Origin: Fimbriimonadaceae bacterium
Lineage (GTDB): Bacteria > Armatimonadota > Fimbriimonadia > Fimbriimonadales > Fimbriimonadaceae
Assembly (NCBI GenBank): GCA_023957775.1
Contig: JAMLGR010000012.1
Coordinates: 1-64,000 of the forward strand
Direction of reading: 5' to 3'
DNA length: 64,000 nt
In this document: positions 1 to 64,000 of the stretch, in pieces
Layout of the letters: each line of letters opens with the position of its first letter
How positions within the stretch are numbered: the stretch's first letter is position 1
Notes under the pieces: model-generated
Told to the model about the DNA's origin: nothing
What the model saw: only the letters and a program-made list of their open reading frames with translations
Databases searched by the model: none
Program-made: the position numbers and the translations under genes

Positions 1-2
1 CC

Positions 3-380
3 GCGCGATGGAAGCTCGCGTACGACCCGTCGGTGGCGGCTTTGTACCGGCAGAGTCCCGGTTCGATGTCCAGGAACCACCGCGTCATGCTCGACGCGGC
101 GGCCCAGGTGCTCGCGAAGAACGCCCAGCTCGCGCCGAACCGACTCGCGTACGCGTGGTGGGCCCAGTTCGGGCGGTTCCAGCACGGCCGCCGGGTGCTC
201 TTCAACGTCCTGACCACCGGCCCGTGGCCGCACCGTCTTTGGCAGCTGTTCGGTCTCGTGGCGGCGCGGCCCCACCTGCTGTGGGTCGGCGCGTTCTCCC
301 TGGTGTCGCTGCTCGCGGGCAAACGCCCGTCGGCGCCGACCAAGGAGGAGCCGAAGACGGAAAGGCGCCGAGCGGCCTAG
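3..380 (+). CDS. Glycosyltransferase, C-terminal fragment (GT2-like), cut by window edge
   Basis: This is an open frame from the window edge to a TAG at 378-380, so only the last 125 or so residues are visible and the true start lies outside. The segment reading AYDPSVAALYRQSPGSMSRN, followed by a helical tail, resembles the end of family 2 glycosyltransferases, where a Y-R-x-x-P-G-S-M-S-R-N block follows the catalytic domain. The catalytic DxD and the donor-binding half are not in view. A short hydrophobic stretch (LLWVGAFSLVSLLAG) and a basic tail end the protein. The setting, next to other glycan genes, agrees with a sugar transferase. The call rests on this one motif and on context. Confidence 0.55.
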   Translation, partial: ARWKLAYDPSVAALYRQSPGSMSRNHRVMLDAAAQVLAKNAQLAPNRLAYAWWAQFGRFQHGRRVLFNVLTTGPWPHRLWQLFGLVAARPHLLWVGAFSLVSLLAGKRPSAPTKEEPKTERRRAA

Positions 381-390
381 GGCTGGATAC

Positions 391-505
391 CCGTGGGAGT
401 GCGCGCGCTTGCGCGTCGCCCTGAACGCGAGCGACTCGCCGCGAGTCTTGTGCCGAACAAGTTCGGCGGGGGAAGGGCGGCGACCAAGGTCGCGCACTCC
501 CACGG
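391..505. repeat. 115-bp palindromic element with two internal hairpins
   Basis: The outer arms CCGTGGGAGTGCGCG (391-405) and CGCGCACTCCCACGG (491-505) form a perfect 15-bp inverted repeat, and similarity between the arms continues inward for another 15 or so bases. Between them lie two compact hairpins: GACTCG-CCG-CGAGTC (433-447) and GCCGAAC-AA-GTTCGGC (452-467). The whole folds as a closing stem with two side hairpins. It fills the gap between two convergent genes, so it could act as a two-way terminator, or it could be a copy of a dispersed palindromic element. No second copy occurs in this window. Confidence 0.7.
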
Positions 506-535
506 TGAAGTCAAATCAGTGACGAAGGCGGCGGG

Positions 536-1327
536 CTAGACCCACGACGCTTGGGGGGTCCGGGTTGACTCCATGCGGGCGAACACGGCTGCGCGCCAGA
601 GGAACTTGGGGTTGCCCACCACGTACCGGTGGAACAGCCGCACGGGCTCGCGAAGGAGGCGGTAGGCCCACTCCATGCGGACCGAGCGCACCCAGCGGGG
701 TGCCCGGGGGGTCGAGCCGGACAGGAAGTCGAACAGCGCGCCGACGCCGCACGCGACCTTGACGTTCAACGCCTCGCGGTGCTCGATCAGGAAGAACTCC
801 TGTTTCGGCTGTCCCAGCGCGACGAGCAGCAGGTCGGCCCCGGAACGCGCGATCGAGCGCGCGGCCAACTCGGGATCGGCGAACCCGTGCATGCGTCCCA
901 CCACCCGGACGTTGGGATAGCGACGCTCGATTTCCAGCGCCGCGCCGGCGTTCGAGGCCGGCGACGCGCCATATAGGTAGACGCGAAGTTCCTGTTGCGA
1001 TTCGGCGAACAACCGCGGAAAGAGGTCGGTGCCGTTGAAATTGTAGTGGAACTCCCGCCCCCGAAGGCGGGCGGCGATCGCGGCGCCGATCCCGTCGTTC
1101 AACACGGCGTCCATCGCGCACAGGCAGGCGTGGAGCCCCGGGCGCTCATGCGCCAGATTCAGGGAGTGCGCGTTGGCGATCCCCAGCAGGCGGGTCCGCC
1201 GCGACCCGGCCATCGCCTGATTCCACCACAGTTTGAAGGATTCGTACGTGGGGTTCCAGATCGAGACGCCCAGAAGGTCGATGGACTCGGAGCGGTGGGT
1301 GGAAAGGGAAAACGGTGCGCTGGCCAT
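536..1327 (-). CDS. WecG/TagA/CpsF-family glycosyltransferase
   Basis: The protein has 263 aa, the full length expected of the WecG/TagA/CpsF (GT26) family, which transfers UDP-activated sugars such as N-acetylmannosaminuronate, N-acetylmannosamine or glucose onto a polyprenyl-linked acceptor at the inner membrane face. Family signatures are present: the N-D-G motif around residue 78, a G-T-D motif, LYG, then ALGQPKQE and GVGALFDFLSG. There is no signal peptide or obvious membrane span. It starts one base after the stop of the upstream sugar transferase, so the two are an operon and probably make consecutive steps: lipid-linked first sugar, then second sugar. Which sugar is used cannot be read from the sequence. 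Confidence 0.9.
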   Translation of the reverse strand: MASAPFSLSTHRSESIDLLGVSIWNPTYESFKLWWNQAMAGSRRTRLLGIANAHSLNLAHERPGLHACLCAMDAVLNDGIGAAIAARLRGREFHYNFNGTDLFPRLFAESQQELRVYLYGASPASNAGAALEIERRYPNVRVVGRMHGFADPELAARSIARSGADLLLVALGQPKQEFFLIEHREALNVKVACGVGALFDFLSGSTPRAPRWVRSVRMEWAYRLLREPVRLFHRYVVGNPKFLWRAAVFARMESTRTPQASWV

Positions 1328-1328
1328 C

Positions 1329-2000
1329 TTAGTACGCTCCTCGGCCCCGAAGGACGGCCGTGGGGGTGCGGAGCAGCAGCTTCACATCGGTCAGCAGGCT
1401 CATCTCGCGCAGGTAGCGGTGATCCAACTCGATCCACTGCTGGAAGTCCAGATCGCTCCGGCCCATGACCTGCCAGTAGCAGGTGAGCCCGGGCTTGACC
1501 GACAGGCGCTGCATGGCGAACCCGTCGTACTGCTCGACTTCTCGGGGGAGCGGCGGGCGGGGTCCGACGAGGCTCATGTCCCCCACGAAGACGCTCAGGA
1601 TCTGCGGCAGCTCATCGAGGCTGTACTTGCGAAGGAACCGCCCAAGGGGGGTGATGCGAGGGTCCGACTTGATCTTGAAGATCGGCCCGTCCTTCTCGTT
1701 GAGCGCATCGAGGTAGATCAGGGTGCGGTCGGCGTCCACGTACATCGAGCGGAACTTGACGAAGGGGAACTCGCGGCCGCCCAGCCCGACCCGGGTGCTT
1801 CGGTAGAAGACCGGTCCGCGGCTTGTGAGTCGAACCGCCGCGGCGATCAACAGAAACAACGGTCCCAGCAGCAGCAACAACGTACCGGATCCGAGGAGGT
1901 CCATCACGCGCTTGGCGGTCGCGTAGGGCACGTGGCGAGGTTCGACGCGGCTCACCGGCCGGAAGGCGAGGGTTGGATCGAGGAGTGCGTTCTGGCTCAT
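1329..2000 (-). CDS. Bacterial sugar transferase (initiating phosphoglycosyltransferase)
   Basis: The protein has 223 aa and is a single-domain monotopic phosphoglycosyltransferase (PF02397). It moves a sugar-1-phosphate from a UDP-sugar to undecaprenyl phosphate, the first step of many exopolysaccharide pathways. The order of parts is typical: an N-terminal hydrophobic re-entrant helix (about residues 33-57), the VKFRSM motif, the DPRITPLGRFLRKYSLDELPQ region with the catalytic Asp-Glu pair, the MSLVGPRPPLP block, and VKPGLTCYWQVMGRS. It lacks the extra N-terminal membrane domain of the long WcaJ type. It is the first gene of an operon with the WecG-like gene. A second, different member of the same family lies at 4218-4901, so two lipid-linked glycans, or two alternative first sugars, are likely. 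Confidence 0.93.
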   Translation of the reverse strand: MSQNALLDPTLAFRPVSRVEPRHVPYATAKRVMDLLGSGTLLLLLGPLFLLIAAAVRLTSRGPVFYRSTRVGLGGREFPFVKFRSMYVDADRTLIYLDALNEKDGPIFKIKSDPRITPLGRFLRKYSLDELPQILSVFVGDMSLVGPRPPLPREVEQYDGFAMQRLSVKPGLTCYWQVMGRSDLDFQQWIELDHRYLREMSLLTDVKLLLRTPTAVLRGRGAY

Positions 2001-2061
2001 GGTTGCTGGAGCTCAGATCCATGTCTCTGGAGGACGGGAGAGCATGGATCGTCGAGCAACC
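2001..2061 (-). promoter_or_regulatory. Hairpin directly against the sugar-transferase start codon
   Basis: GGTTGCT (2001-2007) pairs with AGCAACC (2055-2061), and inside it GATCCATG (2016-2023) pairs with CATGGATC (2043-2050). In the mRNA of the minus-strand gene, the base of this hairpin ends one base before the ATG at 1998-2000, and no good Shine-Dalgarno sequence is visible outside it. This is a candidate translational control element. It could also simply be a palindromic repeat. Confidence 0.5.
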
Positions 2062-2124
2062 TAAGCACTGCAAGCACCAGGCCAGACAGAAGCGCTTGGC
2101 GGGAACCTGAGGGCGTTGCTGGGT

Positions 2125-2190
2125 AGTTTGTCGTCTATCGTTTGTTGTCTGTCGTCACCGACCACAAACCACAAACCACAAACCACAAAC
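2125..2190. repeat. 7-bp tandem repeat array (ACCACAA and CGTTTGT types)
   Basis: Four exact ACCACAA units occupy 2161-2188. They are preceded by diverged 7-bp units of the CGTTTGT/CGTCTAT type from about 2125. The array ends two bases before the glmS stop codon. The same heptamers recur near 15106, 24000 and 52707. Confidence 0.85.
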
Positions 2191-2192
2191 CC

Positions 2193-4022
2193 CTATTCGA
2201 CCGTGACGCTCTTTGCCAGATTCCGGGGTTGGTCGATTTCGCAGCCCTTGAACCGGGCCACGTGATAGGCCAGGAACTGGATCGGAATGATCGACAGCAG
2301 CGCGTTGAGGAATTCGAAGGGCGTCTCGGGAACGCGCAGGATGTGGTCGGCGACCTTCTCGACGACCGTGTCGTCGTCGGTCGTGATCGCCACGATCGTG
2401 CCGCCGCGCGCCTGGACTTCCTGCATGTTGCTCAGCACCTTGTCGCGAATCGTGGGGTCGGTGGCACCGAAGATGGCGACCACGCCCTTCTGCACCAGTG
2501 CGAGGGGGCCGTGCTTCATCTCGCCCGCAGGCGATTCCTGCGTGGGGATGTAAGCGATCTCCTTGAGCTTGAGCGCGCCTTCGAGCGCCACGTAGGCGTC
2601 GGCTCCCCGCCCGAGGAAGAAGCACAACGGCGTGTCTTGGATCTCTTTGGCCAAGGCGACGACGTCCGCTTCGCGCTCGAGAAGCATCGCAGCCTTGTCG
2701 CTCAACGTGCGCAACGCTTCGACCGCGTCGCCGACGCGCAATCCGGGCATCTCCTGGACCTGCCCGATGTAGAGGGCGAGGAGCGTGAGCACGAGCACCT
2801 GTGCCGTGTAGGCCTTCGTGCTCGCCACCGAAATCTCGGGTCCCGCTTGCGTGAAGATCGTCCGGTCGCACTCGCGCGCGATCGACGATCCGATGACGTT
2901 CACGATGCCCAGGGTGCGGATGCGCCGTTCCTTGCAGAGCCTGAGGGCGGCGAGGGAGTCTGCGGTTTCCCCCGATTGGCTGATGAAGATCGCCAACGAC
3001 TTCGGCGACAGGACCGGATCGCCATAGCGGAACTCGCTCGAGTAGTAGACGTCCGTGGGGAGCCGAAGCAGCTTCTCGAAGAGGTGCTTGCCCATCAGGC
3101 CCGCGTGGTAGGCCGTGCCGCACGCGATGATGTTCACACGGTCGATCTCGTTCCACACGTGCTCGGAGAAGATCTGTTCGAATCGGATGCGGTTCTTCTC
3201 GTCGATGCGACCCGCCAGGCACTGTCGAAGCACTTCCGGTTGCTCGTGGATCTCCTTGAGCATGAAGTGCTCGTAACCGCCCCGCTCCGCAGCGGCGGTG
3301 TCCCAGTCGATGTGCATCGGCTTGAGCGGGATCTCTCTCGCGTCCCCGTCGAGGATCGCGACGTCGGTGGCGGTGAGCACCGCGATCTGGTCCTCCTCGA
3401 CGATCACGACCTCGCGCGTGTAGGGGAGCAGCGCGGTGATGTCGCTGGCCAAGAGGTTCTCTCCCTCGCCCAACCCGACGACGAGAGGACTGGCGTTGCG
3501 AGCGGCGACGATCTTGTCGGGCTCGCGCTTCGACACGACCACGAGGGCGTACGCACCCCGCAGCCTCTTCACCCCGAGCCGAACAGCCTCCTCCAGAGGC
3601 ACGCCCTTGCCGTACTCCTCGCCGAGCACGTGCGCCGCGACCTCTGTATCGGTCTGCGAGCGGAAGATGTGGCCCTTGGCGGCCAACTCCTCCCGCAACT
3701 CCATGTAGTTCTCGATGATCCCGTTGTGGATGATCGAGATCTGCTCGTAACGGTCGTAGTGCGGGTGGGCGTTTTCGTCCGTCGGTCCGCCGTGGGTGGC
3801 CCATCGCGAGTGGGCGATCGCCATGCGGACGTCTTCGGGGGTGTCTCCCACAAGCTTGCCCAGCTCGGTCAGCTTGCCGGCGCGCTTGAGGATCTTGATG
3901 TCGTCGCCTTGAACGTAGGCGATGCCCGCGCTGTCGTATCCGCGGTATTCCAGCCGCTTCAACTGGTCGAAAACGACGTTCACCGCGCTGCGCGGCCCAA
4001 GGTATCCGGCGATCCCACACAT
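2193..4022 (-). CDS. glmS: Glutamine-fructose-6-phosphate aminotransferase (isomerizing)
   Basis: The protein has 609 aa, the normal length. It makes glucosamine-6-phosphate from fructose-6-phosphate and glutamine, the entry to UDP-GlcNAc for peptidoglycan and surface glycans. It begins MCGIAGYLG, so Cys2 is the N-terminal nucleophile of the class II glutamine amidotransferase domain (about 1-220). Two SIS sugar-isomerase domains follow (about 290-430 and 460-600), with SQSGETADSLAAL and TQESPAGEMKHGPLALV blocks, and the end ...NLAKSVTVE is typical. It sits inside the glycan locus, divergent from the second sugar transferase. I looked for a glmS ribozyme upstream and saw none. Confidence 0.98.
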   Translation of the reverse strand: MCGIAGYLGPRSAVNVVFDQLKRLEYRGYDSAGIAYVQGDDIKILKRAGKLTELGKLVGDTPEDVRMAIAHSRWATHGGPTDENAHPHYDRYEQISIIHNGIIENYMELREELAAKGHIFRSQTDTEVAAHVLGEEYGKGVPLEEAVRLGVKRLRGAYALVVVSKREPDKIVAARNASPLVVGLGEGENLLASDITALLPYTREVVIVEEDQIAVLTATDVAILDGDAREIPLKPMHIDWDTAAAERGGYEHFMLKEIHEQPEVLRQCLAGRIDEKNRIRFEQIFSEHVWNEIDRVNIIACGTAYHAGLMGKHLFEKLLRLPTDVYYSSEFRYGDPVLSPKSLAIFISQSGETADSLAALRLCKERRIRTLGIVNVIGSSIARECDRTIFTQAGPEISVASTKAYTAQVLVLTLLALYIGQVQEMPGLRVGDAVEALRTLSDKAAMLLEREADVVALAKEIQDTPLCFFLGRGADAYVALEGALKLKEIAYIPTQESPAGEMKHGPLALVQKGVVAIFGATDPTIRDKVLSNMQEVQARGGTIVAITTDDDTVVEKVADHILRVPETPFEFLNALLSIIPIQFLAYHVARFKGCEIDQPRNLAKSVTVE

Positions 4023-4111
4023 GGTCCGTGCGAGGATAGCACGTCGGCAGCGGCCCCGGCGTCCGTACCGGCTTTTCCAGGTAGAAGCAGGGGTCTGGCC
4101 GAAGCAGTCGC

Positions 4112-4217
4112 TATACTAGAAGCACGAGACGTGCGGAGACACGTTTCCCGTGGCGTGCGTCCAGGGGAGACGGACCGTGTTGTTTGCAGGCAATGGTGGG
4201 CTCAAGCGTTTAGTTTG
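4112..4217 (+). promoter_or_regulatory. Promoter (-10 TATACT) and about 95-nt structured leader of the second sugar transferase
   Basis: TATACT at 4112-4117 is a good -10 box in the glmS/sugar-transferase divergent gap. The stretch between it and the ATG at 4218 contains short hairpins: GCACG-AGA-CGTGC, then CACG...CGTG, then GTCC...GGAC. This is longer than most leaders in the window. It does not match a riboswitch class that I can recognise with confidence. The rest of the gap (4023-4111) shows nothing further. Confidence 0.45.
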
Positions 4218-4901
4218 ATGATCAGCTTCGATGACAAGGGGAGGTCGACGGCGACGCCGGGTGGCCACGTTGCGCCGACGGTGTCACGCTACCACCGGCC
4301 GCTGTTTCGCATCACCAAACGGATCTTCGATATCGTCGTGAGCCTCGTTCTGCTCGTCCTGCTCCTTCCGCTCTTCGCGCTCGTCGCACTCGTCATCATC
4401 GTCACCGATGGAACGCCGGTCACGTTTCGCCAGCAGCGCATCGGGCTGAACGGCAAACTCTTCTACCTGTACAAGTTTCGATCGATGGTCCGCAACGCGG
4501 ACGAGATCCTGCAGTCGCGGCCCGAGCTGATGGAGGAGTACCGGAAGTACTACAAGATCAAAGACGATCCCCGCATCTCGCCGGTCGGCCAATTCCTGCG
4601 CAGCACGACGCTCGACGAACTGCCCCAGCTCTTCAACGTGCTGCGAGGCGAGATGAGCCTGGTGGGACCGCGACCGATCGTCGAGCCCGAACTGGCCAAG
4701 TTCGGCGACGCCCAGGAGATCTACCTGTCGATGAAACCCGGCTGCGCCGGCCTTTGGCAGTGCAGCGGCCGCAGCGACACGACGTACGAGGAGCGGGTCG
4801 CCTACGAGAGCCTGTACTACCGCAAAGCCTCTCCGGCCTTCGACCTCCTGATCCTTTGGCGAACGTTCTGGGCCGTGATTCTTCGCCGCGGCGCGGTGTA
4901 G
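4218..4901 (+). CDS. Bacterial sugar transferase, second paralogue
   Basis: This 227-aa protein is another monotopic phosphoglycosyltransferase of family PF02397. It has a hydrophobic N-terminal helix (IVVSLVLLVLLLPLFALVAL, about residues 33-52), KFRSM, DDPRISPVGQFLRSTTLDELPQ with the catalytic Asp-Glu, EMSLVGPRPIV, and MKPGCAGLWQCSGRSD. The ATG at 4218 is chosen because the homology begins shortly after it; the open frame upstream is not convincing. It is probably the first enzyme of a plus-strand operon running to 9058, passing a lipid-linked sugar to the glycosyltransferase that follows 10 bases downstream. Its substrate cannot be told from sequence. Confidence 0.92.
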   Translation: MISFDDKGRSTATPGGHVAPTVSRYHRPLFRITKRIFDIVVSLVLLVLLLPLFALVALVIIVTDGTPVTFRQQRIGLNGKLFYLYKFRSMVRNADEILQSRPELMEEYRKYYKIKDDPRISPVGQFLRSTTLDELPQLFNVLRGEMSLVGPRPIVEPELAKFGDAQEIYLSMKPGCAGLWQCSGRSDTTYEERVAYESLYYRKASPAFDLLILWRTFWAVILRRGAV

Positions 4902-4911
4902 GCTGGAGCAC

Positions 4912-6045
4912 GTGGCGAATCCAAACGGGCGACGCGTCGCCCTCATCCACGACTGGCTGACGGTTCCCGCAGGCTCCGAGGCGGTCTTCGCGGAGGTGTG
5001 CGCCCTCTTCCCCGGGACCGTGTTCGCGTCGCAGATCGACGCCGAGCGGTGCACGTTCCTCCGTCCGTACCCGCTCCGTCCCAGCGCGATCCAGAAGCTG
5101 CCGTTCGCGCTCACCAAGCACTGGCTGTACGCTCCCGTGCTGCCGAACGTGTACGCGGGAATGGACCTCTCCGAGTTCGACCTCGTGCTCTCCGACAGCC
5201 ACTCGTTTGCGCACGGAGTCCGCAGGGCCCCCGGCGCTCTGCACGTGAATTACTACCACACGCCCGCCCGTTCGCTTTGGGTGCCCGAGATCGACCCGAG
5301 GGCGGGCAAGACGTGGCTGCACCGCATGATCGCCAAGCGCCTCAAGCGGCTGGACTTCGTCGCGTCGAAGCGCCCCGACGTGATCTTCACAAACTCCGAG
5401 ACCACGGCTGCGCGCGTGCGCAAGTTCTACGGTCGCGAGGTGGACCAGGTGATCTACCCGCCGGTGCACACCGAAGCGTGGCTCAAGGTTCCCCGCAAGT
5501 CCACGGACGCGGGGCTCATCACGTGGGGCAGGCTCATCGGCTACAAGCGGGTGGATCTGGCGATCGAATCCGTGCGCCGAACCGGGCAGGCGCTCCATGT
5601 CGTGGGCAGCGGCCCCCTCGAAGCCGAGCTGCGCGCCCAAGCGGCGGACTGCCCGAACATCACCTTCCACGGCCGGCTCGGCGACGCCGAGCTGATGGAG
5701 TTGATGGCGCACTGCAAGGCGTTCGTCTTTCCCGCCTACGAGGATTTCGGGATCGTGGCCGTCGAGGCGATGGCCGCGGGCCTGCCGGTCGTCGCGTTCG
5801 CCGAGGGAGGTGCGAGCGAGACGGTTCGGGACGAGTTCGGCGTGCGGTTTCCCGAACAGTCGGTGGACGCCCTTGTGGCCGCGCTCGAGGAGCTGGACCG
5901 CCGCGAGTTCGACGAACAGGCGCTGCGCGAACACGCGAAGCAGTACGACGTGTCCGTGTTCCGGCGGGAGTACCGCAAGGCCGTCGACGCCGCGATCGAA
6001 AAGCACTTCGGCGATTCGAAGCCCGCGGACGTCCTTAATTCTTGA
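4912..6045 (+). CDS. Glycosyltransferase family 4
   Basis: The protein has 377 aa. It has the GT-B fold layout of GT4 retaining glycosyltransferases: an N-terminal acceptor domain starting VALIHDWLTVPAGSE, and a C-terminal donor domain with GRLIGYKRVDLAIE, the VVGSGPLE segment and the EX7E motif in EDFGIVAVEAMAAGLPVVA (about residues 280-298). It starts at a GTG with GGAG four bases upstream, just after the sugar-transferase stop. It probably extends the lipid-linked oligosaccharide begun by its neighbour. The donor is unknown; many relatives are annotated as mannosyltransferases. No signal peptide; expected at the cytoplasmic membrane face. Confidence 0.92.
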   Translation: MANPNGRRVALIHDWLTVPAGSEAVFAEVCALFPGTVFASQIDAERCTFLRPYPLRPSAIQKLPFALTKHWLYAPVLPNVYAGMDLSEFDLVLSDSHSFAHGVRRAPGALHVNYYHTPARSLWVPEIDPRAGKTWLHRMIAKRLKRLDFVASKRPDVIFTNSETTAARVRKFYGREVDQVIYPPVHTEAWLKVPRKSTDAGLITWGRLIGYKRVDLAIESVRRTGQALHVVGSGPLEAELRAQAADCPNITFHGRLGDAELMELMAHCKAFVFPAYEDFGIVAVEAMAAGLPVVAFAEGGASETVRDEFGVRFPEQSVDALVAALEELDRREFDEQALREHAKQYDVSVFRREYRKAVDAAIEKHFGDSKPADVLNS

Positions 6046-6048
6046 CCC

Positions 6049-6936
6049 ATGGCGTTCCTCGACCTGTTGCTTTTCACGCGGCCCAAGCAGTGGACGAAGA
6101 ACCTCCTCGTCTTCGCCGCGCCCCTGTTCGTGAGCGACCAATTGGAGCCAGGGGCGCTGTCAAAGAGCCTCGTCGCGTTTGCTGCGATGTGTCTTGCAAG
6201 CGGCGCGGTCTACGCATTCAACGATTTGAGCGATGTGGAGCAGGACCGGGCCCACCCGACCAAGCGCAATCGTCCGGTCGCCTCTGGGCGGATCGGCCGG
6301 GGCGAAGCGGGGTTCATCGGTGCGTTGGAGTTGATTGGCGCGCTGGCCTTGGCGTGGGCGATCGGGGCCAAGCCGTTCATCGTCGTGCTCGTGTATGTGG
6401 GCTTGCAGGCGGTCTACGTGTTGGGCGCCAAGCGCATCCCCGTGACCGACGTCTTCCTGATCGGCACCGGCTTTGTCCTTCGGGCCGCGTTGGGGGCGAT
6501 CGCGATCCAAGTCCAGATCTCCGCCTGGCTCCTGCTTTGCACCGGCGCCCTCGCCCTGCTGCTCGGCTTTGGCAAGCGGCGTAGCGAGTTCGTGCTGCAG
6601 GGCGACGTGCGCGCTGCGAGCCGCGAGAGCCTCGGCGTCTACTCGAAGCAGGCGCTGGACGTGCTGGTCACGGCTTGCGCCACGGTGGCGGCGATTTGCT
6701 ACGGCATCTACGCCGTGGAGAGCCAGACCGCCAAAAGCCACCCCGCCCTCATCCTCTCCTCGGTGTTCGTCTTCTACGGGATCTGCCGTTACCTCTTCCT
6801 TGCGTTCGGTGCGGACGAGGGGGGCGAGCCGGAGACGCTCCTGCTCACGGACGTTCACCTCATCGCCAGCGTTGTGCTGTTTGTGGGAAGCGTCCTCCTG
6901 GCCTTCAGCGGATTCCGCATGGGGTTCGTGAACTGA
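6049..6936 (+). CDS. Decaprenyl-phosphate phosphoribosyltransferase-like UbiA-family prenyltransferase
   Basis: The protein has 295 aa and about eight or nine membrane spans. In mycobacteria the matching enzyme (Rv3806c) joins PRPP and decaprenyl phosphate to give decaprenyl-phosphoryl-5-phosphoribose. The first Asp-rich motif, N58-D-x-x-D62-x-x-x-D66-R, followed by HPTKRNRP, is the form typical of this subfamily rather than of quinone or heme UbiA enzymes. The start MAFLDLLLFTRPKQWTKNLL is also typical. It begins three bases after the GT4 stop and overlaps the next gene by one base (TGATG). The two following genes match the next two pathway steps, which strengthens the assignment. The length of the lipid carrier here is unknown. 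Confidence 0.85.
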   Translation: MAFLDLLLFTRPKQWTKNLLVFAAPLFVSDQLEPGALSKSLVAFAAMCLASGAVYAFNDLSDVEQDRAHPTKRNRPVASGRIGRGEAGFIGALELIGALALAWAIGAKPFIVVLVYVGLQAVYVLGAKRIPVTDVFLIGTGFVLRAALGAIAIQVQISAWLLLCTGALALLLGFGKRRSEFVLQGDVRAASRESLGVYSKQALDVLVTACATVAAICYGIYAVESQTAKSHPALILSSVFVFYGICRYLFLAFGADEGGEPETLLLTDVHLIASVVLFVGSVLLAFSGFRMGFVN

Positions 6937-7658
6937 TGCGATACGAGCGATCTCTGGTGGTCGGTGCGTCGTCGGGGATCGGGCGCGAAATCGCGTGCCA
7001 ACTCGCGGCCGAAGGGGGCCTCGTGGCGGCGGTCGCCCGGCGCAAGGAGCGACTGGACGAGCTCTCCACCTCCTTTCCGTCCATCCAGACCTTCGTGCAC
7101 GACGTCGAAGCCGCCGACGAGGTACCGGCGCTGTTCCAAGAGATCACCTCCTCGCTCGGTGGGCTCGACCTGGTCGTCTACGCGGCAGGCGTGATGCCGT
7201 CGGTCGGTCCCGACGAGTTCTCGTTCGAGAAGGACCGGGAGATCTTCGCCGTCAACGTGCTGGGCGCGATGGCGTGGCTCGACCAGGCGGCCGTCCGTTT
7301 CGGGCACGCGGGGCACGGCACGATCGTCGGCATCGGCAGCGTGGCGGGCGACCGGGGCCGAGCGGGCCAGCCCGCCTACAACGCGTCGAAAGCGGCCTTG
7401 GCCACCTATCTCGAAGCCCTGCGCAACCGGCTTGCGACGCAAGGCGTGACGGTGACCACCGTGAAGCCAGGACCCGTCGCGACGGAGATGACCGCGGGGC
7501 TCCCTCTCAAGAACCCGATGCTCGCGGAGAAGGCCGCGAGGAAGATCCTCGCGCTGAGCGGCTCCGGGGGCGAGCGCTACCTCTCTTGGAAGCACCGCCT
7601 GATCTTCGCCGTGATCCGGGCCATACCATCGCCGATCTTTCGGAGAATGAAACTGTGA
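6936..7658 (+). CDS. Short-chain dehydrogenase, DprE2-like
   Basis: The protein has 240 aa, a classical SDR: NAD(P)-binding GASSGIG at residues 10-16, Ser135, and the catalytic Y148-x-x-x-K152 in PAYNASKAA. By position between a phosphoribosyltransferase-like and a DprE1-like gene, it is the likely DprE2 equivalent, reducing the 2-keto intermediate to the arabinose form. The SDR fold alone does not prove the substrate. The start ATG at 6936 overlaps the previous stop, and its own stop overlaps the next gene in GTGA, so translation is coupled. A much longer open frame upstream is a shadow of the preceding gene. Confidence 0.82.
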   Translation: MRYERSLVVGASSGIGREIACQLAAEGGLVAAVARRKERLDELSTSFPSIQTFVHDVEAADEVPALFQEITSSLGGLDLVVYAAGVMPSVGPDEFSFEKDREIFAVNVLGAMAWLDQAAVRFGHAGHGTIVGIGSVAGDRGRAGQPAYNASKAALATYLEALRNRLATQGVTVTTVKPGPVATEMTAGLPLKNPMLAEKAARKILALSGSGGERYLSWKHRLIFAVIRAIPSPIFRRMKL

Positions 7659-9058
7659 CGCGGCGGCTGTTGCCGCTCGAGACGATCCGCGGTCTGGCGG
7701 GATTCGGCGGCGCGCAACGGGCGGATGGCTACGTGTTTCAACCGACCACGGTCGACGAGGCGCGCGAGGTCCTGGCTCTCGCGCGTGAAGCCGGGCGGCG
7801 CGTGGTGCTGCGCGGTTCGGGGCGTTCCTACGGCGATGCGGCGATCGCGCGCGAAGCGGTCGTCCTCGACCTGTGCGCGATGAACCAGGTGGTGGGTTGG
7901 GATCCAAGCACCGGGATTCTGGAGGCGGAGGCGGGGGCGACTCTGGGCGACGTGTGGAGGCGTTGCCTTCCCGACGGGTGGTGGCCGCCCGTGGTGTCGG
8001 GCACGATGTTCCCGACCCTGGGGGGAGCGCTCGCGATGAACATCCACGGCAAGAACGCCTACCGGGTGGGCACCCTGGGCGAGCACGTGCGCTCGATCGA
8101 CGTGCTGCCCACCGACGGGGGCGAGGTGGTGCGCCTCGGCCCTTCGGACTCCCTGTTTCACTCCGTGGTCTCCGGCGCGGGCCTGGCCGGGCTGATCGTG
8201 GGGGTCCGTCTACAGCTCAAGAAGGTGCCGAGCGGGGACGTGCGCGTGCGCGGGGTCTCGTGCTCGGGCTGGAAGGACCAGTTCGACGCCTTCGACCGGT
8301 ACCGCGAGGATGCGGACTACATGGTGAGCTGGATCGACTGTTTTGCGAGGGGGCACGCACGGGGCCGGGGGCTGTTCCACGCGGCGTGGTACGCGGAGGG
8401 CCCGTCCGCGACGTTGCTCGAAGCGCACCAGACCCTGCCCTCGAAGGTGCTCGGCGTGGTGCCCAAGTCGGAGACGTGGCGGTTCCTCAAGCTGCTGAAC
8501 CGGCGGGGGTGCATGCGCCTGGTCAACGCGGCCAAGCACGCGGCGGGGCGGATTTTCGAGCACGGGCGGGAGGGCCGGCAGAGTTTGGTGGCTTTCTCGT
8601 TCCTTCTCGATTACGTGCCGGGCTGGGAGCGCGCGTACGCGCCGGGCGGGTTCATCCAGGTCCAAACCTTCGTGCCCGCCGCCGAGGCGAGACGCGTGTT
8701 CGACGAGCAGATCCAGATGCAGCAGCGCGCGGGGCTGGAGTCCTTCCTGGGCGTGATGAAGCGCCACCGGGTGGACGAGTTCGCGCTCTCGCACGGCGTC
8801 GACGGCTACTCGTTGGCGCTCGACTTCAAGGTCACGCGTGCCAACCGGGCGCGCGTCGAAGCTCTTGCAGACGGGCTCCATAAGTCCGCGTTGGCAGCAG
8901 GCGGACGGTTCTACTTGGCCAAGGACACCGTGCTGGACGGCGCGGACTACCGCCTCTCCATTGGGGATGGGTTGGAGAGGCTGCACAAGGCAAGGGAACG
9001 ATTTGACCCGGACGGAATCCTGACCAGTGCGCAGGCGGAGAGGCTGGGGCTCTTGTAG
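7655..9058 (+). CDS. DprE1-like FAD-dependent decaprenylphosphoryl-ribose 2-oxidase
   Basis: The protein has 467 aa, close to the 461 of mycobacterial DprE1. It is a VAO-type FAD oxidoreductase: FAD-binding part about 20-190 with RGSGRSYGDAAI and SGTMFPTLGGALAMNIHGKN, then a substrate domain. His131 in N-I-H-G-K-N matches the FAD-contacting His132 of DprE1, and Lys423 in YLAKD matches Lys418. The residue matching Cys387, the site attacked by benzothiazinones, appears to be Ala388 (GYSLALDF). With DprE2 it should epimerise lipid-linked ribose to D-arabinofuranose. It starts at GTG within the previous stop (GTGA). A more general aldonolactone-type oxidase cannot be fully excluded. Confidence 0.83.
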   Translation: MTRRLLPLETIRGLAGFGGAQRADGYVFQPTTVDEAREVLALAREAGRRVVLRGSGRSYGDAAIAREAVVLDLCAMNQVVGWDPSTGILEAEAGATLGDVWRRCLPDGWWPPVVSGTMFPTLGGALAMNIHGKNAYRVGTLGEHVRSIDVLPTDGGEVVRLGPSDSLFHSVVSGAGLAGLIVGVRLQLKKVPSGDVRVRGVSCSGWKDQFDAFDRYREDADYMVSWIDCFARGHARGRGLFHAAWYAEGPSATLLEAHQTLPSKVLGVVPKSETWRFLKLLNRRGCMRLVNAAKHAAGRIFEHGREGRQSLVAFSFLLDYVPGWERAYAPGGFIQVQTFVPAAEARRVFDEQIQMQQRAGLESFLGVMKRHRVDEFALSHGVDGYSLALDFKVTRANRARVEALADGLHKSALAAGGRFYLAKDTVLDGADYRLSIGDGLERLHKARERFDPDGILTSAQAERLGLL

Positions 9059-9065
9059 CCCGGAT

Positions 9066-9140
9066 ACGCCCGTCGAGCAGGCGTGGCACGCGTGGTACTC
9101 GGGGTGGGCAATTCGGGTGCCACGCCCGCTCGACGGGCGT
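9066..9140. repeat. REPIN-like paired palindrome, copy 1
   Basis: The left arm (9066-9089) and right arm (9117-9140) are 24-nt inverted copies with one mismatch, reading GTGCCACGCC[C/T]GCTCGACG. Each arm also contains its own small palindrome around the sequence CGTCGAGC. The arms are separated by 27 nt. A second copy of the same design lies at 41604-41692. It lies between the dprE1-like gene and the nrnA promoter and may also end transcription of the glycan operon. Confidence 0.8.
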
Positions 9141-9170
9141 GCCGGGAAGGGGCCGACGGGCCCAATCCAG

Positions 9171-9208
9171 TAGAATGGGAGCCGATTTGAGCGTTTTCCC
9201 CCAGGAGA
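9171..9208 (+). promoter_or_regulatory. nrnA promoter -10 box and ribosome binding site
   Basis: TAGAAT at 9171-9176 fits a -10 box, and AGGAGA at 9203-9208 is a clear ribosome binding site ten bases before the ATG at 9219. This makes nrnA one of the few genes in the window with a conventional leader. Confidence 0.6.
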
Positions 9209-9218
9209 GTGCCCCGCG

Positions 9219-10196
9219 ATGAGCGTGGCCAAAAAGCTCGCACCCCAGTTTCAAGCGGAGTTGATGGGTGCGTCGTCCGTGTTGATCGGGACCCACCTGA
9301 ACCCCGACGGCGACGCGCTGGGCAGCGCGCTGGCCCTTTCGCACCTGCTCGATGGGATGGGGATCTACAACGAGGTGCTCAACCACCACCTGCCGCCGGC
9401 CAACCTCGAGTTCCTTCCCGGCGTGGGGCGCGTGCGGCAAGAGCCCAAGCGCGAGAAGTTCGATCTTTGCGTCGTGCTCGATCTCGATTCGACGGAGCGG
9501 CTGGGCAACGTCGAACCCTTCTTTGGGGCCTGCACGCGGCTGATCGTCGTCGACCACCACATCCCGCACGAGGCGCCGGGAGACCTTCGCATCGTGGATA
9601 CCGACGCCTCCGCGACCGCGGCGATCCTGACGGAGATGCTCTTGGAAATGGGGGCGGCGATCACCCCGGACATCGCGACGTGCCTGCTCACGGGGATCGT
9701 CACGGACACCGGCAGCTTCCGATTCCGCAACACCACGGTCGAGGCGCTGACCTTGGCGGCGCGCCTGTTGGAGCTGGGCGGAGACATCAACCTCGTGAGC
9801 GAGGAGATCTTCCAACGCAAGCCCCTTTCAAGCGCGCGGCTGCTTGGCTTCATGCTCGAGCGGATGGTGCTCGAGGCCGACGACCGGATCGCCTACTCGG
9901 TGCTGGACTTCAACGACTTCGAGGTCACCGGGGCGCGGGACGAGAACACCGAGGGGTTCGTGAACGAACTGCTTTCCATCCGCACGGTTCAAATCGCCGC
10001 CCTCATTCGGGAGCCCAAACCGGGTCGCATCCGGGTGAGCCTGCGCTCGCGCGGCGAGTTCGACATCGCCGAGGTCGCGCGCCAGTTCGGCGGCGGCGGG
10101 CACAAGAACGCGGCCGGATGCGCGTTCGACGGCAATCCGGAGGACGCGGTGACCGGCTTGGTTCCGAGGTTGCGCGCATGCTTGGAATCCTCCTGA
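9219..10196 (+). CDS. nrnA: DHH/DHHA1 phosphoesterase, bifunctional oligoribonuclease/PAP phosphatase NrnA
   Basis: The protein has 325 aa, normal for NrnA, which degrades 2-4 nt RNAs and dephosphorylates 3'-phosphoadenosine 5'-phosphate in the cytoplasm. Metal-binding motifs occur in order: HLNPDGDALGS (about residue 27), the LDLDSTERLG block, VVDHH (DHH motif, about 112), DTDASATA, and the C-terminal DHHA1 motif GGGGHKNAAG (about 290). It overlaps truB by 19 bases; nrnA-truB adjacency is common, often with rbfA upstream, which is absent here. Confidence 0.93.
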   Translation: MSVAKKLAPQFQAELMGASSVLIGTHLNPDGDALGSALALSHLLDGMGIYNEVLNHHLPPANLEFLPGVGRVRQEPKREKFDLCVVLDLDSTERLGNVEPFFGACTRLIVVDHHIPHEAPGDLRIVDTDASATAAILTEMLLEMGAAITPDIATCLLTGIVTDTGSFRFRNTTVEALTLAARLLELGGDINLVSEEIFQRKPLSSARLLGFMLERMVLEADDRIAYSVLDFNDFEVTGARDENTEGFVNELLSIRTVQIAALIREPKPGRIRVSLRSRGEFDIAEVARQFGGGGHKNAAGCAFDGNPEDAVTGLVPRLRACLESS

Positions 10197-11044
10197 TCGA
10201 CAAGCCTCTGGGCATCACCTCGCACGACGTGGTCAACACCGTGCGGCGCCGTTTCGGGACGCGACGCGTGGGGCACGCCGGAACGTTGGACCCGCTGGGC
10301 ACGGGGCTGCTGGTCGTGGCGGTGGGTCCGGCCACGCGGTTCCTGCAGTACCTCCCGCTCGAACCGAAGGAGTACGACGCCCACGTCACCTTTGGGCGCG
10401 CCACCAACACCCAGGACGCCGAGGGCGAGATCGTCTCCGAAGCCCCGGTGCCCGAGGAGTTGGAGCAGCGCCTGGTCGAGGTCTTGCCGAACTTCGTCGG
10501 GGCGATCCGGCAGTTGCCGCCGATGTTCAGCGCGGTCAAGAAGGCGGGGAAGCCCCTCTATGTCTACGCGAGGAAGGGCGAGGAGGTGGAGCGCGCGACC
10601 CGCGAGGTCTACATCGAAGCGATCGACCTGCTGGAGGTCGTCGGGGAGGTCGCGCACCTTCGGGTGGTTTGCTCCGGCGGGACGTACATTCGGACGCTGG
10701 CCCACGACGTTGGGGAAGCGGTCGGCTGTGGGGCTTTCCTCTCATCGCTCAACCGAACGGGCGTCGGACGGTTTAAGCTGGAAGGAGCCGTGAAGCTCGA
10801 CGATGCGGGCCCCGAGCACCTCCTGCCCCTGCGGGAGGCGCTGGATCCGATGCCGGTGATCGAACTCGATTCGCACCGAGTCGCCCACGTGCGCGAGGGA
10901 CGCCAAGTCGGCATCCGCCCTTCGCCGGCCGAGCCCCGGGTCGCCGTGGCGACTCCCGACGGCGACGTGTTCGGCATCGCAAAGGTGTTTGGCCCCTTGC
11001 TCCAACCGGAGGTCGTGATCCCCTCGGAGGTCGCTGCTCCGTGA
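10178..11044 (+). CDS. truB: tRNA pseudouridine-55 synthase
   Basis: The protein has 288 aa. TruB converts U55 in the T-loop of most tRNAs to pseudouridine. The catalytic Asp is in GHAGTLDPLGTG (about residue 37). The N-terminal LLIDKPLGITSHDVV, the substrate-loop FGRATNTQDAEGE, and GTYIRTLAHDVGE are all family blocks. The ATG at 10178 lies inside nrnA and is supported by the canonical first residues (MLGILLIDKP). The C-terminal extension is short, with a possible PUA-like remnant. The stop overlaps the next gene by GTGA. Confidence 0.96.
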   Translation: MLGILLIDKPLGITSHDVVNTVRRRFGTRRVGHAGTLDPLGTGLLVVAVGPATRFLQYLPLEPKEYDAHVTFGRATNTQDAEGEIVSEAPVPEELEQRLVEVLPNFVGAIRQLPPMFSAVKKAGKPLYVYARKGEEVERATREVYIEAIDLLEVVGEVAHLRVVCSGGTYIRTLAHDVGEAVGCGAFLSSLNRTGVGRFKLEGAVKLDDAGPEHLLPLREALDPMPVIELDSHRVAHVREGRQVGIRPSPAEPRVAVATPDGDVFGIAKVFGPLLQPEVVIPSEVAAP

Positions 11045-11505
11045 TTGCCTTTGAGCACGGGGTGCGGCGCAAGCTGCTGCTGGGGCAGTTCCTCTGGTTT
11101 GCCCTTTGGGTTGCGATCACGGTGACCGCGCTGTTCCTTCATCCGGACCCGAGCGGCCATGGCACGCACACCCAGTTGGGATTGCCCCCTTGCCCTTCGG
11201 TGCTCGTGATGGGGCGGCCGTGTCCGGGGTGCGGGCTCACGACGAGTTGGACGGCCACGGTGCACGGCGATCTCGGAGCGGCGTGGCGCGCGAACCCTCT
11301 CGGCTCCTTGCTCTATTTCGGGTTCACCGTGAGCGCGTTCCTTTCGCTCTACGGGTTTGTCCGGCGCGCGCGTTTGGACCTTTCCGGCAAGCGGTTCAAC
11401 CAGTTGGCGGTGGCCCTGCTGGTCGGTTATCTCGCGTTCGGCGCGTACCGTTTCGTCACCGCGCGGGACTACTCGGTTGGGCCGATGGTCGTTCGAGGCC
11501 GCTGA
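11041..11505 (+). CDS. DUF2752 membrane protein
   Basis: The protein has 154 aa with three predicted membrane spans (about 15-36, 91-113 and 122-142). The signature CPGCGLTTSW (around residue 60) defines DUF2752, a small membrane family of unknown function found in Bacteroidetes, Planctomycetes, Armatimonadetes and actinobacteria. The paired cysteines suggest metal or redox chemistry, but this is not established. Start GTG overlaps truB's stop, so it is cotranslated with truB without an obvious functional link. Its 3' end overlaps by 50 bases the 3' end of the convergent gene at 11456, which is unusual and may mean that the last residues are not conserved. Confidence 0.8.
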   Translation: MIAFEHGVRRKLLLGQFLWFALWVAITVTALFLHPDPSGHGTHTQLGLPPCPSVLVMGRPCPGCGLTTSWTATVHGDLGAAWRANPLGSLLYFGFTVSAFLSLYGFVRRARLDLSGKRFNQLAVALLVGYLAFGAYRFVTARDYSVGPMVVRGR

Positions 11506-12493
11506 ACAGCTCGTCGAGGCTCCTCACCGCGAAGAGCGAGGGAGACCCGCCCGTGTGCCAGAAGAGCGTGCGGCCGGGCAGTTCTCCCCGCTTGGCCAGA
11601 TCGAGGACGCCGGCGAACGCCTTGCCCGAGTAGACGGGGTCGAGGAAGATCCCTTCGCTGCGGGCGAGTTCGAGGATCGCAGCATTCCCTTCGGCGCTGG
11701 GCACGGCGTAACCCGGACCCACCCAGTCGAGGCGTAGGTCAAAGTCCTCGGGGCGCACGTTGCGCTGCTCGCCTAGGAGCGCGTCGAGCCCGGTGCAAAG
11801 CTCGGCGAACTCTTGGGGCAGTTCGGGTTCGGGGTCGGCGCTGATCCCGATCACCTGCGTGGGCAGCCCGTGGTACGCGTAGGTGAGCCCGGAGTGGGTG
11901 CTTCCGCTGGAGCTGGCCACGACGATGGCGTCGAAGGGCCCGGCCTGCGAGTTCAGCTCCTCGGCGGCCTTGAGGAACCCGTACGCGCCGAGCGGGGAGG
12001 AGCCCCCGATGGGAATGCGGTAGACGCGGTGCCCCTCCGCCTCGTACTCGAGGGCGAGGGCTTCGGCGTGGTCGTAGAGGGCCTCCCACGTGCCGTCGGG
12101 ATGGTGGCGAACGTCGACGCCCAAGATCTGGTCCACGAGCGCGTTGCCCCCGTCGGGGGGCAGGTGGATGTCGGGCGGCTTGCCGGCGGCGCCGTCGTAG
12201 GGCTTGTCCATGACCGCGGCCCCGCACCGCAGGCCGAAGCGCGAGCACGCGCCGCCCAGTTGGCGCACGAAGTTCGATTGCGCGGACCCGCAGGACGTGA
12301 CGGCATCGGCACCCTGGTCCAGCGCGGCGGCGATGAGATACTCGAGCTTGCGCCCCTTGTTGCCGCCCAGGGCGAACCCGGTGAGGTCGTCCCGCTTGAT
12401 CCACAGTTCGATGCCCAGCTTCTCGGACATCCGGTCCAATCGGTGGACCGGAGTGGGCGCCTGGATGAGGTCGACCTTGCGGGGAGGGGGCAT
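11456..12493 (-). CDS. D-cysteine desulfhydrase / ACC deaminase-family PLP enzyme
   Basis: The protein has 345 aa. It is a fold-type II PLP enzyme of the family that includes D-cysteine desulfhydrase (D-cysteine to pyruvate, sulfide and ammonia) and 1-aminocyclopropane-1-carboxylate deaminase. The Schiff-base lysine is Lys46 in GGNKGRKLEYL; CGSAQSNFVRQ binds the carboxylate and SSSGSTHSGL the phosphate. Substrate-specificity residues cannot be decided by eye, so DcyD is only the more likely of the two. ATG at 12493 has a TACAAT box (12501-12506, minus strand) seven bases upstream, pointing to a leaderless mRNA. The last 50 bases overlap the DUF2752 gene tail to tail. Confidence 0.85.
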   Translation of the reverse strand: MPPPRKVDLIQAPTPVHRLDRMSEKLGIELWIKRDDLTGFALGGNKGRKLEYLIAAALDQGADAVTSCGSAQSNFVRQLGGACSRFGLRCGAAVMDKPYDGAAGKPPDIHLPPDGGNALVDQILGVDVRHHPDGTWEALYDHAEALALEYEAEGHRVYRIPIGGSSPLGAYGFLKAAEELNSQAGPFDAIVVASSSGSTHSGLTYAYHGLPTQVIGISADPEPELPQEFAELCTGLDALLGEQRNVRPEDFDLRLDWVGPGYAVPSAEGNAAILELARSEGIFLDPVYSGKAFAGVLDLAKRGELPGRTLFWHTGGSPSLFAVRSLDELFSGLERPSAQPSSPAR

Positions 12494-12500
12494 GAAGGCA

Positions 12501-12528
12501 ATTGTACTTGGCCCGAGGCTTGCATAAT
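12501..12528. promoter_or_regulatory. Divergent -10 boxes for two leaderless genes
   Basis: TACAAT on the minus strand (12506-12501) lies seven bases before the ATG of the PLP enzyme at 12493. CATAAT on the plus strand (12523-12528) lies six bases before the ATG at 12535. Neither gene has a ribosome binding site in the remaining space. Confidence 0.55.
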
Positions 12529-12534
12529 GCCCGT

Positions 12535-13050
12535 ATGACGACGCGGAAGAAGGTCGGAATCGGGTGTCTGGTCGTCGTGGTCGCGCTCGGCGTCTGGCTG
12601 GGACCGACGCTTTTCGACTTGAGGGACTACATCGGCACGGCCATCGCGCCCCAGAAGATGCGCGAGTACGAGGGATCCAACGTCGACAACCTCAAGGCGA
12701 TCCACACGGCCCTCACCCTGTACGAGGAGAGCGAGGGCCAGTTCCCCGAGGGCGAGGGTTGGATGGACGCGATCGCGAACCGCATCCGCACCAGCGACTT
12801 GAGCGAAGAGGAGGCGTCGAAGAAGCTGCGCGACCCCGCGCGTTCGAAGAGCCCCGAGGAGTACGGCTACGCGCTGAACGACGCGGCCGCCGGCAAGTAC
12901 CACGAGGACGTGCCCGACCCTTCGAAGACCCCTCTGGTGTTTCTCACGTCCGACATGAAGCGCGGCGTGCACGGGGACCCGTCCAAGATCGGCATCCAGC
13001 CCAAAGGGCGGGCCTACGGGATCGCGGTCGACGGAACGATCCTGAAGTAG
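12535..13050 (+). CDS. Small membrane-anchored protein, pseudopilin C-domain-like
   Basis: The protein has 171 aa: a short basic N-terminus (MTTRKKVG), one hydrophobic segment (CLVVVVALGVWLGPTLFDL, about residues 11-29) and an exported domain. The segment NLKAIHTALTLYEESEGQFPEGEGW resembles the long helix and first loop of pseudopilin-like proteins that sample at intervals, and the C-terminus IQPKGRAYGIAVDGTILK resembles the last strand of such proteins. The prepilin cleavage motif (G-F-T-x-x-E) is absent, so it is not a true prepilin. An upstream in-frame start at 12502 is possible, but ATG 12535 fits the -10 position. Function unknown. Confidence 0.65.
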   Translation: MTTRKKVGIGCLVVVVALGVWLGPTLFDLRDYIGTAIAPQKMREYEGSNVDNLKAIHTALTLYEESEGQFPEGEGWMDAIANRIRTSDLSEEEASKKLRDPARSKSPEEYGYALNDAAAGKYHEDVPDPSKTPLVFLTSDMKRGVHGDPSKIGIQPKGRAYGIAVDGTILK

Positions 13051-13066
13051 GGGAAGCCCTCGCCGG

Positions 13067-13072
13067 TATAAT
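13067..13072 (+). promoter_or_regulatory. TATAAT -10 box of the E1 dehydrogenase gene
   Basis: A perfect TATAAT hexamer lies 16 bases after the stop of the preceding gene and 62 bases before the ATG at 13135. A GAGG at about 13120-13123 may help ribosome binding. This would give a leader of about 55 nt. Confidence 0.6.
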
Positions 13073-13134
13073 GGAAGTTCCGTGCGCTTGGCGCGCGGAG
13101 CACCCCGAAATCAGACAACGAGGTCTCATTTATC

Positions 13135-15099
13135 ATGTCCGCGATTCCCGCCAACAAGTCCTACAACAAGCTCGATCTCCTGCGTTTGATGCTCCTCAGC
13201 CGTGAAGGCGACCGTCGCGAGGGGATCCTGCTCCGACAGAGCAAGGGCTGGTTCCACATCGGCGGGACGGGCCACGAGGCGATCGGCGCGCTCTCCTTCG
13301 TGTTGCGGCCGGACGACGTGCTCTTTCCGCACTACCGCGACCGCGCCCTCATGCTCACGCGCGGCCTCACGACCGCCGAGCTCGCGCTCGCCTACTTCGG
13401 CAAACGGGACTCGGGCTCCGGCGGGCGCCAGATGCCGGGCCACTACAGCAACAAGGACCTCAACGTCTTCAGCGTCAGTTCGCCCACTGGTGGATCGCTG
13501 CTGCCGGCGGTCGGGACCGCGTGGGGCATGAAGCTCTCCGGGACGGACTCCCTGGTGGTCACCAGCATCGGCGACGCGGCTTCCCGCCAAGGCGAGTTCT
13601 ACGAGGCCGTGGCCTTCGCGATGCAGGAGAAGCTGCCGGCGATCTTCCTGGTGGAGGACAACCGCTACGGCATCTCGACGCCCACCGAGAAGTTTCTCGC
13701 CTTCCGATTCGGGCTGTTCGACGAGCGAAACGTGGTCCGCGTGGACGCGCACTACCCGGACAAGGTCTTCGAGGTCGGCGCGGCGGCTGCGGCCAAGGCG
13801 CGCGCGGGCGACGGCCCCACGATTCTCTGGTGCGAGTTGGACCGGTTGTCAAGCCACAGCAGCTCGGACGACCACCGCATCTACCGCGAGCCCGAGGACA
13901 TCGCCGAGATGGAGGCCCGGGACCCAATCAAGCTGCTCGCCGAGGAGTTGATGGCGTCGGGCGATCTCACCGAGGACGTGTGGCAGGAGATGCGCGACGA
14001 GGTCGTGCAGCTCGTGGATGCCGAGTACCTCAAAGCGGAGAAGGCAACGGACCCGCGGGCGGACGAGGTGTATCTCCACAACTTCGGCGAGGAAGTGCCC
14101 GCGGAGAGGCCCCCGATCACCACGGGGCGCCAGACCATGGTCGCCGCGATTAACTCGACCCTTCACAAGGCGCTTGAGAACGACCCGAAGGTGGTCATGT
14201 TCGGCGAAGACATCGAGGACCCGAAGGGCGGCGTGTTCGGTCTTACCAAGGGGCTCTCCGACGCGTTCCCCAACCAGGTCTTCAACTCGCCGTTGGCCGA
14301 GGCCACGATCGTCGGGACCGCGGTCGGCATGGCCGCCTACGGCATGCGCCCGGTGTTCGAGGTCCAGTTCATCGACTTCATCAACCCGGCGTGGAACCAG
14401 ATCATGACGAACCTCTCCACGCTGCGGTGGCGGACGTTCGGAAAGTGGAAGTGTCCGTGTGTGATCTACTGCCCGTACGGCGCGTACCTGCCCGGCGGCT
14501 CGCTCTGGCACAGCCAGGCGAACGAGGCGTTGCTGGCCCACGTGCCCGGTGTACGCATCGCGATCCCGTCGACGCCCGAGGATGCCGCGGGGCTATTCTG
14601 GAGCGCGATCCACGGCGACGACCCCACGTTCATCTTGATTCCGAAGCACATCTTCCGCAAGAACGTGGAGGTGGACCACGTGGAGGCCGTTCCGTTCGGC
14701 AAGGCGCGCACCGTGCGCGAGGGTTCGGACGTGACGCTCGTGACGTGGGGCAACTGCGTCGAACTTGCCGAAGAGGTCGCCCAGAAGCTCGCCGACGAGG
14801 TCGACATCGAGATTCTGGATCTGCGGACGATCGTGCCGTGCGACTACGAGGCCATCGCCGCCTCGCTCGAGAAGACGGGTCGATTGGTCGTGGTGCACGA
14901 GGATCTCAAGACGTGCGGTTTCGGGCAGGCGATCCTGGGCGAGATGACGCGGGTCCCGGAGCGGTGGAACCTGTTCCTCTCACCCCCGCAGTTGGTGGCA
15001 CGCGAAGACGTGCACATCGGCTACAACCCGATCTACGAGTACGCGGCGCTGCCGAGCGCGGACGAGGTGATCGCCGCCGTCCGCGTCACGATGGAATAG
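13135..15099 (+). CDS. 2-oxoacid dehydrogenase E1, alpha-beta fusion
   Basis: The protein has 654 aa. It is a thiamine-diphosphate E1 with the alpha and beta subunits fused: the alpha half (about 1-310) carries HIGGTGHEAIG, the ThDP motif GDAASRQGEFYEA...EDN and a Ser-rich regulatory loop (SSHSSSDDHRIYR); the beta half (about 325-654) carries VVMFGEDIEDPKGGVFG, FNSPLAEATIVG and RTIVPCDYEAI. Such fusions act on branched-chain 2-oxoacids or pyruvate, with separate E2 and E3, none of which is nearby. The first subunit resembles branched-chain E1 most closely, but the substrate is uncertain. A heptamer repeat starts just after its stop. Confidence 0.9.
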   Translation: MSAIPANKSYNKLDLLRLMLLSREGDRREGILLRQSKGWFHIGGTGHEAIGALSFVLRPDDVLFPHYRDRALMLTRGLTTAELALAYFGKRDSGSGGRQMPGHYSNKDLNVFSVSSPTGGSLLPAVGTAWGMKLSGTDSLVVTSIGDAASRQGEFYEAVAFAMQEKLPAIFLVEDNRYGISTPTEKFLAFRFGLFDERNVVRVDAHYPDKVFEVGAAAAAKARAGDGPTILWCELDRLSSHSSSDDHRIYREPEDIAEMEARDPIKLLAEELMASGDLTEDVWQEMRDEVVQLVDAEYLKAEKATDPRADEVYLHNFGEEVPAERPPITTGRQTMVAAINSTLHKALENDPKVVMFGEDIEDPKGGVFGLTKGLSDAFPNQVFNSPLAEATIVGTAVGMAAYGMRPVFEVQFIDFINPAWNQIMTNLSTLRWRTFGKWKCPCVIYCPYGAYLPGGSLWHSQANEALLAHVPGVRIAIPSTPEDAAGLFWSAIHGDDPTFILIPKHIFRKNVEVDHVEAVPFGKARTVREGSDVTLVTWGNCVELAEEVAQKLADEVDIEILDLRTIVPCDYEAIAASLEKTGRLVVVHEDLKTCGFGQAILGEMTRVPERWNLFLSPPQLVAREDVHIGYNPIYEYAALPSADEVIAAVRVTME

Positions 15100-15105
15100 T
15101 TACGC

Positions 15106-15201
15106 GGTTTGTGGTTTGCGGTTTGCGGTTTGCGGTTTGTGGTTGGTGGTGGTTTGTGAACCCCTCGCCCCTCTGGGGGAGAGGGGGCAGGGGGTGAGGG
15201 G
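15106..15201. repeat. Heptamer array followed by C/G-rich inverted repeat between convergent genes
   Basis: Units of GGTTTGY (the complement of the ACCACAA family) run from 15106 to about 15140 and decay to 15158. They are followed at 15161-15201 by an inverted repeat that begins CCCCTCGCCCCTC and ends GGGGGTGAGGGG. The block separates the E1 gene from the convergent pseudopilin gene. The second part can fold and could terminate transcription from both sides. Confidence 0.7.
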
Positions 15202-15213
15202 CTGCGACCTTCC

Positions 15214-15564
15214 CTACGGCAGCACGTGCGGATTGGGGGCCTGTCCGCTCAGCGAGCACGTGGGTTCGGTGCCGATGTTCTGGATCGTGTAGGTCCCGCC
15301 GGCCGGGCACGTCGGCAGAGAGGTGCCCTTGATGTACGTGGGGACCAGGTCGCCTGCGACCACGGGGTCGCCGGTGCCCTTGTTGAACTCCATTGCGAAC
15401 TGCTCTTTGGCGCCCGAGATGGCGCGAAGCTGCGAGATGCACGTCTTCTGCTGCGACCGGGAGCGCGTTCCGACCCACTGCGGCACGGCGATCGCAAGCA
15501 GGATCCCGATGATCAGCACGACGATCATGATCTCGACTAGGGTGAAGGCTTTTCTTCGGCGCAT
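15214..15564 (-). CDS. Type IV pilin-like protein (pseudopilin, PilA/GspG type)
   Basis: The protein has 116 aa from the ATG at 15564, chosen because it leaves a short basic leader MRRRKA and has GGGAG about six bases upstream. The prepilin signal is clear: cleavage would precede F-T-L-V-E-I, with Glu at mature position 5, then a hydrophobic helix (IMIVVLIIGILLAIAVPQW). The exported domain is short and has three cysteines, two of which could form a C-terminal disulfide loop (TCPAGG...TCSLSG). It needs a prepilin peptidase and assembly ATPase encoded elsewhere. It is monocistronic; a heptamer array lies upstream. Confidence 0.9.
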   Translation of the reverse strand: MRRRKAFTLVEIMIVVLIIGILLAIAVPQWVGTRSRSQQKTCISQLRAISGAKEQFAMEFNKGTGDPVVAGDLVPTYIKGTSLPTCPAGGTYTIQNIGTEPTCSLSGQAPNPHVLP

Positions 15565-15623
15565 GGATGACTCCCGTGGGGGTTGTTCCATACCGTGCGG
15601 GCGCAAATGCCGGTAGAAGGGAT

Positions 15624-15690
15624 GGGACGGGAATCGGGAGACGGGAATCGGGAGACGGGAATCGGGAGACGGGAATCGGGAATCGGGGGG
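15624..15690. repeat. 7-bp tandem repeat array (GGGAATC/GGGAGAC)
   Basis: Alternating heptamers GGGAATC and GGGAGAC, eight units or so, fill the space between the pseudopilin start region and the sdhC stop at 15692. An identical type of array lies at 21573-21680. Confidence 0.9.
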
Positions 15691-15691
15691 G

Positions 15692-16411
15692 CTAGCGGAT
15701 CTCGATTAGCGAGGCGTGCATGGGGTTTTCGGCGGAGACGTGCACGGAATTCGAGCGGACCCCCGCGTCGCGATCGACCAGAAATCCCGCGAGGGCGCCC
15801 CAGCCGAGTGCGGTCACGACGATGAAGAAGACGAACGAGAACTTTTGCACGGCAAGTTGCGAGCGTTCGCTGATCGTGATGCCCCAGCGAATGCAGAAGT
15901 TCCAAATCCCGTACGCGAGGTGGTAGCTCGCGGCGACCACGCCGAGCGCGTAGAGGACCAGCACGATGTAACCGTTGGCGGTGAGTTTGTCGTGCCAGGC
16001 CTGCCAGAGAATGACCTCCTCGCCGTTGATCTTCGCGTTAACCGTGGTGGTGACCACGTGGAGGATGAGCAGGAAAAAGAGGATGACGCCGGACCAGCGC
16101 TGGAGGCCGTACATCCGGTTTTCCGGCCATTTGTACTTCGTGGAGAGGAAGTTCGGCTTCGCGCGCCCCACGATGAAGAGTCCGTAGACGGCGTGAAAGA
16201 GGATCGGGATGCCCAGGACGCCGATTTCAAGCGCCAGCAGGATGTGTTTGGGGACGCTCTCGAAGAAGCCGATGACCGAATTGAACTTGGCCGGACCCGC
16301 GATGCTGAAAGAGTTGAGGGTCAGGTGCTGGAGCATGTAGAACCCGATCGGAATCACTCCCGTGAGCGAGTGCACCTTGTGCCAGAAAAAGCTCTCCTTG
16401 CCGACAGCCAT
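15692..16411 (-). CDS. sdhC: Succinate dehydrogenase/fumarate reductase cytochrome b558 subunit
   Basis: The protein has 239 aa with five hydrophobic spans, the layout of the Bacillus-type diheme cytochrome b that anchors succinate:quinone oxidoreductase. Candidate heme histidines occur in HKVHSLTG, the FYMLQHLTL helix, FHAVYGLFIV, LILHVVTTT and ASYHLAYGIWNF. No flavoprotein or iron-sulfur subunit gene is next to it on either side, which is odd since sdhCAB is normally an operon; the partners must be elsewhere. ATG 16411 is preferred over a TTG eight codons earlier. A TATTCT box lies ten bases upstream. Confidence 0.88.
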   Translation of the reverse strand: MAVGKESFFWHKVHSLTGVIPIGFYMLQHLTLNSFSIAGPAKFNSVIGFFESVPKHILLALEIGVLGIPILFHAVYGLFIVGRAKPNFLSTKYKWPENRMYGLQRWSGVILFFLLILHVVTTTVNAKINGEEVILWQAWHDKLTANGYIVLVLYALGVVAASYHLAYGIWNFCIRWGITISERSQLAVQKFSFVFFIVVTALGWGALAGFLVDRDAGVRSNSVHVSAENPMHASLIEIR

Positions 16412-16478
16412 GGACGCATGGAGAATACCTGGCAAGAGCGTGCGCCCACCGCACGCCCGAAGCCCGGACCCGCCTTCG

Positions 16479-17246
16479 TCAAAGGCCCGCTTGCAGAAAC
16501 GCCGTCAGCAACGCCTCCGGCACGGCGCGGGTCGGGCTGATCGCCAAGATCTCCGTTTCCATCCGAGAGACGCCTCCCGCGAGCGCAATCTGTGAACGCT
16601 CGGGGACATGACACCGGAGCCCGAACCCTTCCAGCAGGTTCAAACAGTCCGCGTGCAGAGTGGGCGAGTGCGTGGCGACCAGGGTCGCCGCCGGTTGGCT
16701 CCGCAAAGCCCGCTCGGCTCCGCGCAGCACCGCAACCTCGGCGCCCTCGACATCGAGCTTCAGCCAGGTCGGAGGCTTGCATCGACCGGAAGCGACCAAC
16801 GCGTCCACCGTGTGGGTTTGGACGTATGTTCGTCCGGTGCCTAATTGTCGGGTGCCCGAACCCGTACCACCTCCGAAGCGCGACTTCCCGACGGTGTCCG
16901 AGAACGCCCAGGGGAGAACCTCGACGTTGGCCGCGCGGTTCGCCCTCACGTGCCCCTTGAGGAACGACCGGTTCTTGCGCGACGGTTCGAACGCGTAGAC
17001 CTGACCCGCCGGTCCGACCGCCCGATGGGCGAGGAGCGTGACGTAGCCGTAGTGCGCGCCCACGTCCCAGAAGACGTCACCCGGCTCCACCAGCCCCGCC
17101 AGCGGCTCCCACCGGGCGGCTTCGTACGTGCCTTTCCGGTATGGAGCGCCGCATGCCTTGCTGCAGATCAGGCCTTGGTTGGGCCCGGCGGGAATGGGCG
17201 CGAACACATGCTTGAGAATCGGTCGCAGGAAGGTTCTCAAGCGCAT
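16479..17246 (-). CDS. FkbM-family SAM-dependent methyltransferase
   Basis: The protein has 255 aa. FkbM-type enzymes O-methylate sugars or polyketide hydroxyls; in environmental bacteria they often modify surface polysaccharides. The SAM-binding motif is FWDVGAHYGYVTLLA (about residues 53-67), followed by VYAFEPS, and the family-typical LKLDVEGAEVAVLRG comes later. The ATG at 17246 is supported by TAACGT seven bases upstream (leaderless pattern). The much longer frame on the same strand upstream is antisense to the CAP-domain gene and is not real. The acceptor is unknown. Confidence 0.88.
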   Translation of the reverse strand: MRLRTFLRPILKHVFAPIPAGPNQGLICSKACGAPYRKGTYEAARWEPLAGLVEPGDVFWDVGAHYGYVTLLAHRAVGPAGQVYAFEPSRKNRSFLKGHVRANRAANVEVLPWAFSDTVGKSRFGGGTGSGTRQLGTGRTYVQTHTVDALVASGRCKPPTWLKLDVEGAEVAVLRGAERALRSQPAATLVATHSPTLHADCLNLLEGFGLRCHVPERSQIALAGGVSRMETEILAISPTRAVPEALLTAFLQAGL

Positions 17247-17348
17247 CGGAGCCACGTTACCCGCCGCAGCACCGATGCCCCCATCATGGTATTCGACAGG
17301 AGGCGATGGTACAGTGGGTGCGTCGCATCGTCGAGGGGACGGGGAAGG

Positions 17349-18044
17349 ATGTTTACGACCGCGGTAGTCGCGTTGGTGGGGATGTGCCAGCTTGTGGGTG
17401 GGGCCGACGACGCCTCGGCCGAGGTGGTGGTGCTGACCAACCTCGAGCGGGCGAAGGTGGGCCTGGGTCCGCTCAAGGTGGGGACCCACGAAACCGAATC
17501 GGCCAAGTGGCTTTCGGAGGACATGGGGAACGCCGACACGGCCCGCCACATCGACTCTTTGGGGAGGGGGTTTGCCGAGCGCGCTGCGGCGTTCGAGATT
17601 CAGATCCCGCTGGGCGAGAACTACGCCGCCGGATTCCGCACGTCGCAGCAGCTCGTGACGGCCTGGTTGGGCAGTCCGAAGCACCGCGCGAACATGCTCG
17701 CACCCGACGCAAAGCTCATCGGGGTCGGCCACGCCGTGCGGCCCAAAGGGCTCCGAAACTACTGGACGATGGTGGTTGCGGACTTTGACGACTGTGTTGC
17801 GGTGATCGACAACGAGGCGGTGGAGACGAGCCGCGGCGAAGTGAGCGTGTACGTACGCGGTCGTCCCACGTCGCAGCACGCGCGGCTTTCCAACGACGGC
17901 GACACTTGGAGCCAGTGGCTCCCCCTCGGAAAGCCGCTGCCCTGGAAACTCTCCGAGGGCCCGGGGTTGAAGACCGTGTTGGTCGAGGTCGAGGACGTCA
18001 CCGGCAAGATGGCCCGCGCCTCCGACACCATCGTCCTGCGTTAA
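17349..18044 (+). CDS. Secreted CAP/SCP-domain protein
   Basis: The protein has 231 aa from the ATG at 17349: a short signal peptide (MFTTAVVALVGMCQLVGG, probable cut after ADDASA), then a CAP (SCP/PR-1) domain of about residues 27-145. Family marks are LTNLERAKVGLGPL, ARHIDSLG, GENYAAG, and the block WLGSPKHRANMLAPDAKLIGVG. A C-terminal beta-rich part of about 75 aa follows, unlike the minimal CAP protein. Bacterial CAP proteins are secreted and mostly of unknown function. An upstream in-frame ATG at 17286 is possible but would bury the signal peptide. TACAGT at 17309-17314 is a candidate -10. Confidence 0.82.
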   Translation: MFTTAVVALVGMCQLVGGADDASAEVVVLTNLERAKVGLGPLKVGTHETESAKWLSEDMGNADTARHIDSLGRGFAERAAAFEIQIPLGENYAAGFRTSQQLVTAWLGSPKHRANMLAPDAKLIGVGHAVRPKGLRNYWTMVVADFDDCVAVIDNEAVETSRGEVSVYVRGRPTSQHARLSNDGDTWSQWLPLGKPLPWKLSEGPGLKTVLVEVEDVTGKMARASDTIVLR

Positions 18045-18051
18045 CTCGTGG

Positions 18052-18078
18052 GGGTGCGCCGACTTCATCGGCGCACCC
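18052..18078. terminator. Stem-loop terminator between convergent genes
   Basis: GGGTGCGCCGA (18052-18062) and TCGGCGCACCC (18068-18078) form a perfect 11-bp stem with a five-base loop, placed between the stop codons of the CAP gene (18044) and the lipoprotein gene (18087). It has no strong T-run, but its position suits a two-way terminator. Confidence 0.75.
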
Positions 18079-18086
18079 AAAAGGGC

Positions 18087-18278
18087 TTAGCTGCCCTCGC
18101 CGGGGGCGCCTCCAGGCATCCCTTGGCGGGCCCGCTGCTCCGGCGGGACCATGTTGGGATCCGCCGTCTTCACCGCGGGCGCGGGGCCCTCGGGAGCCGG
18201 CTCGTCCTTGGCGCCGCCCGAGCAGCCGACCGAAATGGCGAACAAGGCCAAGGCCATGAGGAAGGGGACGACCTTCAC
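18087..18278 (-). CDS. Small lipoprotein downstream of pseudopilin
   Basis: The protein has 63 aa. An N-terminal hydrophobic segment (VVPFLMALALFAISVGC) ends in a cysteine that suits lipid attachment, and the rest is Pro/Ala/Gly-rich and looks disordered. The GTG start at 18278 overlaps the TAG of the pseudopilin gene (TAGTG), which both fixes the start and implies translational coupling. A short proline-rich lipoprotein directly after an H-X9-DG type pseudopilin suggests a partner role on the cell surface, but this is inference. No homologue is recognised. Confidence 0.7.
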   Translation of the reverse strand: MKVVPFLMALALFAISVGCSGGAKDEPAPEGPAPAVKTADPNMVPPEQRARQGMPGGAPGEGS

Positions 18279-19210
18279 TAGGGCGCCACCAACGGAGTGT
18301 CCCAGTTCTGGAAGTCGATGTCGGGCCGGAACAGGTAGGGGTGGCAGTAGTTCGCATCCCAGAACCGTGCGCCGCCCGGGCGGAATCGGTCGACCTCTTG
18401 ACCGAGGTAGTAAGCGAAGGGGTCGCTCCTCGGGTCCTGCAGCTTGTTGTCCTGGTACACGCCGATCCTGCGCGCCTTGGCGTGGCCGTCGGCGTACGCG
18501 TACGTCAGCGTTCGGTTGTGCATGTCCCAACCCAGCGTGCTCACGTTCGACGTGTAGAAGCTGATCTCGCCGTTCGCCGCGCAACCGGCCTTCGCAGGCA
18601 CGTAGCGGCACGGTGCGGCCGCGTTCGTGCAGATGAGCTGCGGCGACGCGTAGCCCGCGCCCTTGAGCGAGCGGTGGCCCTGGCCCGGCCACCACACGAT
18701 CAACCCGGCCGGGTTCGCGATGGCGGTAGACGAGTAGCTCTGCAGGAGACCGTTGTACGTGTAGGTCACCAACTGGGCGTTCGTGGGCACCGTGGTGATG
18801 CCCGCCTGCGTGAACACGCCCGCGGGAAGCGGGCTGCGCTCGATGCCCGTGGGATCCTGGTAGATCGCCGTGTTCTTGATGTAAGGCTGCACCGAGTTGT
18901 AGTAGAACGTGTTGATCGCGTCCGCGGTCGCGGCCGGGGTGGTGGGGAGAATCAGCGAGCTCAGCGGAATGAAGCGGTCCCACGCCCAGTTGATGGACGC
19001 CGGGAACAAGGGCGTCGCGATGCCGTACGTGTCGTCGTTGTCCACGAGGTACATCTGGCCCGCGATCGACAGCTGCTTGACGTTGCTGATCGCCTGGACC
19101 TTCTTCGCAGCGGCCTTGGCCTGCGCGAAGACAGGGAAGAGAATGGCCGCGAGAATCGCGATGATCGCGATGACGACCAGAAGTTCAATCAAAGTAAACG
19201 CTTTGCGCAA
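18278..19210 (-). CDS. H-X9-DG type pseudopilin (DUF1559-like)
   Basis: The protein has 310 aa. The prepilin signal LRKAFTLIELLVVIAIIAIL stands at the extreme N-terminus, so the start must be the TTG at 19210, which has AGGAG eight bases upstream; the longer open frame has no ATG that fits. The mature protein has the long exported domain and near the C-terminus the defining H-x9-DG motif (H-N-R-T-L-T-Y-A-Y-A-D-G). Such proteins are abundant in Planctomycetes, Verrucomicrobia and Armatimonadetes and their role is largely unknown. Two pairs of cysteines occur near residues 200-220. Cotranscribed with the small lipoprotein that follows. Confidence 0.92.
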   Translation of the reverse strand: MRKAFTLIELLVVIAIIAILAAILFPVFAQAKAAAKKVQAISNVKQLSIAGQMYLVDNDDTYGIATPLFPASINWAWDRFIPLSSLILPTTPAATADAINTFYYNSVQPYIKNTAIYQDPTGIERSPLPAGVFTQAGITTVPTNAQLVTYTYNGLLQSYSSTAIANPAGLIVWWPGQGHRSLKGAGYASPQLICTNAAAPCRYVPAKAGCAANGEISFYTSNVSTLGWDMHNRTLTYAYADGHAKARRIGVYQDNKLQDPRSDPFAYYLGQEVDRFRPGGARFWDANYCHPYLFRPDIDFQNWDTPLVAP

Positions 19211-19410
19211 CGGAACGACTCCTGAAAGACCGAAACGCCACTCGGCGCCTCGAACAACCTTCGGCTTTGAACGATCCCAAAGCCGGCCACGACGAAAGAC
19301 CTTCTGGTACCCCCCGCCTTCCAATCGCGCTCGCGCGCGCTCCAGCTCCCTGCACCTTAGGCAACGCCCGCAATCCGGTTCCTACCGAACCTGGGGCGCA
19401 AGGAATTATA
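19211..19410 (-). promoter_or_regulatory. TATAAT promoter and about 190-nt leader of the pseudopilin gene
   Basis: A minus-strand TATAAT lies at 19410-19405, within TGTATAATTCC. From there to the TTG start at 19210 the leader would be about 190 nt, much longer than others in this window. It contains AGGAG just before the start. The remaining sequence up to the citrate synthase stop (19493) shows no further feature that I can name. Confidence 0.5.
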
Positions 19411-19492
19411 CAGTGACTTTCGCCGAACTGGCAGGTCGTTTTTGCAGGGCCCCGACCCTCAAAAGGTCGAGGCCCACTTGGGAGACCCGCGC

Positions 19493-20632
19493 TCAGCGCG
19501 CGTCGATCGGGGTGAACGGCACGTTGGTCGGCCCTTCGTAGATGCACTTGGGGCGGATGAGGCGGTTGTTGTCGATCTGCTCGATCATGTGCGCGCTCCA
19601 TCCGGTCACGCGCGCGATCACGAAGATCGGCGTGTACAGCTCGATCGGAATGCCGAGCAGGTAGTACGCGTAGGCGGCGGGGAAGTCCACGTTCGGGTGG
19701 ATGTTCTTCTCCTCGAGCATCACCCGCTCGAGGATGTCGGCGATGTCGCCCCACTTCGTCACGCCCTTGCGGCGGCCGATCTCCTTGGCCATCTGCGTGA
19801 GGATCCCGGCCCGGCTGTCCGCCTTCTTGTACTCGCGGTGGCCGAAGCCCATGATCTTCTTCTTGGTGGCCAGCGCATCCCGAATCCACGCTTCCGCGTT
19901 CTCCGGCGTGCCGATCTCCTTGAGCATCTTCATCGCCTCCTCGTTGGCGCCGCCGTGGAGCGGGCCTTTGAGGGTGCCGATGCCCGTGACGATGCCGCTG
20001 TAGAGGTCGCTGAGCGTGGCGACCGTCACGCGGGCGGCAAACGTCGACGCGTTGAACCCGTGCTCCGCATAAAGCGTGAGCGATGCATCCATCGCCATCT
20101 CGGTGAACTCGTCCGGCTTCTCGCCGCCGTGCAGGATGTAGAGGAAGTTCGCGGCCGTGTTCAGCGACGGATCGGGCTTGACGATGTCCTGCCCGTGCTG
20201 GATCCGGTAGCCGTTCGCCACGATCGTCGGCGCCTTCGCCATGATCCGGACGGCCTTGCGGACGTTCGCGTCGTGGTCGTTCTTGTCGTAGTCGGGATCG
20301 TACGGCGCCAGCACCGCGTACGCGGCCCGGGTGACGTCCATCGGGTGGGCGTTCTTCGGCATCGCGCGCAACGCGTCGTACACCTGCGGGGGCACCTCGC
20401 GCTCTTCGCCCAACGTCTTGCGGAACGCGGCCAACTCGTCCCGATTGGGCAGCTTGCCGTAGAACAGCAGGTAGGCCGTCTCCTCGAAGGAACCCTTCTC
20501 CGCCAGGTCGTGCACGTCGATGCCTCGGTAAACGAGACTGCTGCGGTCGGAATCGATCTGGCTAATCTTGGAAATGCCGCCGATCACGCCTTCGAGACCG
20601 GGGCTGTAGTTGGGGTAAGTGGTTGCTGCCAT
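19493..20632 (-). CDS. Citrate synthase / 2-methylcitrate synthase
   Basis: The protein has 379 aa, the short 'type I dimer' length shared by Gram-positive citrate synthases and methylcitrate synthases (PrpC). The catalytic triad is visible: His226 (PLHGGAN), His265 (MGFGHREY) and Asp316 (NVDFPAA). It condenses acetyl-CoA, or propionyl-CoA, with oxaloacetate. Its gene starts 14 bases after the methylisocitrate-lyase-like gene, and that pairing favours a methylcitrate-cycle role, though it could also be the main citrate synthase. AAGGA upstream of the ATG serves as ribosome binding site. Confidence 0.92.
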   Translation of the reverse strand: MAATTYPNYSPGLEGVIGGISKISQIDSDRSSLVYRGIDVHDLAEKGSFEETAYLLFYGKLPNRDELAAFRKTLGEEREVPPQVYDALRAMPKNAHPMDVTRAAYAVLAPYDPDYDKNDHDANVRKAVRIMAKAPTIVANGYRIQHGQDIVKPDPSLNTAANFLYILHGGEKPDEFTEMAMDASLTLYAEHGFNASTFAARVTVATLSDLYSGIVTGIGTLKGPLHGGANEEAMKMLKEIGTPENAEAWIRDALATKKKIMGFGHREYKKADSRAGILTQMAKEIGRRKGVTKWGDIADILERVMLEEKNIHPNVDFPAAYAYYLLGIPIELYTPIFVIARVTGWSAHMIEQIDNNRLIRPKCIYEGPTNVPFTPIDAR

Positions 20633-20646
20633 TTCCTAGTCCTTCT

Positions 20647-21558
20647 TCAAAGCTCTTTGTTCAGTTGCGTGCCGTCTACCTCGTCGCTCCACGCCCGATC
20701 TTGCGCTTCGTAGGCCGGGTATTCGATGAGATCGTAAAGCTCGGCCCGTGTCCGCATCGAGTCGAGGAATCCAGCTTGCGTGCCGGTCTCCAAGAGCTCC
20801 TTGTAGGCGTCCGTGACGGCCTTCAGCATGACCCGGAAAGCGGTCATCGGATAGATGACGAGATTGTACCCAAGGGACCCGAAATCCGAGAGGGTGAGAA
20901 GGGGGGTCTTCCCGAACTCCGTCATGTTCGCAAGCAGCGGCGCGGACACCCCCTTTCGGAACGCCTCGAACTCGGCCTCCGACTGCAGCCCCTCGGGAAA
21001 CACCGCGTCCGCTCCGTGGTCGACGTAGAGCTTCGCACGGTCGATCGCCGCGTCCAACCCCTCGACGCCTCGGGCGTCGGTCCGGGCCACGATGAGGAAC
21101 GCCGGATCGCGCCTCGACGCCACCGCCGCGCGCACCTTCTTGGCCATCTCGTGCGGGGCGATCACCGCCTTCCCATCGAGGTGCCCGCAGCGTTTCGGGC
21201 TGACCTGGTCCTCTAGATGGATGCCCGCCAGACCCGCGCGCTCCATCTCGCGCACCGTCCGCGCCACGTTGAGCGTCTCGCCGTAGCCCGTGTCGGCGTC
21301 CGCGATCACGGGCACCGGCGCCGCCTGGCACACGTACGCCGCCTGCTGCGCCATCTCCGTGAGCGTGAGGAGCGCGATGTCCGGCACGGCGAGCAGTGCG
21401 TTGGTCACCCCCGCGCCGCTCAGATACAGCCCCTCCGCGCCCGCCGAGTGCGCGGCCTTGGCCGTGATCGCATTGAACACGCCGGGAAGGCAAACGACGC
21501 CGTCGGCCATGCGCTCGCGCAACGCGCGTCCAGGCGATTCGGGACCTCGATGCAGCAT
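20647..21558 (-). CDS. prpB: Methylisocitrate lyase (PrpB-like)
   Basis: The protein has 303 aa. It belongs to the isocitrate lyase/PEP mutase superfamily; PrpB splits 2-methylisocitrate into pyruvate and succinate. The key motif K-R-C-G-H (QVSPKRCGHLDG) carries the catalytic cysteine, DADTGYGE binds metal, and the length matches PrpB rather than the longer isocitrate lyase. The ATG at 21558 has TATCCT six bases upstream. It leads a two-gene operon with the citrate/methylcitrate synthase. No prpD or acnD is in the window. Other superfamily members (oxaloacetate hydrolase, carboxyPEP mutase) are less likely because of KRCGH. Confidence 0.88.
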   Translation of the reverse strand: MLHRGPESPGRALRERMADGVVCLPGVFNAITAKAAHSAGAEGLYLSGAGVTNALLAVPDIALLTLTEMAQQAAYVCQAAPVPVIADADTGYGETLNVARTVREMERAGLAGIHLEDQVSPKRCGHLDGKAVIAPHEMAKKVRAAVASRRDPAFLIVARTDARGVEGLDAAIDRAKLYVDHGADAVFPEGLQSEAEFEAFRKGVSAPLLANMTEFGKTPLLTLSDFGSLGYNLVIYPMTAFRVMLKAVTDAYKELLETGTQAGFLDSMRTRAELYDLIEYPAYEAQDRAWSDEVDGTQLNKEL

Positions 21559-21572
21559 GGGGGGAGGATACC

Positions 21573-21680
21573 GGGAGACGGGAGACGGGAATCGGGAGAC
21601 GGGAATCGGGAGACGGGAGTCGGGAATCGGGAATCGGGAGACGGGAATCGGGAGACGGGAGTCGGGAATCGGGGGGGGAT
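21573..21680. repeat. 7-bp tandem repeat array (GGGAGAC/GGGAATC/GGGAGTC)
   Basis: About 15 heptamers of the form GGGARWC/GGGAGTC run without interruption between the prpB promoter and the S9 peptidase gene. This is the longest heptamer array in the window. Confidence 0.92.
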
Positions 21681-21729
21681 CGGGCGTGCGCAGGACCGCT
21701 GCCCGCCCGCCCCGAACCTAAGAAATGCC

Positions 21730-23988
21730 ATGATTCGCCGTCTTTCCTTCGCTCCACTCCTGCTCCTCAGTACCCTCGCCCTTGCGGGCTCGCCGGTTCC
21801 CAGCGGCCCCACCCCGGCCGACCTCAAGGCGGCCTACGAGCGGGCCGACCAGATCGCCCAGGCGCGGGGAGCGGCGCGGATGCTGCAGCTCGAGCCGCAC
21901 TGGTTCGCGGGCGATCGCTTCCTCTGGTACCGCAAAGCGCTGGCCCAAGGAGCCAGCGAGTTCGTGCTGGTCGATATCGAGAAGCGCATGAAGAACCCCG
22001 CGTTCGACCACCAGAAGCTGGCCGCGGCGCTGGCCCAAGCCTCGGGCAAGAAGGTCGACGGCGCGAAACTCCCGTTCCAGGAGATCACGCTGGCCGACAA
22101 CCTCAAAACCGTCCAGTTCGACTGGGACAACAAACGATGGGAGTGCGATCTCGCCGCCTATGCGTGCAAATCGATCGGCGACGCATCCACGCCTCCCCGG
22201 GGTCCCGGGCGAGGCGGACGCCCAGCCCCTCGCCAAGGGGCGCGCCAGGGCCCGAACCGCTCGCCAGACCAGAAGCTCGTTGCCCGCCTCGAAGACGGCA
22301 AGATCGTCGTGGCCTCCACGGCCGACGATTCCCGTGTCTTCGAGAGCGCGCTCGACTCCTTCGCCGCCGTTCGATGGGCGCCGTCGGGCGACCGGCTCGT
22401 CGCCTTCCGCGTGCTTCCCGGCGACCGGAAGCAGGTGTTCCTCATCGAGTCCTCTCCGCGCGACGGCGGGCGCGCCAAGTTGGTGCAGCGCGATTACGAT
22501 CTGCCGGGCGACAAGCTCGATACCTTCGAAACCTACGTGATCGAGCTCGGCGCCAAGAAGGAAACCAAGGTGGACCTGGCTCCCATCTACACCGGCGGAC
22601 GGCCGTACCTCGGCCCTCCAAACCTCGACTGGACGCGCGACGGCAAGGCGTTCCGCATGACGATCGTCGAACGCGGCTACCAGCGCGCCTTCGTCGTGGA
22701 TGTGAACCTCGCCACCCTAGCCGTCAAGACCCTGGTGGACGAGCGGCCCGAGACCTTCGTCGACTCGACCAGCCTCATGCGCGAAGACTTCAGGGACTCG
22801 GATGAGATGCTCTGGCGGTCCGAGCGCGACGGGTGGGGCCGGCTCTATCTCGTGGACACGGCCAAAGGCGCGGTCAACAACGCCGTCACCCCACCCAACT
22901 GGATCGTGCGATCGATCGTCCACGTGGACGAAAAGGCGCGCACCGTGATCTTCACGGCCAACAACACGGACCCCGCGGAGGATCCGTACTACATCCACGC
23001 GTTCCGTGTGAACCTCGACGGCACAGGCTTGGTGGCGCTCACCGACGGCGACGGCACGCACACCCCACGCTTCGCGCCGGGTTGGGGCAGCCTCGTGGAC
23101 ACTTACTCGCGCGTCGACTCTCCACCGGTGCACGTGTTGCGCACCGTGGGCAGCCCCGCCCCGTTCGTGCTGGAGACGGCGGACCTCGAGGATTGGAAGG
23201 CGTTCCACGTGCCCGACGTTGAGCGCTTTTCGGCAAAGGGGCGCGACGGGGAGAGCGAGATCTACGGCGTGGTCTACCGCCCGAGCGACTTCGACCCCTC
23301 GAAGCGCTACCCCATCATCGAGAACCTCTACGCAGGGCCGCACGACTCGTTCGTTCCCAAGGCGTTCAGCGCCCTCAACGGGATGCAGCAGATGGCCGAA
23401 CTCGGGTTCATCGTCGTGCAGATCGACGGCATGGGCACCCGCAACCGGGGCAAGAAGTTCCACGACGTGTGCTGGAAGAACATCGCCGACGCGGGTTTCC
23501 CCGACCGCATCCTCTGGATGAAGGCCCTCGCCGCGAAGTACCCGTACGTGGACATCTCGCGCGTCGGGGTGTACGGCACCTCCGCCGGAGGGCAAAGCTC
23601 GACGGGCGCGCTCCTGTTCCACCCCGAGTTCTACAAGGTGGCCGTCTCCTCGTGCGGTTGCCACGACAACCGCATGGACAAGGTGTGGTGGAACGAGCAG
23701 TGGATGGGCGTCCTCGGCCCGCACTACGAGGCTCAATCGAACATCACCAACGCCGGCAAGCTCGAGGGCAACCTCCTTCTGATGCTCGGCGAGATGGACA
23801 CGAACGTTCCGCCCGAGTCCACCCTGCGCCTCGTGGACGCCCTCATCAAGGCCAAGAAGGAGTTCGACTTCGTGATGCTGCCCGGCTTCGACCACACCAG
23901 CGGGGGGCCCTACGGCGAGCGGAAGCGGAGGGACTTCTTCGTGAAGCACCTGCTGGGGGTGGAACCGCCAAGCTGGAACGGAGGATAG
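21730..23988 (+). CDS. S9 family peptidase, dipeptidyl-peptidase IV-like
   Basis: The protein has 752 aa with an N-terminal signal peptide (LSFAPLLLLSTLALAGSPVP). A beta-propeller domain like DPP IV (about 90-480) precedes a prolyl-oligopeptidase catalytic domain (about 510-745). The nucleophile Ser is in Y-G-T-S-A-G-G; the Asp is in the LMLGEMDTNVPPE region and the His in PGFDHTSGGP. A disordered Pro/Gly/Arg-rich insert (about 155-180) interrupts the first propeller blade. It should act outside the cytoplasm, releasing dipeptides from Xaa-Pro/Ala N-termini. The open frame extends upstream over the heptamer array, but the signal peptide fixes ATG 21730. Confidence 0.9.
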   Translation: MIRRLSFAPLLLLSTLALAGSPVPSGPTPADLKAAYERADQIAQARGAARMLQLEPHWFAGDRFLWYRKALAQGASEFVLVDIEKRMKNPAFDHQKLAAALAQASGKKVDGAKLPFQEITLADNLKTVQFDWDNKRWECDLAAYACKSIGDASTPPRGPGRGGRPAPRQGARQGPNRSPDQKLVARLEDGKIVVASTADDSRVFESALDSFAAVRWAPSGDRLVAFRVLPGDRKQVFLIESSPRDGGRAKLVQRDYDLPGDKLDTFETYVIELGAKKETKVDLAPIYTGGRPYLGPPNLDWTRDGKAFRMTIVERGYQRAFVVDVNLATLAVKTLVDERPETFVDSTSLMREDFRDSDEMLWRSERDGWGRLYLVDTAKGAVNNAVTPPNWIVRSIVHVDEKARTVIFTANNTDPAEDPYYIHAFRVNLDGTGLVALTDGDGTHTPRFAPGWGSLVDTYSRVDSPPVHVLRTVGSPAPFVLETADLEDWKAFHVPDVERFSAKGRDGESEIYGVVYRPSDFDPSKRYPIIENLYAGPHDSFVPKAFSALNGMQQMAELGFIVVQIDGMGTRNRGKKFHDVCWKNIADAGFPDRILWMKALAAKYPYVDISRVGVYGTSAGGQSSTGALLFHPEFYKVAVSSCGCHDNRMDKVWWNEQWMGVLGPHYEAQSNITNAGKLEGNLLLMLGEMDTNVPPESTLRLVDALIKAKKEFDFVMLPGFDHTSGGPYGERKRRDFFVKHLLGVEPPSWNGG

Positions 23989-23998
23989 GGGCGCTTAT

Positions 23999-24070
23999 CG
24001 TTTGTCGTTTTTCGTTTTTCGTTTGTCGGGGGGAGTCCGGCGACAAACGATCAACGATCAACCACAAACA
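23999..24070. repeat. Heptamer array (CGTTTGT / ACAAACG) running into a gene's stop codon
   Basis: Units CGTTTGT, CGTTTTT, CGTTTTT, CGTTTGT are followed by a G-rich spacer and then ACAAACG, ATCAACG, ATCAACC, ACAAACA in the inverse sense, so the block can also form a hairpin. Its right half overlaps the stop and the last six codons of the methyltransferase gene at 24051. Confidence 0.8.
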
Positions 24071-25100
24071 AGGTTTGCGAGACGCCCCACTCCTGGCCCT
24101 TGTCCAGCCCGAACATCTCCGCGCAGGCCATGAAGAAGATGCGCCACCGTTGGAGCCAGCGGGCCGCCTCTTCCGCGCCGTAGTGGTCGGCGAGGATTGC
24201 CAAGGCCTCGTCGCGCCGGGCGTCGAGCCGTTCCAACCATGCGTTGGACGTCTTCTCGTAGTGCGTGCCGTCCCACTCCCAGCGGTCCACCAGCGCCAAC
24301 GCGTCTTGGAACGAAGGCAGGAGGTCGGTGCTGGGCATGATCCCGCCGGTGAAGAAGTGCCGGCCCATCCAGTTGCCCGACCCCTCGGTGTCGAACGTGT
24401 AGGGGAACCGGGCGTGCCGGAAGACGTGGAAGAAGGCGAGCCCCTCCGGCGCGAGCCAACCGGCCATGCGCTCGAAGAGCACCGGGTGGTTGCGCACGTG
24501 TTCGAGCATCTCGATCGAGACGATCCTATCGAACGTCGCTCCCGGCTCGAAAGTGTTCACGTCCGCGGTGCGGATCTCCAGGTTCTGCAATCCCCGGCGC
24601 CGGGCCTCGTCGAGGATGAAACCGCGCTGGGGCGCCGAGTTGGACACGCCTACGATGGACGCCCCCGGGAACCGCTCCGCCAAGTAGAGGCTCAGGGAAC
24701 CCCACCCGCACCCGAGGTCGAGGACGCGCTGGCCGTCCTCGATGCGCGCCCGCTCCGCGTACGTCGCCAGAGCGCGCTCCTCCGCTTCGGCAAGGGTCGC
24801 CACGCCGGGAGCCCATTCGCAGCACGAGTATTTGCGCCTCGGGCCCAACACCAGCTCGAAGAAGCGGGGCGGAAGCTCGTAGTGCTGGGCGTTGGCCTCC
24901 TCGGTGGCCTCGGCGATGGGGGCGTCCTCCAGAGCGCGGACGAACGCCGACAGCGCGGCCTCCTCCGAGCCGTCGCACGCGCGTTCGACGGCGCGGAGGC
25001 GGTTGCGCGAAGCCGAGCGGATCGCGGCGCGGATCACGCTGTCCGGAACGAGCGCACGCTCGGCGAGCGCGAGGCCTGCGGAAACGACGAGTTCAGCCAT
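24051..25100 (-). CDS. CFA-synthase-like SAM methyltransferase (second copy in operon)
   Basis: The protein has 349 aa. It is a class I SAM methyltransferase of the cyclopropane-fatty-acyl-phospholipid synthase superfamily: HYELPPRFFELVLGPRRKYSCCEW (cut here only as a landmark at about 90-113), SAM motif LDLGCGWGSLSLYLAE, and IVSIEMLEHV. It lacks the usual N-terminal lipid-binding domain of full CFA synthase and has its own alpha-helical start. ATG 25100 has GGAGG seven bases upstream. It is the last gene of a six-gene operon and overlaps the DUF1295 gene by eight bases. It probably methylates an unsaturated fatty acyl chain; the product is unknown. The last codons lie in a heptamer repeat. 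Confidence 0.85.
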   Translation of the reverse strand: MAELVVSAGLALAERALVPDSVIRAAIRSASRNRLRAVERACDGSEEAALSAFVRALEDAPIAEATEEANAQHYELPPRFFELVLGPRRKYSCCEWAPGVATLAEAEERALATYAERARIEDGQRVLDLGCGWGSLSLYLAERFPGASIVGVSNSAPQRGFILDEARRRGLQNLEIRTADVNTFEPGATFDRIVSIEMLEHVRNHPVLFERMAGWLAPEGLAFFHVFRHARFPYTFDTEGSGNWMGRHFFTGGIMPSTDLLPSFQDALALVDRWEWDGTHYEKTSNAWLERLDARRDEALAILADHYGAEEAARWLQRWRIFFMACAEMFGLDKGQEWGVSQTLFVVDR

Positions 25101-25884
25101 GGGTTGCCTCCTTGGGCGGGAGCGGGATGAAGGGGGACGTGGTGCGCTGGTATTCGCGGTAGGCATCGCCCCGAGAGAGAAGGGAGCGGGCTTCCGTGAG
25201 CGGGATCCCCGTCACCTTGGTGAGGAAGAGGAGCATCACGAGCATGCCCGCGACGGCGAGCCACACCAGCGGTCCGCCCATCGCCAGCAGCACGTAGCCG
25301 CCCCAGTGCACCCACTCGAAGAAGTAGTTGGGGTGGCGCGACCACGCCCACATGCCATGGCTGCACACCTTGCCCTTGTTGTCCGGATCGGATCGGAACG
25401 CCTGCAATTGACGGTCGGCGATGCTCTCGCCGGTCACACCCAGAAGCCAGACCCCGATCCCGAGAACGTCCAGAAGCGAAGGCGATGGAGATGCGTTCGA
25501 AGCCGCGGCGAGCATGGGCAGGGCGAACATCACCGCCCAAAACGCCTGGATCTGGAAGAAGCCGAACATGAGCGGCTGGGTCTTGGGCCCCCACTTCTCG
25601 CGCAGCATGCGGTAGCGTCCGTCTTCTTCCTCGCCGGAAACGCGCACGAACAGCATCCCGCCCAAACGGAAGGCCCAGACGCCCGCGAGCACCGCCGTGA
25701 TCAAGCGGCGGGTCGGATCGCCGTCCGCGACCGCGGCGAACCAGAGAGCGCACAAGCCGGTTCCGAAGCTCCACGCGACGTCCACGATCCCGGCGTTGTG
25801 CCGGCGGTACTGGACCCACCAAAGGCCGCCCATCATCGCGGCCATCGCGCACCAAGCGATGCCGATGGCTTGCCACACGCTCAT
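25093..25884 (-). CDS. DUF1295 membrane protein (steroid reductase/ICMT-like)
   Basis: The protein has 263 aa and six or seven membrane spans. DUF1295 proteins are related to 3-oxo-5-alpha-steroid 4-dehydrogenases and isoprenylcysteine methyltransferases. The C-terminal half has the typical GMWAWSRHPNYFFEWVHWGG block (residues near 190-210) and ends with EYQRTTSPFIPLPP. It is often found beside CFA-type methyltransferase and DUF1365 genes, which fits a lipid reductase role; that function is inferred. Its ATG overlaps the stop of the selenoprotein-like gene (ATGA). The longer 506-residue frame upstream is a shadow of that gene and of the next CFA gene. Confidence 0.87.
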   Translation of the reverse strand: MSVWQAIGIAWCAMAAMMGGLWWVQYRRHNAGIVDVAWSFGTGLCALWFAAVADGDPTRRLITAVLAGVWAFRLGGMLFVRVSGEEEDGRYRMLREKWGPKTQPLMFGFFQIQAFWAVMFALPMLAAASNASPSPSLLDVLGIGVWLLGVTGESIADRQLQAFRSDPDNKGKVCSHGMWAWSRHPNYFFEWVHWGGYVLLAMGGPLVWLAVAGMLVMLLFLTKVTGIPLTEARSLLSRGDAYREYQRTTSPFIPLPPKEATHG

Positions 25885-26384
25885 CGGGAGCCCTCCCATC
25901 GAGCCAGGGCCAGGTAGTCGGGAACCTCGGACGGGTCCTTGCTGCGGTGCGCCTTCACCAGTTCGCCGTCCACGACGAGAAACACCCCCGGCAGTTGGGA
26001 CGCGTCCCCCTCCGTCGGACCCTGGCGGAACCCTCTGCCGAACGCGCGCGCCGCGCCCAACCACATCTTGGGACCGAGCAGAGCGCCCAACGACCCTCGC
26101 TGCAGATCCAGAGCCTGGTACAGCTTCCGCTCGGGATCGGCGAAACGGGGCACGTCCCCAACGCCGAACTCCTCGAAGAACGGTGCGGCTTTCTCCTCGG
26201 TGCTCATATGGACGAACGCCACCTGCGTTCCCATCCGCTCGATCTCTCCGCGCAGCCGCGCCACGTCGGAGACCATCTCGCGGCAGAAGATTCACCCAAA
26301 GTGCCGAATCACCACCAACAGCAGGGGTTTCTCCCGCGAGAGCAACGCGATCGCGTCCCACTGGGGGAGTTCGAGAAGGGTCAT
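25881..26384 (-). CDS. Peroxiredoxin-like (AhpC/TSA-type) protein, probable selenoprotein read through TGA at 26292-26294
   Basis: Read as one frame with TGA as selenocysteine, this is 167 aa. It starts at ATG 26384 (ATGA overlap with the CFA gene; another in-frame ATG is at 26390). Residues 21-35 read LLLVVIRHFG-U-IFCR, so U31 falls where relatives carry the peroxidatic cysteine of R-H-F-G-C-x-F-C-R-E, giving a U-x-x-C34 redox motif. The family fold continues intact after it: VAFVHMSTEEKAAPFF, GVGDVPRFADPERKLYQAL, QLPGVFLVVDGELV and PDYLALA. A plain gene call would start at ATG 26276 (131 aa) and lose the active site. Role: thiol- or peroxide-dependent redox within a lipid-modifying operon. 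Alternative: a Cys-to-stop mutation, thus a pseudogene. Confidence 0.82.
26256..26294 (-). other. In-frame UGA and candidate bacterial SECIS hairpin
   Basis: UGA occupies 26294-26292 (minus strand). Sixteen bases further is the apical loop UGG (26275-26273), closed by GAGA (26279-26276) and UCUC (26272-26269). A lower helix CCGC (26283-26280) with GCGG (26259-26256) can close the structure around a one-sided bulge. Distance to the loop, the four-base upper stem and a G in the first two loop positions agree with what is known of bacterial SECIS elements. The fold was made by eye and not by energy calculation. Confidence 0.55.
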
Positions 26385-27631
26385 CGCCATACGGTCTCCT
26401 TCGAAGCCAGCTCTCCGCGCGGCACCGCGCCGGACCACCTGGGTTTGGCGAGCACCATCTGGACGTCGCCCACGTGCCGCTCGGCGAAACCCGCCTCGCA
26501 GTACCGCAGGTAGAACTCCCACAGTCGGAGGAGGCGCTCCGGGTAACCGAGCGCGCGCGCCTCTTCCCTGCGCGCAACGAACCGCTCCCGCCACAGGCGG
26601 AGGGTGGTGGCATAGTGCGGACCGATCTCCTCGAGGTCCACCAGCCGAAGGTCCGAGGCGCGCGTCATCGCCTGCTGCATCGCCGTCCTCGAAGGGCAGC
26701 AGCTGCCCGGGAAGATGACGTGGCGGATGAAGTCGACGGAGCGCACGTACTGGGCGTAACGCTGGTCCGGCATCGTGATCGCCTGCACGGCCATGGCGCC
26801 CTGGGGCCGCAGCAGCTCCGCACACTTGGCGAAGAAACGTGGGAGGTTCTCGTGGCCAACGGCCTCGATCATCTCGATCGACACGATCCGGTCGAACTTG
26901 CCCTGAAGGTCGCGGTAATCCTTGAGGAGCACCTCCACCCGGTCCTGAAGTCCGGCCTCCTGGATGCGGCTGCTGGCCAGCGCGTGCTGTTGGCGCGAGA
27001 TCGTCGTAGTCGTGACGCGGCACCCGAACTCCTTGGCGGCCATCAGCGCGAAGCTCCCCCACCCGCTTCCGATTTCGAGCACGTGGTGGCCCGGGTTGAG
27101 TTCGAGCTTGCGGCAAAGGCGGCGGAGCTTGGCTTCGGACGCTTGCTCGAGCGTGGCCTCGGGGTGCTCGAAGAACCCGCACGAGTACGTCATGCTCTCG
27201 TCGAGGAACAGCGAGAAGAACTCGTTCCCGAGATCGTAGTGCGCGTGGATGTTCGCGCGGCTGTTGGCCTTCGTGTTGCGCCGCCCGAGGTGGCGCAGCA
27301 GGTTGGGCAGCGACATCAGCCAGGCGAGGCGGCGCTCCAGGGGACTCTCATGGCCGATGCGCCGCACCAGGATCTGGAACAAGGCCGTGAGGTCGTCGCT
27401 GTCCCAGGTGCCGTCTCCGTACGCTTGCGACGCCCCGATCGAACCGCGAAACGCAAGCTGGCGGTACGTGGCCGGATCGTGGACCACGAGCTGGGCGCGC
27501 AGGGGGCGGCTGGGATCGACCGCACCGAGCCGAAGCTCTCGATGCGGGTCTTTCAGGAGGATTTCCCCTCCCTGCAGCCGATCGAGGGCGGCGATCACGG
27601 CTCGGCGACACAGAGCATCGAGTGGTTTCAT
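26381..27631 (-). CDS. Cyclopropane-fatty-acyl-phospholipid synthase family methyltransferase
   Basis: The protein has 416 aa, full length for the CFA synthase family. An N-terminal lipid-binding domain (about 1-130, SCP2-like, with SQAYGDGTWDSDDLTALF) precedes the methyltransferase domain: HYDLGNEFFSLFLDESMTYS, SAM motif VLEIGSGWGSFALMAAKEFG, IVSIEMIEAVGHE and the C-terminal HYATTLRLWRERF. Members transfer a methylene or methyl group from SAM to the double bond of membrane acyl chains. Linked to DUF1365 and a flavin oxidase, it may make a methyl-branched or furan-type product instead of a plain cyclopropane ring. ATGA overlaps join it to genes on both sides. Confidence 0.92.
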   Translation of the reverse strand: MKPLDALCRRAVIAALDRLQGGEILLKDPHRELRLGAVDPSRPLRAQLVVHDPATYRQLAFRGSIGASQAYGDGTWDSDDLTALFQILVRRIGHESPLERRLAWLMSLPNLLRHLGRRNTKANSRANIHAHYDLGNEFFSLFLDESMTYSCGFFEHPEATLEQASEAKLRRLCRKLELNPGHHVLEIGSGWGSFALMAAKEFGCRVTTTTISRQQHALASSRIQEAGLQDRVEVLLKDYRDLQGKFDRIVSIEMIEAVGHENLPRFFAKCAELLRPQGAMAVQAITMPDQRYAQYVRSVDFIRHVIFPGSCCPSRTAMQQAMTRASDLRLVDLEEIGPHYATTLRLWRERFVARREEARALGYPERLLRLWEFYLRYCEAGFAERHVGDVQMVLAKPRWSGAVPRGELASKETVWR

Positions 27632-28383
27632 GGTTGCATCTCGGGCAGATGGTTCTTGGAGGGATGGCGCTGGTAGGGAACGCCCTTGCGCCACAGCTTG
27701 AGCGCTTGGAAATAGATGCCCGCGATCACGCGGTGCGTCATCAGCGGGTGACGCCAGGACAGCCGCCGCCACTCGCTTGCGGTGAGCGGGCGGCGACGCA
27801 TGACGAGCGTGGCGTCCAGGACTTTGTCGTCGCGCTCGAAGCTCTCCATGTGCACGACCAGGTTCTCGCCGGGAGGCTCGAAGCGCCATGAGTAGCGCTG
27901 GTCCATCCCCATGAAGGGCGACACGTGGAACTCCTTGCTGAACCGGCCGAGACCCTCTTCGGAGCTGCGCTGCACGTAGCAGTGGGTCTCGCCCCACGGC
28001 GTGTTGTGCACCTCGCTCACGATGGCCTCCACGCGCGTGTCGGCCTCGTCGAAGCAGTAGAGGAAGGAGACGGGATTGAACCGGAAACCCGCGGTGCGCG
28101 GGTGGGTGAGCATCCGTACCGGACCCAGGTTCTCCAGCCCAAGCCGCTCGGCCGCGAGCGCGCGGGCCGCGTGGTCCAAGCGCACTCCGGGTTCGCCGAA
28201 GTGCTCCTCCCGGCGAATGCCGCGGGCGAGCTTCTTCAACAGAGGCTCCTTCTGGACCGAGCCGTCGAGGGGCCACAACTCCTCGAGGTCCACGTAAGCC
28301 ATGTGGAGGTCGTAGCGAAACGCGTGGGGACGGGGCGCGAAGCGCCGGTGGCGCACCCAGCCGTCGTAGAAGGCGCTCTTCAT
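27628..28383 (-). CDS. DUF1365 family protein
   Basis: The protein has 251 aa and begins MKSAFYDGWVRHRRFAPRPHAFRYDL, the family's conserved start (H-R-R-x-x-P-x-x-H-x-F). FRFNPVSFLYCFD and the EVHNTPWGETHCYV block follow, all typical of DUF1365. The function is not established; the family is almost always coded next to a flavin amine-oxidase-like gene and a CFA synthase, as here, and belongs to light- or singlet-oxygen-induced lipid-modification gene sets in proteobacteria. It overlaps both neighbours by ATGA, so it is cotranslated. Confidence 0.93.
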   Translation of the reverse strand: MKSAFYDGWVRHRRFAPRPHAFRYDLHMAYVDLEELWPLDGSVQKEPLLKKLARGIRREEHFGEPGVRLDHAARALAAERLGLENLGPVRMLTHPRTAGFRFNPVSFLYCFDEADTRVEAIVSEVHNTPWGETHCYVQRSSEEGLGRFSKEFHVSPFMGMDQRYSWRFEPPGENLVVHMESFERDDKVLDATLVMRRRPLTASEWRRLSWRHPLMTHRVIAGIYFQALKLWRKGVPYQRHPSKNHLPEMQP

Positions 28384-29615
28384 GCCTTGCCTCCGAACGC
28401 AGCGGCGACCTCGAGCGCGCTCCGGACCCCGTCCTCGTGGAAGCCGTAGCCCCAGTACGCCCCGCAATACGAGATGCGGTTGTGGCGGAGCATCGAGGCG
28501 CGGCGCTCTCGCGCGGCCATCCCTTCGACGGTGGTCACGGGGTGGTGGTACGTGAAGCGGCGCAGCACCTTTTCGGGTGCGATTCCCCGCTCGTTGAGCG
28601 AGACGCAAAACGTGCTCGTCGAGCGAAGCGACTGCAGCAGGTTCATATGGTAGGTTACGGCGGCGGGGGCATCGGGTTGGGTTCCCGCGTGGTAGTTCCA
28701 ACTCGCCCAAGCCGCTTTCGAGCGCGGCAGGACCGAGGTGTCGGTGTGCAGCACGACGTCGTTCGGCTGGTACGGGAAAGCGCTCAGCGCGGCGCACTCC
28801 GAGTCCGTAGGGTCTGTGAGCGCGTCCAGCGCCTGATCGGCGTGGCAGGCGAACACCAACTCGTCGAATCGCTCTGCGCCTCGAGTCGAGACGACCTCGA
28901 CGCCGTCCTGTGTGCGCCTCACGGCGTGCACGGGCGAGCTTGTCCGAAACTCGACGCCGAGCCCCTTCAGAAGTTTGTCCACGTAGCGTTGGGACCCTCC
29001 CCGAACGACCTCCCACTGGGGCCGGTCCTCGAACTGCAGCATGCCGTGGGCCTGGAGGAAGCCGGCGACGAACCGGATGGGAAAGGCGCCAAAAAGGGAT
29101 CCGGGACAGGACCAGAGCGCCGACCCAAGCGGCTGCAAGAACCGTTCGGCAAACTCGCGAGACCTTCCGCGGGATTGGACATAGGCGTCGACGGTCAGGC
29201 TGGCGGGCGCCTGGGCCAGCTCCTCGCCATCCCTGAAGAAACCGCGGATGTCCGCCAGCATCCTCCAGTGGCCGGGCTTGAGGACGCTGGCTGGCTGGGC
29301 GAAGAGCGTGCGGGGGCCCCGACCCGCATACTCGATGCCCGAGCGGTCGCACCGAACCCCGAACGACATGTCCGTCGGCTGGGTCTCGACGCCCAACTCG
29401 TCGAGCAGGGCGGAGAAGAGGGGGTAGTTGCGCCGGTTGAAGACGATGAAGCCCGTGTCCACCTGGAACTCCGACCGTCCATCGCTCACCGTGACAGTGG
29501 CGACATGTCCCCCGACCTTCGGGGCCGCTTCAAACAGGGTCACGCGGTGCTGGCGCGAAAGGGCCCGGGCTGCCACCAGCCCCGAGACGCCCCCACCCAC
29601 CACCGCGATGTGCAT
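28380..29615 (-). CDS. NAD(P)/FAD-dependent flavin oxidase, amine-oxidase/desaturase type
   Basis: The protein has 411 aa. It starts MHIAVVGGGVSGLVAARALS, the Rossmann FAD-binding motif (G-x-G-x-x-G at about 7-12), with E in LFEAAPKVGGH; the family is that of phytoene-desaturase/amine-oxidase flavoproteins found beside DUF1365 and CFA genes. In Rhodobacter a related flavoprotein takes part in making methylated furan fatty acids, so a desaturase or oxidase acting on a methylated acyl chain is plausible (inference). It is the first gene of the operon. The ATG at 29615 is only eight bases from a perfect TATAAT, so the message is practically leaderless. Confidence 0.9.
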   Translation of the reverse strand: MHIAVVGGGVSGLVAARALSRQHRVTLFEAAPKVGGHVATVTVSDGRSEFQVDTGFIVFNRRNYPLFSALLDELGVETQPTDMSFGVRCDRSGIEYAGRGPRTLFAQPASVLKPGHWRMLADIRGFFRDGEELAQAPASLTVDAYVQSRGRSREFAERFLQPLGSALWSCPGSLFGAFPIRFVAGFLQAHGMLQFEDRPQWEVVRGGSQRYVDKLLKGLGVEFRTSSPVHAVRRTQDGVEVVSTRGAERFDELVFACHADQALDALTDPTDSECAALSAFPYQPNDVVLHTDTSVLPRSKAAWASWNYHAGTQPDAPAAVTYHMNLLQSLRSTSTFCVSLNERGIAPEKVLRRFTYHHPVTTVEGMAARERRASMLRHNRISYCGAYWGYGFHEDGVRSALEVAAAFGGKA

Positions 29616-29652
29616 TACATATCATTATACACTGATATGTAATGCATTGCAA
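29611..29652 (-). promoter_or_regulatory. Consensus promoter inside a 14-bp perfect inverted repeat (putative operator)
   Basis: On the minus strand TTGCAA (29652-29647), a 17-bp spacer and TATAAT (29629-29624) make a textbook sigma-70 promoter, eight bases before the ATG at 29615. TGCATTACATATCA (29611-29624) and TGATATGTAATGCA (29633-29646) are perfect inverted copies with an 8-bp spacer TTATACAC. The palindrome covers the spacer, the -10 box and the start codon. This AT-rich patch is conspicuous in GC-rich surroundings. A dimeric repressor bound here would block both polymerase and the first codon. The regulator is not identifiable in the window. Confidence 0.85.
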
Positions 29653-29653
29653 A

Positions 29654-30409
29654 TCAGGACTTCAGGGGCTGGATCTCGATCCTCCGAAACTCCACAGGAT
29701 GGCTCTCCGACTGCAGGGAGATCGTGCCCCCGTCGATCAGCAGCTTGCCGTCCCTGATCAGGGTCTTCGCATCGGGGTCGTTCGGGTCGAACTGGATCTG
29801 CTCGTAGCGCAGCACCTCCTTCCCGTCAATGCGGTGGATCACGAGCCCCGCCCCATGGACTTCGACCTCGCACGAAACCCACTCTTCGCCGCGAAACGTG
29901 GGCGAGATCGAGTTCGTGCAGTGCTGGGTGATCAGCTTCCCGCCCATCACGATGTTCGTGCCGGGGGTGCACACGTTGCCGGTCGGCCGGTCGCCCGTGG
30001 CGTCGCCGCCCAGAAGCTGCACCTCGCACGAAACGGGGAAGTCCTGGTCGACGCGCATCGACTCGGGGGTCTGCCCATGGATCATGATCCCGCTATTCTT
30101 GAACGCCCACCCCGGGCCCCCCTCGATCTGCTTCCCGACGAAACGGTACTCGAGGCGCAACTTGTAGTTCGAGTACGGGGTCTTGTAGAAGAGGTGGCCG
30201 AACCTACCGTCGAACTTGCCGCCGTAGCCGTCGTACGACACCTTCAGCACGCCGTCCTCGACCCGGAAGGTGTTGGCGAAGTTCTCGCCCGCGGGGTAGT
30301 GGGTGATCTTGGGCGTCCATCCCGAGAGGTCGTGCCCGTTGAACAAAGGTTGCCACGCCTGAGGCGGGGAGGCGGGAGTGAGCAGAAGGGCCAGTGCGAG
30401 AAGGCTCAT
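29654..30409 (-). CDS. DUF1080 (3-keto-disaccharide hydrolase-like) secreted protein
   Basis: The protein has 251 aa with a signal peptide (MSLLALALLLTPASPPQA). The DUF1080 domain starts at QPLFNGHDLSGWTP and has the concanavalin-like blocks YKLRLEYRF, NSGIMIHGQ, VSCEVQLLGGD and FRRIEIQPL. Some DUF1080 members hydrolyse 3-keto-glycosides made by Gfo/Idh-type oxidoreductases; such an oxidoreductase is at 37207, though not adjacent. TACAAT lies six bases before the ATG (leaderless pattern). Its stop codon touches the -35 box of the flavin-oxidase operon on the same strand. Confidence 0.9.
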   Translation of the reverse strand: MSLLALALLLTPASPPQAWQPLFNGHDLSGWTPKITHYPAGENFANTFRVEDGVLKVSYDGYGGKFDGRFGHLFYKTPYSNYKLRLEYRFVGKQIEGGPGWAFKNSGIMIHGQTPESMRVDQDFPVSCEVQLLGGDATGDRPTGNVCTPGTNIVMGGKLITQHCTNSISPTFRGEEWVSCEVEVHGAGLVIHRIDGKEVLRYEQIQFDPNDPDAKTLIRDGKLLIDGGTISLQSESHPVEFRRIEIQPLKS

Positions 30410-30425
30410 ACCCGCATTGTAGTCT

Positions 30426-31424
30426 CTACCGCCAGAACAGGCTGAGCACCTCGAAGCACACGGCTCCGAAGGCGGCGGTGGCGGGAATCGTGATCACCCA
30501 AGCGATCACGACGCCCCTCGCGACCTGCCACCGAACGGCAGAGATCCTCTTGGACGCGCCCACACCGAAGATCGAAGCCGTGATCGCGTGGGTGGTCGAG
30601 ATCGGCATCCCGAAATGGCTTGCCGCGAGGATGACGGCCGCGCCGGAGGTCTCCGCCGCGAAGCCGTGCACCGGCTCGAGGCGGATGATCTTGTGGCCCA
30701 GCGTCTTGATGATCCGCCAGCCTCCCGCCGCGGTGCCGAATCCCATCGCCGTGGCGCACGCAAGTTTCACCCAGAGCGGCACCTCCGGCTGGGCGAGCAT
30801 CCCATTTGCGACCAACGCCAGGGTGATGATGCCCATGCTCTTCTGGGCGTCGTTCTGCCCGTGGGAGAACGCCATGAGCGCCGAGGACACCAGTTGCAGC
30901 TTTCGGAACGCCCCTCCCGCTTTGCCGGGGTGGACGTTGTGGAAGAAGCCCGCGATCAGGCGCATGACCAGGAATGCGACGAAGAACCCGACGATGGGGG
31001 ACCCGACCAGAGGGAGGATCACCTTGTCGACCACTCCGTTCCACGTCACGATGGTCACCCCCCCCTTGGCGATTGCCGCCCCGAGAAGGCCGCCGATCAG
31101 CGCGTGCGAGGAGCTGGAGGGGATGCCGTAGACCCACGTGATCAGATTCCATCCGATCGCTCCCACCACGGCGGCGAGCACTACCACCTCGGTGGCTTGG
31201 GTCGGGTCCACGATGCCGCCCGCGATGGTTTTGGCGACGTGGGTGGCCACCATGGCCCCCGCCACGTTCAGCACGGCGGCCATCATTACGGCCTGTAGCG
31301 GCGTTAGGACTCGGGTCGACACGACGGTCGCGATCGCGTTGGCGGTGTCGTGGAAGCCGTTGATGTAATCGAACGCGAGGGCGCCGACGATCACCAGGAC
31401 GAGCAGGATCGACAGCTCAGGCAT
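30426..31424 (-). CDS. pit: Inorganic phosphate transporter, PiT family
   Basis: The protein has 332 aa and about 10 membrane spans. Two PiT signature repeats are visible: GFHDTANAIATVVSTRVLTP near the N-terminus (about 23-42) and ALMAFSHGQNDAQKSMGII in the middle (about 190-208), the second being the inverted half. It imports phosphate, probably as a metal-phosphate complex with protons or sodium. Eight bases overlap the end of the DUF47 gene upstream, the usual partner. The short length (332 rather than about 500) is that of the compact bacterial type. Confidence 0.95.
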   Translation of the reverse strand: MPELSILLVLVIVGALAFDYINGFHDTANAIATVVSTRVLTPLQAVMMAAVLNVAGAMVATHVAKTIAGGIVDPTQATEVVVLAAVVGAIGWNLITWVYGIPSSSSHALIGGLLGAAIAKGGVTIVTWNGVVDKVILPLVGSPIVGFFVAFLVMRLIAGFFHNVHPGKAGGAFRKLQLVSSALMAFSHGQNDAQKSMGIITLALVANGMLAQPEVPLWVKLACATAMGFGTAAGGWRIIKTLGHKIIRLEPVHGFAAETSGAAVILAASHFGMPISTTHAITASIFGVGASKRISAVRWQVARGVVIAWVITIPATAAFGAVCFEVLSLFWR

Positions 31425-32046
31425 ATTTGTCGATGATCGTCCCGACGATCGCGGCGATGTGCTCGCACTTGTCGGAAGCCTGTTCGATCCGGTCGAACAT
31501 CTCCTTCCACTTGATCACTTCCAGCGCTTCGATGCCCGGCTGGTCGAAGAGATTCTTGAGCGCCTTGCGAAACGCCTTGTCGCTCTGGTTCTCGACGGTG
31601 TGGATCTCGCGCAGAGTCTCGCGCAGCGAGACCGACTTGGAGAAGCCGTTGCGAAGCTCGCGAATCGCGCTGTCTGTGAGCTGGGTGAGGTGCTGCAGCA
31701 GTTCGACGACCGGTAGTAGATCCTCTCGGGGGCCTGTGAGCGAGTAAAGCTCGGCTCGCGCGGCCGCCGCCTCGATGAGATCGGTGACGTCGTCGAGGGC
31801 TTGGCTCAGCTCGCGGAGATCCTCCTTGTCCAGCGGTGTGATGAACATCGTGGCGAGTCGGTTCTGCAACTCGTGCGTGAGCGTGTCGCCCTCGCCTTCC
31901 AGTTCGTCGAGGACCTTCGCGTGGTGGGGCAGGTTGCCGAAGTCATGGACCATGGCCAGAAAGGCGTCCGCCGACCGCATAGCGATCTTGGCCTGACCCT
32001 CGAGAAGGTCGTAGACCACCGTCTCCTTCCGCATCTTCATCTTCAT
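31417..32046 (-). CDS. DUF47/PhoU-like phosphate transport regulator
   Basis: The protein has 209 aa, all alpha-helical, with the PhoU-like DUF47 pattern (EGEGDTLTHELQNRLATMFITPLDKEDLRELSQ and two acidic E/D-rich metal motifs). ATG 32046 is preferred to an upstream in-frame ATG since MKMKMRKETVVYDLL is a usual start and GGAGAGG lies 12 bases before it. DUF47 proteins are coded with Pit transporters and are thought to control them. The pair is an operon overlapping by eight bases. Confidence 0.92.
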   Translation of the reverse strand: MKMKMRKETVVYDLLEGQAKIAMRSADAFLAMVHDFGNLPHHAKVLDELEGEGDTLTHELQNRLATMFITPLDKEDLRELSQALDDVTDLIEAAAARAELYSLTGPREDLLPVVELLQHLTQLTDSAIRELRNGFSKSVSLRETLREIHTVENQSDKAFRKALKNLFDQPGIEALEVIKWKEMFDRIEQASDKCEHIAAIVGTIIDKYA

Positions 32047-32161
32047 CAAATGCCGACCTCTCCGATGGAAGTTCTTTCTTCCAGTATGACCCTCAAGCCG
32101 ACAGGAATCCATGGGAGAAACGGAGGACGGGGCGCTAAGGCCATTTGATCGGCCGAAGACC

Positions 32162-33694
32162 CTATGAGCGAGTTGACGGAAACGCCGACGATCGGCCTCG
32201 TTGGGGCACTTTGGAAGCTGCGGACGACGAACGGGCGAGGGATGAGTTGGCGTACCGCGGATCGCCCGTCACCTCGCGAACGAGGGCGTCCGCCAGCCAC
32301 TGGGGGATCGCCGCCTCCGTATCGACGGACGGAAGCTCGACTTCCGCCAAGACGAGGTCGAGGCCCTCGAACTCGTCGATCTCCCACTTCAGCTCGCCCT
32401 CTTGGACGAAGTAACGGCGCTTCTTCAGGCGCCACCCTTCGGTGAGCGGCCACAACCGTTCGAATTCGCGTTCATCGAGGGGCTCCTCGAGTTCCTCGCG
32501 CACCAATCCCTCGCCGCGCTTCCATGTCCGCACCCACGACACGCGCCCGTCCTGGCACGTTCGCCTCAACCGTTCCCCTTCCCGCGCTTGGAAGTAACCC
32601 TGCTCGATCTCGACACACGGTGCCGACTGCGCGCGCTCGGGAACGGCCCGCAGGAGAAACTTCCTTTCGATCTCCAGGTGGATCGGGGTTGAGAGTCGCT
32701 TGGAAAGCTCCAGCGCAGGCGCCACCAGGCGGTCGGCAGCCGCCTTGAGCCCTGCCGTCGTCGCAGCCCATCGCTGGGCCCGAACCTCGTGAATCTGGCC
32801 GACGATGGCCACCCACCCGGGAATGGGGTCCTGGGATCGCAACAGCTTGAGCTCCTCCGAATCCTCGGTTCTTGCGGCGCGGGCGATCTGCCTTGCAAAG
32901 GCCCTCGCTTCCGACTCGATCACCGAGGCGCATGTTTCCACCCAAACGTCCGCGTCGTGCAGATCGCCCAGGAGATCCTGGAAGCTCTTGCAACGTTTCA
33001 CCAGATCCGCGGCCAAAGGCTCGGCGCCCGCCAAAGGCTCGAGCAGATAGCGCAGGCGTTTGCCGGCGATTCGGGCGCGGTGGGCGTGCGCCCGGTCTCC
33101 GACACCCTCGACCCGCTCGATCCGCCTTCGGAGCGTTGTTGCCGCGCGCTCGATACGTTCTCCTGCGAGCTGTCGAAGCGTGGGGCCTTCCATTGCATCG
33201 GGACGCAAATCGCGAAGCTCGGTCTCAAGCGCGCGAAGGACCGACTCCAGATCCTCTTCGATCCGGCGAGCGGCCTTGCCGTCGGAGCGCTGTCGCCGCG
33301 CTTCGAGACGGGACACAAGGCGGTCGAGGCCGGCCCGCTCGGCCCGCTTGAGCAAGGATGCTCGGCTTCTCAGCCACTCGAGCTGAACCTCCAGGTCCCG
33401 GCTCGGGTTGGTGGTGCGAGCGATCCGGCTCAGGCGTCGCATCGACCCTCGGCCAACGCCCTTGCCCAGCACCGTCCCGTAGCCCGCCAACACGCTGCGA
33501 AGTCGGCGCATCGCTACGCGAAGGTCATGAAGGGCCTCGACGTCCTCCGAATCTCCGAGGCGAGCACGAGCCCCTCGAATCTCTTCGAGCTTGTCCCGAA
33601 CCAGGGTAGCGACGGAACCGCGGGCAACCTCGCCGAGCGATTGGACCGTGAAGGAGCCATCTGCCACCCCGCCGTCTTCAGCTTGCGGGGACAT
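32162..33694 (-). CDS. CHAD-CYTH domain protein (polyphosphate/inorganic triphosphatase-like)
   Basis: The protein has 510 aa. The N-terminal half (about 20-310) is a CHAD domain with its conserved His/Arg helices: ALHDLRVAMRRLRSVL and AHRARIAGKRLRYLLEPL. The C-terminal part (about 340-490) is a CYTH triphosphate-tunnel domain beginning HLEIERKFLL with the E-x-E-x-K signature. The usual order is CYTH then CHAD; here it is reversed. CHAD binds polyphosphate, and CYTH enzymes split triphosphates, so the protein probably handles inorganic tri- or polyphosphate. The last 25 residues are Ser/Arg-rich. Neighbours Pit and DUF47 fit a phosphate theme; ppk and ppx are 12 kb away. Confidence 0.9.
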   Translation of the reverse strand: MSPQAEDGGVADGSFTVQSLGEVARGSVATLVRDKLEEIRGARARLGDSEDVEALHDLRVAMRRLRSVLAGYGTVLGKGVGRGSMRRLSRIARTTNPSRDLEVQLEWLRSRASLLKRAERAGLDRLVSRLEARRQRSDGKAARRIEEDLESVLRALETELRDLRPDAMEGPTLRQLAGERIERAATTLRRRIERVEGVGDRAHAHRARIAGKRLRYLLEPLAGAEPLAADLVKRCKSFQDLLGDLHDADVWVETCASVIESEARAFARQIARAARTEDSEELKLLRSQDPIPGWVAIVGQIHEVRAQRWAATTAGLKAAADRLVAPALELSKRLSTPIHLEIERKFLLRAVPERAQSAPCVEIEQGYFQAREGERLRRTCQDGRVSWVRTWKRGEGLVREELEEPLDEREFERLWPLTEGWRLKKRRYFVQEGELKWEIDEFEGLDLVLAEVELPSVDTEAAIPQWLADALVREVTGDPRYANSSLARSSSAASKVPQRGRSSAFPSTRS

Positions 33695-33749
33695 ACCTTC
33701 AAGGTACCCCGGGTTTTTCGCGGCCGGTCACCAGGTTTTTGGAGAGTGG

Positions 33750-35378
33750 CTAGCCGTACAACGTCGGTTTGCGCCACCACTCCTTGGCCTTGTCGAAGCC
33801 CCACTGTTTGACTCGCGGCCTGCGCTCGCGTAGGCGTATCGACTCGATGCCGAGGAAATGCCCGCGCGACGCGTTGTTCTTGCCCGTGCACTCCAGCCTC
33901 ACCACGTACTCTCCCGGATCGGGCCAGAAGTCGAGCAGATGCACCTCGGCGGCCTCGACGTCCGGCGCGTAGAGGTCGAATGTCCCCAACGGAACGCGCA
34001 CTGGAGCCTCGGGATACGCGCCCGTCGCGCCGACCTTGCTCAGGAACACCTTCCAAGTTCCGAAATCGTAGCTCTTGGTGAGCGAAAGCAAAAGGCGCAG
34101 CGGCTCCTTTTCGGCGATCGTGAACGGGACTTCGAACCACGCACCCTCGCCTTGGGCGCGGTAGAGGGCCTGCGGCCCGTCGAAGAACTCCAACTGCTGC
34201 GCCTCCGCCTTGCCTTCGCCGTGGCCGGCCAGATGGTCGCGCGCGAACGAAATCGTGCGTTCGAGGCTGGGGAGGCGGCGTTCGGCGCCCGAAGGCGCCC
34301 GTGCCGAGAACGTGGGTTGGCCCGTCTGGTACCAGAACGCAACGCTCGCAAAGTCGTCCTCGCGCTCGTTCCAGCTCATGCTCTTCTGGTCGGGATTCTC
34401 GTCGGGCGAGATCCACCCGAAGTGCTCGAACGTCACCTTGATCCCGTTTTGAAACACGAGGGGATCCTGGATGTGCCATCGATAGGCGCTCGTGTGGCCG
34501 CCCACGATGCCCCACTGGTCGAAGTACGGGACCCCGAAGTAAGGCGTGCTCGTGCGTTTCAATCCCCACGCCGAGAGGAAGTAGTCCTCGGTGCCCGTGC
34601 CCCAGATCGAGGGCTTGGGCTCGCCGTCCACATAGATCTTCTCGTCGCCCTCGCCGAACCACGAGGGGCTGCGCGTCCGCACGGCGAGGACCGTGCCCAC
34701 GTAGTGGCCCTTGCCCTTCGTGTCGAGGACCACGTAGTCCTTGCCGTGCTGCACGGGATACTCCTGCCGGTACTGCGCATAGAAGTAGGGCGTGTCGGCG
34801 GGAAGCGAGTCGAGCTTGACCCAGTCGATGTTGTAGTAGAGGAGGTTGATCGGCTTGTCGCCCTGGTTGACGATCTCCACGCGCGCGGACTTGCGGAAGG
34901 GCATGTGCCAGAAGCAGTTGTACGAATCGGCGTCCTCGACGATCACGGGGACGCTGATCACCTCGCTGCGCTTGCCAAAGCAGTTGGCGAAGAAGTCGCC
35001 GACAGGCGCCTCAACCCCCGGCCGGTCGCTGCCGTCCCAATAGATGCGCAGCAGCATGTCCTGGTGGGTGGCCGAACCGTCTTTGGCCCACCCCTGCGGC
35101 TCGGGGCCGAGGAACGTGAACCACAGGTGGGTGATCATGCCGGGACCCTGGCGGTCCATCAGCACGTGGGTGGCGCCGGGCGCCACGCGGAAGTTGTCGT
35201 AGTTGCTCCGCTCCTCGAGATTGCCGAGGGGATCGGCCTTGGGGTCGTACTTGCCGTCCGCCCCTTTGCGGAACGTGGACGTCTCCCGCATGCTGCGGCC
35301 CTGAAGGGGCTTGGCCAGTTCCCCCAGAGGGCCCTGGGCGAGTGCGATCGTGGCGGCGATGGCAAGCGGAACGAACAT
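33750..35378 (-). CDS. DUF2961 protein (GH172-like), exported
   Basis: The protein has 542 aa with a signal peptide (MFVPLAIAATIALAQG). DUF2961 is the GH172 family: enzymes acting on alpha-D-fructofuranosides or D-arabinofuranosides. Typical blocks are GPGMITHLWFTF, LRIYWDGSDRPGVEAPVGDFFANCFG, YNCFWHMPFRKSARVEI, and GTGTEDYFLSAWG. The ATG at 35378 ends the signal peptide frame neatly. Since GH172 members attack mycobacterial D-arabinan and this genome has a DprE1-like pathway, remodelling of the cell's own arabinofuranose glycan is a possibility; scavenging is equally possible. It is divergent from the metallophosphoesterase gene. Confidence 0.88.
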   Translation of the reverse strand: MFVPLAIAATIALAQGPLGELAKPLQGRSMRETSTFRKGADGKYDPKADPLGNLEERSNYDNFRVAPGATHVLMDRQGPGMITHLWFTFLGPEPQGWAKDGSATHQDMLLRIYWDGSDRPGVEAPVGDFFANCFGKRSEVISVPVIVEDADSYNCFWHMPFRKSARVEIVNQGDKPINLLYYNIDWVKLDSLPADTPYFYAQYRQEYPVQHGKDYVVLDTKGKGHYVGTVLAVRTRSPSWFGEGDEKIYVDGEPKPSIWGTGTEDYFLSAWGLKRTSTPYFGVPYFDQWGIVGGHTSAYRWHIQDPLVFQNGIKVTFEHFGWISPDENPDQKSMSWNEREDDFASVAFWYQTGQPTFSARAPSGAERRLPSLERTISFARDHLAGHGEGKAEAQQLEFFDGPQALYRAQGEGAWFEVPFTIAEKEPLRLLLSLTKSYDFGTWKVFLSKVGATGAYPEAPVRVPLGTFDLYAPDVEAAEVHLLDFWPDPGEYVVRLECTGKNNASRGHFLGIESIRLRERRPRVKQWGFDKAKEWWRKPTLYG

Positions 35379-35484
35379 CGTGATGCGAAGTTCGCGCCCG
35401 CGGGCTCAAACTCCTGTCGGCCCTTCGAGGCTTTGCCCGCAGATTTACAACTTCGCCCGGGTTTCGGACGATTCTTATCCTACA

Positions 35485-36411
35485 ATGAAACCCGTGAACG
35501 GGATGGGTCCTGAGGAGCGGATCGAACGACCGGCCCCGCGGGCGGTGCTATCGAGGCGCGCGTTCCTGCAGGCCGGCTCCTTGTTCCTTGCGGGGGCGGC
35601 CTCGGGCGCGGCGTGGGGCCGGCTCGGACGACGGTCCGTCGCCAAGGTGGGGATTCTGGCCGACCTCCACCATGCGGACAAGATGGAAGCGGGGGGGCGA
35701 TACTACCGGATGGCCCTGCCCAAGCTTCGCGAGGCGTTTCGGCTGCAGGCGCGCGAGGGCCTCGACCGCATCGTCCACCTCGGCGACCTCGTGGATTCCG
35801 TCAAAGACGTGGACCAGGAGGAGATCGCGATCCAGACCGTGGCCAACGAGTTCCGGGCCTTTGGGACGCCCTACCACTTCCTGATGGGGAACCACTGCCT
35901 GTCGGCGGTGGACAAATGCCGGTACCGCGATTTGACCAGTACGGCGGGGCGCCACGAGCACTTCGACGTCGGCGGGGTCCGTTTCCTTTGCCTCGACGCG
36001 TGTTTCCGGAGCGACGCCCGTCCGTATGCGCGCGGGAACTTCGATTGGCGCGACGCGGCGATCCCGTTTCCGCAGCGCGCTTGGCTGCGCCACGAGCTCC
36101 GCGACGCGCCGGGACCGTGCGTGGTGCTGGTGCACCAGTTGCTGGACCCCGTCCCGAACTACTGCGTGTCGAACCACGAGGAGGTACGGAACATCCTCGC
36201 CCGATCTGGGAAGGTCCTCGCGGTGATCCAGGGGCACTACCATCAGAACCGGTACACCGAGATCGACGGCATCCCCTACATCGTCCTGCGATCGCTGATC
36301 GAGGGGCCGAATGTGACGGATCGAGGTTCGTCCGTGTTGCAAGTGTTCGACGACGGGTCCGCCGTGCTCAAAGGCTTCTCCCTCCAGCACAGCTACGCGT
36401 TGAACAGATAG
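35485..36411 (+). CDS. Tat-exported metallophosphoesterase
   Basis: The protein has about 308 aa from ATG 35485; GTG 35494 or ATG 35503 are alternative starts, and the TACAAT at 35481-35486 would suit GTG 35494 if the mRNA is leaderless. A twin-arginine signal (LSRRAFLQAGSLFLAGAASG, about residues 24-43) is followed by a calcineurin-like phosphoesterase domain: VGILADLHHAD, VHLGDLVDS, LMGNHCLS, VLVHQLLD and QGHYHQNRY, the metal ligands in usual order. Substrate unknown; related proteins are called alkaline phosphatase-like or phosphodiesterase. A heptamer array follows the stop. Confidence 0.88.
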   Translation: MKPVNGMGPEERIERPAPRAVLSRRAFLQAGSLFLAGAASGAAWGRLGRRSVAKVGILADLHHADKMEAGGRYYRMALPKLREAFRLQAREGLDRIVHLGDLVDSVKDVDQEEIAIQTVANEFRAFGTPYHFLMGNHCLSAVDKCRYRDLTSTAGRHEHFDVGGVRFLCLDACFRSDARPYARGNFDWRDAAIPFPQRAWLRHELRDAPGPCVVLVHQLLDPVPNYCVSNHEEVRNILARSGKVLAVIQGHYHQNRYTEIDGIPYIVLRSLIEGPNVTDRGSSVLQVFDDGSAVLKGFSLQHSYALNR

Positions 36412-36471
36412 CAAGGCCCAAGCCAAGGCCTAAGGCCCAAGGCCCAAGGCCTAAGGCCCAAGGCCTAACCC
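36412..36471. repeat. 7-bp tandem repeat array (AAGGCCC/AAGGCCT)
   Basis: Seven heptamers AAGGCCY run from 36413 to 36466, with one unit shortened by two bases (36420-36424). The array fills the gap between two convergent genes and covers the stop codon of the GDSL gene (36465-36467). Confidence 0.9.
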
Positions 36472-37154
36472 ATCACTTTCTTCAGCGCGGGGGCCATCGC
36501 CTTGGCCCAAATCTCGTAGCCGGCCGCGTTCGGATGCAGCGCGTCGGGCATCAGGAGGGTGCGCAGCGACCCGTCGATGCGGATGAACGCATAGCCGATG
36601 TCGAGAAAGTGCACGCGTTTGCCGTCGGCGATCCCCTTGAACAGGGCCGTGGCCTCGGCGACTTTCGTGCGCATCGGATCGTCGGCGTTCGCGCCCCGGG
36701 GGAAGATGCCCAGCAGCAGGATCTTCGCGCTCGGCACCTTCTCGAGAAGCTCCGCGACGATGGCCTTCACCCCGTCCGCCGTCTGCGTGGGGTTCGACGA
36801 GCCGTGCCCGATGTTGTTCGTGCCGATCATGATCACGATCGCCTTGGGTTGGAGCCCGACGATCTCGCCGTGCCGCAGGCGCCACAGGACGTGCTCGGTG
36901 CGGTCGCCCGAGAACCCGAAGTTGGCGGCTTTGAGGGGCGCATACTCCCGGTCCCAGACCGCCTTGCCCGGACCCTCGAAGCTGTGGGTGATCGAATCGC
37001 CTAAGAACACGAGGTCCACACCGCCCGCCTGGGTGATCTTCACACACTGTTCGTGGCGGTCCTTCCACCACCCCTCGCCAAGTCGCTCGGCGGGCGTGGT
37101 CGCAACGTGCTGGGGGATTTGCATGGCGAGAGTGGCGAGGACAAGGGCGATCAT
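36465..37154 (-). CDS. SGNH/GDSL hydrolase, exported
   Basis: The protein has 229 aa with a probable short signal peptide (MIALVLATLAMQIPQHVAT). The SGNH blocks are clear: block I FLGDSITHSF with the nucleophile Ser, block II Gly in FGFSGDR, block III IGTNNIGHG, and block V DALHPNAAG with Asp and His. It resembles PAF-acetylhydrolase-type esterases found with glycan-degrading genes, so removal of acetyl groups from polysaccharide is likely but not proven. TACGCT lies six bases upstream of the ATG. The divergent neighbour is the Gfo/Idh gene. Confidence 0.92.
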   Translation of the reverse strand: MIALVLATLAMQIPQHVATTPAERLGEGWWKDRHEQCVKITQAGGVDLVFLGDSITHSFEGPGKAVWDREYAPLKAANFGFSGDRTEHVLWRLRHGEIVGLQPKAIVIMIGTNNIGHGSSNPTQTADGVKAIVAELLEKVPSAKILLLGIFPRGANADDPMRTKVAEATALFKGIADGKRVHFLDIGYAFIRIDGSLRTLLMPDALHPNAAGYEIWAKAMAPALKKVMG

Positions 37155-37206
37155 ATCGCAAGCGTAGCACTTCCCCCGCGCGGCTCAAAACGCCTATGAT
37201 GGATTC

Positions 37207-38517
37207 ATGGCGAAGAAGGGTCTGTCTCGGAGGGAGTTGTTGGGAACGGCGGGTGCGATGGCGGGGGCGATGCTTCTGCCGGGCACGGCCCGCGCGACGA
37301 GTCGAATGCAGGGCGCGAACGACAAGATCGTGCTCGGCCTCATCGGGTGCGGCGGGATGGGCGCGTCCAACATGCGCACGGTCATGAACCACGCGGAGAT
37401 CGACGTGGCTGCACTGTGCGACGTGGACCTCGCGCGCATTCCGGGCGATTACCGCACCGTGATGAACAAGTACGGCCGCGCGCCCGAGGTTTACCGCGAC
37501 TACCGGAAGATGCTCGAGCGGAAGGACATCGACGCCGTGATCATCGGCACGCCCGACCACTGGCACGCGCTGAACTTCATCCACGCCTCGGAAGCCGGCA
37601 AGGACGTGTACCAGGAGAAACCCCTGTCTCACAACATCGTCGAGGTGCTGGCGATGGCCAAGGCCCACCGCAACGCGAAGAACGTCGTTCAGGTCGGTAC
37701 GTGGCAGCGCAGCACGCGCGAGTTCACCGACGCGATCGCCTACGTGCGCGCCGGAAAACTGGGGAACGTCACCCAGTGCCGCGCGTGGATCACGGACACG
37801 TTCCAAGCCGGGAACCAGAAGCCGACCGCACCGCCCGAGAGCATGGATTACGACTTCTGGGTCGGCCCCGCCGCGTGGCAGGAGTATCAGGCGAACCGAA
37901 CCCACTACAACTGGCGCTGGTTCACGAACACCGCAAGCGGCCTTTCTGGCGACTGGGGCGTCCACATGATGGACATCGCCCTGCTCGGCATGAGCATGGA
38001 CCAAGACCTCGTGATGCCCACCGAGGTGACGGCCTACGGAGGACGCTGGGCGTTCCCGAACGACGACCGGACCGCTCCCGACACAACCGAAGCCCTTTAC
38101 CACTTCGAGGACCCGCACTGGGTCATGCATTGGTCCGTGCTGCGGGACCACCCGGGCAAGCCCGGGCACGGCACCGAGTTCGTCAGCTCCGACGGCCGCA
38201 CCCTCCGCGTTTGGCGTGGCGGCTGGCTCCTCCTCGATCCCGATGGGAAGGAGATGCCCAAAGAGCAGGCCGACCCGACCGGCGACCACTGGCAGAACTG
38301 GATCGACTGCATCAAGTCCCGCGAGAAGCCGCGGGCGGACCTCCAGTCCGTCGCCCAGACCACGATCGTGTGCCACCTCACGAACGCCTCGCTGATGAGC
38401 GGCCAGACCGTGCACTGGGACAAGAAGAAGATGGACATCGTCAGCAAGGCGGGCCGGGACACCCTCGCGTACCACCGCGAGTACCGCAAGCCGTGGGGCC
38501 ATCCGCTGATCGGCTAG
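37207..38517 (+). CDS. Gfo/Idh/MocA-family oxidoreductase, Tat-exported
   Basis: The protein has 436 aa. A Tat signal (GLSRRELLGTAGAMAGAMLL) leads into an NAD(P)-binding Rossmann domain (VLGLIGCGGMGASNMRT, about 42-58), then YQEKPLSHNI with the catalytic Lys, and GDWGVHMMDIALLG. This exported planctomycete/Armatimonadetes subtype acts on sugars, and some members make 3-keto sugars. TATGAT lies six bases upstream of the ATG. It begins 52 bases from the divergent GDSL gene. The exact substrate is unknown. Confidence 0.92.
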   Translation: MAKKGLSRRELLGTAGAMAGAMLLPGTARATSRMQGANDKIVLGLIGCGGMGASNMRTVMNHAEIDVAALCDVDLARIPGDYRTVMNKYGRAPEVYRDYRKMLERKDIDAVIIGTPDHWHALNFIHASEAGKDVYQEKPLSHNIVEVLAMAKAHRNAKNVVQVGTWQRSTREFTDAIAYVRAGKLGNVTQCRAWITDTFQAGNQKPTAPPESMDYDFWVGPAAWQEYQANRTHYNWRWFTNTASGLSGDWGVHMMDIALLGMSMDQDLVMPTEVTAYGGRWAFPNDDRTAPDTTEALYHFEDPHWVMHWSVLRDHPGKPGHGTEFVSSDGRTLRVWRGGWLLLDPDGKEMPKEQADPTGDHWQNWIDCIKSREKPRADLQSVAQTTIVCHLTNASLMSGQTVHWDKKKMDIVSKAGRDTLAYHREYRKPWGHPLIG

Positions 38518-38557
38518 GCCCCCGCAACCCTCCCCTCGATCACGCGTATTCTCCCTC

Positions 38558-39445
38558 GTGATCGAGGCGAGGGAGCTGCGCAAAACGTACGGTTCGACCA
38601 TTGCCGTGGACGGGGTTTCGTTCGACGTCGCCCCCGGGGAGACGTTCGGCCTCCTCGGTCCCAATGGAGCGGGCAAAACCACGACGATCCAGATGCTCGT
38701 CGGCGCGCTCGATCCCGACTCCGGCAGCGCCCGCATCGATGGCAAAGCCGCAACGGACCGAGAGGCGAGGCTCGAGGTCGGGATTTCGCCGCAATCCGTC
38801 GCCCTTTACGACGATTTGACCGCGGAGGAGAATCTCCGCTTCTATGGAGCGATGTACGCCCTCAAGGGTCCCCGTCTGAAGGAGCGCGTGGACTGGTGCC
38901 TGGCGTTCGCCGGCCTCGAAGATCGGCGCAACGACCGGGTGGGCACGTTCTCGGGGGGCATGAAGCGGCGCCTCAATATGGCCGTGGCCCTCGTCCACGA
39001 GCCGCGGCTGGTGCTCTTCGACGAGCCCACGGTCGGTGTGGATCCGCAGTCCCGCAACCACATCTTCGAGAGCGTCGAGGCGCTCTCCAAGGCCGGGCTC
39101 ACCGTGCTCTACACCACGCACTACATGGAGGAGGCCGAACGGCTGTGCGACCGCGTAGCCATCATGGACCGCGGCAAAGTGCTGGCGCTCGATACGGTCG
39201 CGGGCCTCGTCGAGGCGCACGGCGGGATGTCCACGATCGTGGCCGACCTCACCGCGCCGCCCGCCCAGGGGGTCACCCTGCCGGGCGAACTGGAGGGGCT
39301 GACCTTGCGCGTGAACACGAGGCGCCCGCTGGAGGACCTTGCCGCCATCGCGACCTCCCAGGTCGGGCTCGCGAGTCTCAGCTTGGACCGCGCCGATCTG
39401 GAGACCGTGTTCCTCAACCTAACGGGAAGGAGCCTGAGAGACTGA
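38558..39445 (+). CDS. ABC transporter ATP-binding protein
   Basis: The protein has 295 aa with Walker A GPNGAGKT (about residues 35-42), Q-loop SPQ, signature FSGGMKRRLNMA, Walker B LVLFDEPTVGVDP and the switch His in YTTHYMEEAE. It is the DrrA/CcmA-like class paired with ABC-2 permeases in export of drugs, lipids or polysaccharide. The GTG start has TATTCT five bases upstream. Its stop overlaps the permease start (TGATG). The substrate is not predictable from sequence. Confidence 0.95.
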   Translation: MIEARELRKTYGSTIAVDGVSFDVAPGETFGLLGPNGAGKTTTIQMLVGALDPDSGSARIDGKAATDREARLEVGISPQSVALYDDLTAEENLRFYGAMYALKGPRLKERVDWCLAFAGLEDRRNDRVGTFSGGMKRRLNMAVALVHEPRLVLFDEPTVGVDPQSRNHIFESVEALSKAGLTVLYTTHYMEEAERLCDRVAIMDRGKVLALDTVAGLVEAHGGMSTIVADLTAPPAQGVTLPGELEGLTLRVNTRRPLEDLAAIATSQVGLASLSLDRADLETVFLNLTGRSLRD

Positions 39446-40698
39446 TGGGTGCGATCTGGGCGATGGCAACGAAGGACCTGCGTCTCCTGGCGCGCGACCG
39501 ATCGGGCTTCTTTTGGGTGCTCGGAATGCCGATTTTGATGGCGGTTTTCTTTGGGGCGATCTTCGGCAACGACGGACCCCGTGCCGCCATGACGGTCGCG
39601 ACCGTGGATCTGGACGGCAGCGCGCGATCCCAGGCGTTCCTGAAAGACCTTGGAGAGAATCAGGGACTCGAGCTGAAGCCGGCGACGCTCGATGCCGCGC
39701 GAGATCTCGTGCGCAAGGGCGATCGTGTGGCCTACCTGGTGGTGCCCAAGGGTCTGGGCAAGGGCTCGCTGTTCGCCCCCGACGCGAGCGTGGAGCTCGA
39801 GATCGGCATCGATCCCAAGCGGAAGGCCGAAGCGGGCGTGCTGAGCGGGTTGATCCAGCAGGCGTGGTTCTCGCAACTTCAGGCCACGATGGCCGATCCC
39901 CAAATGATGGCGGCCGAGACTGCGCGATCGCGCGCCGAGCTGGAGGGGGCTTCGGACATGGACCCGGGGCAGCGAAGGGCATTGCTCGACCTCATCGGCA
40001 GCCTTGACTCGCTGAGCGCAACGGGTGGCCCGATGCCCTCGGGGGGCGGCGGGATGCAGGGCCCGACGATCAGGCAGTCGCCGGTGACCGACGATCGTGC
40101 GCAACCCGCATCGTCGTTCGAAGTCACCTTCCCCCAAGGCATCCTCTGGGGGTTCATCGGCATCTGCACCGCCTTCAGTCAATCGATGGTGCGCGAGCGC
40201 ACCATGGGAACGCTGCAACGCCTGCGCATTGCTCCCGTGTCGCGGGGGCAACTTCTCGCGGGCAAGGCTCTGGCGTGCCTCCTCACGATCTTCTCTGTGA
40301 GCGCGCTCTTGTTGTCGCTCGGCTCCGCGATGGGAGTCAGGGTGGGGACCCATGTGCCCATGCTCGCGCTCGCCGTCCTCTGTGCGGGTCTCGGCTTTGT
40401 GGGCCTGATGGTGTTCCTCAGCGTGTTGGGCAAGACCGAGCAGTCCGTGGCCGGCGCGGGGTGGGCGGTGATGCTCCTGTTCTCCATGTCCGGAGGTGGG
40501 ATGGTTCCGCTGATGGCGATGCCCCAGTGGATGCTGAGCGTCAGCGCGTTCAGTCCGGTGCGGTGGGGCATCACGGCTTTGGAGGGCGCGATCTGGAGGG
40601 GGTACTCCCTCTCCGAGATGTTGGTGCCCTGTGGGATCTTGCTGGGATTCGGGGCGGTCTTCTACTGCGCCGGTGTGGCCATCCTGTCCAGACGCTAG
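39445..40698 (+). CDS. ABC-2 type permease
   Basis: The protein has 417 aa. A first membrane span (FFWVLGMPILMAVFFGAIFG, residues 24-43) is followed by a large outside domain of about 200 aa (about 44-240), then five further spans near the C-terminus (from about 232). This is the ABC-2 layout of NatB/YhaP-like exporters. The outside domain has a Gly/Pro/Met-rich loop at about 190-205. It pairs with the ATP-binding gene just upstream. The stop overlaps the convergent MscS gene stop by four bases. Confidence 0.9.
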   Translation: MGAIWAMATKDLRLLARDRSGFFWVLGMPILMAVFFGAIFGNDGPRAAMTVATVDLDGSARSQAFLKDLGENQGLELKPATLDAARDLVRKGDRVAYLVVPKGLGKGSLFAPDASVELEIGIDPKRKAEAGVLSGLIQQAWFSQLQATMADPQMMAAETARSRAELEGASDMDPGQRRALLDLIGSLDSLSATGGPMPSGGGGMQGPTIRQSPVTDDRAQPASSFEVTFPQGILWGFIGICTAFSQSMVRERTMGTLQRLRIAPVSRGQLLAGKALACLLTIFSVSALLLSLGSAMGVRVGTHVPMLALAVLCAGLGFVGLMVFLSVLGKTEQSVAGAGWAVMLLFSMSGGGMVPLMAMPQWMLSVSAFSPVRWGITALEGAIWRGYSLSEMLVPCGILLGFGAVFYCAGVAILSRR

Positions 40699-41582
40699 TC
40701 TTTCTCCGCGGGTTCGGACTCGGTGGCCGGGCTGACCAGCTCGATCGTCGTCGAGGCGACCAGGGCGCGGCCTTTCGACGCTTCGAAGGCGTCGAGGATC
40801 TTGGTGTAAAGGCGGTCGCGAGTGGTTCTTCGCAACTTGTAGTCCACCACGTAGCGTATCGTGAACTCCATCCAGTTATCGTTGGCCACCATCGTGATCA
40901 TGGGTTCGACCTGGGCTTCCTCGATGAGGTAGGACCGTGAGAGCGTCTTCCACCCGCCCTTGGCGTTCCTGGCGAATTCGCCCACCTCCTCCTCCGCCAC
41001 GCGTTTCAAAGTCGCACGCACCCAAGCGCGGTCGCTCCCGTACCGCACCGGCAGAAGCAGTTCGTCCCAGAGGAACGGGAAGTTGGACGAGTAGTTGAAC
41101 ACGGGTTCCTTGAAGACGAAGCTGTTTGCGATCGTGACGAGACGCCCATTGTAGAGATCGCCCTTGACCCAGCCCCCGGTCTCCATGAGCGTGGTACGGA
41201 GCATCCCGATGTCGATCACGTCCCCGACGATGCCCCTCAACTGAACACGATCGCCGGACCGGTAGTAGCCGCCCGCCATGATCGCGACCCAGCCGGCAAA
41301 GCTCGCGATCACCTCCTGAAGGGCGAAGGCGATGCCGGCGCCCGCGACGCCGAAGGCCACCGTGAGCCCGCCGAGGCGGTCGCTGTAGACCACGGTGGCC
41401 GCAAACGCCGCCACGAACAGGGAGAGGAAGCCGATGAACTTGCGCAACCGATATCGGGCGGCGGTATCCGCCACGTTCCGAGTCACCACGCTGAGCGCGA
41501 TGCGCGAAACGACCAGGATCACGAGCCACGCGACGCCCAGGGTCAGCGCCGCTCGGGCTTCGGGCTGCTGCCACCACTGCAT
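40695..41582 (-). CDS. Small-conductance mechanosensitive channel (MscS family)
   Basis: The protein has 295 aa. Three N-terminal spans (about 10-30, 49-66, 73-95), then the pore-lining helix with A/G pattern (GVAGAGIAFALQEVIASFAGW), the beta domain (GDRVQLRGIVGDVIDIGMLRT) and a mixed C-terminal domain that ends in a charged tail. It opens on membrane tension to release solutes during osmotic downshock. CATAAT lies five bases before the ATG. Single-gene unit, convergent with the ABC permease. Confidence 0.93.
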   Translation of the reverse strand: MQWWQQPEARAALTLGVAWLVILVVSRIALSVVTRNVADTAARYRLRKFIGFLSLFVAAFAATVVYSDRLGGLTVAFGVAGAGIAFALQEVIASFAGWVAIMAGGYYRSGDRVQLRGIVGDVIDIGMLRTTLMETGGWVKGDLYNGRLVTIANSFVFKEPVFNYSSNFPFLWDELLLPVRYGSDRAWVRATLKRVAEEEVGEFARNAKGGWKTLSRSYLIEEAQVEPMITMVANDNWMEFTIRYVVDYKLRRTTRDRLYTKILDAFEASKGRALVASTTIELVSPATESEPAEKD

Positions 41583-41603
41583 GGCCGATTATGGCCACCG
41601 GAC

Positions 41604-41692
41604 ACGCCTGTCCAGCAGGCGTGGCACCCGACACGGGCACCAACACCTTGGCGGATGGGTGCGGATGGGTGCCACGCCCGCTCGACGGGCGT
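41604..41692. repeat. REPIN-like paired palindrome, copy 2
   Basis: The arms 41604-41627 and 41669-41692 are inverted 24-nt copies sharing GTGCCACGCC with copy 1 near 9066. The internal palindromes differ between arms by paired changes (GCCTG..CAGGC in one, GCCCG..CGGGC in the other), keeping the hairpin. The spacer holds a 10-bp direct duplication GCGGATGGGT (41651-41670). The element lies between the mscS start and the PEP carboxylase stop. Confidence 0.8.
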
Positions 41693-41696
41693 GCAA

Positions 41697-44432
41697 TTAG
41701 CCCGTGCTCTGCATGGCAGCGGCGATCCCTGCCAGCGTCTGCAACATGGCCGAACGGACGTGCGGATCGACGGACCCCTCGTCCAGAAGGTCCATCAACA
41801 CGATCTGGATCGCGTTGATCGGCTCCACCAGCGGATTGCGGAAAGCCACGGTCTTGCGGATGGTCTTCGCCCCAGCGAGCAGCTCTTCGCCGGTGACGGA
41901 GCGCACGGCCTCCAATGTCGCCGCCCACTCGCGCTCGATCATCGCGCGCACGTCGGGACTCGCGCCGTGCCGCTCCGCGCGGGCGCCGTAAAGCCGCGCC
42001 GTCTCCATGTGCGTGCGTACAAGTTCAAGCTGCGCGTTGTCCACGACCGTGCGGAAGAACGGCCACTCCCGGTACAGGCGGCCCAACTCGGCACGCGCCT
42101 GGGACGGGACCTGGGACATCGCTGCGCCGAGCCCGAACCACCCCACGACGAGATAGCGGGACTGCACCCACGCGAAGTTCCACGGGATCGCGCGCAGGTC
42201 GTCCAGGCCCACGAGGCGATCGCCGCTCCGCCCGACGGGCCGGCTCGCGATCGGCAGGAGGCTGATCTGCCGGATCGGGGTTCCCTGGATGTAGAAGTCC
42301 CAGAACAGGGGATTGTCTTGCACCAAGCCCCTGTAGGCGGCGCGCGAGGTTGCAGCCAACTCGTCGACGCGGTACAGACTCTCGGCCGGCACCGGTTTCC
42401 CAGGGATTCCCGCGGATTTGAGCACGGCTGCGACGATCTGTTCGAGATGCCGTTCCGCGAGCGCGGGAAGGCCGTACCGGAAGGAGATCACTTCGCCCTG
42501 TTCGGTAAATCGGATCTGCCCGCAGAACGAGCCCGGCGGTTGGCTGGCGATCGCCTGGTTCGCGCGTCCCCCTCCGCGTCCCACCGTGCCGCCCCTGCCG
42601 TGGAAGAATCGCGTGCGCACGCCGTGCCGGTCCCCGGCCGCGGCGAGCGCGTCCTGGGCCCGGTACAGCGCCCAGTTTGCAGCCAGATAACCGCCGTCCT
42701 TGCTGCTGTCGCTGTAGCCCAGCATGATCTCCTGGACTCCACCCTGGGCGGCGACGTGTTCCCGCACCCTCGGCAGCGCGAGCCACTCCTCGAGCAGTTG
42801 CGCTCCCCTCTGCAAATCGTCGACGGTCTCCAGAAGGGGGACGTACTCGAGCGCGTCCGCGCCCCACGGGGCGAGCCCCGCTTCCTTGGCGAGAAGCACG
42901 GGTTCGAGCCAGTCGCTGAGGGCGTGGGTCATGCTCACGATCGAGGTGCGCACGGTTTCGGGGCCGTACCGCTCTCGCGCCTCGCGGACCACGCGGTAGG
43001 CCTGCCGCACGTTCTCCGTGCGGTCGCTTCCCACCCACTCCGGACCGACCAACGGGCGCGGGTTGGCGATTTCGCGAAGGAGCAAGGCGATTCTCTCGTC
43101 CTCTTCGAGGGAGGAGTAGGGCTTGTCCGTAGCCCCGGCCGCCGCAAGCAGCTCGTCGATGGCCGCCTCGTGCTCGCGGCTGTGTTGGCGGATGTCGAGG
43201 GTGACGTAGCGGAAGCCGAACGTCTCCACTTGCCGGCGAAGGCGGACGATCGGCCCGATCGGCGCGTTGGGATGCGACTCGAGCGCCTCTTGAACGAGCG
43301 CGAGATCGGCCTCCAACTCCTCGGGCCGGTGGTAGGGGGCCGCTCGGGGCGTGAGTCCATCGATCTCGCGCACGGCGGCCCGAAGTCGCCGTGCCATGGC
43401 GATCAGCATCAGTGCATAAGGCTCTCGCGCGTACCGTCCCAGCAGGTCCTCCTCAAGCGGGGCCTCCACCAGGAGCTGCTCGAGACGGGCCGCGCACTGT
43501 GCGTTGGGGGCGATCGCTTCTTCGCTGAACGTCAGGGCGTCGCTCGCGCGCGCACACTCGTCCTCGTAGCGCGCGAGAATCGAGCGCCGGTAAGCGACGA
43601 TCGCCTGCCGCGTCACCTCGGGCGTCACCTTGGGATTGCCGTCTCGATCTCCCCCGACCCAGCAGCGATAGTGCAGGAGCGGCGGCGTGCTCCACGTGCG
43701 CTCGGGATAGACCTCCTGCAAGGCCTGGCGCAACCCTTCGCGGATGCGCGGGACGACCGTGAAGATGGTTCCATCAAGAAAGTAGAGGGCGTTCTCCACC
43801 TCCTCCGCGACGCTGAGCGCGCGAGCGCGCATCTCGTCGGTCAGCCACAACTGGGCGAGCGTCTCCGCAAGCTCGTCGTCCGGCCCCGGGTCGTCCAGGC
43901 GGTTCTCGAGCGTCGCGCGCCGGGGCGCGTCCATCAGAAGGATGAAGCGGTGGAGCTTGTCCAGAACGGCGCGGCGTTTGGCCTCGGTGGGATGCGCGGT
44001 CAGTGTCGGCTCGATGCGAACGCGCTCCAGAAGGGTGGCGACCGCGTCGGCATCCATGCCCGAGGCTCGGAGCGCCTGGAGCGCCCCGCGCAGGGTTTCC
44101 GATTGGCTGGGGTGGTCGGGGATGCGTCGGCGCTCGCGGTTGACGCGCACGATCTCCTTCTGCTCGAGGCTGTTGATGAGCTGGAAGAGCAGCGTCGTGG
44201 CGCGCACGGCCTTGGCGACCCGCTCGGGGTTCGCCTCGATCTCAGCCCTCACGGCGCTCGCATCGTCCGACGAGGCCGTGCGCAAGATGGCGCGGACCTG
44301 GTCGGTGAACGCCGGCCCCTCCAGCGAGAGCAGCATCTCGCCAAGCAGCCGGTCCACCCGCCGGATGTCTTCGCTCAGCGCCTCTGTCAGGCCGAAGGTC
44401 TCGGGCTCCAATCCCAGCAAGGTGCTCGCCAT
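41697..44432 (-). CDS. ppc: Phosphoenolpyruvate carboxylase
   Basis: The protein has 911 aa, the normal length. It makes oxaloacetate from PEP and bicarbonate to refill the TCA cycle. The catalytic His is in LTAHPTEAKRR (about 137-147); LGYSDSSKDGGYLAANW and the FHGRGGTVGRGGGR loop bind PEP and bicarbonate; QSRYLVVGWFGLG and the extreme C-terminal MQSTG follow, where Gly closes the protein as in other PEPCs. TATGCT lies six bases before the ATG. The 2069-residue open frame on the opposite strand is a shadow of this and neighbouring genes. Confidence 0.98.
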   Translation of the reverse strand: MASTLLGLEPETFGLTEALSEDIRRVDRLLGEMLLSLEGPAFTDQVRAILRTASSDDASAVRAEIEANPERVAKAVRATTLLFQLINSLEQKEIVRVNRERRRIPDHPSQSETLRGALQALRASGMDADAVATLLERVRIEPTLTAHPTEAKRRAVLDKLHRFILLMDAPRRATLENRLDDPGPDDELAETLAQLWLTDEMRARALSVAEEVENALYFLDGTIFTVVPRIREGLRQALQEVYPERTWSTPPLLHYRCWVGGDRDGNPKVTPEVTRQAIVAYRRSILARYEDECARASDALTFSEEAIAPNAQCAARLEQLLVEAPLEEDLLGRYAREPYALMLIAMARRLRAAVREIDGLTPRAAPYHRPEELEADLALVQEALESHPNAPIGPIVRLRRQVETFGFRYVTLDIRQHSREHEAAIDELLAAAGATDKPYSSLEEDERIALLLREIANPRPLVGPEWVGSDRTENVRQAYRVVREARERYGPETVRTSIVSMTHALSDWLEPVLLAKEAGLAPWGADALEYVPLLETVDDLQRGAQLLEEWLALPRVREHVAAQGGVQEIMLGYSDSSKDGGYLAANWALYRAQDALAAAGDRHGVRTRFFHGRGGTVGRGGGRANQAIASQPPGSFCGQIRFTEQGEVISFRYGLPALAERHLEQIVAAVLKSAGIPGKPVPAESLYRVDELAATSRAAYRGLVQDNPLFWDFYIQGTPIRQISLLPIASRPVGRSGDRLVGLDDLRAIPWNFAWVQSRYLVVGWFGLGAAMSQVPSQARAELGRLYREWPFFRTVVDNAQLELVRTHMETARLYGARAERHGASPDVRAMIEREWAATLEAVRSVTGEELLAGAKTIRKTVAFRNPLVEPINAIQIVLMDLLDEGSVDPHVRSAMLQTLAGIAAAMQSTG

Positions 44433-44456
44433 GGGAGGAGCATACCGAGCGCCTCC

Positions 44457-45794
44457 CTACTGGTCCCAGTAGGTGCCGTCGGCCTTCAGGCGGGCGTCGA
44501 ATCCCGCGAGCAGCTCTTGCAGGTGCGCCACCACGTCGGGATGGGACGCGGCGGCATTCTTCGTCTCGCTGGGGTCCACTTCGAGATCGAAGAGAAGCGG
44601 CATCGGGTCTTCGAAGTACTTGAGCCCCAGTTGGCTGTACGTTTTGCGGTGGAGCTTCCACCGACCCTCGCGCACGGCGAACACCTCGTTGTTGAGCCCC
44701 GTGTAGTAATAGGGACGTTTCGGAAGCGGGATGCCCGAGCGCACCAGGGGCCACACGTCGGCGCCGTCGATCTTCTGGGGCGGCGAAGCCCCGGCCAGAC
44801 GGGCGAACGTTGGGAAGACGTCCATCGTGCTGGCCACATCCTCGCGCGTGCTTGCTGCGGGAACCGTCCCCGGCTGCCACCAGATCGAGGGTTCGCGCAC
44901 GCCGCCTTCCCACGTGCTCCCCTTGCCGTCGCGAAACAGTCCAGCGGATCCGCCGCCCAACCCCCGCAGGACCCAAGGGCCGTTGTCGCTGGTGAACACG
45001 ACCAACGTCCGTCGATCGAGCTGAAGCCGGCGGAACGATTCCAGGATCCGGCCAACGCTGGCGTCGACCTCCATGATCACGTCGCCGTACGTGCCTCGGC
45101 GCGATTTGCCCTGGAACGCCGGGCCTGGGTGGAGCGGGATGTGCGGCTCGGGAAAGGGGACGTAGAGGAAGAAGGGTCCTTCGCGATGGCGTTCGACAAA
45201 CGACACCGCCGCGTCGGTCAACCGGGAAGCGAGCGTCGTTTGGTCGAGCTGGTCGGTGATCGTCTCGTACCCCGCGACGGGGTCGCCCTTCGAGGACGGT
45301 CCGCGCAACAGTCGAAGGGGCGGGTGGTTGGGGGGCAGCATATCGTTGCTGTAGGGAATGCCCAAATACTCGTCGAAGCCGTGCGCCAGCGGGAGTCGCT
45401 CGGGTGCGAACAGGTTCTTCTCGTTCGGGTACCCCAGATGCCACTTGCCGAAGATGCCCGTGGCATAGCCGCGCGCCTTGAGCAACTCGGCGATCGTGGT
45501 CTCGCGGGGGTGGATTCCTCGCGGGCTGTCGGGGTTCAGTACCCAGGCCAGCCCCGACCGTCCGGGGTAGCGACCGGTCAACACCGCGTAGCGGCTCGCC
45601 GTGCACGCGGGCGAGGCCGAGTAGAACTGGGTCAGTCGCGTCCCCTCCCGCGCCATGCGGTCGAGTTGGGGCGTTTCGATCGTGGGATGGCCGCTGAACC
45701 CGAAGTCGCCGTAGCCCGCGTCGTCGCAGAAGAGAAGGACGAGGTTGGGGAGCGGGGCCATAGCAGAGGCCGCCAAGAGGGCGAGTCCGACCAT
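44457..45794 (-). CDS. Sulfatase (arylsulfatase type), exported
   Basis: The protein has 445 aa with a short signal peptide (MVGLALLAASAMAPL). The sulfatase signature is C64-T-A-S-R in SPACTASRYAVLTGRYPGRS, with Cys64 to be turned into formylglycine; metal ligands are in LFCDDAGYGDFG (Asp pair) and in VVFTSDNGPW. A formylglycine-generating enzyme must be coded elsewhere. With fucosidases at 53-61 kb, desulfation of a sulfated glycan such as fucan is a reasonable guess. TAGACT lies six bases before the ATG. Confidence 0.93.
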   Translation of the reverse strand: MVGLALLAASAMAPLPNLVLLFCDDAGYGDFGFSGHPTIETPQLDRMAREGTRLTQFYSASPACTASRYAVLTGRYPGRSGLAWVLNPDSPRGIHPRETTIAELLKARGYATGIFGKWHLGYPNEKNLFAPERLPLAHGFDEYLGIPYSNDMLPPNHPPLRLLRGPSSKGDPVAGYETITDQLDQTTLASRLTDAAVSFVERHREGPFFLYVPFPEPHIPLHPGPAFQGKSRRGTYGDVIMEVDASVGRILESFRRLQLDRRTLVVFTSDNGPWVLRGLGGGSAGLFRDGKGSTWEGGVREPSIWWQPGTVPAASTREDVASTMDVFPTFARLAGASPPQKIDGADVWPLVRSGIPLPKRPYYYTGLNNEVFAVREGRWKLHRKTYSQLGLKYFEDPMPLLFDLEVDPSETKNAAASHPDVVAHLQELLAGFDARLKADGTYWDQ

Positions 45795-45875
45795 AGGGAG
45801 AGTCTAAGGGATTTTGGACCGGCTTGCCGTGCAACAGCGATGAACGCCGAGAGCCTGAGGTGGGGTCGCGACGTT

Positions 45876-47933
45876 CTAGGAGCCGCCGAGGAAACGGCCC
45901 AGGGGTCTCCCCATCAGCCACGTTTGCACGGTGAACGGCTTGCCGTCCGGTTCGAGCCGAGTGTACGAGCCGGTCCCATCGAGGCGCCACGCGTTCGTGT
46001 TGTCCCGCAGGTAGGGCTCCAACACCTCTTCTCGCAAGCGCTCCACAAGGGCCGGGTCGCGAATCGGCGCCAACACCTCGACCCTGCGGTCGAGATTGCG
46101 ACGCATCGCATCGGCGCTGCCGATGTAGGCCTCTGCTTGGCCCCCGTTGTGAAAGTAGTAGACGCGGCTGTGTTCGAGGAAACGGCCGACGATGCTCACC
46201 ACGCGGATGTTCTTGCTCAGATCGGGCACGCCGGGCCGCAGACAACAGATGCCGCGGATGATCAAGTCGACGCTCACCCCGGCCGAGCTGGCCTTGTAGA
46301 GCGCCTCGATCACCTCGGGGTCTACCAGCGCGTTGAGCTTGAACACGATGCGGGCCTGCTCGCCTTGGGCCGCTCTCTTCGATTCGCGCGCGATCCGCTC
46401 GAGGATGCCCTCGCGAAGGTTGATCGGCGCGACCAAGAGGTGCTTGACCTTGACGCGCTTGCTGAAGCCGGTCAGGTAGTTGAACACCTCGGAAACGTCG
46501 CGGGCGATCTCGGGATCGGAGGTGAAGAGCCCCAAGTCCGTGTACTGGCGCGCCGTCTGCGGATTGTAGTTGCCCGTCCCGATGTGCACGTACGCCTTCA
46601 GCTCTTTGCCTGCCCTGCGCACCACGAGACACATCTTGCAGTGCGTTTTCAGCTCGTAGAATCCGTAGACCACATGCGCTCCGGCGCGTTCCAGGGCGCG
46701 CGCCCAGACGATGTTGTTGCTCTCGTCGAAGCGGGCCTTCAGCTCCACGCAAGCCGCGACCTGCTTGCCCGCTTCGGCGGCCTGGGCAAGGTCTTCCACG
46801 ATCACACTCTCGGTCCCGACCCTGTAAAGAGTGAGCTTGATGCCCGCCACCTGGGGATCCTTGATCGCAGACTCGACCAGGGCCTCCACGGACCGGAAGG
46901 AATCGAATGGATGATGGACGAGCGCGTCCTTGACGTCGAGCGTATCGAACAGGTTATTGGAGTTGGCGAGCGGTTCCGCGACATAACCGTGGTGGGGTGG
47001 ATACCTGAGCCGGGGCCGGTCGAGCGCCACGAGCTCTTCGAGCGCCTCCATCCCAAGCAAACTCGGTACCTCCATCGTGTCGCGCTTGCCCACCCCGATC
47101 AGCTCGCGAAGCTGGCGCACGATGTGGGCCGGCATCTCGCTCTCGTGTTGCAGCAGGACCGGGTCGCCAAAGCGCCGGAGCCGAAGGCTTTCCTCCACCG
47201 TCGCGATCAGGTCCGAGGCCTCCAGTTCGCGCAACTCGATGTCCGCGTCGCGGATCACCCGGAAGCGGTACGTGCCCTTGATCTCGACCCCCGGGAACAG
47301 GTCGGCGACGTGATCGGCGATGAGATCCTCAAGAAGGATGAACTCGTCCTTGCGGGGGCCGAGAGGGACGAAGCGGGGAACGATCGTGGGGATCTTCACC
47401 CGGGCCAGTTTGGCTTCGTTCCCGTCGGCAAGCTCCACAACGAGGTTGAGGCTCCGGTTCGAGATGAACGGAACCGACGGGGCCGGGCTGAGCACGAGGG
47501 GGGTGCACAGAGGAAACACCTGCCGCTGAAAGTAGCGGCGCATCGACGCCGTTTGCTTTTCGGAGAGGGCAGCCGTCTTCCGCAGATGCAGGCCCTCTGC
47601 CTCCAACACGGGAATCAGCTTCTTGGAGAAAGCGAGGGAGGCTTGGCGGCGCAGAGGGCCCGCCGCTTGCGCGATGACTTCGAGCTGCTCGTTCGGACTG
47701 AGCCCGTCCGGCGACATCTCGACCACGCGGTTCTCAAACTGCTCGATGAGGCCGCTGACACGGACCATGAAGAACTCGTCCAGGTTGGACTCGAAGATCG
47801 CAAGGAACCGAAGTCGCTCCAGCAGGGGGTTGTCAGCGTTCTCCGCTTCGGCGAGCACCCTTGAGTTGAACGCGAGCCAACTCAGCTCGCGGTTCAGGTA
47901 CCGCTCCGACAGCAGTTTCTTGGGCCGTCTCAC
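45876..47933 (-). CDS. ppk1: Polyphosphate kinase 1
   Basis: The protein has 685 aa, normal for PPK1, which reversibly polymerises ATP gamma-phosphate into polyphosphate. Four domains: N (about 1-105, beginning LLSERYLNRELSWLAFN), head, C1 and C2 with two phospholipase-D-like folds. The autophosphorylated histidine is in YVHIGTGNYNPQTARQYTD; the second essential His is in YYFHNGG. GTG start overlaps the ppx stop (GTGA), so kinase and phosphatase are cotranslated. The 81 bases between its stop and the sulfatase gene show nothing notable. Confidence 0.97.
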   Translation of the reverse strand: MRRPKKLLSERYLNRELSWLAFNSRVLAEAENADNPLLERLRFLAIFESNLDEFFMVRVSGLIEQFENRVVEMSPDGLSPNEQLEVIAQAAGPLRRQASLAFSKKLIPVLEAEGLHLRKTAALSEKQTASMRRYFQRQVFPLCTPLVLSPAPSVPFISNRSLNLVVELADGNEAKLARVKIPTIVPRFVPLGPRKDEFILLEDLIADHVADLFPGVEIKGTYRFRVIRDADIELRELEASDLIATVEESLRLRRFGDPVLLQHESEMPAHIVRQLRELIGVGKRDTMEVPSLLGMEALEELVALDRPRLRYPPHHGYVAEPLANSNNLFDTLDVKDALVHHPFDSFRSVEALVESAIKDPQVAGIKLTLYRVGTESVIVEDLAQAAEAGKQVAACVELKARFDESNNIVWARALERAGAHVVYGFYELKTHCKMCLVVRRAGKELKAYVHIGTGNYNPQTARQYTDLGLFTSDPEIARDVSEVFNYLTGFSKRVKVKHLLVAPINLREGILERIARESKRAAQGEQARIVFKLNALVDPEVIEALYKASSAGVSVDLIIRGICCLRPGVPDLSKNIRVVSIVGRFLEHSRVYYFHNGGQAEAYIGSADAMRRNLDRRVEVLAPIRDPALVERLREEVLEPYLRDNTNAWRLDGTGSYTRLEPDGKPFTVQTWLMGRPLGRFLGGS

Positions 47934-48838
47934 AGTCGCCTAACCTCGATCTTGCCGGTTGCCATCTCCAAAATCGCCCCTTCCCGAATCCCGTATTGGC
48001 TCACGCGAAGCTCTCCCACCTCGTAACGCCGCACCAGGGTCTGAAACACGAGCGCTCCCGGAAGGAGTGTTCCCGCCCGCTTGTACTTGACCCGAAAGCG
48101 CTCCGAGAGCTGGTCGCGAGACAGATGCGAGGCAGCCCAGACCAAGTAATCGAACTCTTCCGGGGACAGCATCGGATCGCCGTCGGGATGAAGCGCCCGC
48201 CAGATCCCTCGCGCGACGCCTCCGCTGGCGATGCCCTGACACTCTCTCGACAGAATATCGACCCCTTCGAATGTCCTTTCCACAAAATCGCGCGCCGCCT
48301 CGAGGATCGGTCTGGGGCAAGGGCTGCGCAACTCGGTTGCCGCGACCAAACTTCCAGTTCCGAGGGGGAGCGAGTGCGAGCGTCGCAACGTTCCCTCCTC
48401 GAGCTCGCCGATCTGCAGGCTGCCGCCTCCGATCTCGAAGAGGAAGCCCGCGCGCAGGGTGGGTGTATCCAACTCCGCACCACGAAGGCTGAGCTCCGCC
48501 TCCCGCTTCGGAGCAATCACATCCACCAGGAGTTTCGTTTCGCGTTCGATGGCCTCGCACGCCTCTGCACCGTTGAGTGCCCGTCGGATCGCTTCGGTCG
48601 CGAAGACGTAGATCGATTCCGCGCCGCGCGCCTTGGCCGTGATGAGAAAGCCCTTCAGCGTCTCGGTTATCCGCGCCACGGTCTCGTCGGGTAGCGTGCG
48701 GTTCCGAGCGATCAGCTCGCCGAGGCCGATCCACTCGCTCGAACTCTCGAGTTTGATCACTGTGTGCCCATCGGACTGGGCGACGAGGAGATGGGCTGTG
48801 TTGCTGCCGATGTCGGCTGTCGCGAGTGTTCGTACCAC
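47930..48838 (-). CDS. ppx: Exopolyphosphatase / pppGpp phosphatase (Ppx/GppA)
   Basis: The protein has 302 aa, the short form with only the two actin-like domains I and II. ATADIGSNTAHLLVAQ is the phosphate-1 motif, YVFATEAIRRA and FEIGGGSLQIGE follow, and GIASGGVARG is the last nucleotide-site loop. It removes terminal phosphates from polyphosphate and, in some relatives, from pppGpp. The GTG at 48838 has CATAAT seven bases upstream. It is the first gene of the ppx-ppk1 operon and divergent from an RSH-type hydrolase, a setting that ties polyphosphate to the stringent response. Confidence 0.93.
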   Translation of the reverse strand: MVRTLATADIGSNTAHLLVAQSDGHTVIKLESSSEWIGLGELIARNRTLPDETVARITETLKGFLITAKARGAESIYVFATEAIRRALNGAEACEAIERETKLLVDVIAPKREAELSLRGAELDTPTLRAGFLFEIGGGSLQIGELEEGTLRRSHSLPLGTGSLVAATELRSPCPRPILEAARDFVERTFEGVDILSRECQGIASGGVARGIWRALHPDGDPMLSPEEFDYLVWAASHLSRDQLSERFRVKYKRAGTLLPGALVFQTLVRRYEVGELRVSQYGIREGAILEMATGKIEVRRL

Positions 48839-48845
48839 TAGATGG

Positions 48846-48868
48846 ATTATGGGTGGTTCGGCGATACT
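48846..48868. promoter_or_regulatory. Overlapping divergent -10 boxes of ppx and the RSH-like gene
   Basis: Minus-strand CATAAT (48851-48846) lies seven bases before the ppx GTG, and plus-strand GATACT (48863-48868) lies seven bases before the ATG at 48876. The two promoters face away from each other within 37 bases, so their -35 regions fall inside each other's coding sides and firing may exclude each other. Confidence 0.55.
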
Positions 48869-48875
48869 GGAATCG

Positions 48876-49484
48876 ATGACAAGTGGCGCTCGGTGTTTGG
48901 AATCCGCGATTCTTTGGGCGGTCGAAGTCCACGCCGGCGAGGTTCGGGACGGGCCTTGCCCCACTCCGTATGTGGCCCATCCGCTGGAGGTGCTCTGTTT
49001 GGTTCGGTACGCAGGCGGCGTCACCAACGAGGCCATGTTGTGCGCGGCGGTGTTGCACGACGTGGTCGAATCGGGAAAGGTGACGTTGGAGGAGGTCGAG
49101 GCTCGATTCGGCCCTCGGACCCGCGGCCTGGTGGGAGAACTCACCCGCACCGAGCCGAACGAGGACGCCGTGGCGGGTCTCACCGCAGATGAAATTTGGA
49201 CGCTTCGCGCAGACCTCCTCGCCGAGGACGTGGCCCACATGTCACCCGAGGCCCAGGCGATCAAACTGGCCGATCGCATATCGAATCTGGCGATGGCGCT
49301 CGCGACGAAGAAGGGTGCGAAGCTGAAGCGGCACCTGAAGCAGACACACCGGTTGATGAAGCTGATCCCGAAGGAGGCCAATCCCAATCTCCGTGCGCTC
49401 CTCAAAGCGCGTTTGGCGGGCGCGGAGCGCGAGCTAAGCCGGCTTCGGACCCAAGAGTCGCCTCCTGCCCCGGCCGAACCGTAG
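48876..49484 (+). CDS. Small HD-domain alarmone hydrolase (RSH/SpoT hydrolase-like)
   Basis: The protein has 202 aa: a stand-alone HD domain of the RelA/SpoT type with no synthetase, TGS or ACT part. Key marks are AVEVHAGEV (first His), PYVAHPLEV, AAVLHDVVE (the HD pair) and IKLADRISNL (last Asp). Such small alarmone hydrolases cut (p)ppGpp to GDP or GTP. The C-terminal 40 residues are basic and then Pro/Ala-rich. Start ATG 48876 fits GATACT seven bases upstream; in-frame ATG 48849 is less likely. Divergent from ppx/gppA-ppk1. Confidence 0.85.
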   Translation: MTSGARCLESAILWAVEVHAGEVRDGPCPTPYVAHPLEVLCLVRYAGGVTNEAMLCAAVLHDVVESGKVTLEEVEARFGPRTRGLVGELTRTEPNEDAVAGLTADEIWTLRADLLAEDVAHMSPEAQAIKLADRISNLAMALATKKGAKLKRHLKQTHRLMKLIPKEANPNLRALLKARLAGAERELSRLRTQESPPAPAEP

Positions 49485-49510
49485 GTTGACTTCATCTAAC
49501 CCGCCGAGCA

Positions 49511-49549
49511 TTAACCCGGGGTTAAGGTCCGGGGGGCGCGTCATACTGT
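49511..49549 (+). promoter_or_regulatory. 15-bp palindrome over the -35 region and a -10 box of the GNAT gene
   Basis: TTAACCC-G-GGGTTAA (49511-49525) is a perfect palindrome. TACTGT (49544-49549) lies seven bases before the GTG at 49557, so the palindrome overlaps the expected -35 site and may be an operator. It could also work as part of a weak terminator for the preceding gene. Confidence 0.45.
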
Positions 49550-49556
49550 CTGGGTC

Positions 49557-50504
49557 GTGGAGAGGTGGATTCGGGTCCGAACCGACGAGGAGTACGAAGC
49601 GTATGCGCAGATGCGCAACGCGATGTTCCCCTTCCAGCCCACCGACGGTCCGGCGATGAGGACCTCGGAAGAACGGTCCCCTCCCGCGGCGGGGATGGAG
49701 CGGTACCTGCTGGCTCGTGACGAGGCGTTTCTCGGCGCCGGCATCGTGATGCAGGCCTATTTCTTCGAAGCCCCCGGCCTGTTCATAGCCGACGTGTTCG
49801 TGCCTCCAGGACGCGCCGAGGTCTTTGCGTCGATCCATGAGCGGGTCGCCGCCCGCGCGCACGAACTGGGGGCGCGACGGGTCCGCACGATGGTCTCATC
49901 GCTGGTTCCCGAGTGCATCGCCGTCCTCGAGGCACGCGGGTACGAGGAGGTCGAGCGCTTTCCGGTCACCTGTCTCGAGCTCGAGACGTTCGACCCTTCT
50001 CCGTTCGGTGGCACGGACCTCGGCGAGATCGACATTGTGCCGCTCACCCGGTTCATCGAGCGGCATCCCGATGATTGGCTGCCGCGCATTTGGCGGTTCG
50101 ATATGGAGCTTTCCCGCGACATGCCGTTCCAAGAGAAGTGGGCGGAGATTCCGCTCGAGACTTACCGCGGGCAGTACGTCGACGTTCCGAGCTTCGACCC
50201 GGCCTTGCACTTCGTGGCGCTTTCCGGGGAGGTACTGGCGGGCATCACGATGCTCAACATCGTCCCAAGCGATCCGACGTTGCTTGGAACCGGCCTGACG
50301 GGCGTCCACAGGGCCTACCGCCGACGAGGTTTGGCCACGGCACTGAAGCTTCGTGCGTTCGAGGCCGCACGGGCCCGGGGTGTGGCGCGGATCGTCACCG
50401 AGAACGAGTCGAGCAACCCCATGCTCGATCTGAACGTCCGGCTCGGATTCCGTCCCGTCTACGACGAGGTCGTGCTTGCCCGGGCGCATGACGCGAGGGA
50501 GTAG
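49557..50504 (+). CDS. GNAT-family N-acetyltransferase (two GNAT-like halves)
   Basis: The protein has 315 aa. The C-terminal half (about 165-312) carries the acetyl-CoA motif GVHRAYRRRGLATALKLRAFEAARARG followed by TENESSNPMLDLNVRLGFRP (each only as a landmark), the classic V-x-x-x-x-R-x-x-G-x-A core. The N-terminal half (about 1-150) resembles a degenerate GNAT fold, as in tandem GNAT proteins related to mycothiol synthase. The substrate is unknown. GTG start with TACTGT seven bases upstream. Confidence 0.85.
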   Translation: MERWIRVRTDEEYEAYAQMRNAMFPFQPTDGPAMRTSEERSPPAAGMERYLLARDEAFLGAGIVMQAYFFEAPGLFIADVFVPPGRAEVFASIHERVAARAHELGARRVRTMVSSLVPECIAVLEARGYEEVERFPVTCLELETFDPSPFGGTDLGEIDIVPLTRFIERHPDDWLPRIWRFDMELSRDMPFQEKWAEIPLETYRGQYVDVPSFDPALHFVALSGEVLAGITMLNIVPSDPTLLGTGLTGVHRAYRRRGLATALKLRAFEAARARGVARIVTENESSNPMLDLNVRLGFRPVYDEVVLARAHDARE

Positions 50505-50508
50505 AAAC

Positions 50509-50537
50509 TTGCAATAGGCGGGCCAACCTCGTAAAAT
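50509..50537 (+). promoter_or_regulatory. Consensus promoter of the PEP-CTERM gene
   Basis: TTGCAA (50509-50514), a 17-bp spacer and TAAAAT (50532-50537) make a near-consensus sigma-70 promoter. The mRNA would have a leader of about 65 nt with a strong ribosome binding site AAGAGGAGGG (50596-50605) before ATG 50610. Confidence 0.7.
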
Positions 50538-50609
50538 AGAGGGGTCTATTCCCGCGCCCAGGGAGGGTGCAAGGTTCGTTTGCCCGGTTCGGGCAAAGAG
50601 GAGGGTTTG

Positions 50610-51356
50610 ATGAAGAGATTCTTGTTAGTAGCGGCGACCGCGGCGTTCGCCGGGTCGGCTTTTGCGCAGACGTTGAGTATCTCGCTCGGGATACGCGAAA
50701 CGGGTGTCAGCGGTGCCATTGGGTCCAATGGCGGAACCACGGGCGGCATCGAATGGGTGAACAAAGACGGCTTGACGCTGACCCTCGACGGGACCTGGCA
50801 GCAGTTCACCTTCGATTTGGCCAATGATCCCCTGACTCCTTTTGCCGGCACGAGCGCCAACGGTGTACTCGACGGAATCAGCGGGACGATCGAGCACGTC
50901 CGGATCAAGAGCAACGGATTCGACGGTCCCATCCAACTCTGGATGGATGACATCACCAACACGATCACACCTCCGGGCGGCGCCCCCACGGACTTCGTCT
51001 TTGGCACCTTCGAAGGTTATGCCGACGGCACCGAGGCGGTGTTCCAAGAGCCCACCTTCTCGGGTTCGACCTCGGGCTTCTTGACGGGGCCCTCCGCATC
51101 CGTCGTGACGAACTCGGTCGCCCACTCGGGGCAGGCCTCCGACGCCATCAGCTTCCAGTTCATTGACACGGCGACGACCAACTGGGTCCGGTTGACGACG
51201 TTCAACACCCCGAACCAGCCCAATCCGCTGATCCAGTTCGACCAGCAGAGCAAAGTCTCGTTCTGGATGCGCGGCAACGCGGTTCCCGAGCCGGCCACGA
51301 TGGCCGTGCTGGGGATGGGCGCCCTCGCCCTGCTCCGCAAGCGCCGCAAGGTCTGA
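50610..51356 (+). CDS. PEP-CTERM sorting-domain secreted protein
   Basis: The protein has 248 aa: an N-terminal signal peptide (MKRFLLVAATAAFAGSAFAQ), a beta-rich Gly/Thr/Ser domain of about 200 aa, and the C-terminal sorting tail VPEPATMAVLGMGALALLRKRRKV (landmark: V-P-E-P, a hydrophobic helix, basic end). Such proteins are cut by an exosortase and anchored or secreted with exopolysaccharide; no exosortase gene is in the window. The internal domain has two similar segments (about 30-115 and 128-220), each with W-V and LxFD/WMDD strands, suggesting a duplicated carbohydrate-binding-like fold. Strong promoter and ribosome binding site suggest an abundant protein. Confidence 0.88.
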   Translation: MKRFLLVAATAAFAGSAFAQTLSISLGIRETGVSGAIGSNGGTTGGIEWVNKDGLTLTLDGTWQQFTFDLANDPLTPFAGTSANGVLDGISGTIEHVRIKSNGFDGPIQLWMDDITNTITPPGGAPTDFVFGTFEGYADGTEAVFQEPTFSGSTSGFLTGPSASVVTNSVAHSGQASDAISFQFIDTATTNWVRLTTFNTPNQPNPLIQFDQQSKVSFWMRGNAVPEPATMAVLGMGALALLRKRRKV

Positions 51357-51378
51357 CGTTTCGCGTTCGCGCGAATTT

Positions 51379-51430
51379 GGGCCGGTGCCTCGAACCGTCT
51401 TCTGCCGTCGCGGAGGATGAGGCCCGGCCC
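51379..51430 (+). terminator. Probable terminator after the PEP-CTERM gene
   Basis: GGGCCGGTGCCTC (51379-51391) can pair with GAGGCCCGGCCC (51419-51430) with one bulged base, and TTCTTGTT follows at 51431. The loop is long (27 nt). It lies 22 bases after the stop codon. Confidence 0.5.
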
Positions 51431-51459
51431 TTCTTGTTGCCAAACGGGCACAATGGGAC

Positions 51460-52707
51460 GTGGTGCCGAAGCCGGACGTCGTCGTCGTGGGTGCGGGAGC
51501 GGCCGGGATCATGGCGGCCTGGCGCGCGGCCACGCTCGGCGCCCAGGTCTTGCTGCTTGAAAAGACCCCCCGCGTCGGCACCAAGATCCTGATCTCCGGC
51601 GGCGGCAAGTGCAACATCACCCACCACGGCTCCGTCGACGAGGTCCTGCGGGGCTTTCGCACTGACGAGGCCCGATTCCTCCGACCATCGTTCTACCGGT
51701 GGACCAACGACCAGGTCGTCGCGCTGTTGACCCGGCGCGGAGTCGAGGTTTACGTCCGGCCAAACGGGCGGGTGTTTCCCGTCGAAAAGACGGCGAAGGA
51801 CGTGGTTGCGGTGCTTCGTTCGTACCTGGACGAGGCGGGCGTGGAGCTCAGACTGGACTCGCCGGTCGGTTCGTTGGAGCTCAGCGAGAGTCGAGTGGCC
51901 GCGGTCGTCGTCGGGTCTGAACGAATCGAGTGCCAGCGCGTCGTCGTGTGCACCGGTGGCAGCTCGTATCCGAACTCGGGCACGACGGGCGACGGGTGGC
52001 ATTGGGCGAGAGCCGCGGGACACACGATCGTGCCGGTTCGGGCTGCGTTGGCGCCCGTGTACCTGGAGTTGGAGGAGGCGCGCGCCGAAACCCTGAGCGG
52101 CGTGGCGCTGCGCGACGTGGTGCTCAAGGCGCGGGCCGACGGACGCGAAATCGACCGATGGCGCGGGGATCTCCTCTTCACGCACCACGGCGTTTCGGGG
52201 CCCTGTGCGCTCGAAGTCAGCCGGGCGCTTGCCGAACAACCCAGGACCGCCGCGCTGTTCCTGGAGGTCGACGTCCTGCCAGATCAAACGCCCGAGGAGA
52301 CGATGGAGTGGGCGAGGAACGCGCTGGCAGAGTTTCCCAAGCGACGCGTGAAGACGTTGGTCGAGGGCCTGGTGCCGGAAAGCGCGGCGCCGTGGCTCCT
52401 TCGCGCGGCCGAGGTCGATCCGGAGACGGTGGCGGGCCAACTCGATCGCAAGTCGCGCAATCGACTGGTGGCGACCCTTAAGGGTTGGAACCTGGGCGCC
52501 GTTCGGGCGATCCCGCTCGAGAAGGGCGAGGTGGTCGCAGGCGGCGTCGCGTTGGACGAGGTCGATCCCCACACGATGGGGTCGCGCAAGTGCGAGGGTT
52601 TGTTCCTATGTGGCGAGGTTTTGGCCGTCGCCGGCCGCGTCGGCGGCTACAACCTGCAAGCCGCATGGTCCACCGGCTACGTCGCCGGCGAATCCGCCGT
52701 CCGCTAA
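51460..52707 (+). CDS. BaiN/HI0933-family flavoprotein
   Basis: The protein has 415 aa. Two-dinucleotide-binding flavoprotein family: FAD motif VVVVGAGAAGIMAAWRAA (about 7-24), LLLEKTPRVGTKILISGGGKCNITH, and the C-terminal AGGVALDEVDPHTMGSRKCEGLFLCGEVL and VGGYNLQAAWSTG (landmarks). The family includes BaiN (a bile-acid intermediate reductase) and many proteins without known substrate. GTG start at 51460 (a second GTG is at 51463). CACAAT lies a few bases upstream. The stop codon is overlapped by a short heptamer array. Confidence 0.88.
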   Translation: MVPKPDVVVVGAGAAGIMAAWRAATLGAQVLLLEKTPRVGTKILISGGGKCNITHHGSVDEVLRGFRTDEARFLRPSFYRWTNDQVVALLTRRGVEVYVRPNGRVFPVEKTAKDVVAVLRSYLDEAGVELRLDSPVGSLELSESRVAAVVVGSERIECQRVVVCTGGSSYPNSGTTGDGWHWARAAGHTIVPVRAALAPVYLELEEARAETLSGVALRDVVLKARADGREIDRWRGDLLFTHHGVSGPCALEVSRALAEQPRTAALFLEVDVLPDQTPEETMEWARNALAEFPKRRVKTLVEGLVPESAAPWLLRAAEVDPETVAGQLDRKSRNRLVATLKGWNLGAVRAIPLEKGEVVAGGVALDEVDPHTMGSRKCEGLFLCGEVLAVAGRVGGYNLQAAWSTGYVAGESAVR

Positions 52708-52724
52708 CCACAAACCACAAACCA
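52707..52724. repeat. Short heptamer array (ACCACAA) at a stop codon
   Basis: Two exact ACCACAA units and a partial third sit between convergent genes; the first unit begins within the TAA of the flavoprotein gene. It is the same unit as at 2161-2188. Confidence 0.7.
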
Positions 52725-52726
52725 TG

Positions 52727-52978
52727 CTAAGCTTCCCCCGCATCGTCCAGCGCTTGAAGCACGCGCGTCAGCAGGCCGTCCGGCAGATCGGAGGCGCGCG
52801 CCTTGGCCTTCAAATGGGCCAGTAGGGCCGCCTCGAACTGGAACTCCTTCGCGCACTCTTCGCACATCTCCAAATGGTGCTCGACACACGCCACCTCGTC
52901 CGCGGTCAGCTCTCGATCCAGGTAGTCGCCGAGGCGGCGGAAGGTCTCTTTGCAGTCGAAGGCGTCGGGTTGGCTCAT
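52727..52978 (-). CDS. Zinc-finger anti-sigma factor
   Basis: The protein has 83 aa with the ZAS zinc-binding motif H-x3-C-x2-C (VEHHLEMCEECAKEF, residues near 36-50), without membrane span. Small cytoplasmic ZAS proteins of this type hold an ECF sigma factor inactive and respond to redox or other signals through the zinc site. ATG at 52978 overlaps the sigma gene stop (ATGA), the normal pairing. The same strand's longer frame is a shadow of the sigma gene. Confidence 0.87.
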   Translation of the reverse strand: MSQPDAFDCKETFRRLGDYLDRELTADEVACVEHHLEMCEECAKEFQFEAALLAHLKAKARASDLPDGLLTRVLQALDDAGEA

Positions 52979-53562
52979 GGCGTAGGTTCGGCGGAGGGGA
53001 GCGGAAGGAGCGACGAGGGAACTCCGAGCGTTTGCGCGAGGCGACGCTGGAGGAGGGCGCGGCCGCGGTGGATCCGGGAGCGCACCGTGCCGATCGGGCA
53101 TTCGAGCACTTCGGCGATCTCCTGGTACGAGAGATCGTCGATCAGGGCCAAGGTCGTGGCCTCGGCGAACTCCGGCGGCAGGGAGTCGAGCGCGTCCAAC
53201 ACGTGCTGCGTGTCGATCTTGTCGAACAGACTCTGCGCCGGATCCGGGCCCGCCTCTTCGGCCTTCTGGTACTCGGCGAACAGCAACAGCTCGGGCGATT
53301 CGTCGAAGCTGGCCGCCTCGTTCTCCACCCGCTTTCTGCCCGAGAGCCGGATGTACGTGTTGGTGAGGATGCGCAAAAACCACGCTCGGAAGTTCGAGCC
53401 CTCCTCGAACGTGTGGAGCCCGCGGTAGGCCCGCAGCACCGACTCTTGGACCAGATCGGCCGCATCGTCCGCGTTGCGCGTCATGCGGAAGGCGACCCGG
53501 TACGCCGTGTCGAACACGGGGGCCAACAAGCTCTCGAACCGGATCGCGTCGGGAGTGGGCAT
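52975..53562 (-). CDS. ECF-type RNA polymerase sigma factor (RpoE-like)
   Basis: The protein has 195 aa. Sigma region 2 is at about 20-85 (TAYRVAFRMTRNADDAADLVQESVLRAYR..., NFRAWFLRILTNTYI) and region 4 at about 120-180 (LDSLPPEFAEATTLALIDDLSYQEIAEVLECPIGTVRSRIHRGR as a landmark). The linker between them is longer than usual. It is cotranscribed with its anti-sigma factor. The target promoters are unknown; whether it drives the redox/lipid operon at 24-29.6 kb, as sigma-E/ChrR does in Rhodobacter, cannot be said, and that operon has a sigma-70-like promoter. Confidence 0.95.
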   Translation of the reverse strand: MPTPDAIRFESLLAPVFDTAYRVAFRMTRNADDAADLVQESVLRAYRGLHTFEEGSNFRAWFLRILTNTYIRLSGRKRVENEAASFDESPELLLFAEYQKAEEAGPDPAQSLFDKIDTQHVLDALDSLPPEFAEATTLALIDDLSYQEIAEVLECPIGTVRSRIHRGRALLQRRLAQTLGVPSSLLPLPSAEPTP

Positions 53563-53619
53563 GCGCTCGGTGAATCTACCCGGATCGCCCCCCGAGCCGG
53601 GAGGCCTCTATACTGAGGC

Positions 53620-54954
53620 ATGGAGTGGAGTCGCCGCCAAGTTCTGCAGGCCGGCGTGTCGGCAGCGGTCGCTCGCCCCTGGAAAGTCCTCATGGCCCAG
53701 CAAACCAACGATCCCCTTCCCTCCGAACGCGTCGCGCGCTTCGAGAACATGGCGTTCGGCATGTTCCTCCACTTCGGCCTGTACTCGAAGCTTGGTCGTG
53801 GTGAGTGGGTGATGCATCAAGAGCGCATCCCTCGGGACGAGTACATGAAGCTCATGGCCACGTGGGACGTGCCCGCGTTCAGCGGCCGAGCGGTCGGCAG
53901 ACTGTGCAACGAAGCCGGTGCCAAGTACGCGACGATGACCAGCCGCCACCACGACGGATTCAGCCTGTACGATACACACGGTCTGTGTCCCTGGGATGTG
54001 ACGAAGACCCCTGCCGGACGCGACATCGTGCGCGACTTCGTGGACGGGTGCCGAGCCGAGGGGGTGGTGCCGATGCTCTACCACACGACGTTGGATTGGT
54101 CGGACCCCCGCTTCGAGAACGATTGGAAGGGCTACCAGCAGTACCTGCGCGACTCGGTGAAGATCATCTGCTCGCAGTACGGCCCGTTGGGCGGCATCTG
54201 GTTCGATGGCAACTGGAGCAAGCGGGACGCGGACTGGGAGCTCGACGCGCTTTACGCGATCGTCCGCAAGCATCAGCCCGAGGCCATGCTGATCAACAAC
54301 ACCGGCATCGAGGAGGGCGGACGCCTGGTGCACAGGGAGATCGATGCGGTGACCTTCGAGCGGGGCCGTCCGGAGCCGATCCACCGCAAGGGCATGGCGA
54401 AGTACGTTGCCGGGGAGATGTGCCATACGTGCAACTTCCACTGGGGAACGGGTGCGCGCGATGTGAACTTCCTTTCGCCGGGCGCGGCGATCGAGGAGCT
54501 TTGTCGGAGTCGGGGGGCAGGCGCCAACCTCCTGCTCAATCTCGGACCCCTGGGCGACGGCTCGCTGCCGGAGTACGAGTCCGCCCTATTCCGCGTGATG
54601 GGCAAATGGATCCGGATGCATGGGGGAGACCAGGGTCCCATCTACAACGGACGCGTCCGCCCGATCCGAGGCGACGGGGACGACTTCGGCCTCTTCGCGG
54701 ATGGTGCGCTGTATCTCTTCGTGTTCGGCATCACCGCAACGGGCGACACGCGAGCCACGGGGGTCCAACCTCGCGGTCCCGGCGACCGCCCGTTTACGGG
54801 AATACCCTCCCAGTACACGAAGGCCACGTGGATGGACAGCGGCGAATCGCTGAAGCTGGAACACGGCCCCGACGGCAGAACCGTGCTGGGAGTGACCGGG
54901 TATCCATACGGAACCAACACGGTCGTCAGGGTCGCGAAGTTGACCGAGTCTTAA
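53620..54954 (+). CDS. Alpha-L-fucosidase, GH29, Tat-exported
   Basis: The protein has 444 aa. It starts with a twin-arginine signal (MEWSRRQVLQAGVSAAVA). The GH29 barrel follows with HFGLYSKLGRGEW, YATMTSRHHDGFSLYDT and the nucleophile Asp196 in GGIWFDGNW; LLLNLGPLGDGSLPEYE ends the catalytic part, and a small beta domain follows. It removes terminal alpha-L-fucose from glycans with retention. TATACT lies five bases before the ATG. It opens a run of glycan genes reaching 61621, and a GH95 fucosidase of a different mechanism is in the same run. Confidence 0.92.
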   Translation: MEWSRRQVLQAGVSAAVARPWKVLMAQQTNDPLPSERVARFENMAFGMFLHFGLYSKLGRGEWVMHQERIPRDEYMKLMATWDVPAFSGRAVGRLCNEAGAKYATMTSRHHDGFSLYDTHGLCPWDVTKTPAGRDIVRDFVDGCRAEGVVPMLYHTTLDWSDPRFENDWKGYQQYLRDSVKIICSQYGPLGGIWFDGNWSKRDADWELDALYAIVRKHQPEAMLINNTGIEEGGRLVHREIDAVTFERGRPEPIHRKGMAKYVAGEMCHTCNFHWGTGARDVNFLSPGAAIEELCRSRGAGANLLLNLGPLGDGSLPEYESALFRVMGKWIRMHGGDQGPIYNGRVRPIRGDGDDFGLFADGALYLFVFGITATGDTRATGVQPRGPGDRPFTGIPSQYTKATWMDSGESLKLEHGPDGRTVLGVTGYPYGTNTVVRVAKLTES

Positions 54955-54995
54955 ACCCGCCGCGGGCCGGACTCGGCCGCAGGTAGGCTCCGGAC

Positions 54996-57161
54996 ATGCT
55001 GGGAGGAATACTCGCGATGGGCCTTGTCGGACTGGCGAACGTCCCCGATTGGCTGGTCAACCCCAGCCCCTTTGTAGCAAAGATCCAGATCGACGACGAT
55101 CGCGTTCGCCTGGAGAACGGACTGGTTTCGTGCGAGTGGGCGCGGCAGGAGAGCGTGGCCCGCATCTCGTTGCAGCGGTCCGATGTCGGATTCGAGTTCT
55201 TGCGCGCGGCCACGCCCGAAGCGCGGGTGGTGGTGGATGGGAGGGCCGTCGCGATCGGCGGCCTTGTGGGGCAGCGCGACCGGAACTACCTCGATCCCAA
55301 ATGGCTCGCCGACATGCGCCCGGAGCCAGGGGCGATGACGTTGAGGCAGATCAACCGCGGTCCGGCTGTCGGTGCGGTGAGCGCCGACCAGCGACCGGCG
55401 TGGGCCGCCCGCTATGGGGCTCCCAGCACCCCGTGGCCGCCTCCGGGCAAGCAACTCCGCTTTCGTTTCGAAGACGGGGTCTCGCATCTCGAGGCCGAGG
55501 TGGTGTACGAGATTTACGACGGGCTGCCGGTGATCGCCAAGTGGGTCGAGTTCCACAACCGCGGCGGCAAGCGGGTCCAGATCGACTCGCTTCGAACCGA
55601 CGAATTGGCGATCAACCGGTACGAGGCGCCGGGCCGCATGTTCGTTGAAGCCGAGTACGAGTTCAACAACATCGCCGCCGTGCGTTGGCGGGCCGACGAC
55701 GCCTATACGACGCAGCCGGGCATCGGCCTTCAAGATCCCGTGTCGGGCGAGCACTTGCGCAGCATGCCCAACCGGTTGCTGGACGACCTGTGGCGGCATC
55801 CCGATGCGCAAGAGACCGGAGCGACGGGAGAGCAGCGACTCCTGCTGACTGTGGGCTATCCCCAGGGCCCCGCGGTGCGCCTCGAACCCGGCGAGACGTG
55901 GCGCTCCTTCCGCTCCTTCACCCTCTTGCACGATGGGGAAGATCGGGAGCGGCAGAGCTTGGCGCGGCGGCGGATGTACCGGAACCTCGCTCCGTGGACG
56001 CAGGAGAACCCGATCTTCATGCATCTGCGCAACAGCGATTCGGAGTCGATTCGCCGCGCCGTGGACCAGTGCGTCGCGACGGGTTTCGAGATGGTGATCC
56101 TCACGTTCTGGTCGGGATTCGACATGAACAACGAGGATCCCGCGTACATCGCGCGCATCAAGTCGGACTTCGACTACGCCCATAGCAAGGGGATCAAGAT
56201 CGGCGGTTACGTGCTCTTCTGCTCGACGGCCAGTTACTCCAAGGAGTCGAACGCCGTGCAGGACGTCTATCCTCCCTCGTTGTGCCTGGGCTCGGAGTAC
56301 TCCGACCGCTATTTCAAGCGACTGCTGGATTTCATCGATGCGACGGGGATGGACATCATTGAGACGGACGGGCCCTACCACGGCTATCCGTGCGCGTCGA
56401 CGACGCACAAGTATCACCACGGCCTCGAGGATTCGGAGCGGGTGAACTGGGAGCGTCAACGGATGTTCTTCCACGAGTGCCGCAAGCGGGGGGTGTTCAT
56501 CAACGCCCCGGACTGGTACTTCTTCAGCGGCTCCAACAAGACCGGCATGGGCTACCGCGAGGAGAACTGGTCGCTTCCGCGCGAACTGCAGGTGCTCATC
56601 GGGCGGCAGAACGTGTACGACGGCACGTGGAGCAAGCTCGCGAGCATGGGGTGGATGATGCTTCCGCTGGTCGAATACCACGGGGGCGGTGCGGCCGCGA
56701 CGCTCGAGCCCCTGGACGAGCACCGCGCGGAATACGAGGCGCACCTGGCCCAGAATTTCGGAACGGGCGTGATGTCGTGCTACCGGGGACCGCGCCTCTT
56801 CGACACCGAGGCGACGCGCCAGGTCGTGGCGAAGTGGACCGCGTTCTACAAGGAGCACCGGGAGGTGCTGGGCGGCGACGTGATCCACGTTCGGCGGCCC
56901 GATGGGCGCGACGTGGACTGCATGATGCTGGTGAATCCCCGCGCCCGCGAACGCGCCCTGGCGATGGTGTACAACCCGCTCGACGAGGAGGTTGTGCGCG
57001 ACCTGCGATTGCCGCTCTACTACGCGGGGTTGACCCGAACCGCGACCGTGTTGGGCGAACGCGGTCGTCGCGAGCGGGCCACGGTGGCGGCCGACGGGTC
57101 CGTGATGGTGCGCGTCACGATCCCGCCGAACGGACGCACCTGGCTCGTGTTCACCCCGTAG
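54996..57161 (+). CDS. Alpha-galactosidase-like glycoside hydrolase (GH36/GH27-like)
   Basis: The protein has 721 aa: an N-terminal beta-sandwich domain of about 330 aa (DDDRVRLENGLVSCEW onward), then a TIM barrel (FMHLRNSDSESIRRAVDQ, VILTFWSGFDMNN, GIKIGGYVLF, GMDIIETDGPYHGYPCAS) and a C-terminal beta domain. The Asp of IIETDGPYH stands at the strand end where clan GH-D enzymes have the nucleophile. The signal peptide is short and weak. TAGGCT lies six bases before the ATG. The substrate could be a galactoside or another alpha-glycoside; similarity is at the fold level only. PhyH follows nine bases downstream. Confidence 0.68.
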   Translation: MLGGILAMGLVGLANVPDWLVNPSPFVAKIQIDDDRVRLENGLVSCEWARQESVARISLQRSDVGFEFLRAATPEARVVVDGRAVAIGGLVGQRDRNYLDPKWLADMRPEPGAMTLRQINRGPAVGAVSADQRPAWAARYGAPSTPWPPPGKQLRFRFEDGVSHLEAEVVYEIYDGLPVIAKWVEFHNRGGKRVQIDSLRTDELAINRYEAPGRMFVEAEYEFNNIAAVRWRADDAYTTQPGIGLQDPVSGEHLRSMPNRLLDDLWRHPDAQETGATGEQRLLLTVGYPQGPAVRLEPGETWRSFRSFTLLHDGEDRERQSLARRRMYRNLAPWTQENPIFMHLRNSDSESIRRAVDQCVATGFEMVILTFWSGFDMNNEDPAYIARIKSDFDYAHSKGIKIGGYVLFCSTASYSKESNAVQDVYPPSLCLGSEYSDRYFKRLLDFIDATGMDIIETDGPYHGYPCASTTHKYHHGLEDSERVNWERQRMFFHECRKRGVFINAPDWYFFSGSNKTGMGYREENWSLPRELQVLIGRQNVYDGTWSKLASMGWMMLPLVEYHGGGAAATLEPLDEHRAEYEAHLAQNFGTGVMSCYRGPRLFDTEATRQVVAKWTAFYKEHREVLGGDVIHVRRPDGRDVDCMMLVNPRARERALAMVYNPLDEEVVRDLRLPLYYAGLTRTATVLGERGRRERATVAADGSVMVRVTIPPNGRTWLVFTP

Positions 57162-57170
57162 GAGGGCAGC

Positions 57171-57929
57171 ATGCTGACCGCAGATCTGATCGAGTTCTTC
57201 CACGCCAACGGCTATTTGGCCATCGAGCGCCTGATGCCCGACGACGAGGTCGTCTGGATGCGCGAGATCTACGATCGGTTGTTCGCCGAGCGCGCCGGCT
57301 GGGAGACGGGAGACCAGTTCGACCTGGCGGGCACCGACGAGGAGGGGAAGGAAGCGGTCCTTCCCCAGATTCTCGGACCCGCCAAGTACGCGCCCGAGTT
57401 GCGGGACTCTCGCCTCTGGGCGAACGCCGCGGAGGTGGTACGGGACCTGCTCGGGCCCGAGGCGGCTTTTGGAGACGGACACATGATCTTCAAACCGCCG
57501 CGAACCGGCGCCGAGACGCCGTGGCATCAAGACGAGGCGTATTGGGATCCCTCGCTCGACTACACGTCGCTCTCGATCTGGGTGCCCCTTCAGGAGGCGA
57601 CGGTCGCCAACGGATGCATGGGGTTTGTCCCCGGTTCGCACCGGCTGGAGGTCTTGCCGCACCAGAGCGTGGGCGGGGACGTGCGGGTCCACGCGCTGGA
57701 GGTTCTCGGCGCGGATGTTTCCCGAGCGGTGATGTGCCCCTTGCCCGCAGGCGGGGCGACCTTTCACCTCTCCCGAACGCTTCACTACGCAGGTCCGAAT
57801 ACGACGGACATCCCAAGGCGCGCCTACATTCTCAGCGGCGGCCTCGCGGCCACGCCCAGAAACGACGGCCGCCGATTCCCATGGAACGAGGCGAAGCAAA
57901 CGGCCAGGGCGAAGCGCGCGGGGGAGTAG
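57171..57929 (+). CDS. Phytanoyl-CoA dioxygenase (PhyH) family protein
   Basis: The protein has 252 aa, an Fe(II)/2-oxoglutarate-dependent oxygenase. The iron triad is visible: His119-x-Asp121 in PWHQDEAYWD and His206 in RTLHYAGPN; Arg217/218 should bind 2-oxoglutarate. There is no signal peptide. The gene follows the GH36-like gene by nine bases with GGAGG, so the two are cotranscribed. PhyH proteins near glycosidases are frequent in this kind of genome, and their substrates, perhaps modified sugars or aglycones, are unknown. Confidence 0.88.
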   Translation: MLTADLIEFFHANGYLAIERLMPDDEVVWMREIYDRLFAERAGWETGDQFDLAGTDEEGKEAVLPQILGPAKYAPELRDSRLWANAAEVVRDLLGPEAAFGDGHMIFKPPRTGAETPWHQDEAYWDPSLDYTSLSIWVPLQEATVANGCMGFVPGSHRLEVLPHQSVGGDVRVHALEVLGADVSRAVMCPLPAGGATFHLSRTLHYAGPNTTDIPRRAYILSGGLAATPRNDGRRFPWNEAKQTARAKRAGE

Positions 57930-57954
57930 CCTCGCGCCCGTCATTCCGACCCCC

Positions 57955-58106
57955 CGGTCATCCCGAGCGGCCCCCGTCATTCCGAGCGGCCCCCGTCATC
58001 CCGAGCGAAGCGAGGGATCTGCTCGTGCAGGAGTCGTAGGATTGAAGCAACCGCCACGACCACGCTCGACTTGACAGCTGGATCCCTCGACTCCGCTCGG
58101 GATGAC
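57955..58106. repeat. Dispersed-type palindromic repeat with 5' partial copies
   Basis: GTCATCCCGAGCGAAGCGAG (from 57995, continuing to GGATC) and its inverted counterpart at 58080-58106 (GGATCCCTCGACTCCGCTCG, then GGATGAC) are near-perfect inverted copies. Upstream, partial copies GTCATYCCGAGCGG alternate with CCCCC from 57955. Similar GTCATCC..GAGCGAAGCGA words occur as repeats in many bacterial genomes. The rest of the 213-base gap holds nothing else visible. Confidence 0.7.
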
Positions 58107-58142
58107 CGGGGGGCAGGGGTGACCGAGGGGCACGGGAGGCCC

Positions 58143-60869
58143 TTACCCCCTGATCGTTACCACCGCTCCCGGGCGAGTGTCGAACCCGAGCACACCGGAC
58201 CCCGAGGCGAGGCGGCGACCTCCGGCGCTGACCTCCACGGACTGGGGTGCCATGATGCGGCAATTGCCGCCGACCTTCGACCGTATCTCAGCGGACTTCA
58301 ACCGGCCCTCGTCCCACTCGATCGAAACCTCGAAGCCCCCTCTGGCCTTCAATCCGCGAACCGAACCCTTGGGCCAAGAGGTCGGCAGGGCTGGTAGCAG
58401 GCGAAGGAAGCCCTCGTGGCTCTGCAAGAGCATCTCGGCGATGCCCGCGGCGCCGCCGAAATTGCCGTCGATCTGGAACGGGGGATGGTTGTCGAACAAG
58501 TTCGGCAAGGTGGACTTGGCGAGCAGCAGGTTCAGGTGTTCCACGGCCGCGTTCCCATCTCCGAAGCGCGCCATGAAGTTCACGATCCACGCGCGCGACC
58601 ACCCCGTGTGGCCGCCGCCTTTGGCCAGGCGTGCGTCGATCGACTTCCTGGCGGCCGCCACCATTCCGGGCGTCCCCTCGCGAGTGAACTGGAAGCTGGG
58701 GTGCAACCCGTACAGGTGGGACATGTGGCGGTGGCCCGGTTCCGCCTCCTCGAACGGCTCCGCCCACTCCATCAGCCTTCCGTCGGTCCCAATCTGCGGG
58801 AGGGCCAATTTGGCCTTTGCCGCGGCGACCTGTTCGACGAAACTGCCGCTCTGGCCCAGTTCGCCCGCTGCTTCCAGGAAGTTCGTAAAGACCTCCCACG
58901 CGATCTCCTGGTCCATCGAGGGGCCCATCGACAGGCTCAGCGTCTTGCCGTCGAGGCGGTAGGAGTTCTCGGGCGAAGTGCTGGGGCCGGAGACGAGCAA
59001 ACCTGTCTTCGGGTCTTTCACCAGCCACCCGAGCAGGAACTCGGCGCACTCGCGCAGCACGGGGTATGCACGGTTGCGCAAGAACACCTTGTCGCCGGTG
59101 AACCGGTAGTGCTCCATGAAGTGCGCGCTGGACCAAGCGGCACCCATCGGCCACATGCCGTAGACCGGGGAGCCAATGGCCGCCGCCCAAAGCCACGCGT
59201 CGCTCACGTGCCCCAACGTGAACCCTCGCGACCCGAGCCGTTGGGCCATGACCCTTCCAGCGGGGCGCACGCGCTCGATGAAGTCGAAGAACGGCTCGGC
59301 GCACTCGGAGAGGTTCGCGACCTCAACCGGCCAGTAGTTCATCTGCAGGTTGATGTTCGTGTGGAAGTCCGAGTTCCAGGGAGCCTCCAGTTGCTCGTTC
59401 CACAGCCCTTGAAGGTTGGCCGGAAGGGTGCCCGGCCGGCTCGAACTGGCGAGGAGGTAGCGGCCGTACTGGAAGTAGAGCGCGAGCAGGGCGGGGTCCG
59501 AGCCCCCGTTCTTCACCGCTTCGAGACGCTCGTCCGTGGGGAGGTCGGGGGCCGCACCGAGGTCCAACAAGACTCTGTCCATCAACGCGCCGAGATCGCG
59601 AGTAGCAACCTTGCGGACCCGGTCCCATCCGGCTTGGGCTGCCTTGTCGAGGTCCGCCAGGCACGCCTTCGTGCGGTCCCGGGCGAGGGGTTTCGCGGGG
59701 TCCTTGGCGTTGTAGTCGGTCGCCGCCGCCACATAGATCGTGGCGCGGTTCGCGCCGAGGACCTCGATGGTTCCGTCTGTGGAGTGGACCGTTCCACCCT
59801 CTGCGAGGACGCGCGCCGCTCCCGTGAAACGGACGCCGGGGTGCGTTTCGCCGTGGGACGCCCGCCCTTCGAGGAGCAGGTCTCCATCTGCGCCAAGGGA
59901 AGCCGTGGCTCCGGACTCTCGGTCCAAGGCGACGGTGAAGCTCAACGCGCCGGGCTGTGATGCCGTCAGCCGGACCGCCACCACCTGGTCGGGGTGCGAA
60001 GCCAGCACCTCCCTCGTGTAGGTCACGCCGCCCACCTCGTAGCTGGTCGCTGCGACGCCGGTCGGGAGATCGAGTGAGCGATGGTACCGTCGGGTCGGCA
60101 CGGCGGGCCGCAACTGGGCGGTCTGGGCGAACGAACCGACCCCACCGACATTGGTGACGCCGATCGCGAGCACATTCTCCCCTGATTTCAGCGCCCCGCG
60201 AAGGGCGAGGGTCGTGGGTAGATCCCACGACGTGGTTTCCCCCAGTCGAACCCCGTTGAGGACCACCACGGACCGGTCGTCGATCGGGGAGAGCGCCAAG
60301 GTTGCCAGTCCCGCTGCCTGTTCGTAAGAGAGTTCGAACGTCGTGCGGAACACCACAGAAGATCGTTCGGGTACCGAACGATCTTCCGACACCGCCCAAT
60401 GGTCGTCGTCGAACCCGGGCTGGAGGCTCGCGTCATCCAAGCCGGCGGCGACTGGTCCCCGCTTCCAGGCCACGAGAGGCAGGGGGGCGACCTTGGCGAC
60501 GTTGGGGTAGTGGAATGTGAGGCGAAGATCGCCCAGCGGCTGGTAGGAGCGCGGGGCGATGCGCGGGCCAAGGACCTTGTCTTGAATCAGGGCCTCGCCC
60601 GCGGCCGCTTTGCCGGCAAAGAACAGCGCCCGCGCTTCGGCGACGTACCGACCCGCGTCTGGGGGTTGGACGGGAACCGGAGGTCCTGCCCAGATCGTGT
60701 CTTCGTTGAGCTGGATGCGCTCCTCGGCGACTCCTCCGAAGACCATCGCGCCCAGCCGTCCGTTGCCCACCGGCAGGGCTTCGGTCCATGCGGCCGCCGG
60801 TTGCCTGTACCAGAGTTTGAGTTCGGCAGGGCTCTGAATGACGAGCAGGGCGAGCACTCCGAGCATCAC
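58143..60869 (-). CDS. GH95 alpha-L-fucosidase-like hydrolase with inserted beta domain
   Basis: The protein has 908 aa with a short signal peptide ([15 protein letters not shown]). The GH95 N-domain begins [26 protein letters not shown] and [12 protein letters not shown]; the (alpha/alpha)6 barrel contains [19 protein letters not shown] with the two catalytic Asn, and [16 protein letters not shown] later. GH95 inverting enzymes remove alpha-1,2-L-fucose (or L-galactose). About 130 residues (roughly 125-255) carrying a sugar-binding-like beta sandwich ([33 protein letters not shown]) interrupt the N-domain. It overlaps a PhyH gene by ATGA and is cotranscribed with it. Confidence 0.9.
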
Positions 60870-61621
60870 TTCAAAGCCCCTGCGGTCGATCGCGAGGCGT
60901 GGTGGTTGAATCCGCGCAACGCGAGGCGTTCGTTGGGGTGCTGCACGCCGTCTTCGACGCGATCGTCGCCGGAGTGCATTTGGACGAGCACCGTCTTGCG
61001 CGTGTGCGGGGAGCGGTTGGGCTTCGAGCCATGAATAGTGAGGTAGTGGAAGAACGCCACGTCCCCGGGTTCCGCCTCGAGGGGGACGGCGCCCTCAAGA
61101 GTGTATTCGCGGATCGGAGAGAGACCCGAGGAGTCTTCCAAGCGGCCGAGTCGGTGAGAGCCCGGCACCACCCGGAGGCAGCCCATGGCATCGTCGGCCC
61201 GCGAAACGTGGATCACCGCCGCCAGCATCGTGTCGTGGAGGGTGGGGAAGTACGACCAGTCCTGGTGCATTGGGAACGGGGCACCCTCTTCGGGCGGCTT
61301 CTGGAACAGCTTGGTGTGGTGGAGCACGATGTCCGGCCCGAGAAGCTGTTCGGCAAGATCGAGAAAGGCGGGTTCGAGGAGCGCCTGAAGCCAAACCGCG
61401 GAGTACTGCTGCACGTTGTGCGTGTGGAGCACGACGGAGTTTCCACCGTCCAAGGCGTCCATCTGCCCTCCGCCCCAACGCGCATTGATCTCCTCGCCGG
61501 AAGCGAGCATCGCCCCGACGATGCGGTCAAAGTCGGACTCCATTTTGGAGAGTTGGCCAGGCCCAAACACCCCCCGAGCCAACGCATACCCATCGCGCTC
61601 AAACTGCCGCGCCAGATCCAT
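60866..61621 (-). CDS. Phytanoyl-CoA dioxygenase (PhyH) family protein, second
   Basis: The protein has 251 aa. Iron ligands are His119-x-Asp121 in [10 protein letters not shown] and His197 in LTIHGSKPN, with Arg208 for 2-oxoglutarate. It shares the family with the gene at 57171 but is not a close copy. TACACT lies six bases before the ATG (leaderless pattern). Its ATGA overlap with the GH95 gene makes them a two-gene operon, so its substrate may come from the same glycan. Confidence 0.88.
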
Positions 61622-61649
61622 GTGGGAAGTGTACTAGGCGCCCCACGCC

Positions 61650-63131
61650 TCACGCCTCACGCCCCAACGCCTTATACACCTCGTCCAAACTCGCCTTCGC
61701 GTCGCCGAACAGCATGCGCGTGTTCTCCTTGAAGAACAGCGGGTTCTGGACGCCGGCGTAGCCTGTGGCCATGCTGCGTTTGAGCACGATGGTGGTCTTG
61801 CCTTTCCAGCACTCGAGGACCGGCATCCCTCCAATGGGGCCGTCGGGATCGTCGAGGGCGGAGGGGTTCACGATGTCGTTGGCGCCGATCACGATCGACA
61901 CGTCCACGTGGGGGAAGTCGTCGTTGATCTCGTCCATCTCGAACACGATGTCGTAGGGGACCTTGGCTTCGGCGAGGAGCACGTTCATGTGCCCGGGCAT
62001 GCGACCCGCGACCGGGTGGATCGCGAAGCGCACGTTCACCTTCTTCGCGCGCAGCGCCTGCGAGATCTCCTGCACCACGTGCTGGGCCTGCGCGACGGCC
62101 ATGCCGTATCCGGGGATGATCATGACCTCCTTCGAATCGAGCAGCAGTTCGGCCGTCTCCTCCGCGGAGATGGGAACGACCTCGCCCTGCTCCTCGCCCG
62201 AAGCGAGCACCGTGCCTTCGCTCGTGCCGAAGCCGCCTGCGATCACGTGCAGGAACTTGCGGTTCATGGCCTTGCACATGATGTAGCTCAGGATCGCGCC
62301 GCTCGAGCCGACCAGGGCGCCGGTGACGATCAGCAGGTCGTTGTTCAACATGAACCCGGTCGCGGACGCCGCCCATCCCGAGTAGCTGTTGAGCATCGAG
62401 ACGACCACCGGCATGTCGGCGCCGCCGATCGCCATGACCATGTGGATGCCGAACAGGAGGGCGATCACCGTCATGATGATCAGCGGCTGGAGGCCGGCGC
62501 CTGCGGCGGATTGCACGACGAACTCGCGCCCGAACCAGATCGCGGCGACCAGCAGGATGAGGTTCAAGTAGTGCCGCGCCGGAAGGATCATCGGCTTGCC
62601 GCCGATCTTGCCCGACAGCTTGCCGAAGGCGATGACCGAGCCGGAAAGGGTCACGGCGCCGATCAGGATGCCGACGTAGGTTTCGATGTCGTGGATCGTG
62701 AGGTCGACGCCGATGAAGTGCGTGAGCCGCTCCGGGTCCATGAAGTTCGCGAATCCGACGGCGACGGCCGCCAAGCCCACCAGGCTGTGGAGGATCGCAA
62801 CGAGTTCCGGCATCTGGGTCATCTGGACGCGCCGGGCGGCGATCAGGCCTATCGCGCCACCGACCACGAGGGCACCCAGAAGGGCCGCATAGTTGTGCGT
62901 GACGAATCCCAGAACCGTGGCGACCAGCGCGATCGACATGCCGATGATGCCGTACCAGTTGCCCCTGCGCGAGGTCTCCTGATTGGAGAGTCCCCCCAGA
63001 GCGAGAATGAACAGGATGGTCGCAAGGATGTAGGCGACCGTGATGACTCCCTGGGGGATCGCCTCGTTCGGCAAGTTCGTCTGGACGGTCGCAAGGAGGT
63101 TGGAGATGGTGGCGCTTCCTTCGTAGATCAT
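61650..63131 (-). CDS. pntB: NAD(P) transhydrogenase subunit beta
   Basis: The protein has 493 aa. An N-terminal membrane part with about nine spans (to about 300) is followed by the NADP-binding domain III with [20 protein letters not shown], the [20 protein letters not shown] block, [23 protein letters not shown] and the end ...[12 protein letters not shown]. With PntA it couples proton entry to hydride transfer from NADH to NADP. The ATG at 63131 is seven bases after the pntA stop. A GGCGTGA heptamer repeats three times across its stop codon. Confidence 0.97.
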
Positions 63132-63138
63132 GACGGTC

Positions 63139-64000
63139 TTACTTCCTGAACATCTCGAGCATGCGGCGGGTGACGGCAAAGCCGCCAAAGATGTTGATGC
63201 TCGCAATCAACACCGTCCCGGCTGCGATCCAGCCGATGAGCTGTTCGCTCGAACTGATCTGCAGCAGGGCTCCGATGATGATCACGGAGGAGATGGCGTT
63301 GGTCACGCTCATCAGCGGCGTGTGCAGGGCGGCCGTGACGTTCCAGATCACCATGTAGCCGACGAAACACGCCAGCACGAACACCGTGAAGTGCGCCATG
63401 AACGCGGGCGGGGCGACGGCTCCCAAGCCCAGCAGGGCCACACCCGCGATCGCCATGCCGACAAATCCGCCGAGAGGCGAGGGTTTGGGCTTCGCGACCG
63501 CCGGCGCGGGGGCGGGCGCGGGCTTCGCCGGGGCCATCGAGAGCGTCGGGGCCGGCGGCGGCCACGTGATCTCCTTGTCCTTGCAGACCGTCGCGCCACG
63601 GAAGACCTCGTCCTCCATGTTCACCACGATCTCGCCGTTCTTCTCGGGGGTCAGGTCGGTGAGGAGGTGGCGCAGGTTCGTCGCGTAGAGCTGGCTGGCC
63701 TGGGCGGCCAGGCGGCTCGGCATGTCGGTGTAGCCGATGAGCGTCACGCCGTTGTGGACGACGACCTTGCCGGGCTGGGTCAGTTCGCAGTTGCCGCCCT
63801 GTTCGGCGGCGAGGTCGACGATGACGCTGCCGTTCTTCATCGACTCGACCATGGCCTTGGAAATCAGTTTGGGGGCGGGTTTGCCGGGGATCAGCGCCGT
63901 GGTGATGATGATGTCGACTTCTTTCGCCTGATCGGCGAACAGCGCCATCTCCGCTTTGATGAACTCCTCGCTCATCACCTTGGCGTAGCCGCCCTCGCCG
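63139..64000 (-). CDS. pntA: NAD(P) transhydrogenase subunit alpha, 5' end outside the window
   Basis: Only the last 287 or so residues are in view; the frame runs off the window edge ([18 protein letters not shown]... is internal, as in other PntA proteins). The visible part holds the end of the NAD-binding domain I ([25 protein letters not shown]), a Pro/Ala/Lys-rich linker (about 15 residues) and four hydrophobic spans of the membrane domain. So the PntAA and PntAB parts are fused here, as in Escherichia coli, not split as in Rhodospirillum. Operon with pntB. Confidence 0.96.

Follow-up and report, generated by a model that had tools for sequence, protein, structure and literature searches.

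Furan fatty acids (FuFAs) are membrane lipids of bacteria, plants and fish that have been connected with protection from light-driven oxidation. In alphaproteobacteria, activities have been shown for UfaM, UfaD, UfaO, which is a DUF1365 protein, and FufM (excerpts of PMC7380195), and the plant protein AT4G33110, of the coclaurine-type/LIME1-like kind, shares 37.87% identity with FufM (PMC10940516). In the singlet-oxygen response of Chlamydomonas, as excerpts of PMC4067076 describe it, CFA1, coclaurine-type CFA2, DUF1365, DUF1295, GPX5 and fasciclin are induced together, and induction of the first five requires SAK1. SelU3 is prostamide/prostaglandin F (PGF) synthase, which reduces prostamide H2, a lipid endoperoxide (excerpts of PMC3473315).

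Here we analysed a stretch of 64,000 nucleotides from a Fimbriimonadaceae bacterium (the window; contig JAMLGR010000012.1, positions 1 to 64,000). It carries the same four enzyme families as the UfaM-UfaD-UfaO-FufM pathway of Rhodobacter sphaeroides and Rhodopseudomonas palustris (PMC7380195). By family assignment, five of the six genes discussed below are those of the published FuFA pathway plus DUF1295, a family without a published role in FuFA synthesis. The new part of the operon is a small SelL/PRXL2-type redox protein in a predicted furan-fatty-acid unit.

Architecture and conservation of the operon

Reading of the ORFs placed six genes on the minus strand at 24051-29615, with overlaps of 4-8 bases at every junction, which confirmed the overlapping unit described in the earlier note. 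The gene nearest the promoter encodes a UfaD-like flavin (amine-oxidase fold) fatty-acyl desaturase (28380-29615; Pfam Amino_oxidase, 4.9e-29, and NAD_binding_8). It is followed by genes for a UfaO-like DUF1365 protein, predicted to carry out the O2-dependent furan-forming step (27628-28383; DUF1365, 1.4e-71), a UfaM-like SAM-dependent acyl methyltransferase of the CFA family (26381-27631; CMAS, 4.8e-90), a SelL/PRXL2-type redox protein with a predicted selenocysteine (Sec) at codon 31 (25881-26384; AhpC-TSA_2, 6.5e-13; NF040769), a steroid-reductase-like DUF1295 membrane protein (25093-25884; DUF1295, 9.8e-68; Steroid_dh over cut-off) and a FufM-like SAM-dependent methyltransferase (24051-25100; CMAS, 3.9e-41), predicted to add a second ring methyl and so give dimethyl FuFA. 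The overlap is 4 nt for flavin oxidase/DUF1365, DUF1365/CFA-type, CFA-type/redox and redox/DUF1295, and 8 nt for DUF1295/second CFA-type.

The only promoter-like site in 23900-29800 lies upstream of the flavin-oxidase gene: a sigma-70-like TTGCAA-17-TATAAT (29624-29652, minus strand), scored in two registers of one site against a mean of 0.4 in shuffles. The six genes are predicted to form one operon behind this one promoter. A perfect inverted repeat of 36 bp (29611-29646; 14-bp arms, 8-bp spacer), operator-like, covers the -10 box and the start codon. We rejected it as an operator common to relatives: six related operons have no counterpart of it in the 160 bases before them, and its 28-bp inner core occurs once in the genome. 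We found no regulator for it.

Conservation of gene order, which the earlier note had proposed as a check, was established within the window's phylum, where six operons besides the window share its order of the five core genes, each with the UfaD-type gene before DUF1365 as here. FufM was found in 8 of 291 genomes and DUF1365 in 7, all within those 8. Across 80 loci from many phyla, the neighbours of FufM-type genes include DUF1295 (69 loci), UfaM-type (65), DUF1365 (64) and UfaD-type genes (62), and 29 loci show exactly the window's gene order, redox gene excepted. The grouping goes beyond chance, since other phyla show five of the six gene types together and identically ordered. By the same token, the union of DUF1295 with two methyltransferases, which had been put forward as new, is a common arrangement that most of these loci share, and its novelty had to be given up. 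DUF2878, lipocalin or DUF6134 genes often stand between or beside the FuFA genes in these wider loci. The neighbours of related operons include a MerR-B12-binding (CarH-like) regulator, a photolyase and an ECF-type sigma factor, which supports the photo-oxidative context suggested earlier.

Enzyme families of furan fatty acid synthesis

A UfaD-type flavoenzyme, a UfaO (DUF1365) protein and a UfaM-type methyltransferase are encoded together, the combination that we used to recognise a furan operon. The Ufa and Fuf assignments were made through family models and published descriptions of UfaM, UfaD, UfaO and FufM rather than by alignment to characterised sequences; Pfam and these published functions together bear out the furan-fatty-acid link drawn in the earlier note, and argue strongly for a complete-looking FuFA gene set in one tight cluster. 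The second enzyme that had been called CFA-type does match CMAS, but is better named FufM-like: it is a coclaurine-type/LIME1-like methyltransferase of the CFA superfamily, and its best solved matches are coclaurine and pavine N-methyltransferases (4e-68).

Neither methyltransferase retains the cyclopropane fatty acid synthase catalytic set, which we take to be Cys, Glu, His, Ile and Tyr (E. coli C139, E239, H266, I268 and Y317). In the UfaM-like family, Gln283 occupies the position of the catalytic His of cyclopropane synthases in 67/67 sequences, and the Cys is variable; in the FufM-like family, Phe replaces the Ile of the set in 84/84 sequences. As to the unsaturated substrate, no PF00487 desaturase (membrane delta-9 type) was found in the genome, unlike at several other FuFA loci. 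One protein matches PF03405 (71.6 bits, partial profile) and may supply the substrate; the single FabA/FabZ-type match in the genome may simply be FabZ.

The DUF1295 protein, modelled at pLDDT 95, has the steroid 5-alpha-reductase/sterol reductase fold. Its nearest solved structures by fold are delta14-sterol reductase and steroid 5-alpha-reductases, and delta14-sterol reductase 4quv was its only match at E<=0.001. Asp157 and Asn186, which we take to be cofactor-side residues of the steroid-reductase fold, are invariant in 26 sequences and lie within the stretch aligned to 5-alpha-reductases. The protein is probably an NADPH-dependent double-bond reductase, and its Pfam DUF1295/Steroid_dh matches and fold are in line with the reductase-like character noted before. 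Among the DUF1295 papers listed, none concerned furan lipids by title, and DUF1365 was found together with DUF1295 only in the Chlamydomonas paper (PMC4067076).

The predicted selenocysteine redox protein

An in-frame TGA at 26294-26292 breaks the redox ORF at codon 31, in the motif U-I-F-C. The protein scored 147.8 bits against the SelL-related model NF040769 (curated cut-off 120), which all 22 aligned redox homologues matched at E <= 0.001, and 21 of these 22 rows keep the UxxC/CxxC motif. At the codon aligned with codon 31, homologues have TGC/TGT or TGA, the TGA being in frame in 6 of 26 homologue matches; all six genomes concerned have a strong tRNA-Sec match and a SelB over cut-off. In the genome of the window itself, tRNA-Sec is matched at 76.5 bits against a gathering score of 47, and SelB over its full length at 365.5 bits against a cut-off of 242.25. 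No selA or selB was recognised by eye beside the tRNA-Sec in the surrounding 19 kb, SelB being located elsewhere. An in-frame TGA aligned with the Cys of homologues occurs together with tRNA-Sec and SelB, and the first active-site residue is predicted to be selenocysteine. These matches also uphold the earlier claim of a Sec peroxiredoxin-like protein built into the operon. A hairpin can form after the TGA (mean z -0.74 for the 6 TGA genes versus -0.50 for 19 Cys genes); across these 25 genes there was no clear excess over the synonymous-codon null or over the Cys homologues, and we did not accept a SECIS element as proof of selenocysteine.

The modelled redox protein (pLDDT 94) has human prostamide/PGF synthase (9us9/9usa) as its top solved relative both by sequence profile and by fold, with an identity of about 20% and the CxxC of that enzyme aligned to U31/C34. 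In the fold ranking, PGF synthase (Z 16.6) is followed closely by ordinary peroxiredoxins at 15.0; Bcp, PrxQ, AhpE and Prx5 rank beneath it. Because these lie within 2 Z units, fold alone neither assigns the function nor proves action on endoperoxides.

Within the phylum, four of the seven complete operons, the window's among them, carry the redox gene at this position, three of them in the Cys form. The gene is absent from the other three and from all 80 wider loci, and is therefore not essential to the pathway. A 22-sequence profile run with HMMER filters off on 87 loci (80 wider, 7 relatives) recovered only the three known operonic copies, the next best at E 0.51, and no match was found in 72,556 plasmid records. 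In the tree, the operonic proteins cluster with one orphan (support 96/90) and away from 17 other sequences, so that the operonic four are separated from all but one of the 18 non-operonic relatives. The orphan, from genome G015, has no FuFA gene within the 19 kb covered; genome G009 has a second redox copy, which falls in the other group. Among the literature matches listed, none joins 'furan fatty acid' with peroxiredoxin, selenoprotein or selenocysteine, and the combination may still have been reported.

Proposed pathway and comparison with known systems

Judging from the gene content, we consider it likely that the operon makes mono- and then dimethyl FuFA on acyl chains already present in phospholipids, and that a redox step is part of this process. 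The UfaM-like enzyme would place a methyl group on a cis-monounsaturated chain, the UfaD-like enzyme would form the methylated conjugated diene, the UfaO-like protein would close the furan ring with O2, and the FufM-like enzyme would add the second ring methyl. The redox protein, a predicted Sec peroxiredoxin-like enzyme of the prostamide/PGF-synthase kind, most likely reduces an acyl endoperoxide or hydroperoxide, arising from the UfaO step as intermediate or side product, or from furan and singlet oxygen. We propose this role because its nearest solved structure is that of a lipid endoperoxide reducer. That the homologues here retain the published activities is something we infer, as we do the substrates of the redox protein and DUF1295.

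A tenable reading, though one we think probably wrong, is that the redox protein serves as a general scavenger without furan chemistry, removing ordinary lipid hydroperoxides or the H2O2 released when UfaD is re-oxidised by O2. The peroxiredoxin-like fold, with Bcp, PrxQ, AhpE and Prx5 in the ranking, the amine-oxidase-type flavoenzyme in the operon and the location of most redox homologues of relatives outside FuFA operons would suit such a role; the separate grouping of the operonic proteins, the second copy kept elsewhere in G009 and the best match, by sequence and fold, to a lipid-endoperoxide enzyme argue against it. We regard as rather unlikely that the protein is a dedicated thioredoxin-like electron donor to UfaO for ring closure, since three complete operons of the phylum and all 80 wider loci lack it, UfaO was active in extract without added reductant (excerpts of PMC7380195), and by our own stoichiometry diene and O2 give furan and water with no net reductant; for this role speak the UxxC/CxxC motif, the shared operon with UfaO and the statement of Lemke et al., in the same excerpts, that the UfaO reductant is unknown. 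Although both methyltransferases match CMAS/CFA models, and UfaM and CFA synthases form one superfamily, cyclopropane or simple methyl-branched chains in place of furans are a very improbable product, given the family-wide Gln in the UfaM-like enzyme and the DUF1365 protein and flavoenzyme, needed for furans, that accompany the UfaM-like gene in all seven complete phylum operons.

FuFA synthesis with reduction of an acyl endoperoxide or hydroperoxide remains our preferred reading. Its extension to synthesis plus repair, which would give the membrane a catalytic sink for singlet oxygen, is a slim prospect. Singlet oxygen would convert the furan to an endoperoxide, the Sec PGF-synthase-like protein would reduce the O-O bond to give an ene-dione, and DUF1295, as an enone-type reductase, would yield the 1,4-diketone, which would return to the furan by loss of water. 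If true, this would amount to net reduction of singlet oxygen to water, paid in thiol and NADPH, and the near-constant DUF1295-FufM linkage would mean that furan regeneration belongs to the pathway in general. The operon physically ties two candidates, the Sec peroxiredoxin-like protein and DUF1295, to the FuFA pathway; they bear on the fate of the furan after singlet oxygen, on ring closure by UfaO and on the role of DUF1295, and relatives that have the redox gene can be set naturally against those that lack it.

Compared with known systems, the window combines shared and distinct features. In R. palustris, ufaD, ufaO and ufaM (RPA2571-2569) adjoin as they do here, and both have a FufM-like second methylase; however, R. 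palustris fufM (RPA0924) and R. sphaeroides ufaM (RSP2144) lie at separate loci, whereas the window has one overlapping operon (excerpts of PMC7380195). Lemke et al. deleted RPA0923, which we expect to be a DUF1295 gene, along with fufM, and also used an R. sphaeroides strain that lacks ufaM, ufaD and ufaO; PMC10940516 lists the characterised proteins as UniProt Q3J4I7 (UfaM), Q3IYV7 (UfaD), Q3IYV8 (UfaO) and Q6NBA4 (FufM). Unlike the Rhodobacter and Rhodopseudomonas loci, it also includes DUF1295 and the selenocysteine redox protein. The FAD-DUF1365-CFA-DUF1295-FufM clusters of other phyla have the same five genes, the redox gene being found only on the window's side of this comparison. The Chlamydomonas response involves similar genes, but in a eukaryote, unlinked and with a different peroxidase (excerpts of PMC4067076). 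The redox protein shares UxxC/CxxC and the Prx-like fold with the NF040769/PRXL2 (SelU) family, within which it belongs to a dedicated group inside a lipid-modification operon, and where human prostamide/PGF synthase, its closest solved relative, is an animal enzyme with Cys, the window protein has a predicted Sec.

A probable furan-fatty-acid operon

ORF reading bore out the six-gene overlapping operon described in the earlier note: six successive minus-strand genes run from 29615 to 24051, with overlaps of 4, 4, 4, 4 and 8 bases at the five junctions. Pfam identified the products, in order, as an amine-oxidase-type flavoenzyme, a DUF1365 protein, a methyltransferase of the cyclopropane fatty acid (CFA) family, an AhpC-TSA_2 redox protein (its gene carrying one in-frame TGA), a DUF1295 protein and a second CFA-family methyltransferase.

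Four enzymes of furan fatty acid (FuFA) synthesis have been characterised (Lemke et al. 2020, PMC7380195). UfaM transfers a methyl group to an acyl chain with one cis double bond, and UfaD (RSP1091) produces the methylated diene; the DUF1365 protein UfaO (RSP1090) then uses O2 to build the furan ring, on which FufM from R. palustris places a second methyl group. Families of all four enzymes are present in the window; assignment of the operon to FuFA synthesis is a strong prediction from sequence. The second methyltransferase is better named FufM-like, since its closest solved proteins are plant coclaurine-type N-methyltransferases and FufM itself is reported to be 37.87% identical to plant AT4G33110 (PMC10940516). 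By anchor alignment, and excluding stop-containing sequences and those below a set length, a histidine of cyclopropane synthases is retained in 84/84 FufM-like sequences, whereas glutamine replaces it in all 67 UfaM-like sequences. The two methyltransferases therefore differ from one another as well as from cyclopropane synthases, where this histidine is catalytic. Counting against the pathway, no PF00487 desaturase match was found in the genome; a partial PF03405 match is the main desaturase candidate found.

The only promoter-like site detected in 23900-29800, TTGCAA-17-TATAAT, lies directly upstream of gene 1. A 36-bp perfect inverted repeat with 14-bp arms (29611-29646) spans both the -10 box of this site and the start codon, and resembles a dedicated operator. 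Because its inner 28-bp core is single-copy in the 3.5-Mb genome, the regulator that binds it may likewise serve this operon alone. The window also holds tandem arrays built on a 7-bp unit resembling GGGAAT/GGGAGT, with higher-order periods of 14 and 21 bp (21572-21673 and 15626-15687), and two arrays with 19/38-bp and 17-bp units (57937-58136).

A predicted selenoprotein in the operon of one lineage

Among 291 genomes of the phylum, FufM was found in eight and DUF1365 in seven, every one within those eight; seven operons are complete, and the eighth (G087) is truncated where its contig ends. In four of the seven (the window, G009, G170 and G171), the redox gene separates the UfaM-like gene from DUF1295; it is missing from the other three (G034, G100 and G104). 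The FufM-like gene of G034 (locus L069, 7608-8651) contains one in-frame TAG, which could mean that the second methylation no longer takes place there. A starred branch (96/90) in the tree built from 22 homologues separated the four operonic proteins and an orphan from G015 from the other 17. G009 carries one copy of each kind; its operonic copy has a long branch and its exact place is unsure. The four operonic proteins alone do not form one group (2 changes), as the G015 protein falls among them. No other operon genes were found around the 17 non-operonic homologues in the 18-19 kb fetched per locus. Taken together, position, tree split and the surroundings of the 17 indicate that the redox gene is a distinct paralogue, joined or retained in the operon of one lineage. 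The orphan G015 Sec copy (L038, 9388-9828) has no FuFA gene nearby and is flanked, as read by eye, by multihaem-cytochrome-like and LuxR/PAS-like ORFs.

The main evidence for predicted selenocysteine (Sec) is TGA/Cys exchange: relatives of the redox protein gave 26 matches in 24/61 genomes, and in six of the 26 a TGA codon takes the place of the first CxxC cysteine. A SECIS-like hairpin can form after the TGA, though its folding does not clearly exceed that of a synonymous-codon null or of Cys homologues. All six TGA-bearing genomes have a strong tRNA-Sec match (at least 68 bits) and SelB above cut-off (37 genomes searched). Matches above 66 bits occurred in 35/61 genomes; only strong matches were counted because weak ones appeared in 61/61 genomes and 14/14 controls.

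NCBIfam classes the protein as SelL-related. Its predicted model (pLDDT 94) is nearest human prostamide/prostaglandin F synthase (Foldseek, E 1.4e-8; structural alignment Z 16.6, rmsd 3.0 over 150 residues), the sole solved protein found by profile search (3.6e-9), and its UxxC aligns with the CxxC of that enzyme. Prostamide H2 is a cyclic endoperoxide. SelU3 proteins, commonly called prostamide/prostaglandin F synthases, are reported to reduce it (PMC3473315), and a chemical route to furans, including a furan fatty acid, runs from a 1,3-diene through an endoperoxide to dehydration (PMC10777415). By our arithmetic, diene + O2 -> furan + H2O balances without a reductant, so the redox protein need not be the electron donor of UfaO. 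It could reduce endoperoxide that fails to dehydrate or, alternatively, endoperoxide arising from furan and singlet oxygen. A furan endoperoxide can be reduced to an ene-dione, and a 1,4-diketone closes to a furan ring. The boldest reading, which we propose as a long shot, is a repair cycle in which the redox protein would yield the ene-dione and DUF1295 the 1,4-diketone, regenerating the furan by loss of water.

Proposed light and singlet-oxygen context

The genes beside related operons are consistent with a link to light and singlet oxygen. Pfam searches covered ten of the proteins discussed here; the regulator of G170, the desaturases of G009 and G100, and the desaturase and photolyase clusters at the wider loci were assigned by eye through their likeness to Pfam-tested proteins. 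MerR regulators lie beside the operons of G171 (L067, 3573-4463; CarH-like, with B12-binding domains by Pfam) and G170 (L068, 14655-15545), raising the testable idea of B12-mediated light control. A photolyase adjoins the G104 operon, and membrane desaturases adjoin those of G009, G100 and G104. Among the best 80 of 489 FufM-type loci from many phyla, clusters of membrane desaturases (31/80), MerR/B12-binding regulators (10/80), sigma-70-type factors (10/80) and photolyase-like proteins (4/80) recurred. Also recurring beside FuFA genes in these best 80 of 489 were DUF2878 (L139, 7459-8010; 28/80), a lipocalin (L081, 10952-11518; 27/80) and DUF6134 (L098, 2604-3251; 12/80). FuFA genes are reviewed as part of the core singlet-oxygen-responsive sigmaE-ChrR regulon (PMC6852236); no sigmaE-ChrR-like regulator was seen by eye beside the window's operon (ORF list, 19442-35513).

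Spread of the gene set and known systems

A FufM-like protein scan confirmed 489 loci, of which the best 80 were retained; their titles include Pseudomonadota, Planctomycetota, Acidobacteriota, Verrucomicrobia, Gemmatimonadota, Actinomycetota and Bacteroidetes. Nearby were DUF1295 (69/80), the UfaM type (65/80), DUF1365 (64/80) and the UfaD type (62/80), some loci being cut by contig ends. Since most of these best loci hold the set, the arrangement is common. The conservation that the earlier note had asked about thus holds for the five-gene order, exact in 29/80 (a further arrangement, with the two halves swapped, occurs in 16/80), but not for the redox gene beyond the phylum: it was found at 0/80, even by a 22-sequence profile with filters off. 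Of the novelty claimed for the unit, the Sec redox protein stands, whereas DUF1295 beside two methyltransferases is commonplace.

We found no published role for DUF1295 in the FuFA pathway. It is likely a member of the system, given its linkage, the reductase-like fold of its predicted model and its co-induction by singlet oxygen in Chlamydomonas with CFA1, the coclaurine-type CFA2, DUF1365 and GPX5 (PMC4067076). Only two features are new: the Sec redox protein and, less conspicuously, the near-constant DUF1295.

Follow-up and report, generated by a model that had tools for sequence, protein, structure and literature searches.

A probable UxxC selenoprotein of the SelL-related family in a lipid-modification operon of a Fimbriimonadaceae bacterium

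Introduction

In selenoprotein L (SelL), a peroxiredoxin-like selenoprotein, the pair of selenocysteine (Sec) residues is arranged as UxxU. SelL carries two Sec residues (PMC3473315) and is counted among the families of both prokaryotes and eukaryotes (PMC2398784). In animals, the Sec forms of the prostamide/prostaglandin F synthase (PGFS) branch are known as SelU; the SelU3 group corresponds to prFsy, which reduces prostamide H2, and Sec-containing SelU3 occurs in invertebrates (PMC3473315). Bacterial peroxiredoxin-like selenoproteins with a UxxC pair and Cys homologues have been reported from the Sargasso Sea and GOS sets (PMC1088965, PMC2398784). Moreover, the cd02970/PF13911 AhpC/TSA family figures in lists of selenoprotein families (PMC13188914, PMC9312934), its form being given as UxxS in a 2026 inventory of selenoproteins that mentions neither a UxxC form nor Armatimonadota (PMC13188914), and nothing on the SelL-related family was found in a planctomycete selenoprotein paper. 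As for lipid modification, the furan-fatty-acid genes ufaM/ufaD/ufaO of Rhodobacter sphaeroides supply a fatty-acyl methylase together with an NAD/FAD-binding flavin desaturase for membrane lipids and are raised in cells without the anti-sigma factor ChrR, and no Sec enzyme is seen alongside them in the available part of that source (PMC7380195).

The gene described here lies in a window of 64,000 nucleotides, the whole stretch of DNA that was analysed, and resembles each of these systems in part. With the Sargasso Sea and GOS proteins it shares the UxxC pair and the existence of Cys homologues. Like SelL, it would code for a peroxiredoxin-like selenoprotein, but with one Sec (UxxC, from a single in-frame TGA) in place of two. 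It matches the cd02970 entry of the 2026 inventory as a PF13911 selenoprotein, although the pair is UxxS there and UxxC here. SelU3/PRXL2B (PGFS) is closest in sequence and fold, whereas the identity is only ~20%, the host is bacterial, and no prostanoids are expected. With the family NF040769 it has in common the thioredoxin fold and the RHFG-[CU]-x-F-C-R motif, the first position of the pair being Sec here and Cys in 42 of 53 relatives. The likeness to ufaM/ufaD/ufaO, namely a methylase and a flavoprotein for membrane lipids, is a resemblance at the level of domains only. The enzyme family is already known; for its occurrence in this lineage and in this operon no earlier description was found in the literature searched.

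The gene, its in-frame TGA and its operon

The SelL-related gene occupies 25881..26390 of the minus strand, from an ATG at 26390 (or 26384) to the TGA stop at 25883-25881, and has 169 residues. The ATG at 26390 lies a few bases 3' of AAGGAGA (26395..26401, minus strand), by its sequence a likely ribosome-binding site, and is a start as good as or better than 26384; counted from 26390, the putative Sec is residue 33. The minus-strand frame from 26384 to 25881 reads MTLLEL...VVIRHFG-TGA-IFCREMVSD...WEGSR-TGA, and its sole internal stop is the TGA at 26294-26292, which falls exactly on the first Cys of the RHFG-C-x-F-C-R motif, while frame translation and alignment assign the TGC at 26283..26285 to the partner Cys36, giving a U33/C36 redox pair of the U-x-x-C type. 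Residue 33 is very probably selenocysteine read from UGA and the gene that of a 169-residue selenoprotein. The initial annotation had proposed just this, and while its single in-frame TGA and the replacement of the first Cys are confirmed by the reading of the frame, its selenoprotein interpretation is supported by the Sec machinery and by relatives with either Cys or TGA at the site. It had also predicted that gene callers would begin at the ATG at 26276, which is indeed the next one after the TGA; automatic callers would split the gene and lose the active site, and the operon would seem to hold a truncated protein.

All genes of the operon are on the minus strand, in the order amine-oxidase-like flavoprotein, DUF1365, cyclopropane-fatty-acyl-phospholipid-synthase (CFA synthase), SelL-related gene, DUF1295, and second CFA-like methyltransferase. 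Specifically, an FAD/NAD-binding amine-oxidase-like oxidoreductase (28380..29615; open reading frame and domain search) precedes a DUF1365 protein (27628..28383) that overlaps its stop, and the CFA-type methyltransferase (26381..27631) overlaps both the DUF1365 stop and the SelL-related start. Downstream, a DUF1295/steroid 5-alpha-reductase-like membrane protein (25093..25884) is followed by the second CFA-synthase-like methyltransferase (24051..25166; open reading frame and domain search). Since the SelL-related gene overlaps both of its neighbours, by 10 bases with the upstream CFA-synthase gene and through an ATGA with the ATG of the downstream DUF1295 gene, it belongs to a closely packed operon, and the domains of the neighbouring genes bear out the earlier suggestion that this operon serves lipid modification.

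Protein family, fold and proposed role

The protein scores 147.7 bits against NCBIfam NF040769, 'SelL-related redox protein' (cut-off 120), and 49.5 bits against Pfam PF13911, AhpC-TSA_2 (gathering score 27). Conversely, the classical AhpC-TSA family PF00578 yields 23.1 bits, below its gathering score of 26, and the motif is UxxC instead of the peroxidatic TxxC/U. The AhpC/TSA-type label given by the initial annotation therefore holds for the AhpC-TSA_2 (PRXL2)/SelL-related branch and not for classical AhpC. In an AlphaFold2 model (mean pLDDT 95.2) the first strand is followed by a long helix with residue 33 at its beginning, which would place this residue as in thioredoxin-fold redox enzymes. 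Human PGFS is nearest among solved proteins in sequence (E = 1.4e-6, with its C44/C47 aligned to C33/C36) and is also the top structural match of the model.

According to the mechanism proposed here, SelB and Sec-tRNA would read the UGA, helped by a downstream hairpin at about 20-46 nt; Sec33 would then attack the oxidised substrate through its selenol, Cys36 would resolve the resulting species as a selenenylsulfide, and the enzyme would be re-reduced by a donor of the thioredoxin type. The likeliest substrate would be a lipid hydroperoxide, an endoperoxide or another oxidised acyl chain that is made or protected by the operon, since PGFS, the nearest solved enzyme, reduces lipid endoperoxides by means of the same CxxC pair and the gene belongs to an operon of fatty-acid methylation and oxidation. 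Because the substrate step depends on the kinship with PGFS and on the operon, it is the least certain of the series, and reduction of lipid-derived peroxides by a selenol, although the most likely role, has about an even chance of being the true one. More tentatively, and with the balance of probability against it, the protein may be a Sec-based bacterial counterpart of PGFS dedicated, within a membrane-lipid operon, to the reduction of methyl- or cyclopropane fatty acyl chains that have been oxidised to hydroperoxides or endoperoxides. The PGFS-like fold and the lipid operon together suggest a testable substrate for the bacterial SelL-related family.

The distribution of the gene bears on this role in two ways. 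It would be quite conceivable, if somewhat short of an even chance, that the selenoprotein is a general thiol-disulfide oxidoreductase or peroxiredoxin without a lipid substrate and that it sits in the operon by chance: the majority of Sec and Cys relatives are located elsewhere in their genomes, one genome (G034, locus L066) has the operon neighbours without the SelL-related gene between CFA synthase and DUF1295, and the structural matches of the model include ResA/TlpA and BCP/Prx proteins. However, the same gene order, with a Cys version, is found again in G059 and in the named metagenome-assembled genomes (MAGs) ACE_ARM7 and ACE_ARM8 (one genus), a further genome with a Cys version (G009) has the genes from DUF1365 through the second methyltransferase within the fetched flank, and the best match by both sequence and structure is a lipid-endoperoxide reductase. 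The SelL-related gene is a recurrent but optional member of the operon, and its tie to lipids is not strict, given the operon that lacks it in G034 and the nearest Sec relative (G015), whose gene lies outside such a lipid operon.

Selenocysteine and cysteine among the relatives

A homologue search covering 101 relatives and the GTDB species set gave 53 distinct homologues in which the codon at the Sec column could be read. It is TGA in 11 and TGC/TGT in 42, never TAA or TAG, so that relatives have only Cys codons or TGA at the site and no random stops; two more genes of the family with one internal TGA (G120, G121) came from a wider family search outside this codon-by-codon count. On either side of the TGA, GC3 is 0.84, indicating unchanged coding constraint, and every comparison with the nearest relatives has more differences at the third codon position than at the first and second. 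The stop in the residue-33 column is not a matter of chance, because it is always TGA in the 11 of 53 relatives that have one and the coding constraint is the same on both sides.

These data also weigh on the possibility that a TGC was misread as TGA in sequencing or assembly, or that a fresh nonsense mutation has occurred, leaving an ordinary Cys enzyme or a pseudogene. The organism is apparently represented by one assembly and the nearest relative is just 48% identical, which leaves some room for such an error, but TGA is found in the same column of 10 other divergent relatives, the coding signal continues unchanged past it, the Sec machinery of the genome is complete, and the downstream hairpin is stronger than synonymous recodings predict; the error or mutation is accordingly very improbable. 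Even less credit can be given to the UGA as a true stop, whereby a 32-residue peptide would be followed by a restart at ATG 26276 and a truncated protein lacking the active site, perhaps for regulation or decay. The ATG at 26276 does open a frame of 131 amino acids; however, R29, C/U33, F35, C36 and D85 are invariant in a 38-sequence alignment, which means that a shortened protein would be without the catalytic motif (R29, C33, F35 and C36), and the upstream frame is conserved and overlaps the CFA gene. The decoding of UGA as Cys or Trp through an altered genetic code or a different suppressor tRNA is the remotest of the explanations, as nothing besides the in-frame UGA itself was found in its favour, UGA is the normal terminator of the SelL-related gene and its neighbours, and a canonical tRNA-Sec is present with SelA, SelB and SelD.

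Returning to selenocysteine, all 11 genomes with TGA have SelB above the cut-off and a strong tRNA-Sec. Among the 39 genomes that bear a homologue, SelB exceeds the cut-off in 24, and TGA occurs in 11 of these 24 versus none of the other 15 (hypergeometric P = 0.0015, the genomes being counted as if unrelated). Mapped on a maximum-likelihood protein tree, the Sec/Cys label changes 11 times, and at least 7 of the changes are forced by well-supported branches. As far as can be judged from the encoded residues, this shows that sulfur and selenium readily swap in the SelL-related protein. The named genomes closest to the window are MAGs of the Fimbriimonadaceae (Armatimonadota); this, together with the kinship of the source genome to G059, which matches ACE_ARM8, would place the source genome in that family too. 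A protein family of the Fimbriimonadaceae in which Sec and Cys have switched at least 7 times offers a good natural system for studying the reasons and the timing of exchanges between sulfur and selenium in bacteria. Separately, Ala takes the place of the second Cys in a Sec homologue with FG-U-LFA-R (L051, genome G039) and in a Cys homologue with CG-C-LFA-K (L031, genome G013), so a single-residue form of the enzyme, Sec-only or Cys-only, exists.

Selenocysteine machinery and SECIS candidates

Profile searches of the source genome, which spans 3.5 Mb in 27 contigs and is 96.6% complete, identify SelA (437 bits), SelB (365.5 bits) and SelD (350 bits). A tRNA-Sec whose anticodon is TCA scores 76.5 bits and was also found by ARAGORN. 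In the selD gene (G000:C4:95494-96399, L036) itself, the catalytic loop contains an in-frame TGA (DCAG-U-ATKLG). Moreover, a TlpA/thioredoxin-like gene and a thioredoxin-like gene have in-frame TGA codons as WUGPC and WUGFC, respectively, and are probable further selenoprotein genes of the genome; the two loci lie outside the window, at G000:C3:244400-245400 (L085) and G000:C5:151400-152500 (L086). Together with the SelL-related gene, selD and the two thioredoxin-like genes make four independent genes with UGA at the expected redox Cys/Sec position. The SelW/Rdx family is absent from the source genome, an Rfam search of the selA locus gave no match, and neither did a search of plasmids.

Candidate SECIS elements were sought with a simple model that required a stem of 4 or more pairs and a loop of 3-8 nt lying 14-36 nt after UGA, with G as one of the first two loop bases; these limits follow general knowledge of the bacterial consensus. 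Since plain folding z-scores proved uninformative in this GC-rich sequence, hairpins were compared with synonymous recodings, with the Cys relatives as control. The best SECIS-like hairpin, CUCCG-(A)-CGUGGC-GCG-GCUGCG-CGGAG (26246..26271, minus strand), has its loop starting 33 nt after UGA and a folding energy of -14.5 kcal/mol, and its 24-nt core (-11.9 kcal/mol) is equalled by 0.5% of synonymous recodings (rank 0.005). The initial annotation had instead favoured GAGA-UGG-UCUC (26269..26279, minus strand), which does begin 13 nt after UGA but is weak (-4.4 kcal/mol over a 19-nt stretch with two extra pairs) and falls outside the minimum-energy fold; it was set aside as a SECIS, the hairpin at 26271-26246 being stronger, better placed and the more likely candidate.

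The same contrast appears across the family. Hairpin strength has a median of -9.0 kcal/mol in TGA genes versus -3.9 in Cys genes (p = 5e-5), and the median rank among synonymous recodings is 0.07 versus 0.49 (p = 2e-4). In 8 of the 10 other TGA genes, a hairpin with an AGUU loop occurs ~26 nt after UGA, and the codons at this site (mostly GCG CAG TTG CGC) are uniform in TGA genes but varied in Cys relatives with the same residues. The gene's own hairpin differs from this common one, and dinucleotide-shuffled versions of the whole region 3' of UGA fold just as well (z from about -0.3 to 0.1), for which reasons its SECIS is a candidate only. In the closest Sec relative, G015, a stem folds over the stretch that matches 26271-26246.

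As a side observation, the UGA of selD is followed by a strong hairpin, UGGCGGAG-GUU-CUCCGCCA, with the loop beginning ~34 nt after that codon. Lastly, the window holds several separate short arrays with a 7-base period (21572-21673, 15626-15687, 2161-2191, 15104-15144 and 36412-36465) built from different units (CGGGAAT/CGGGAGT, ACCACAA, GCGGTTT and CAAGGCC), and the array at 21572-21673 adjoins a gene of the PEP-mutase/isocitrate-lyase family (20647-21558).
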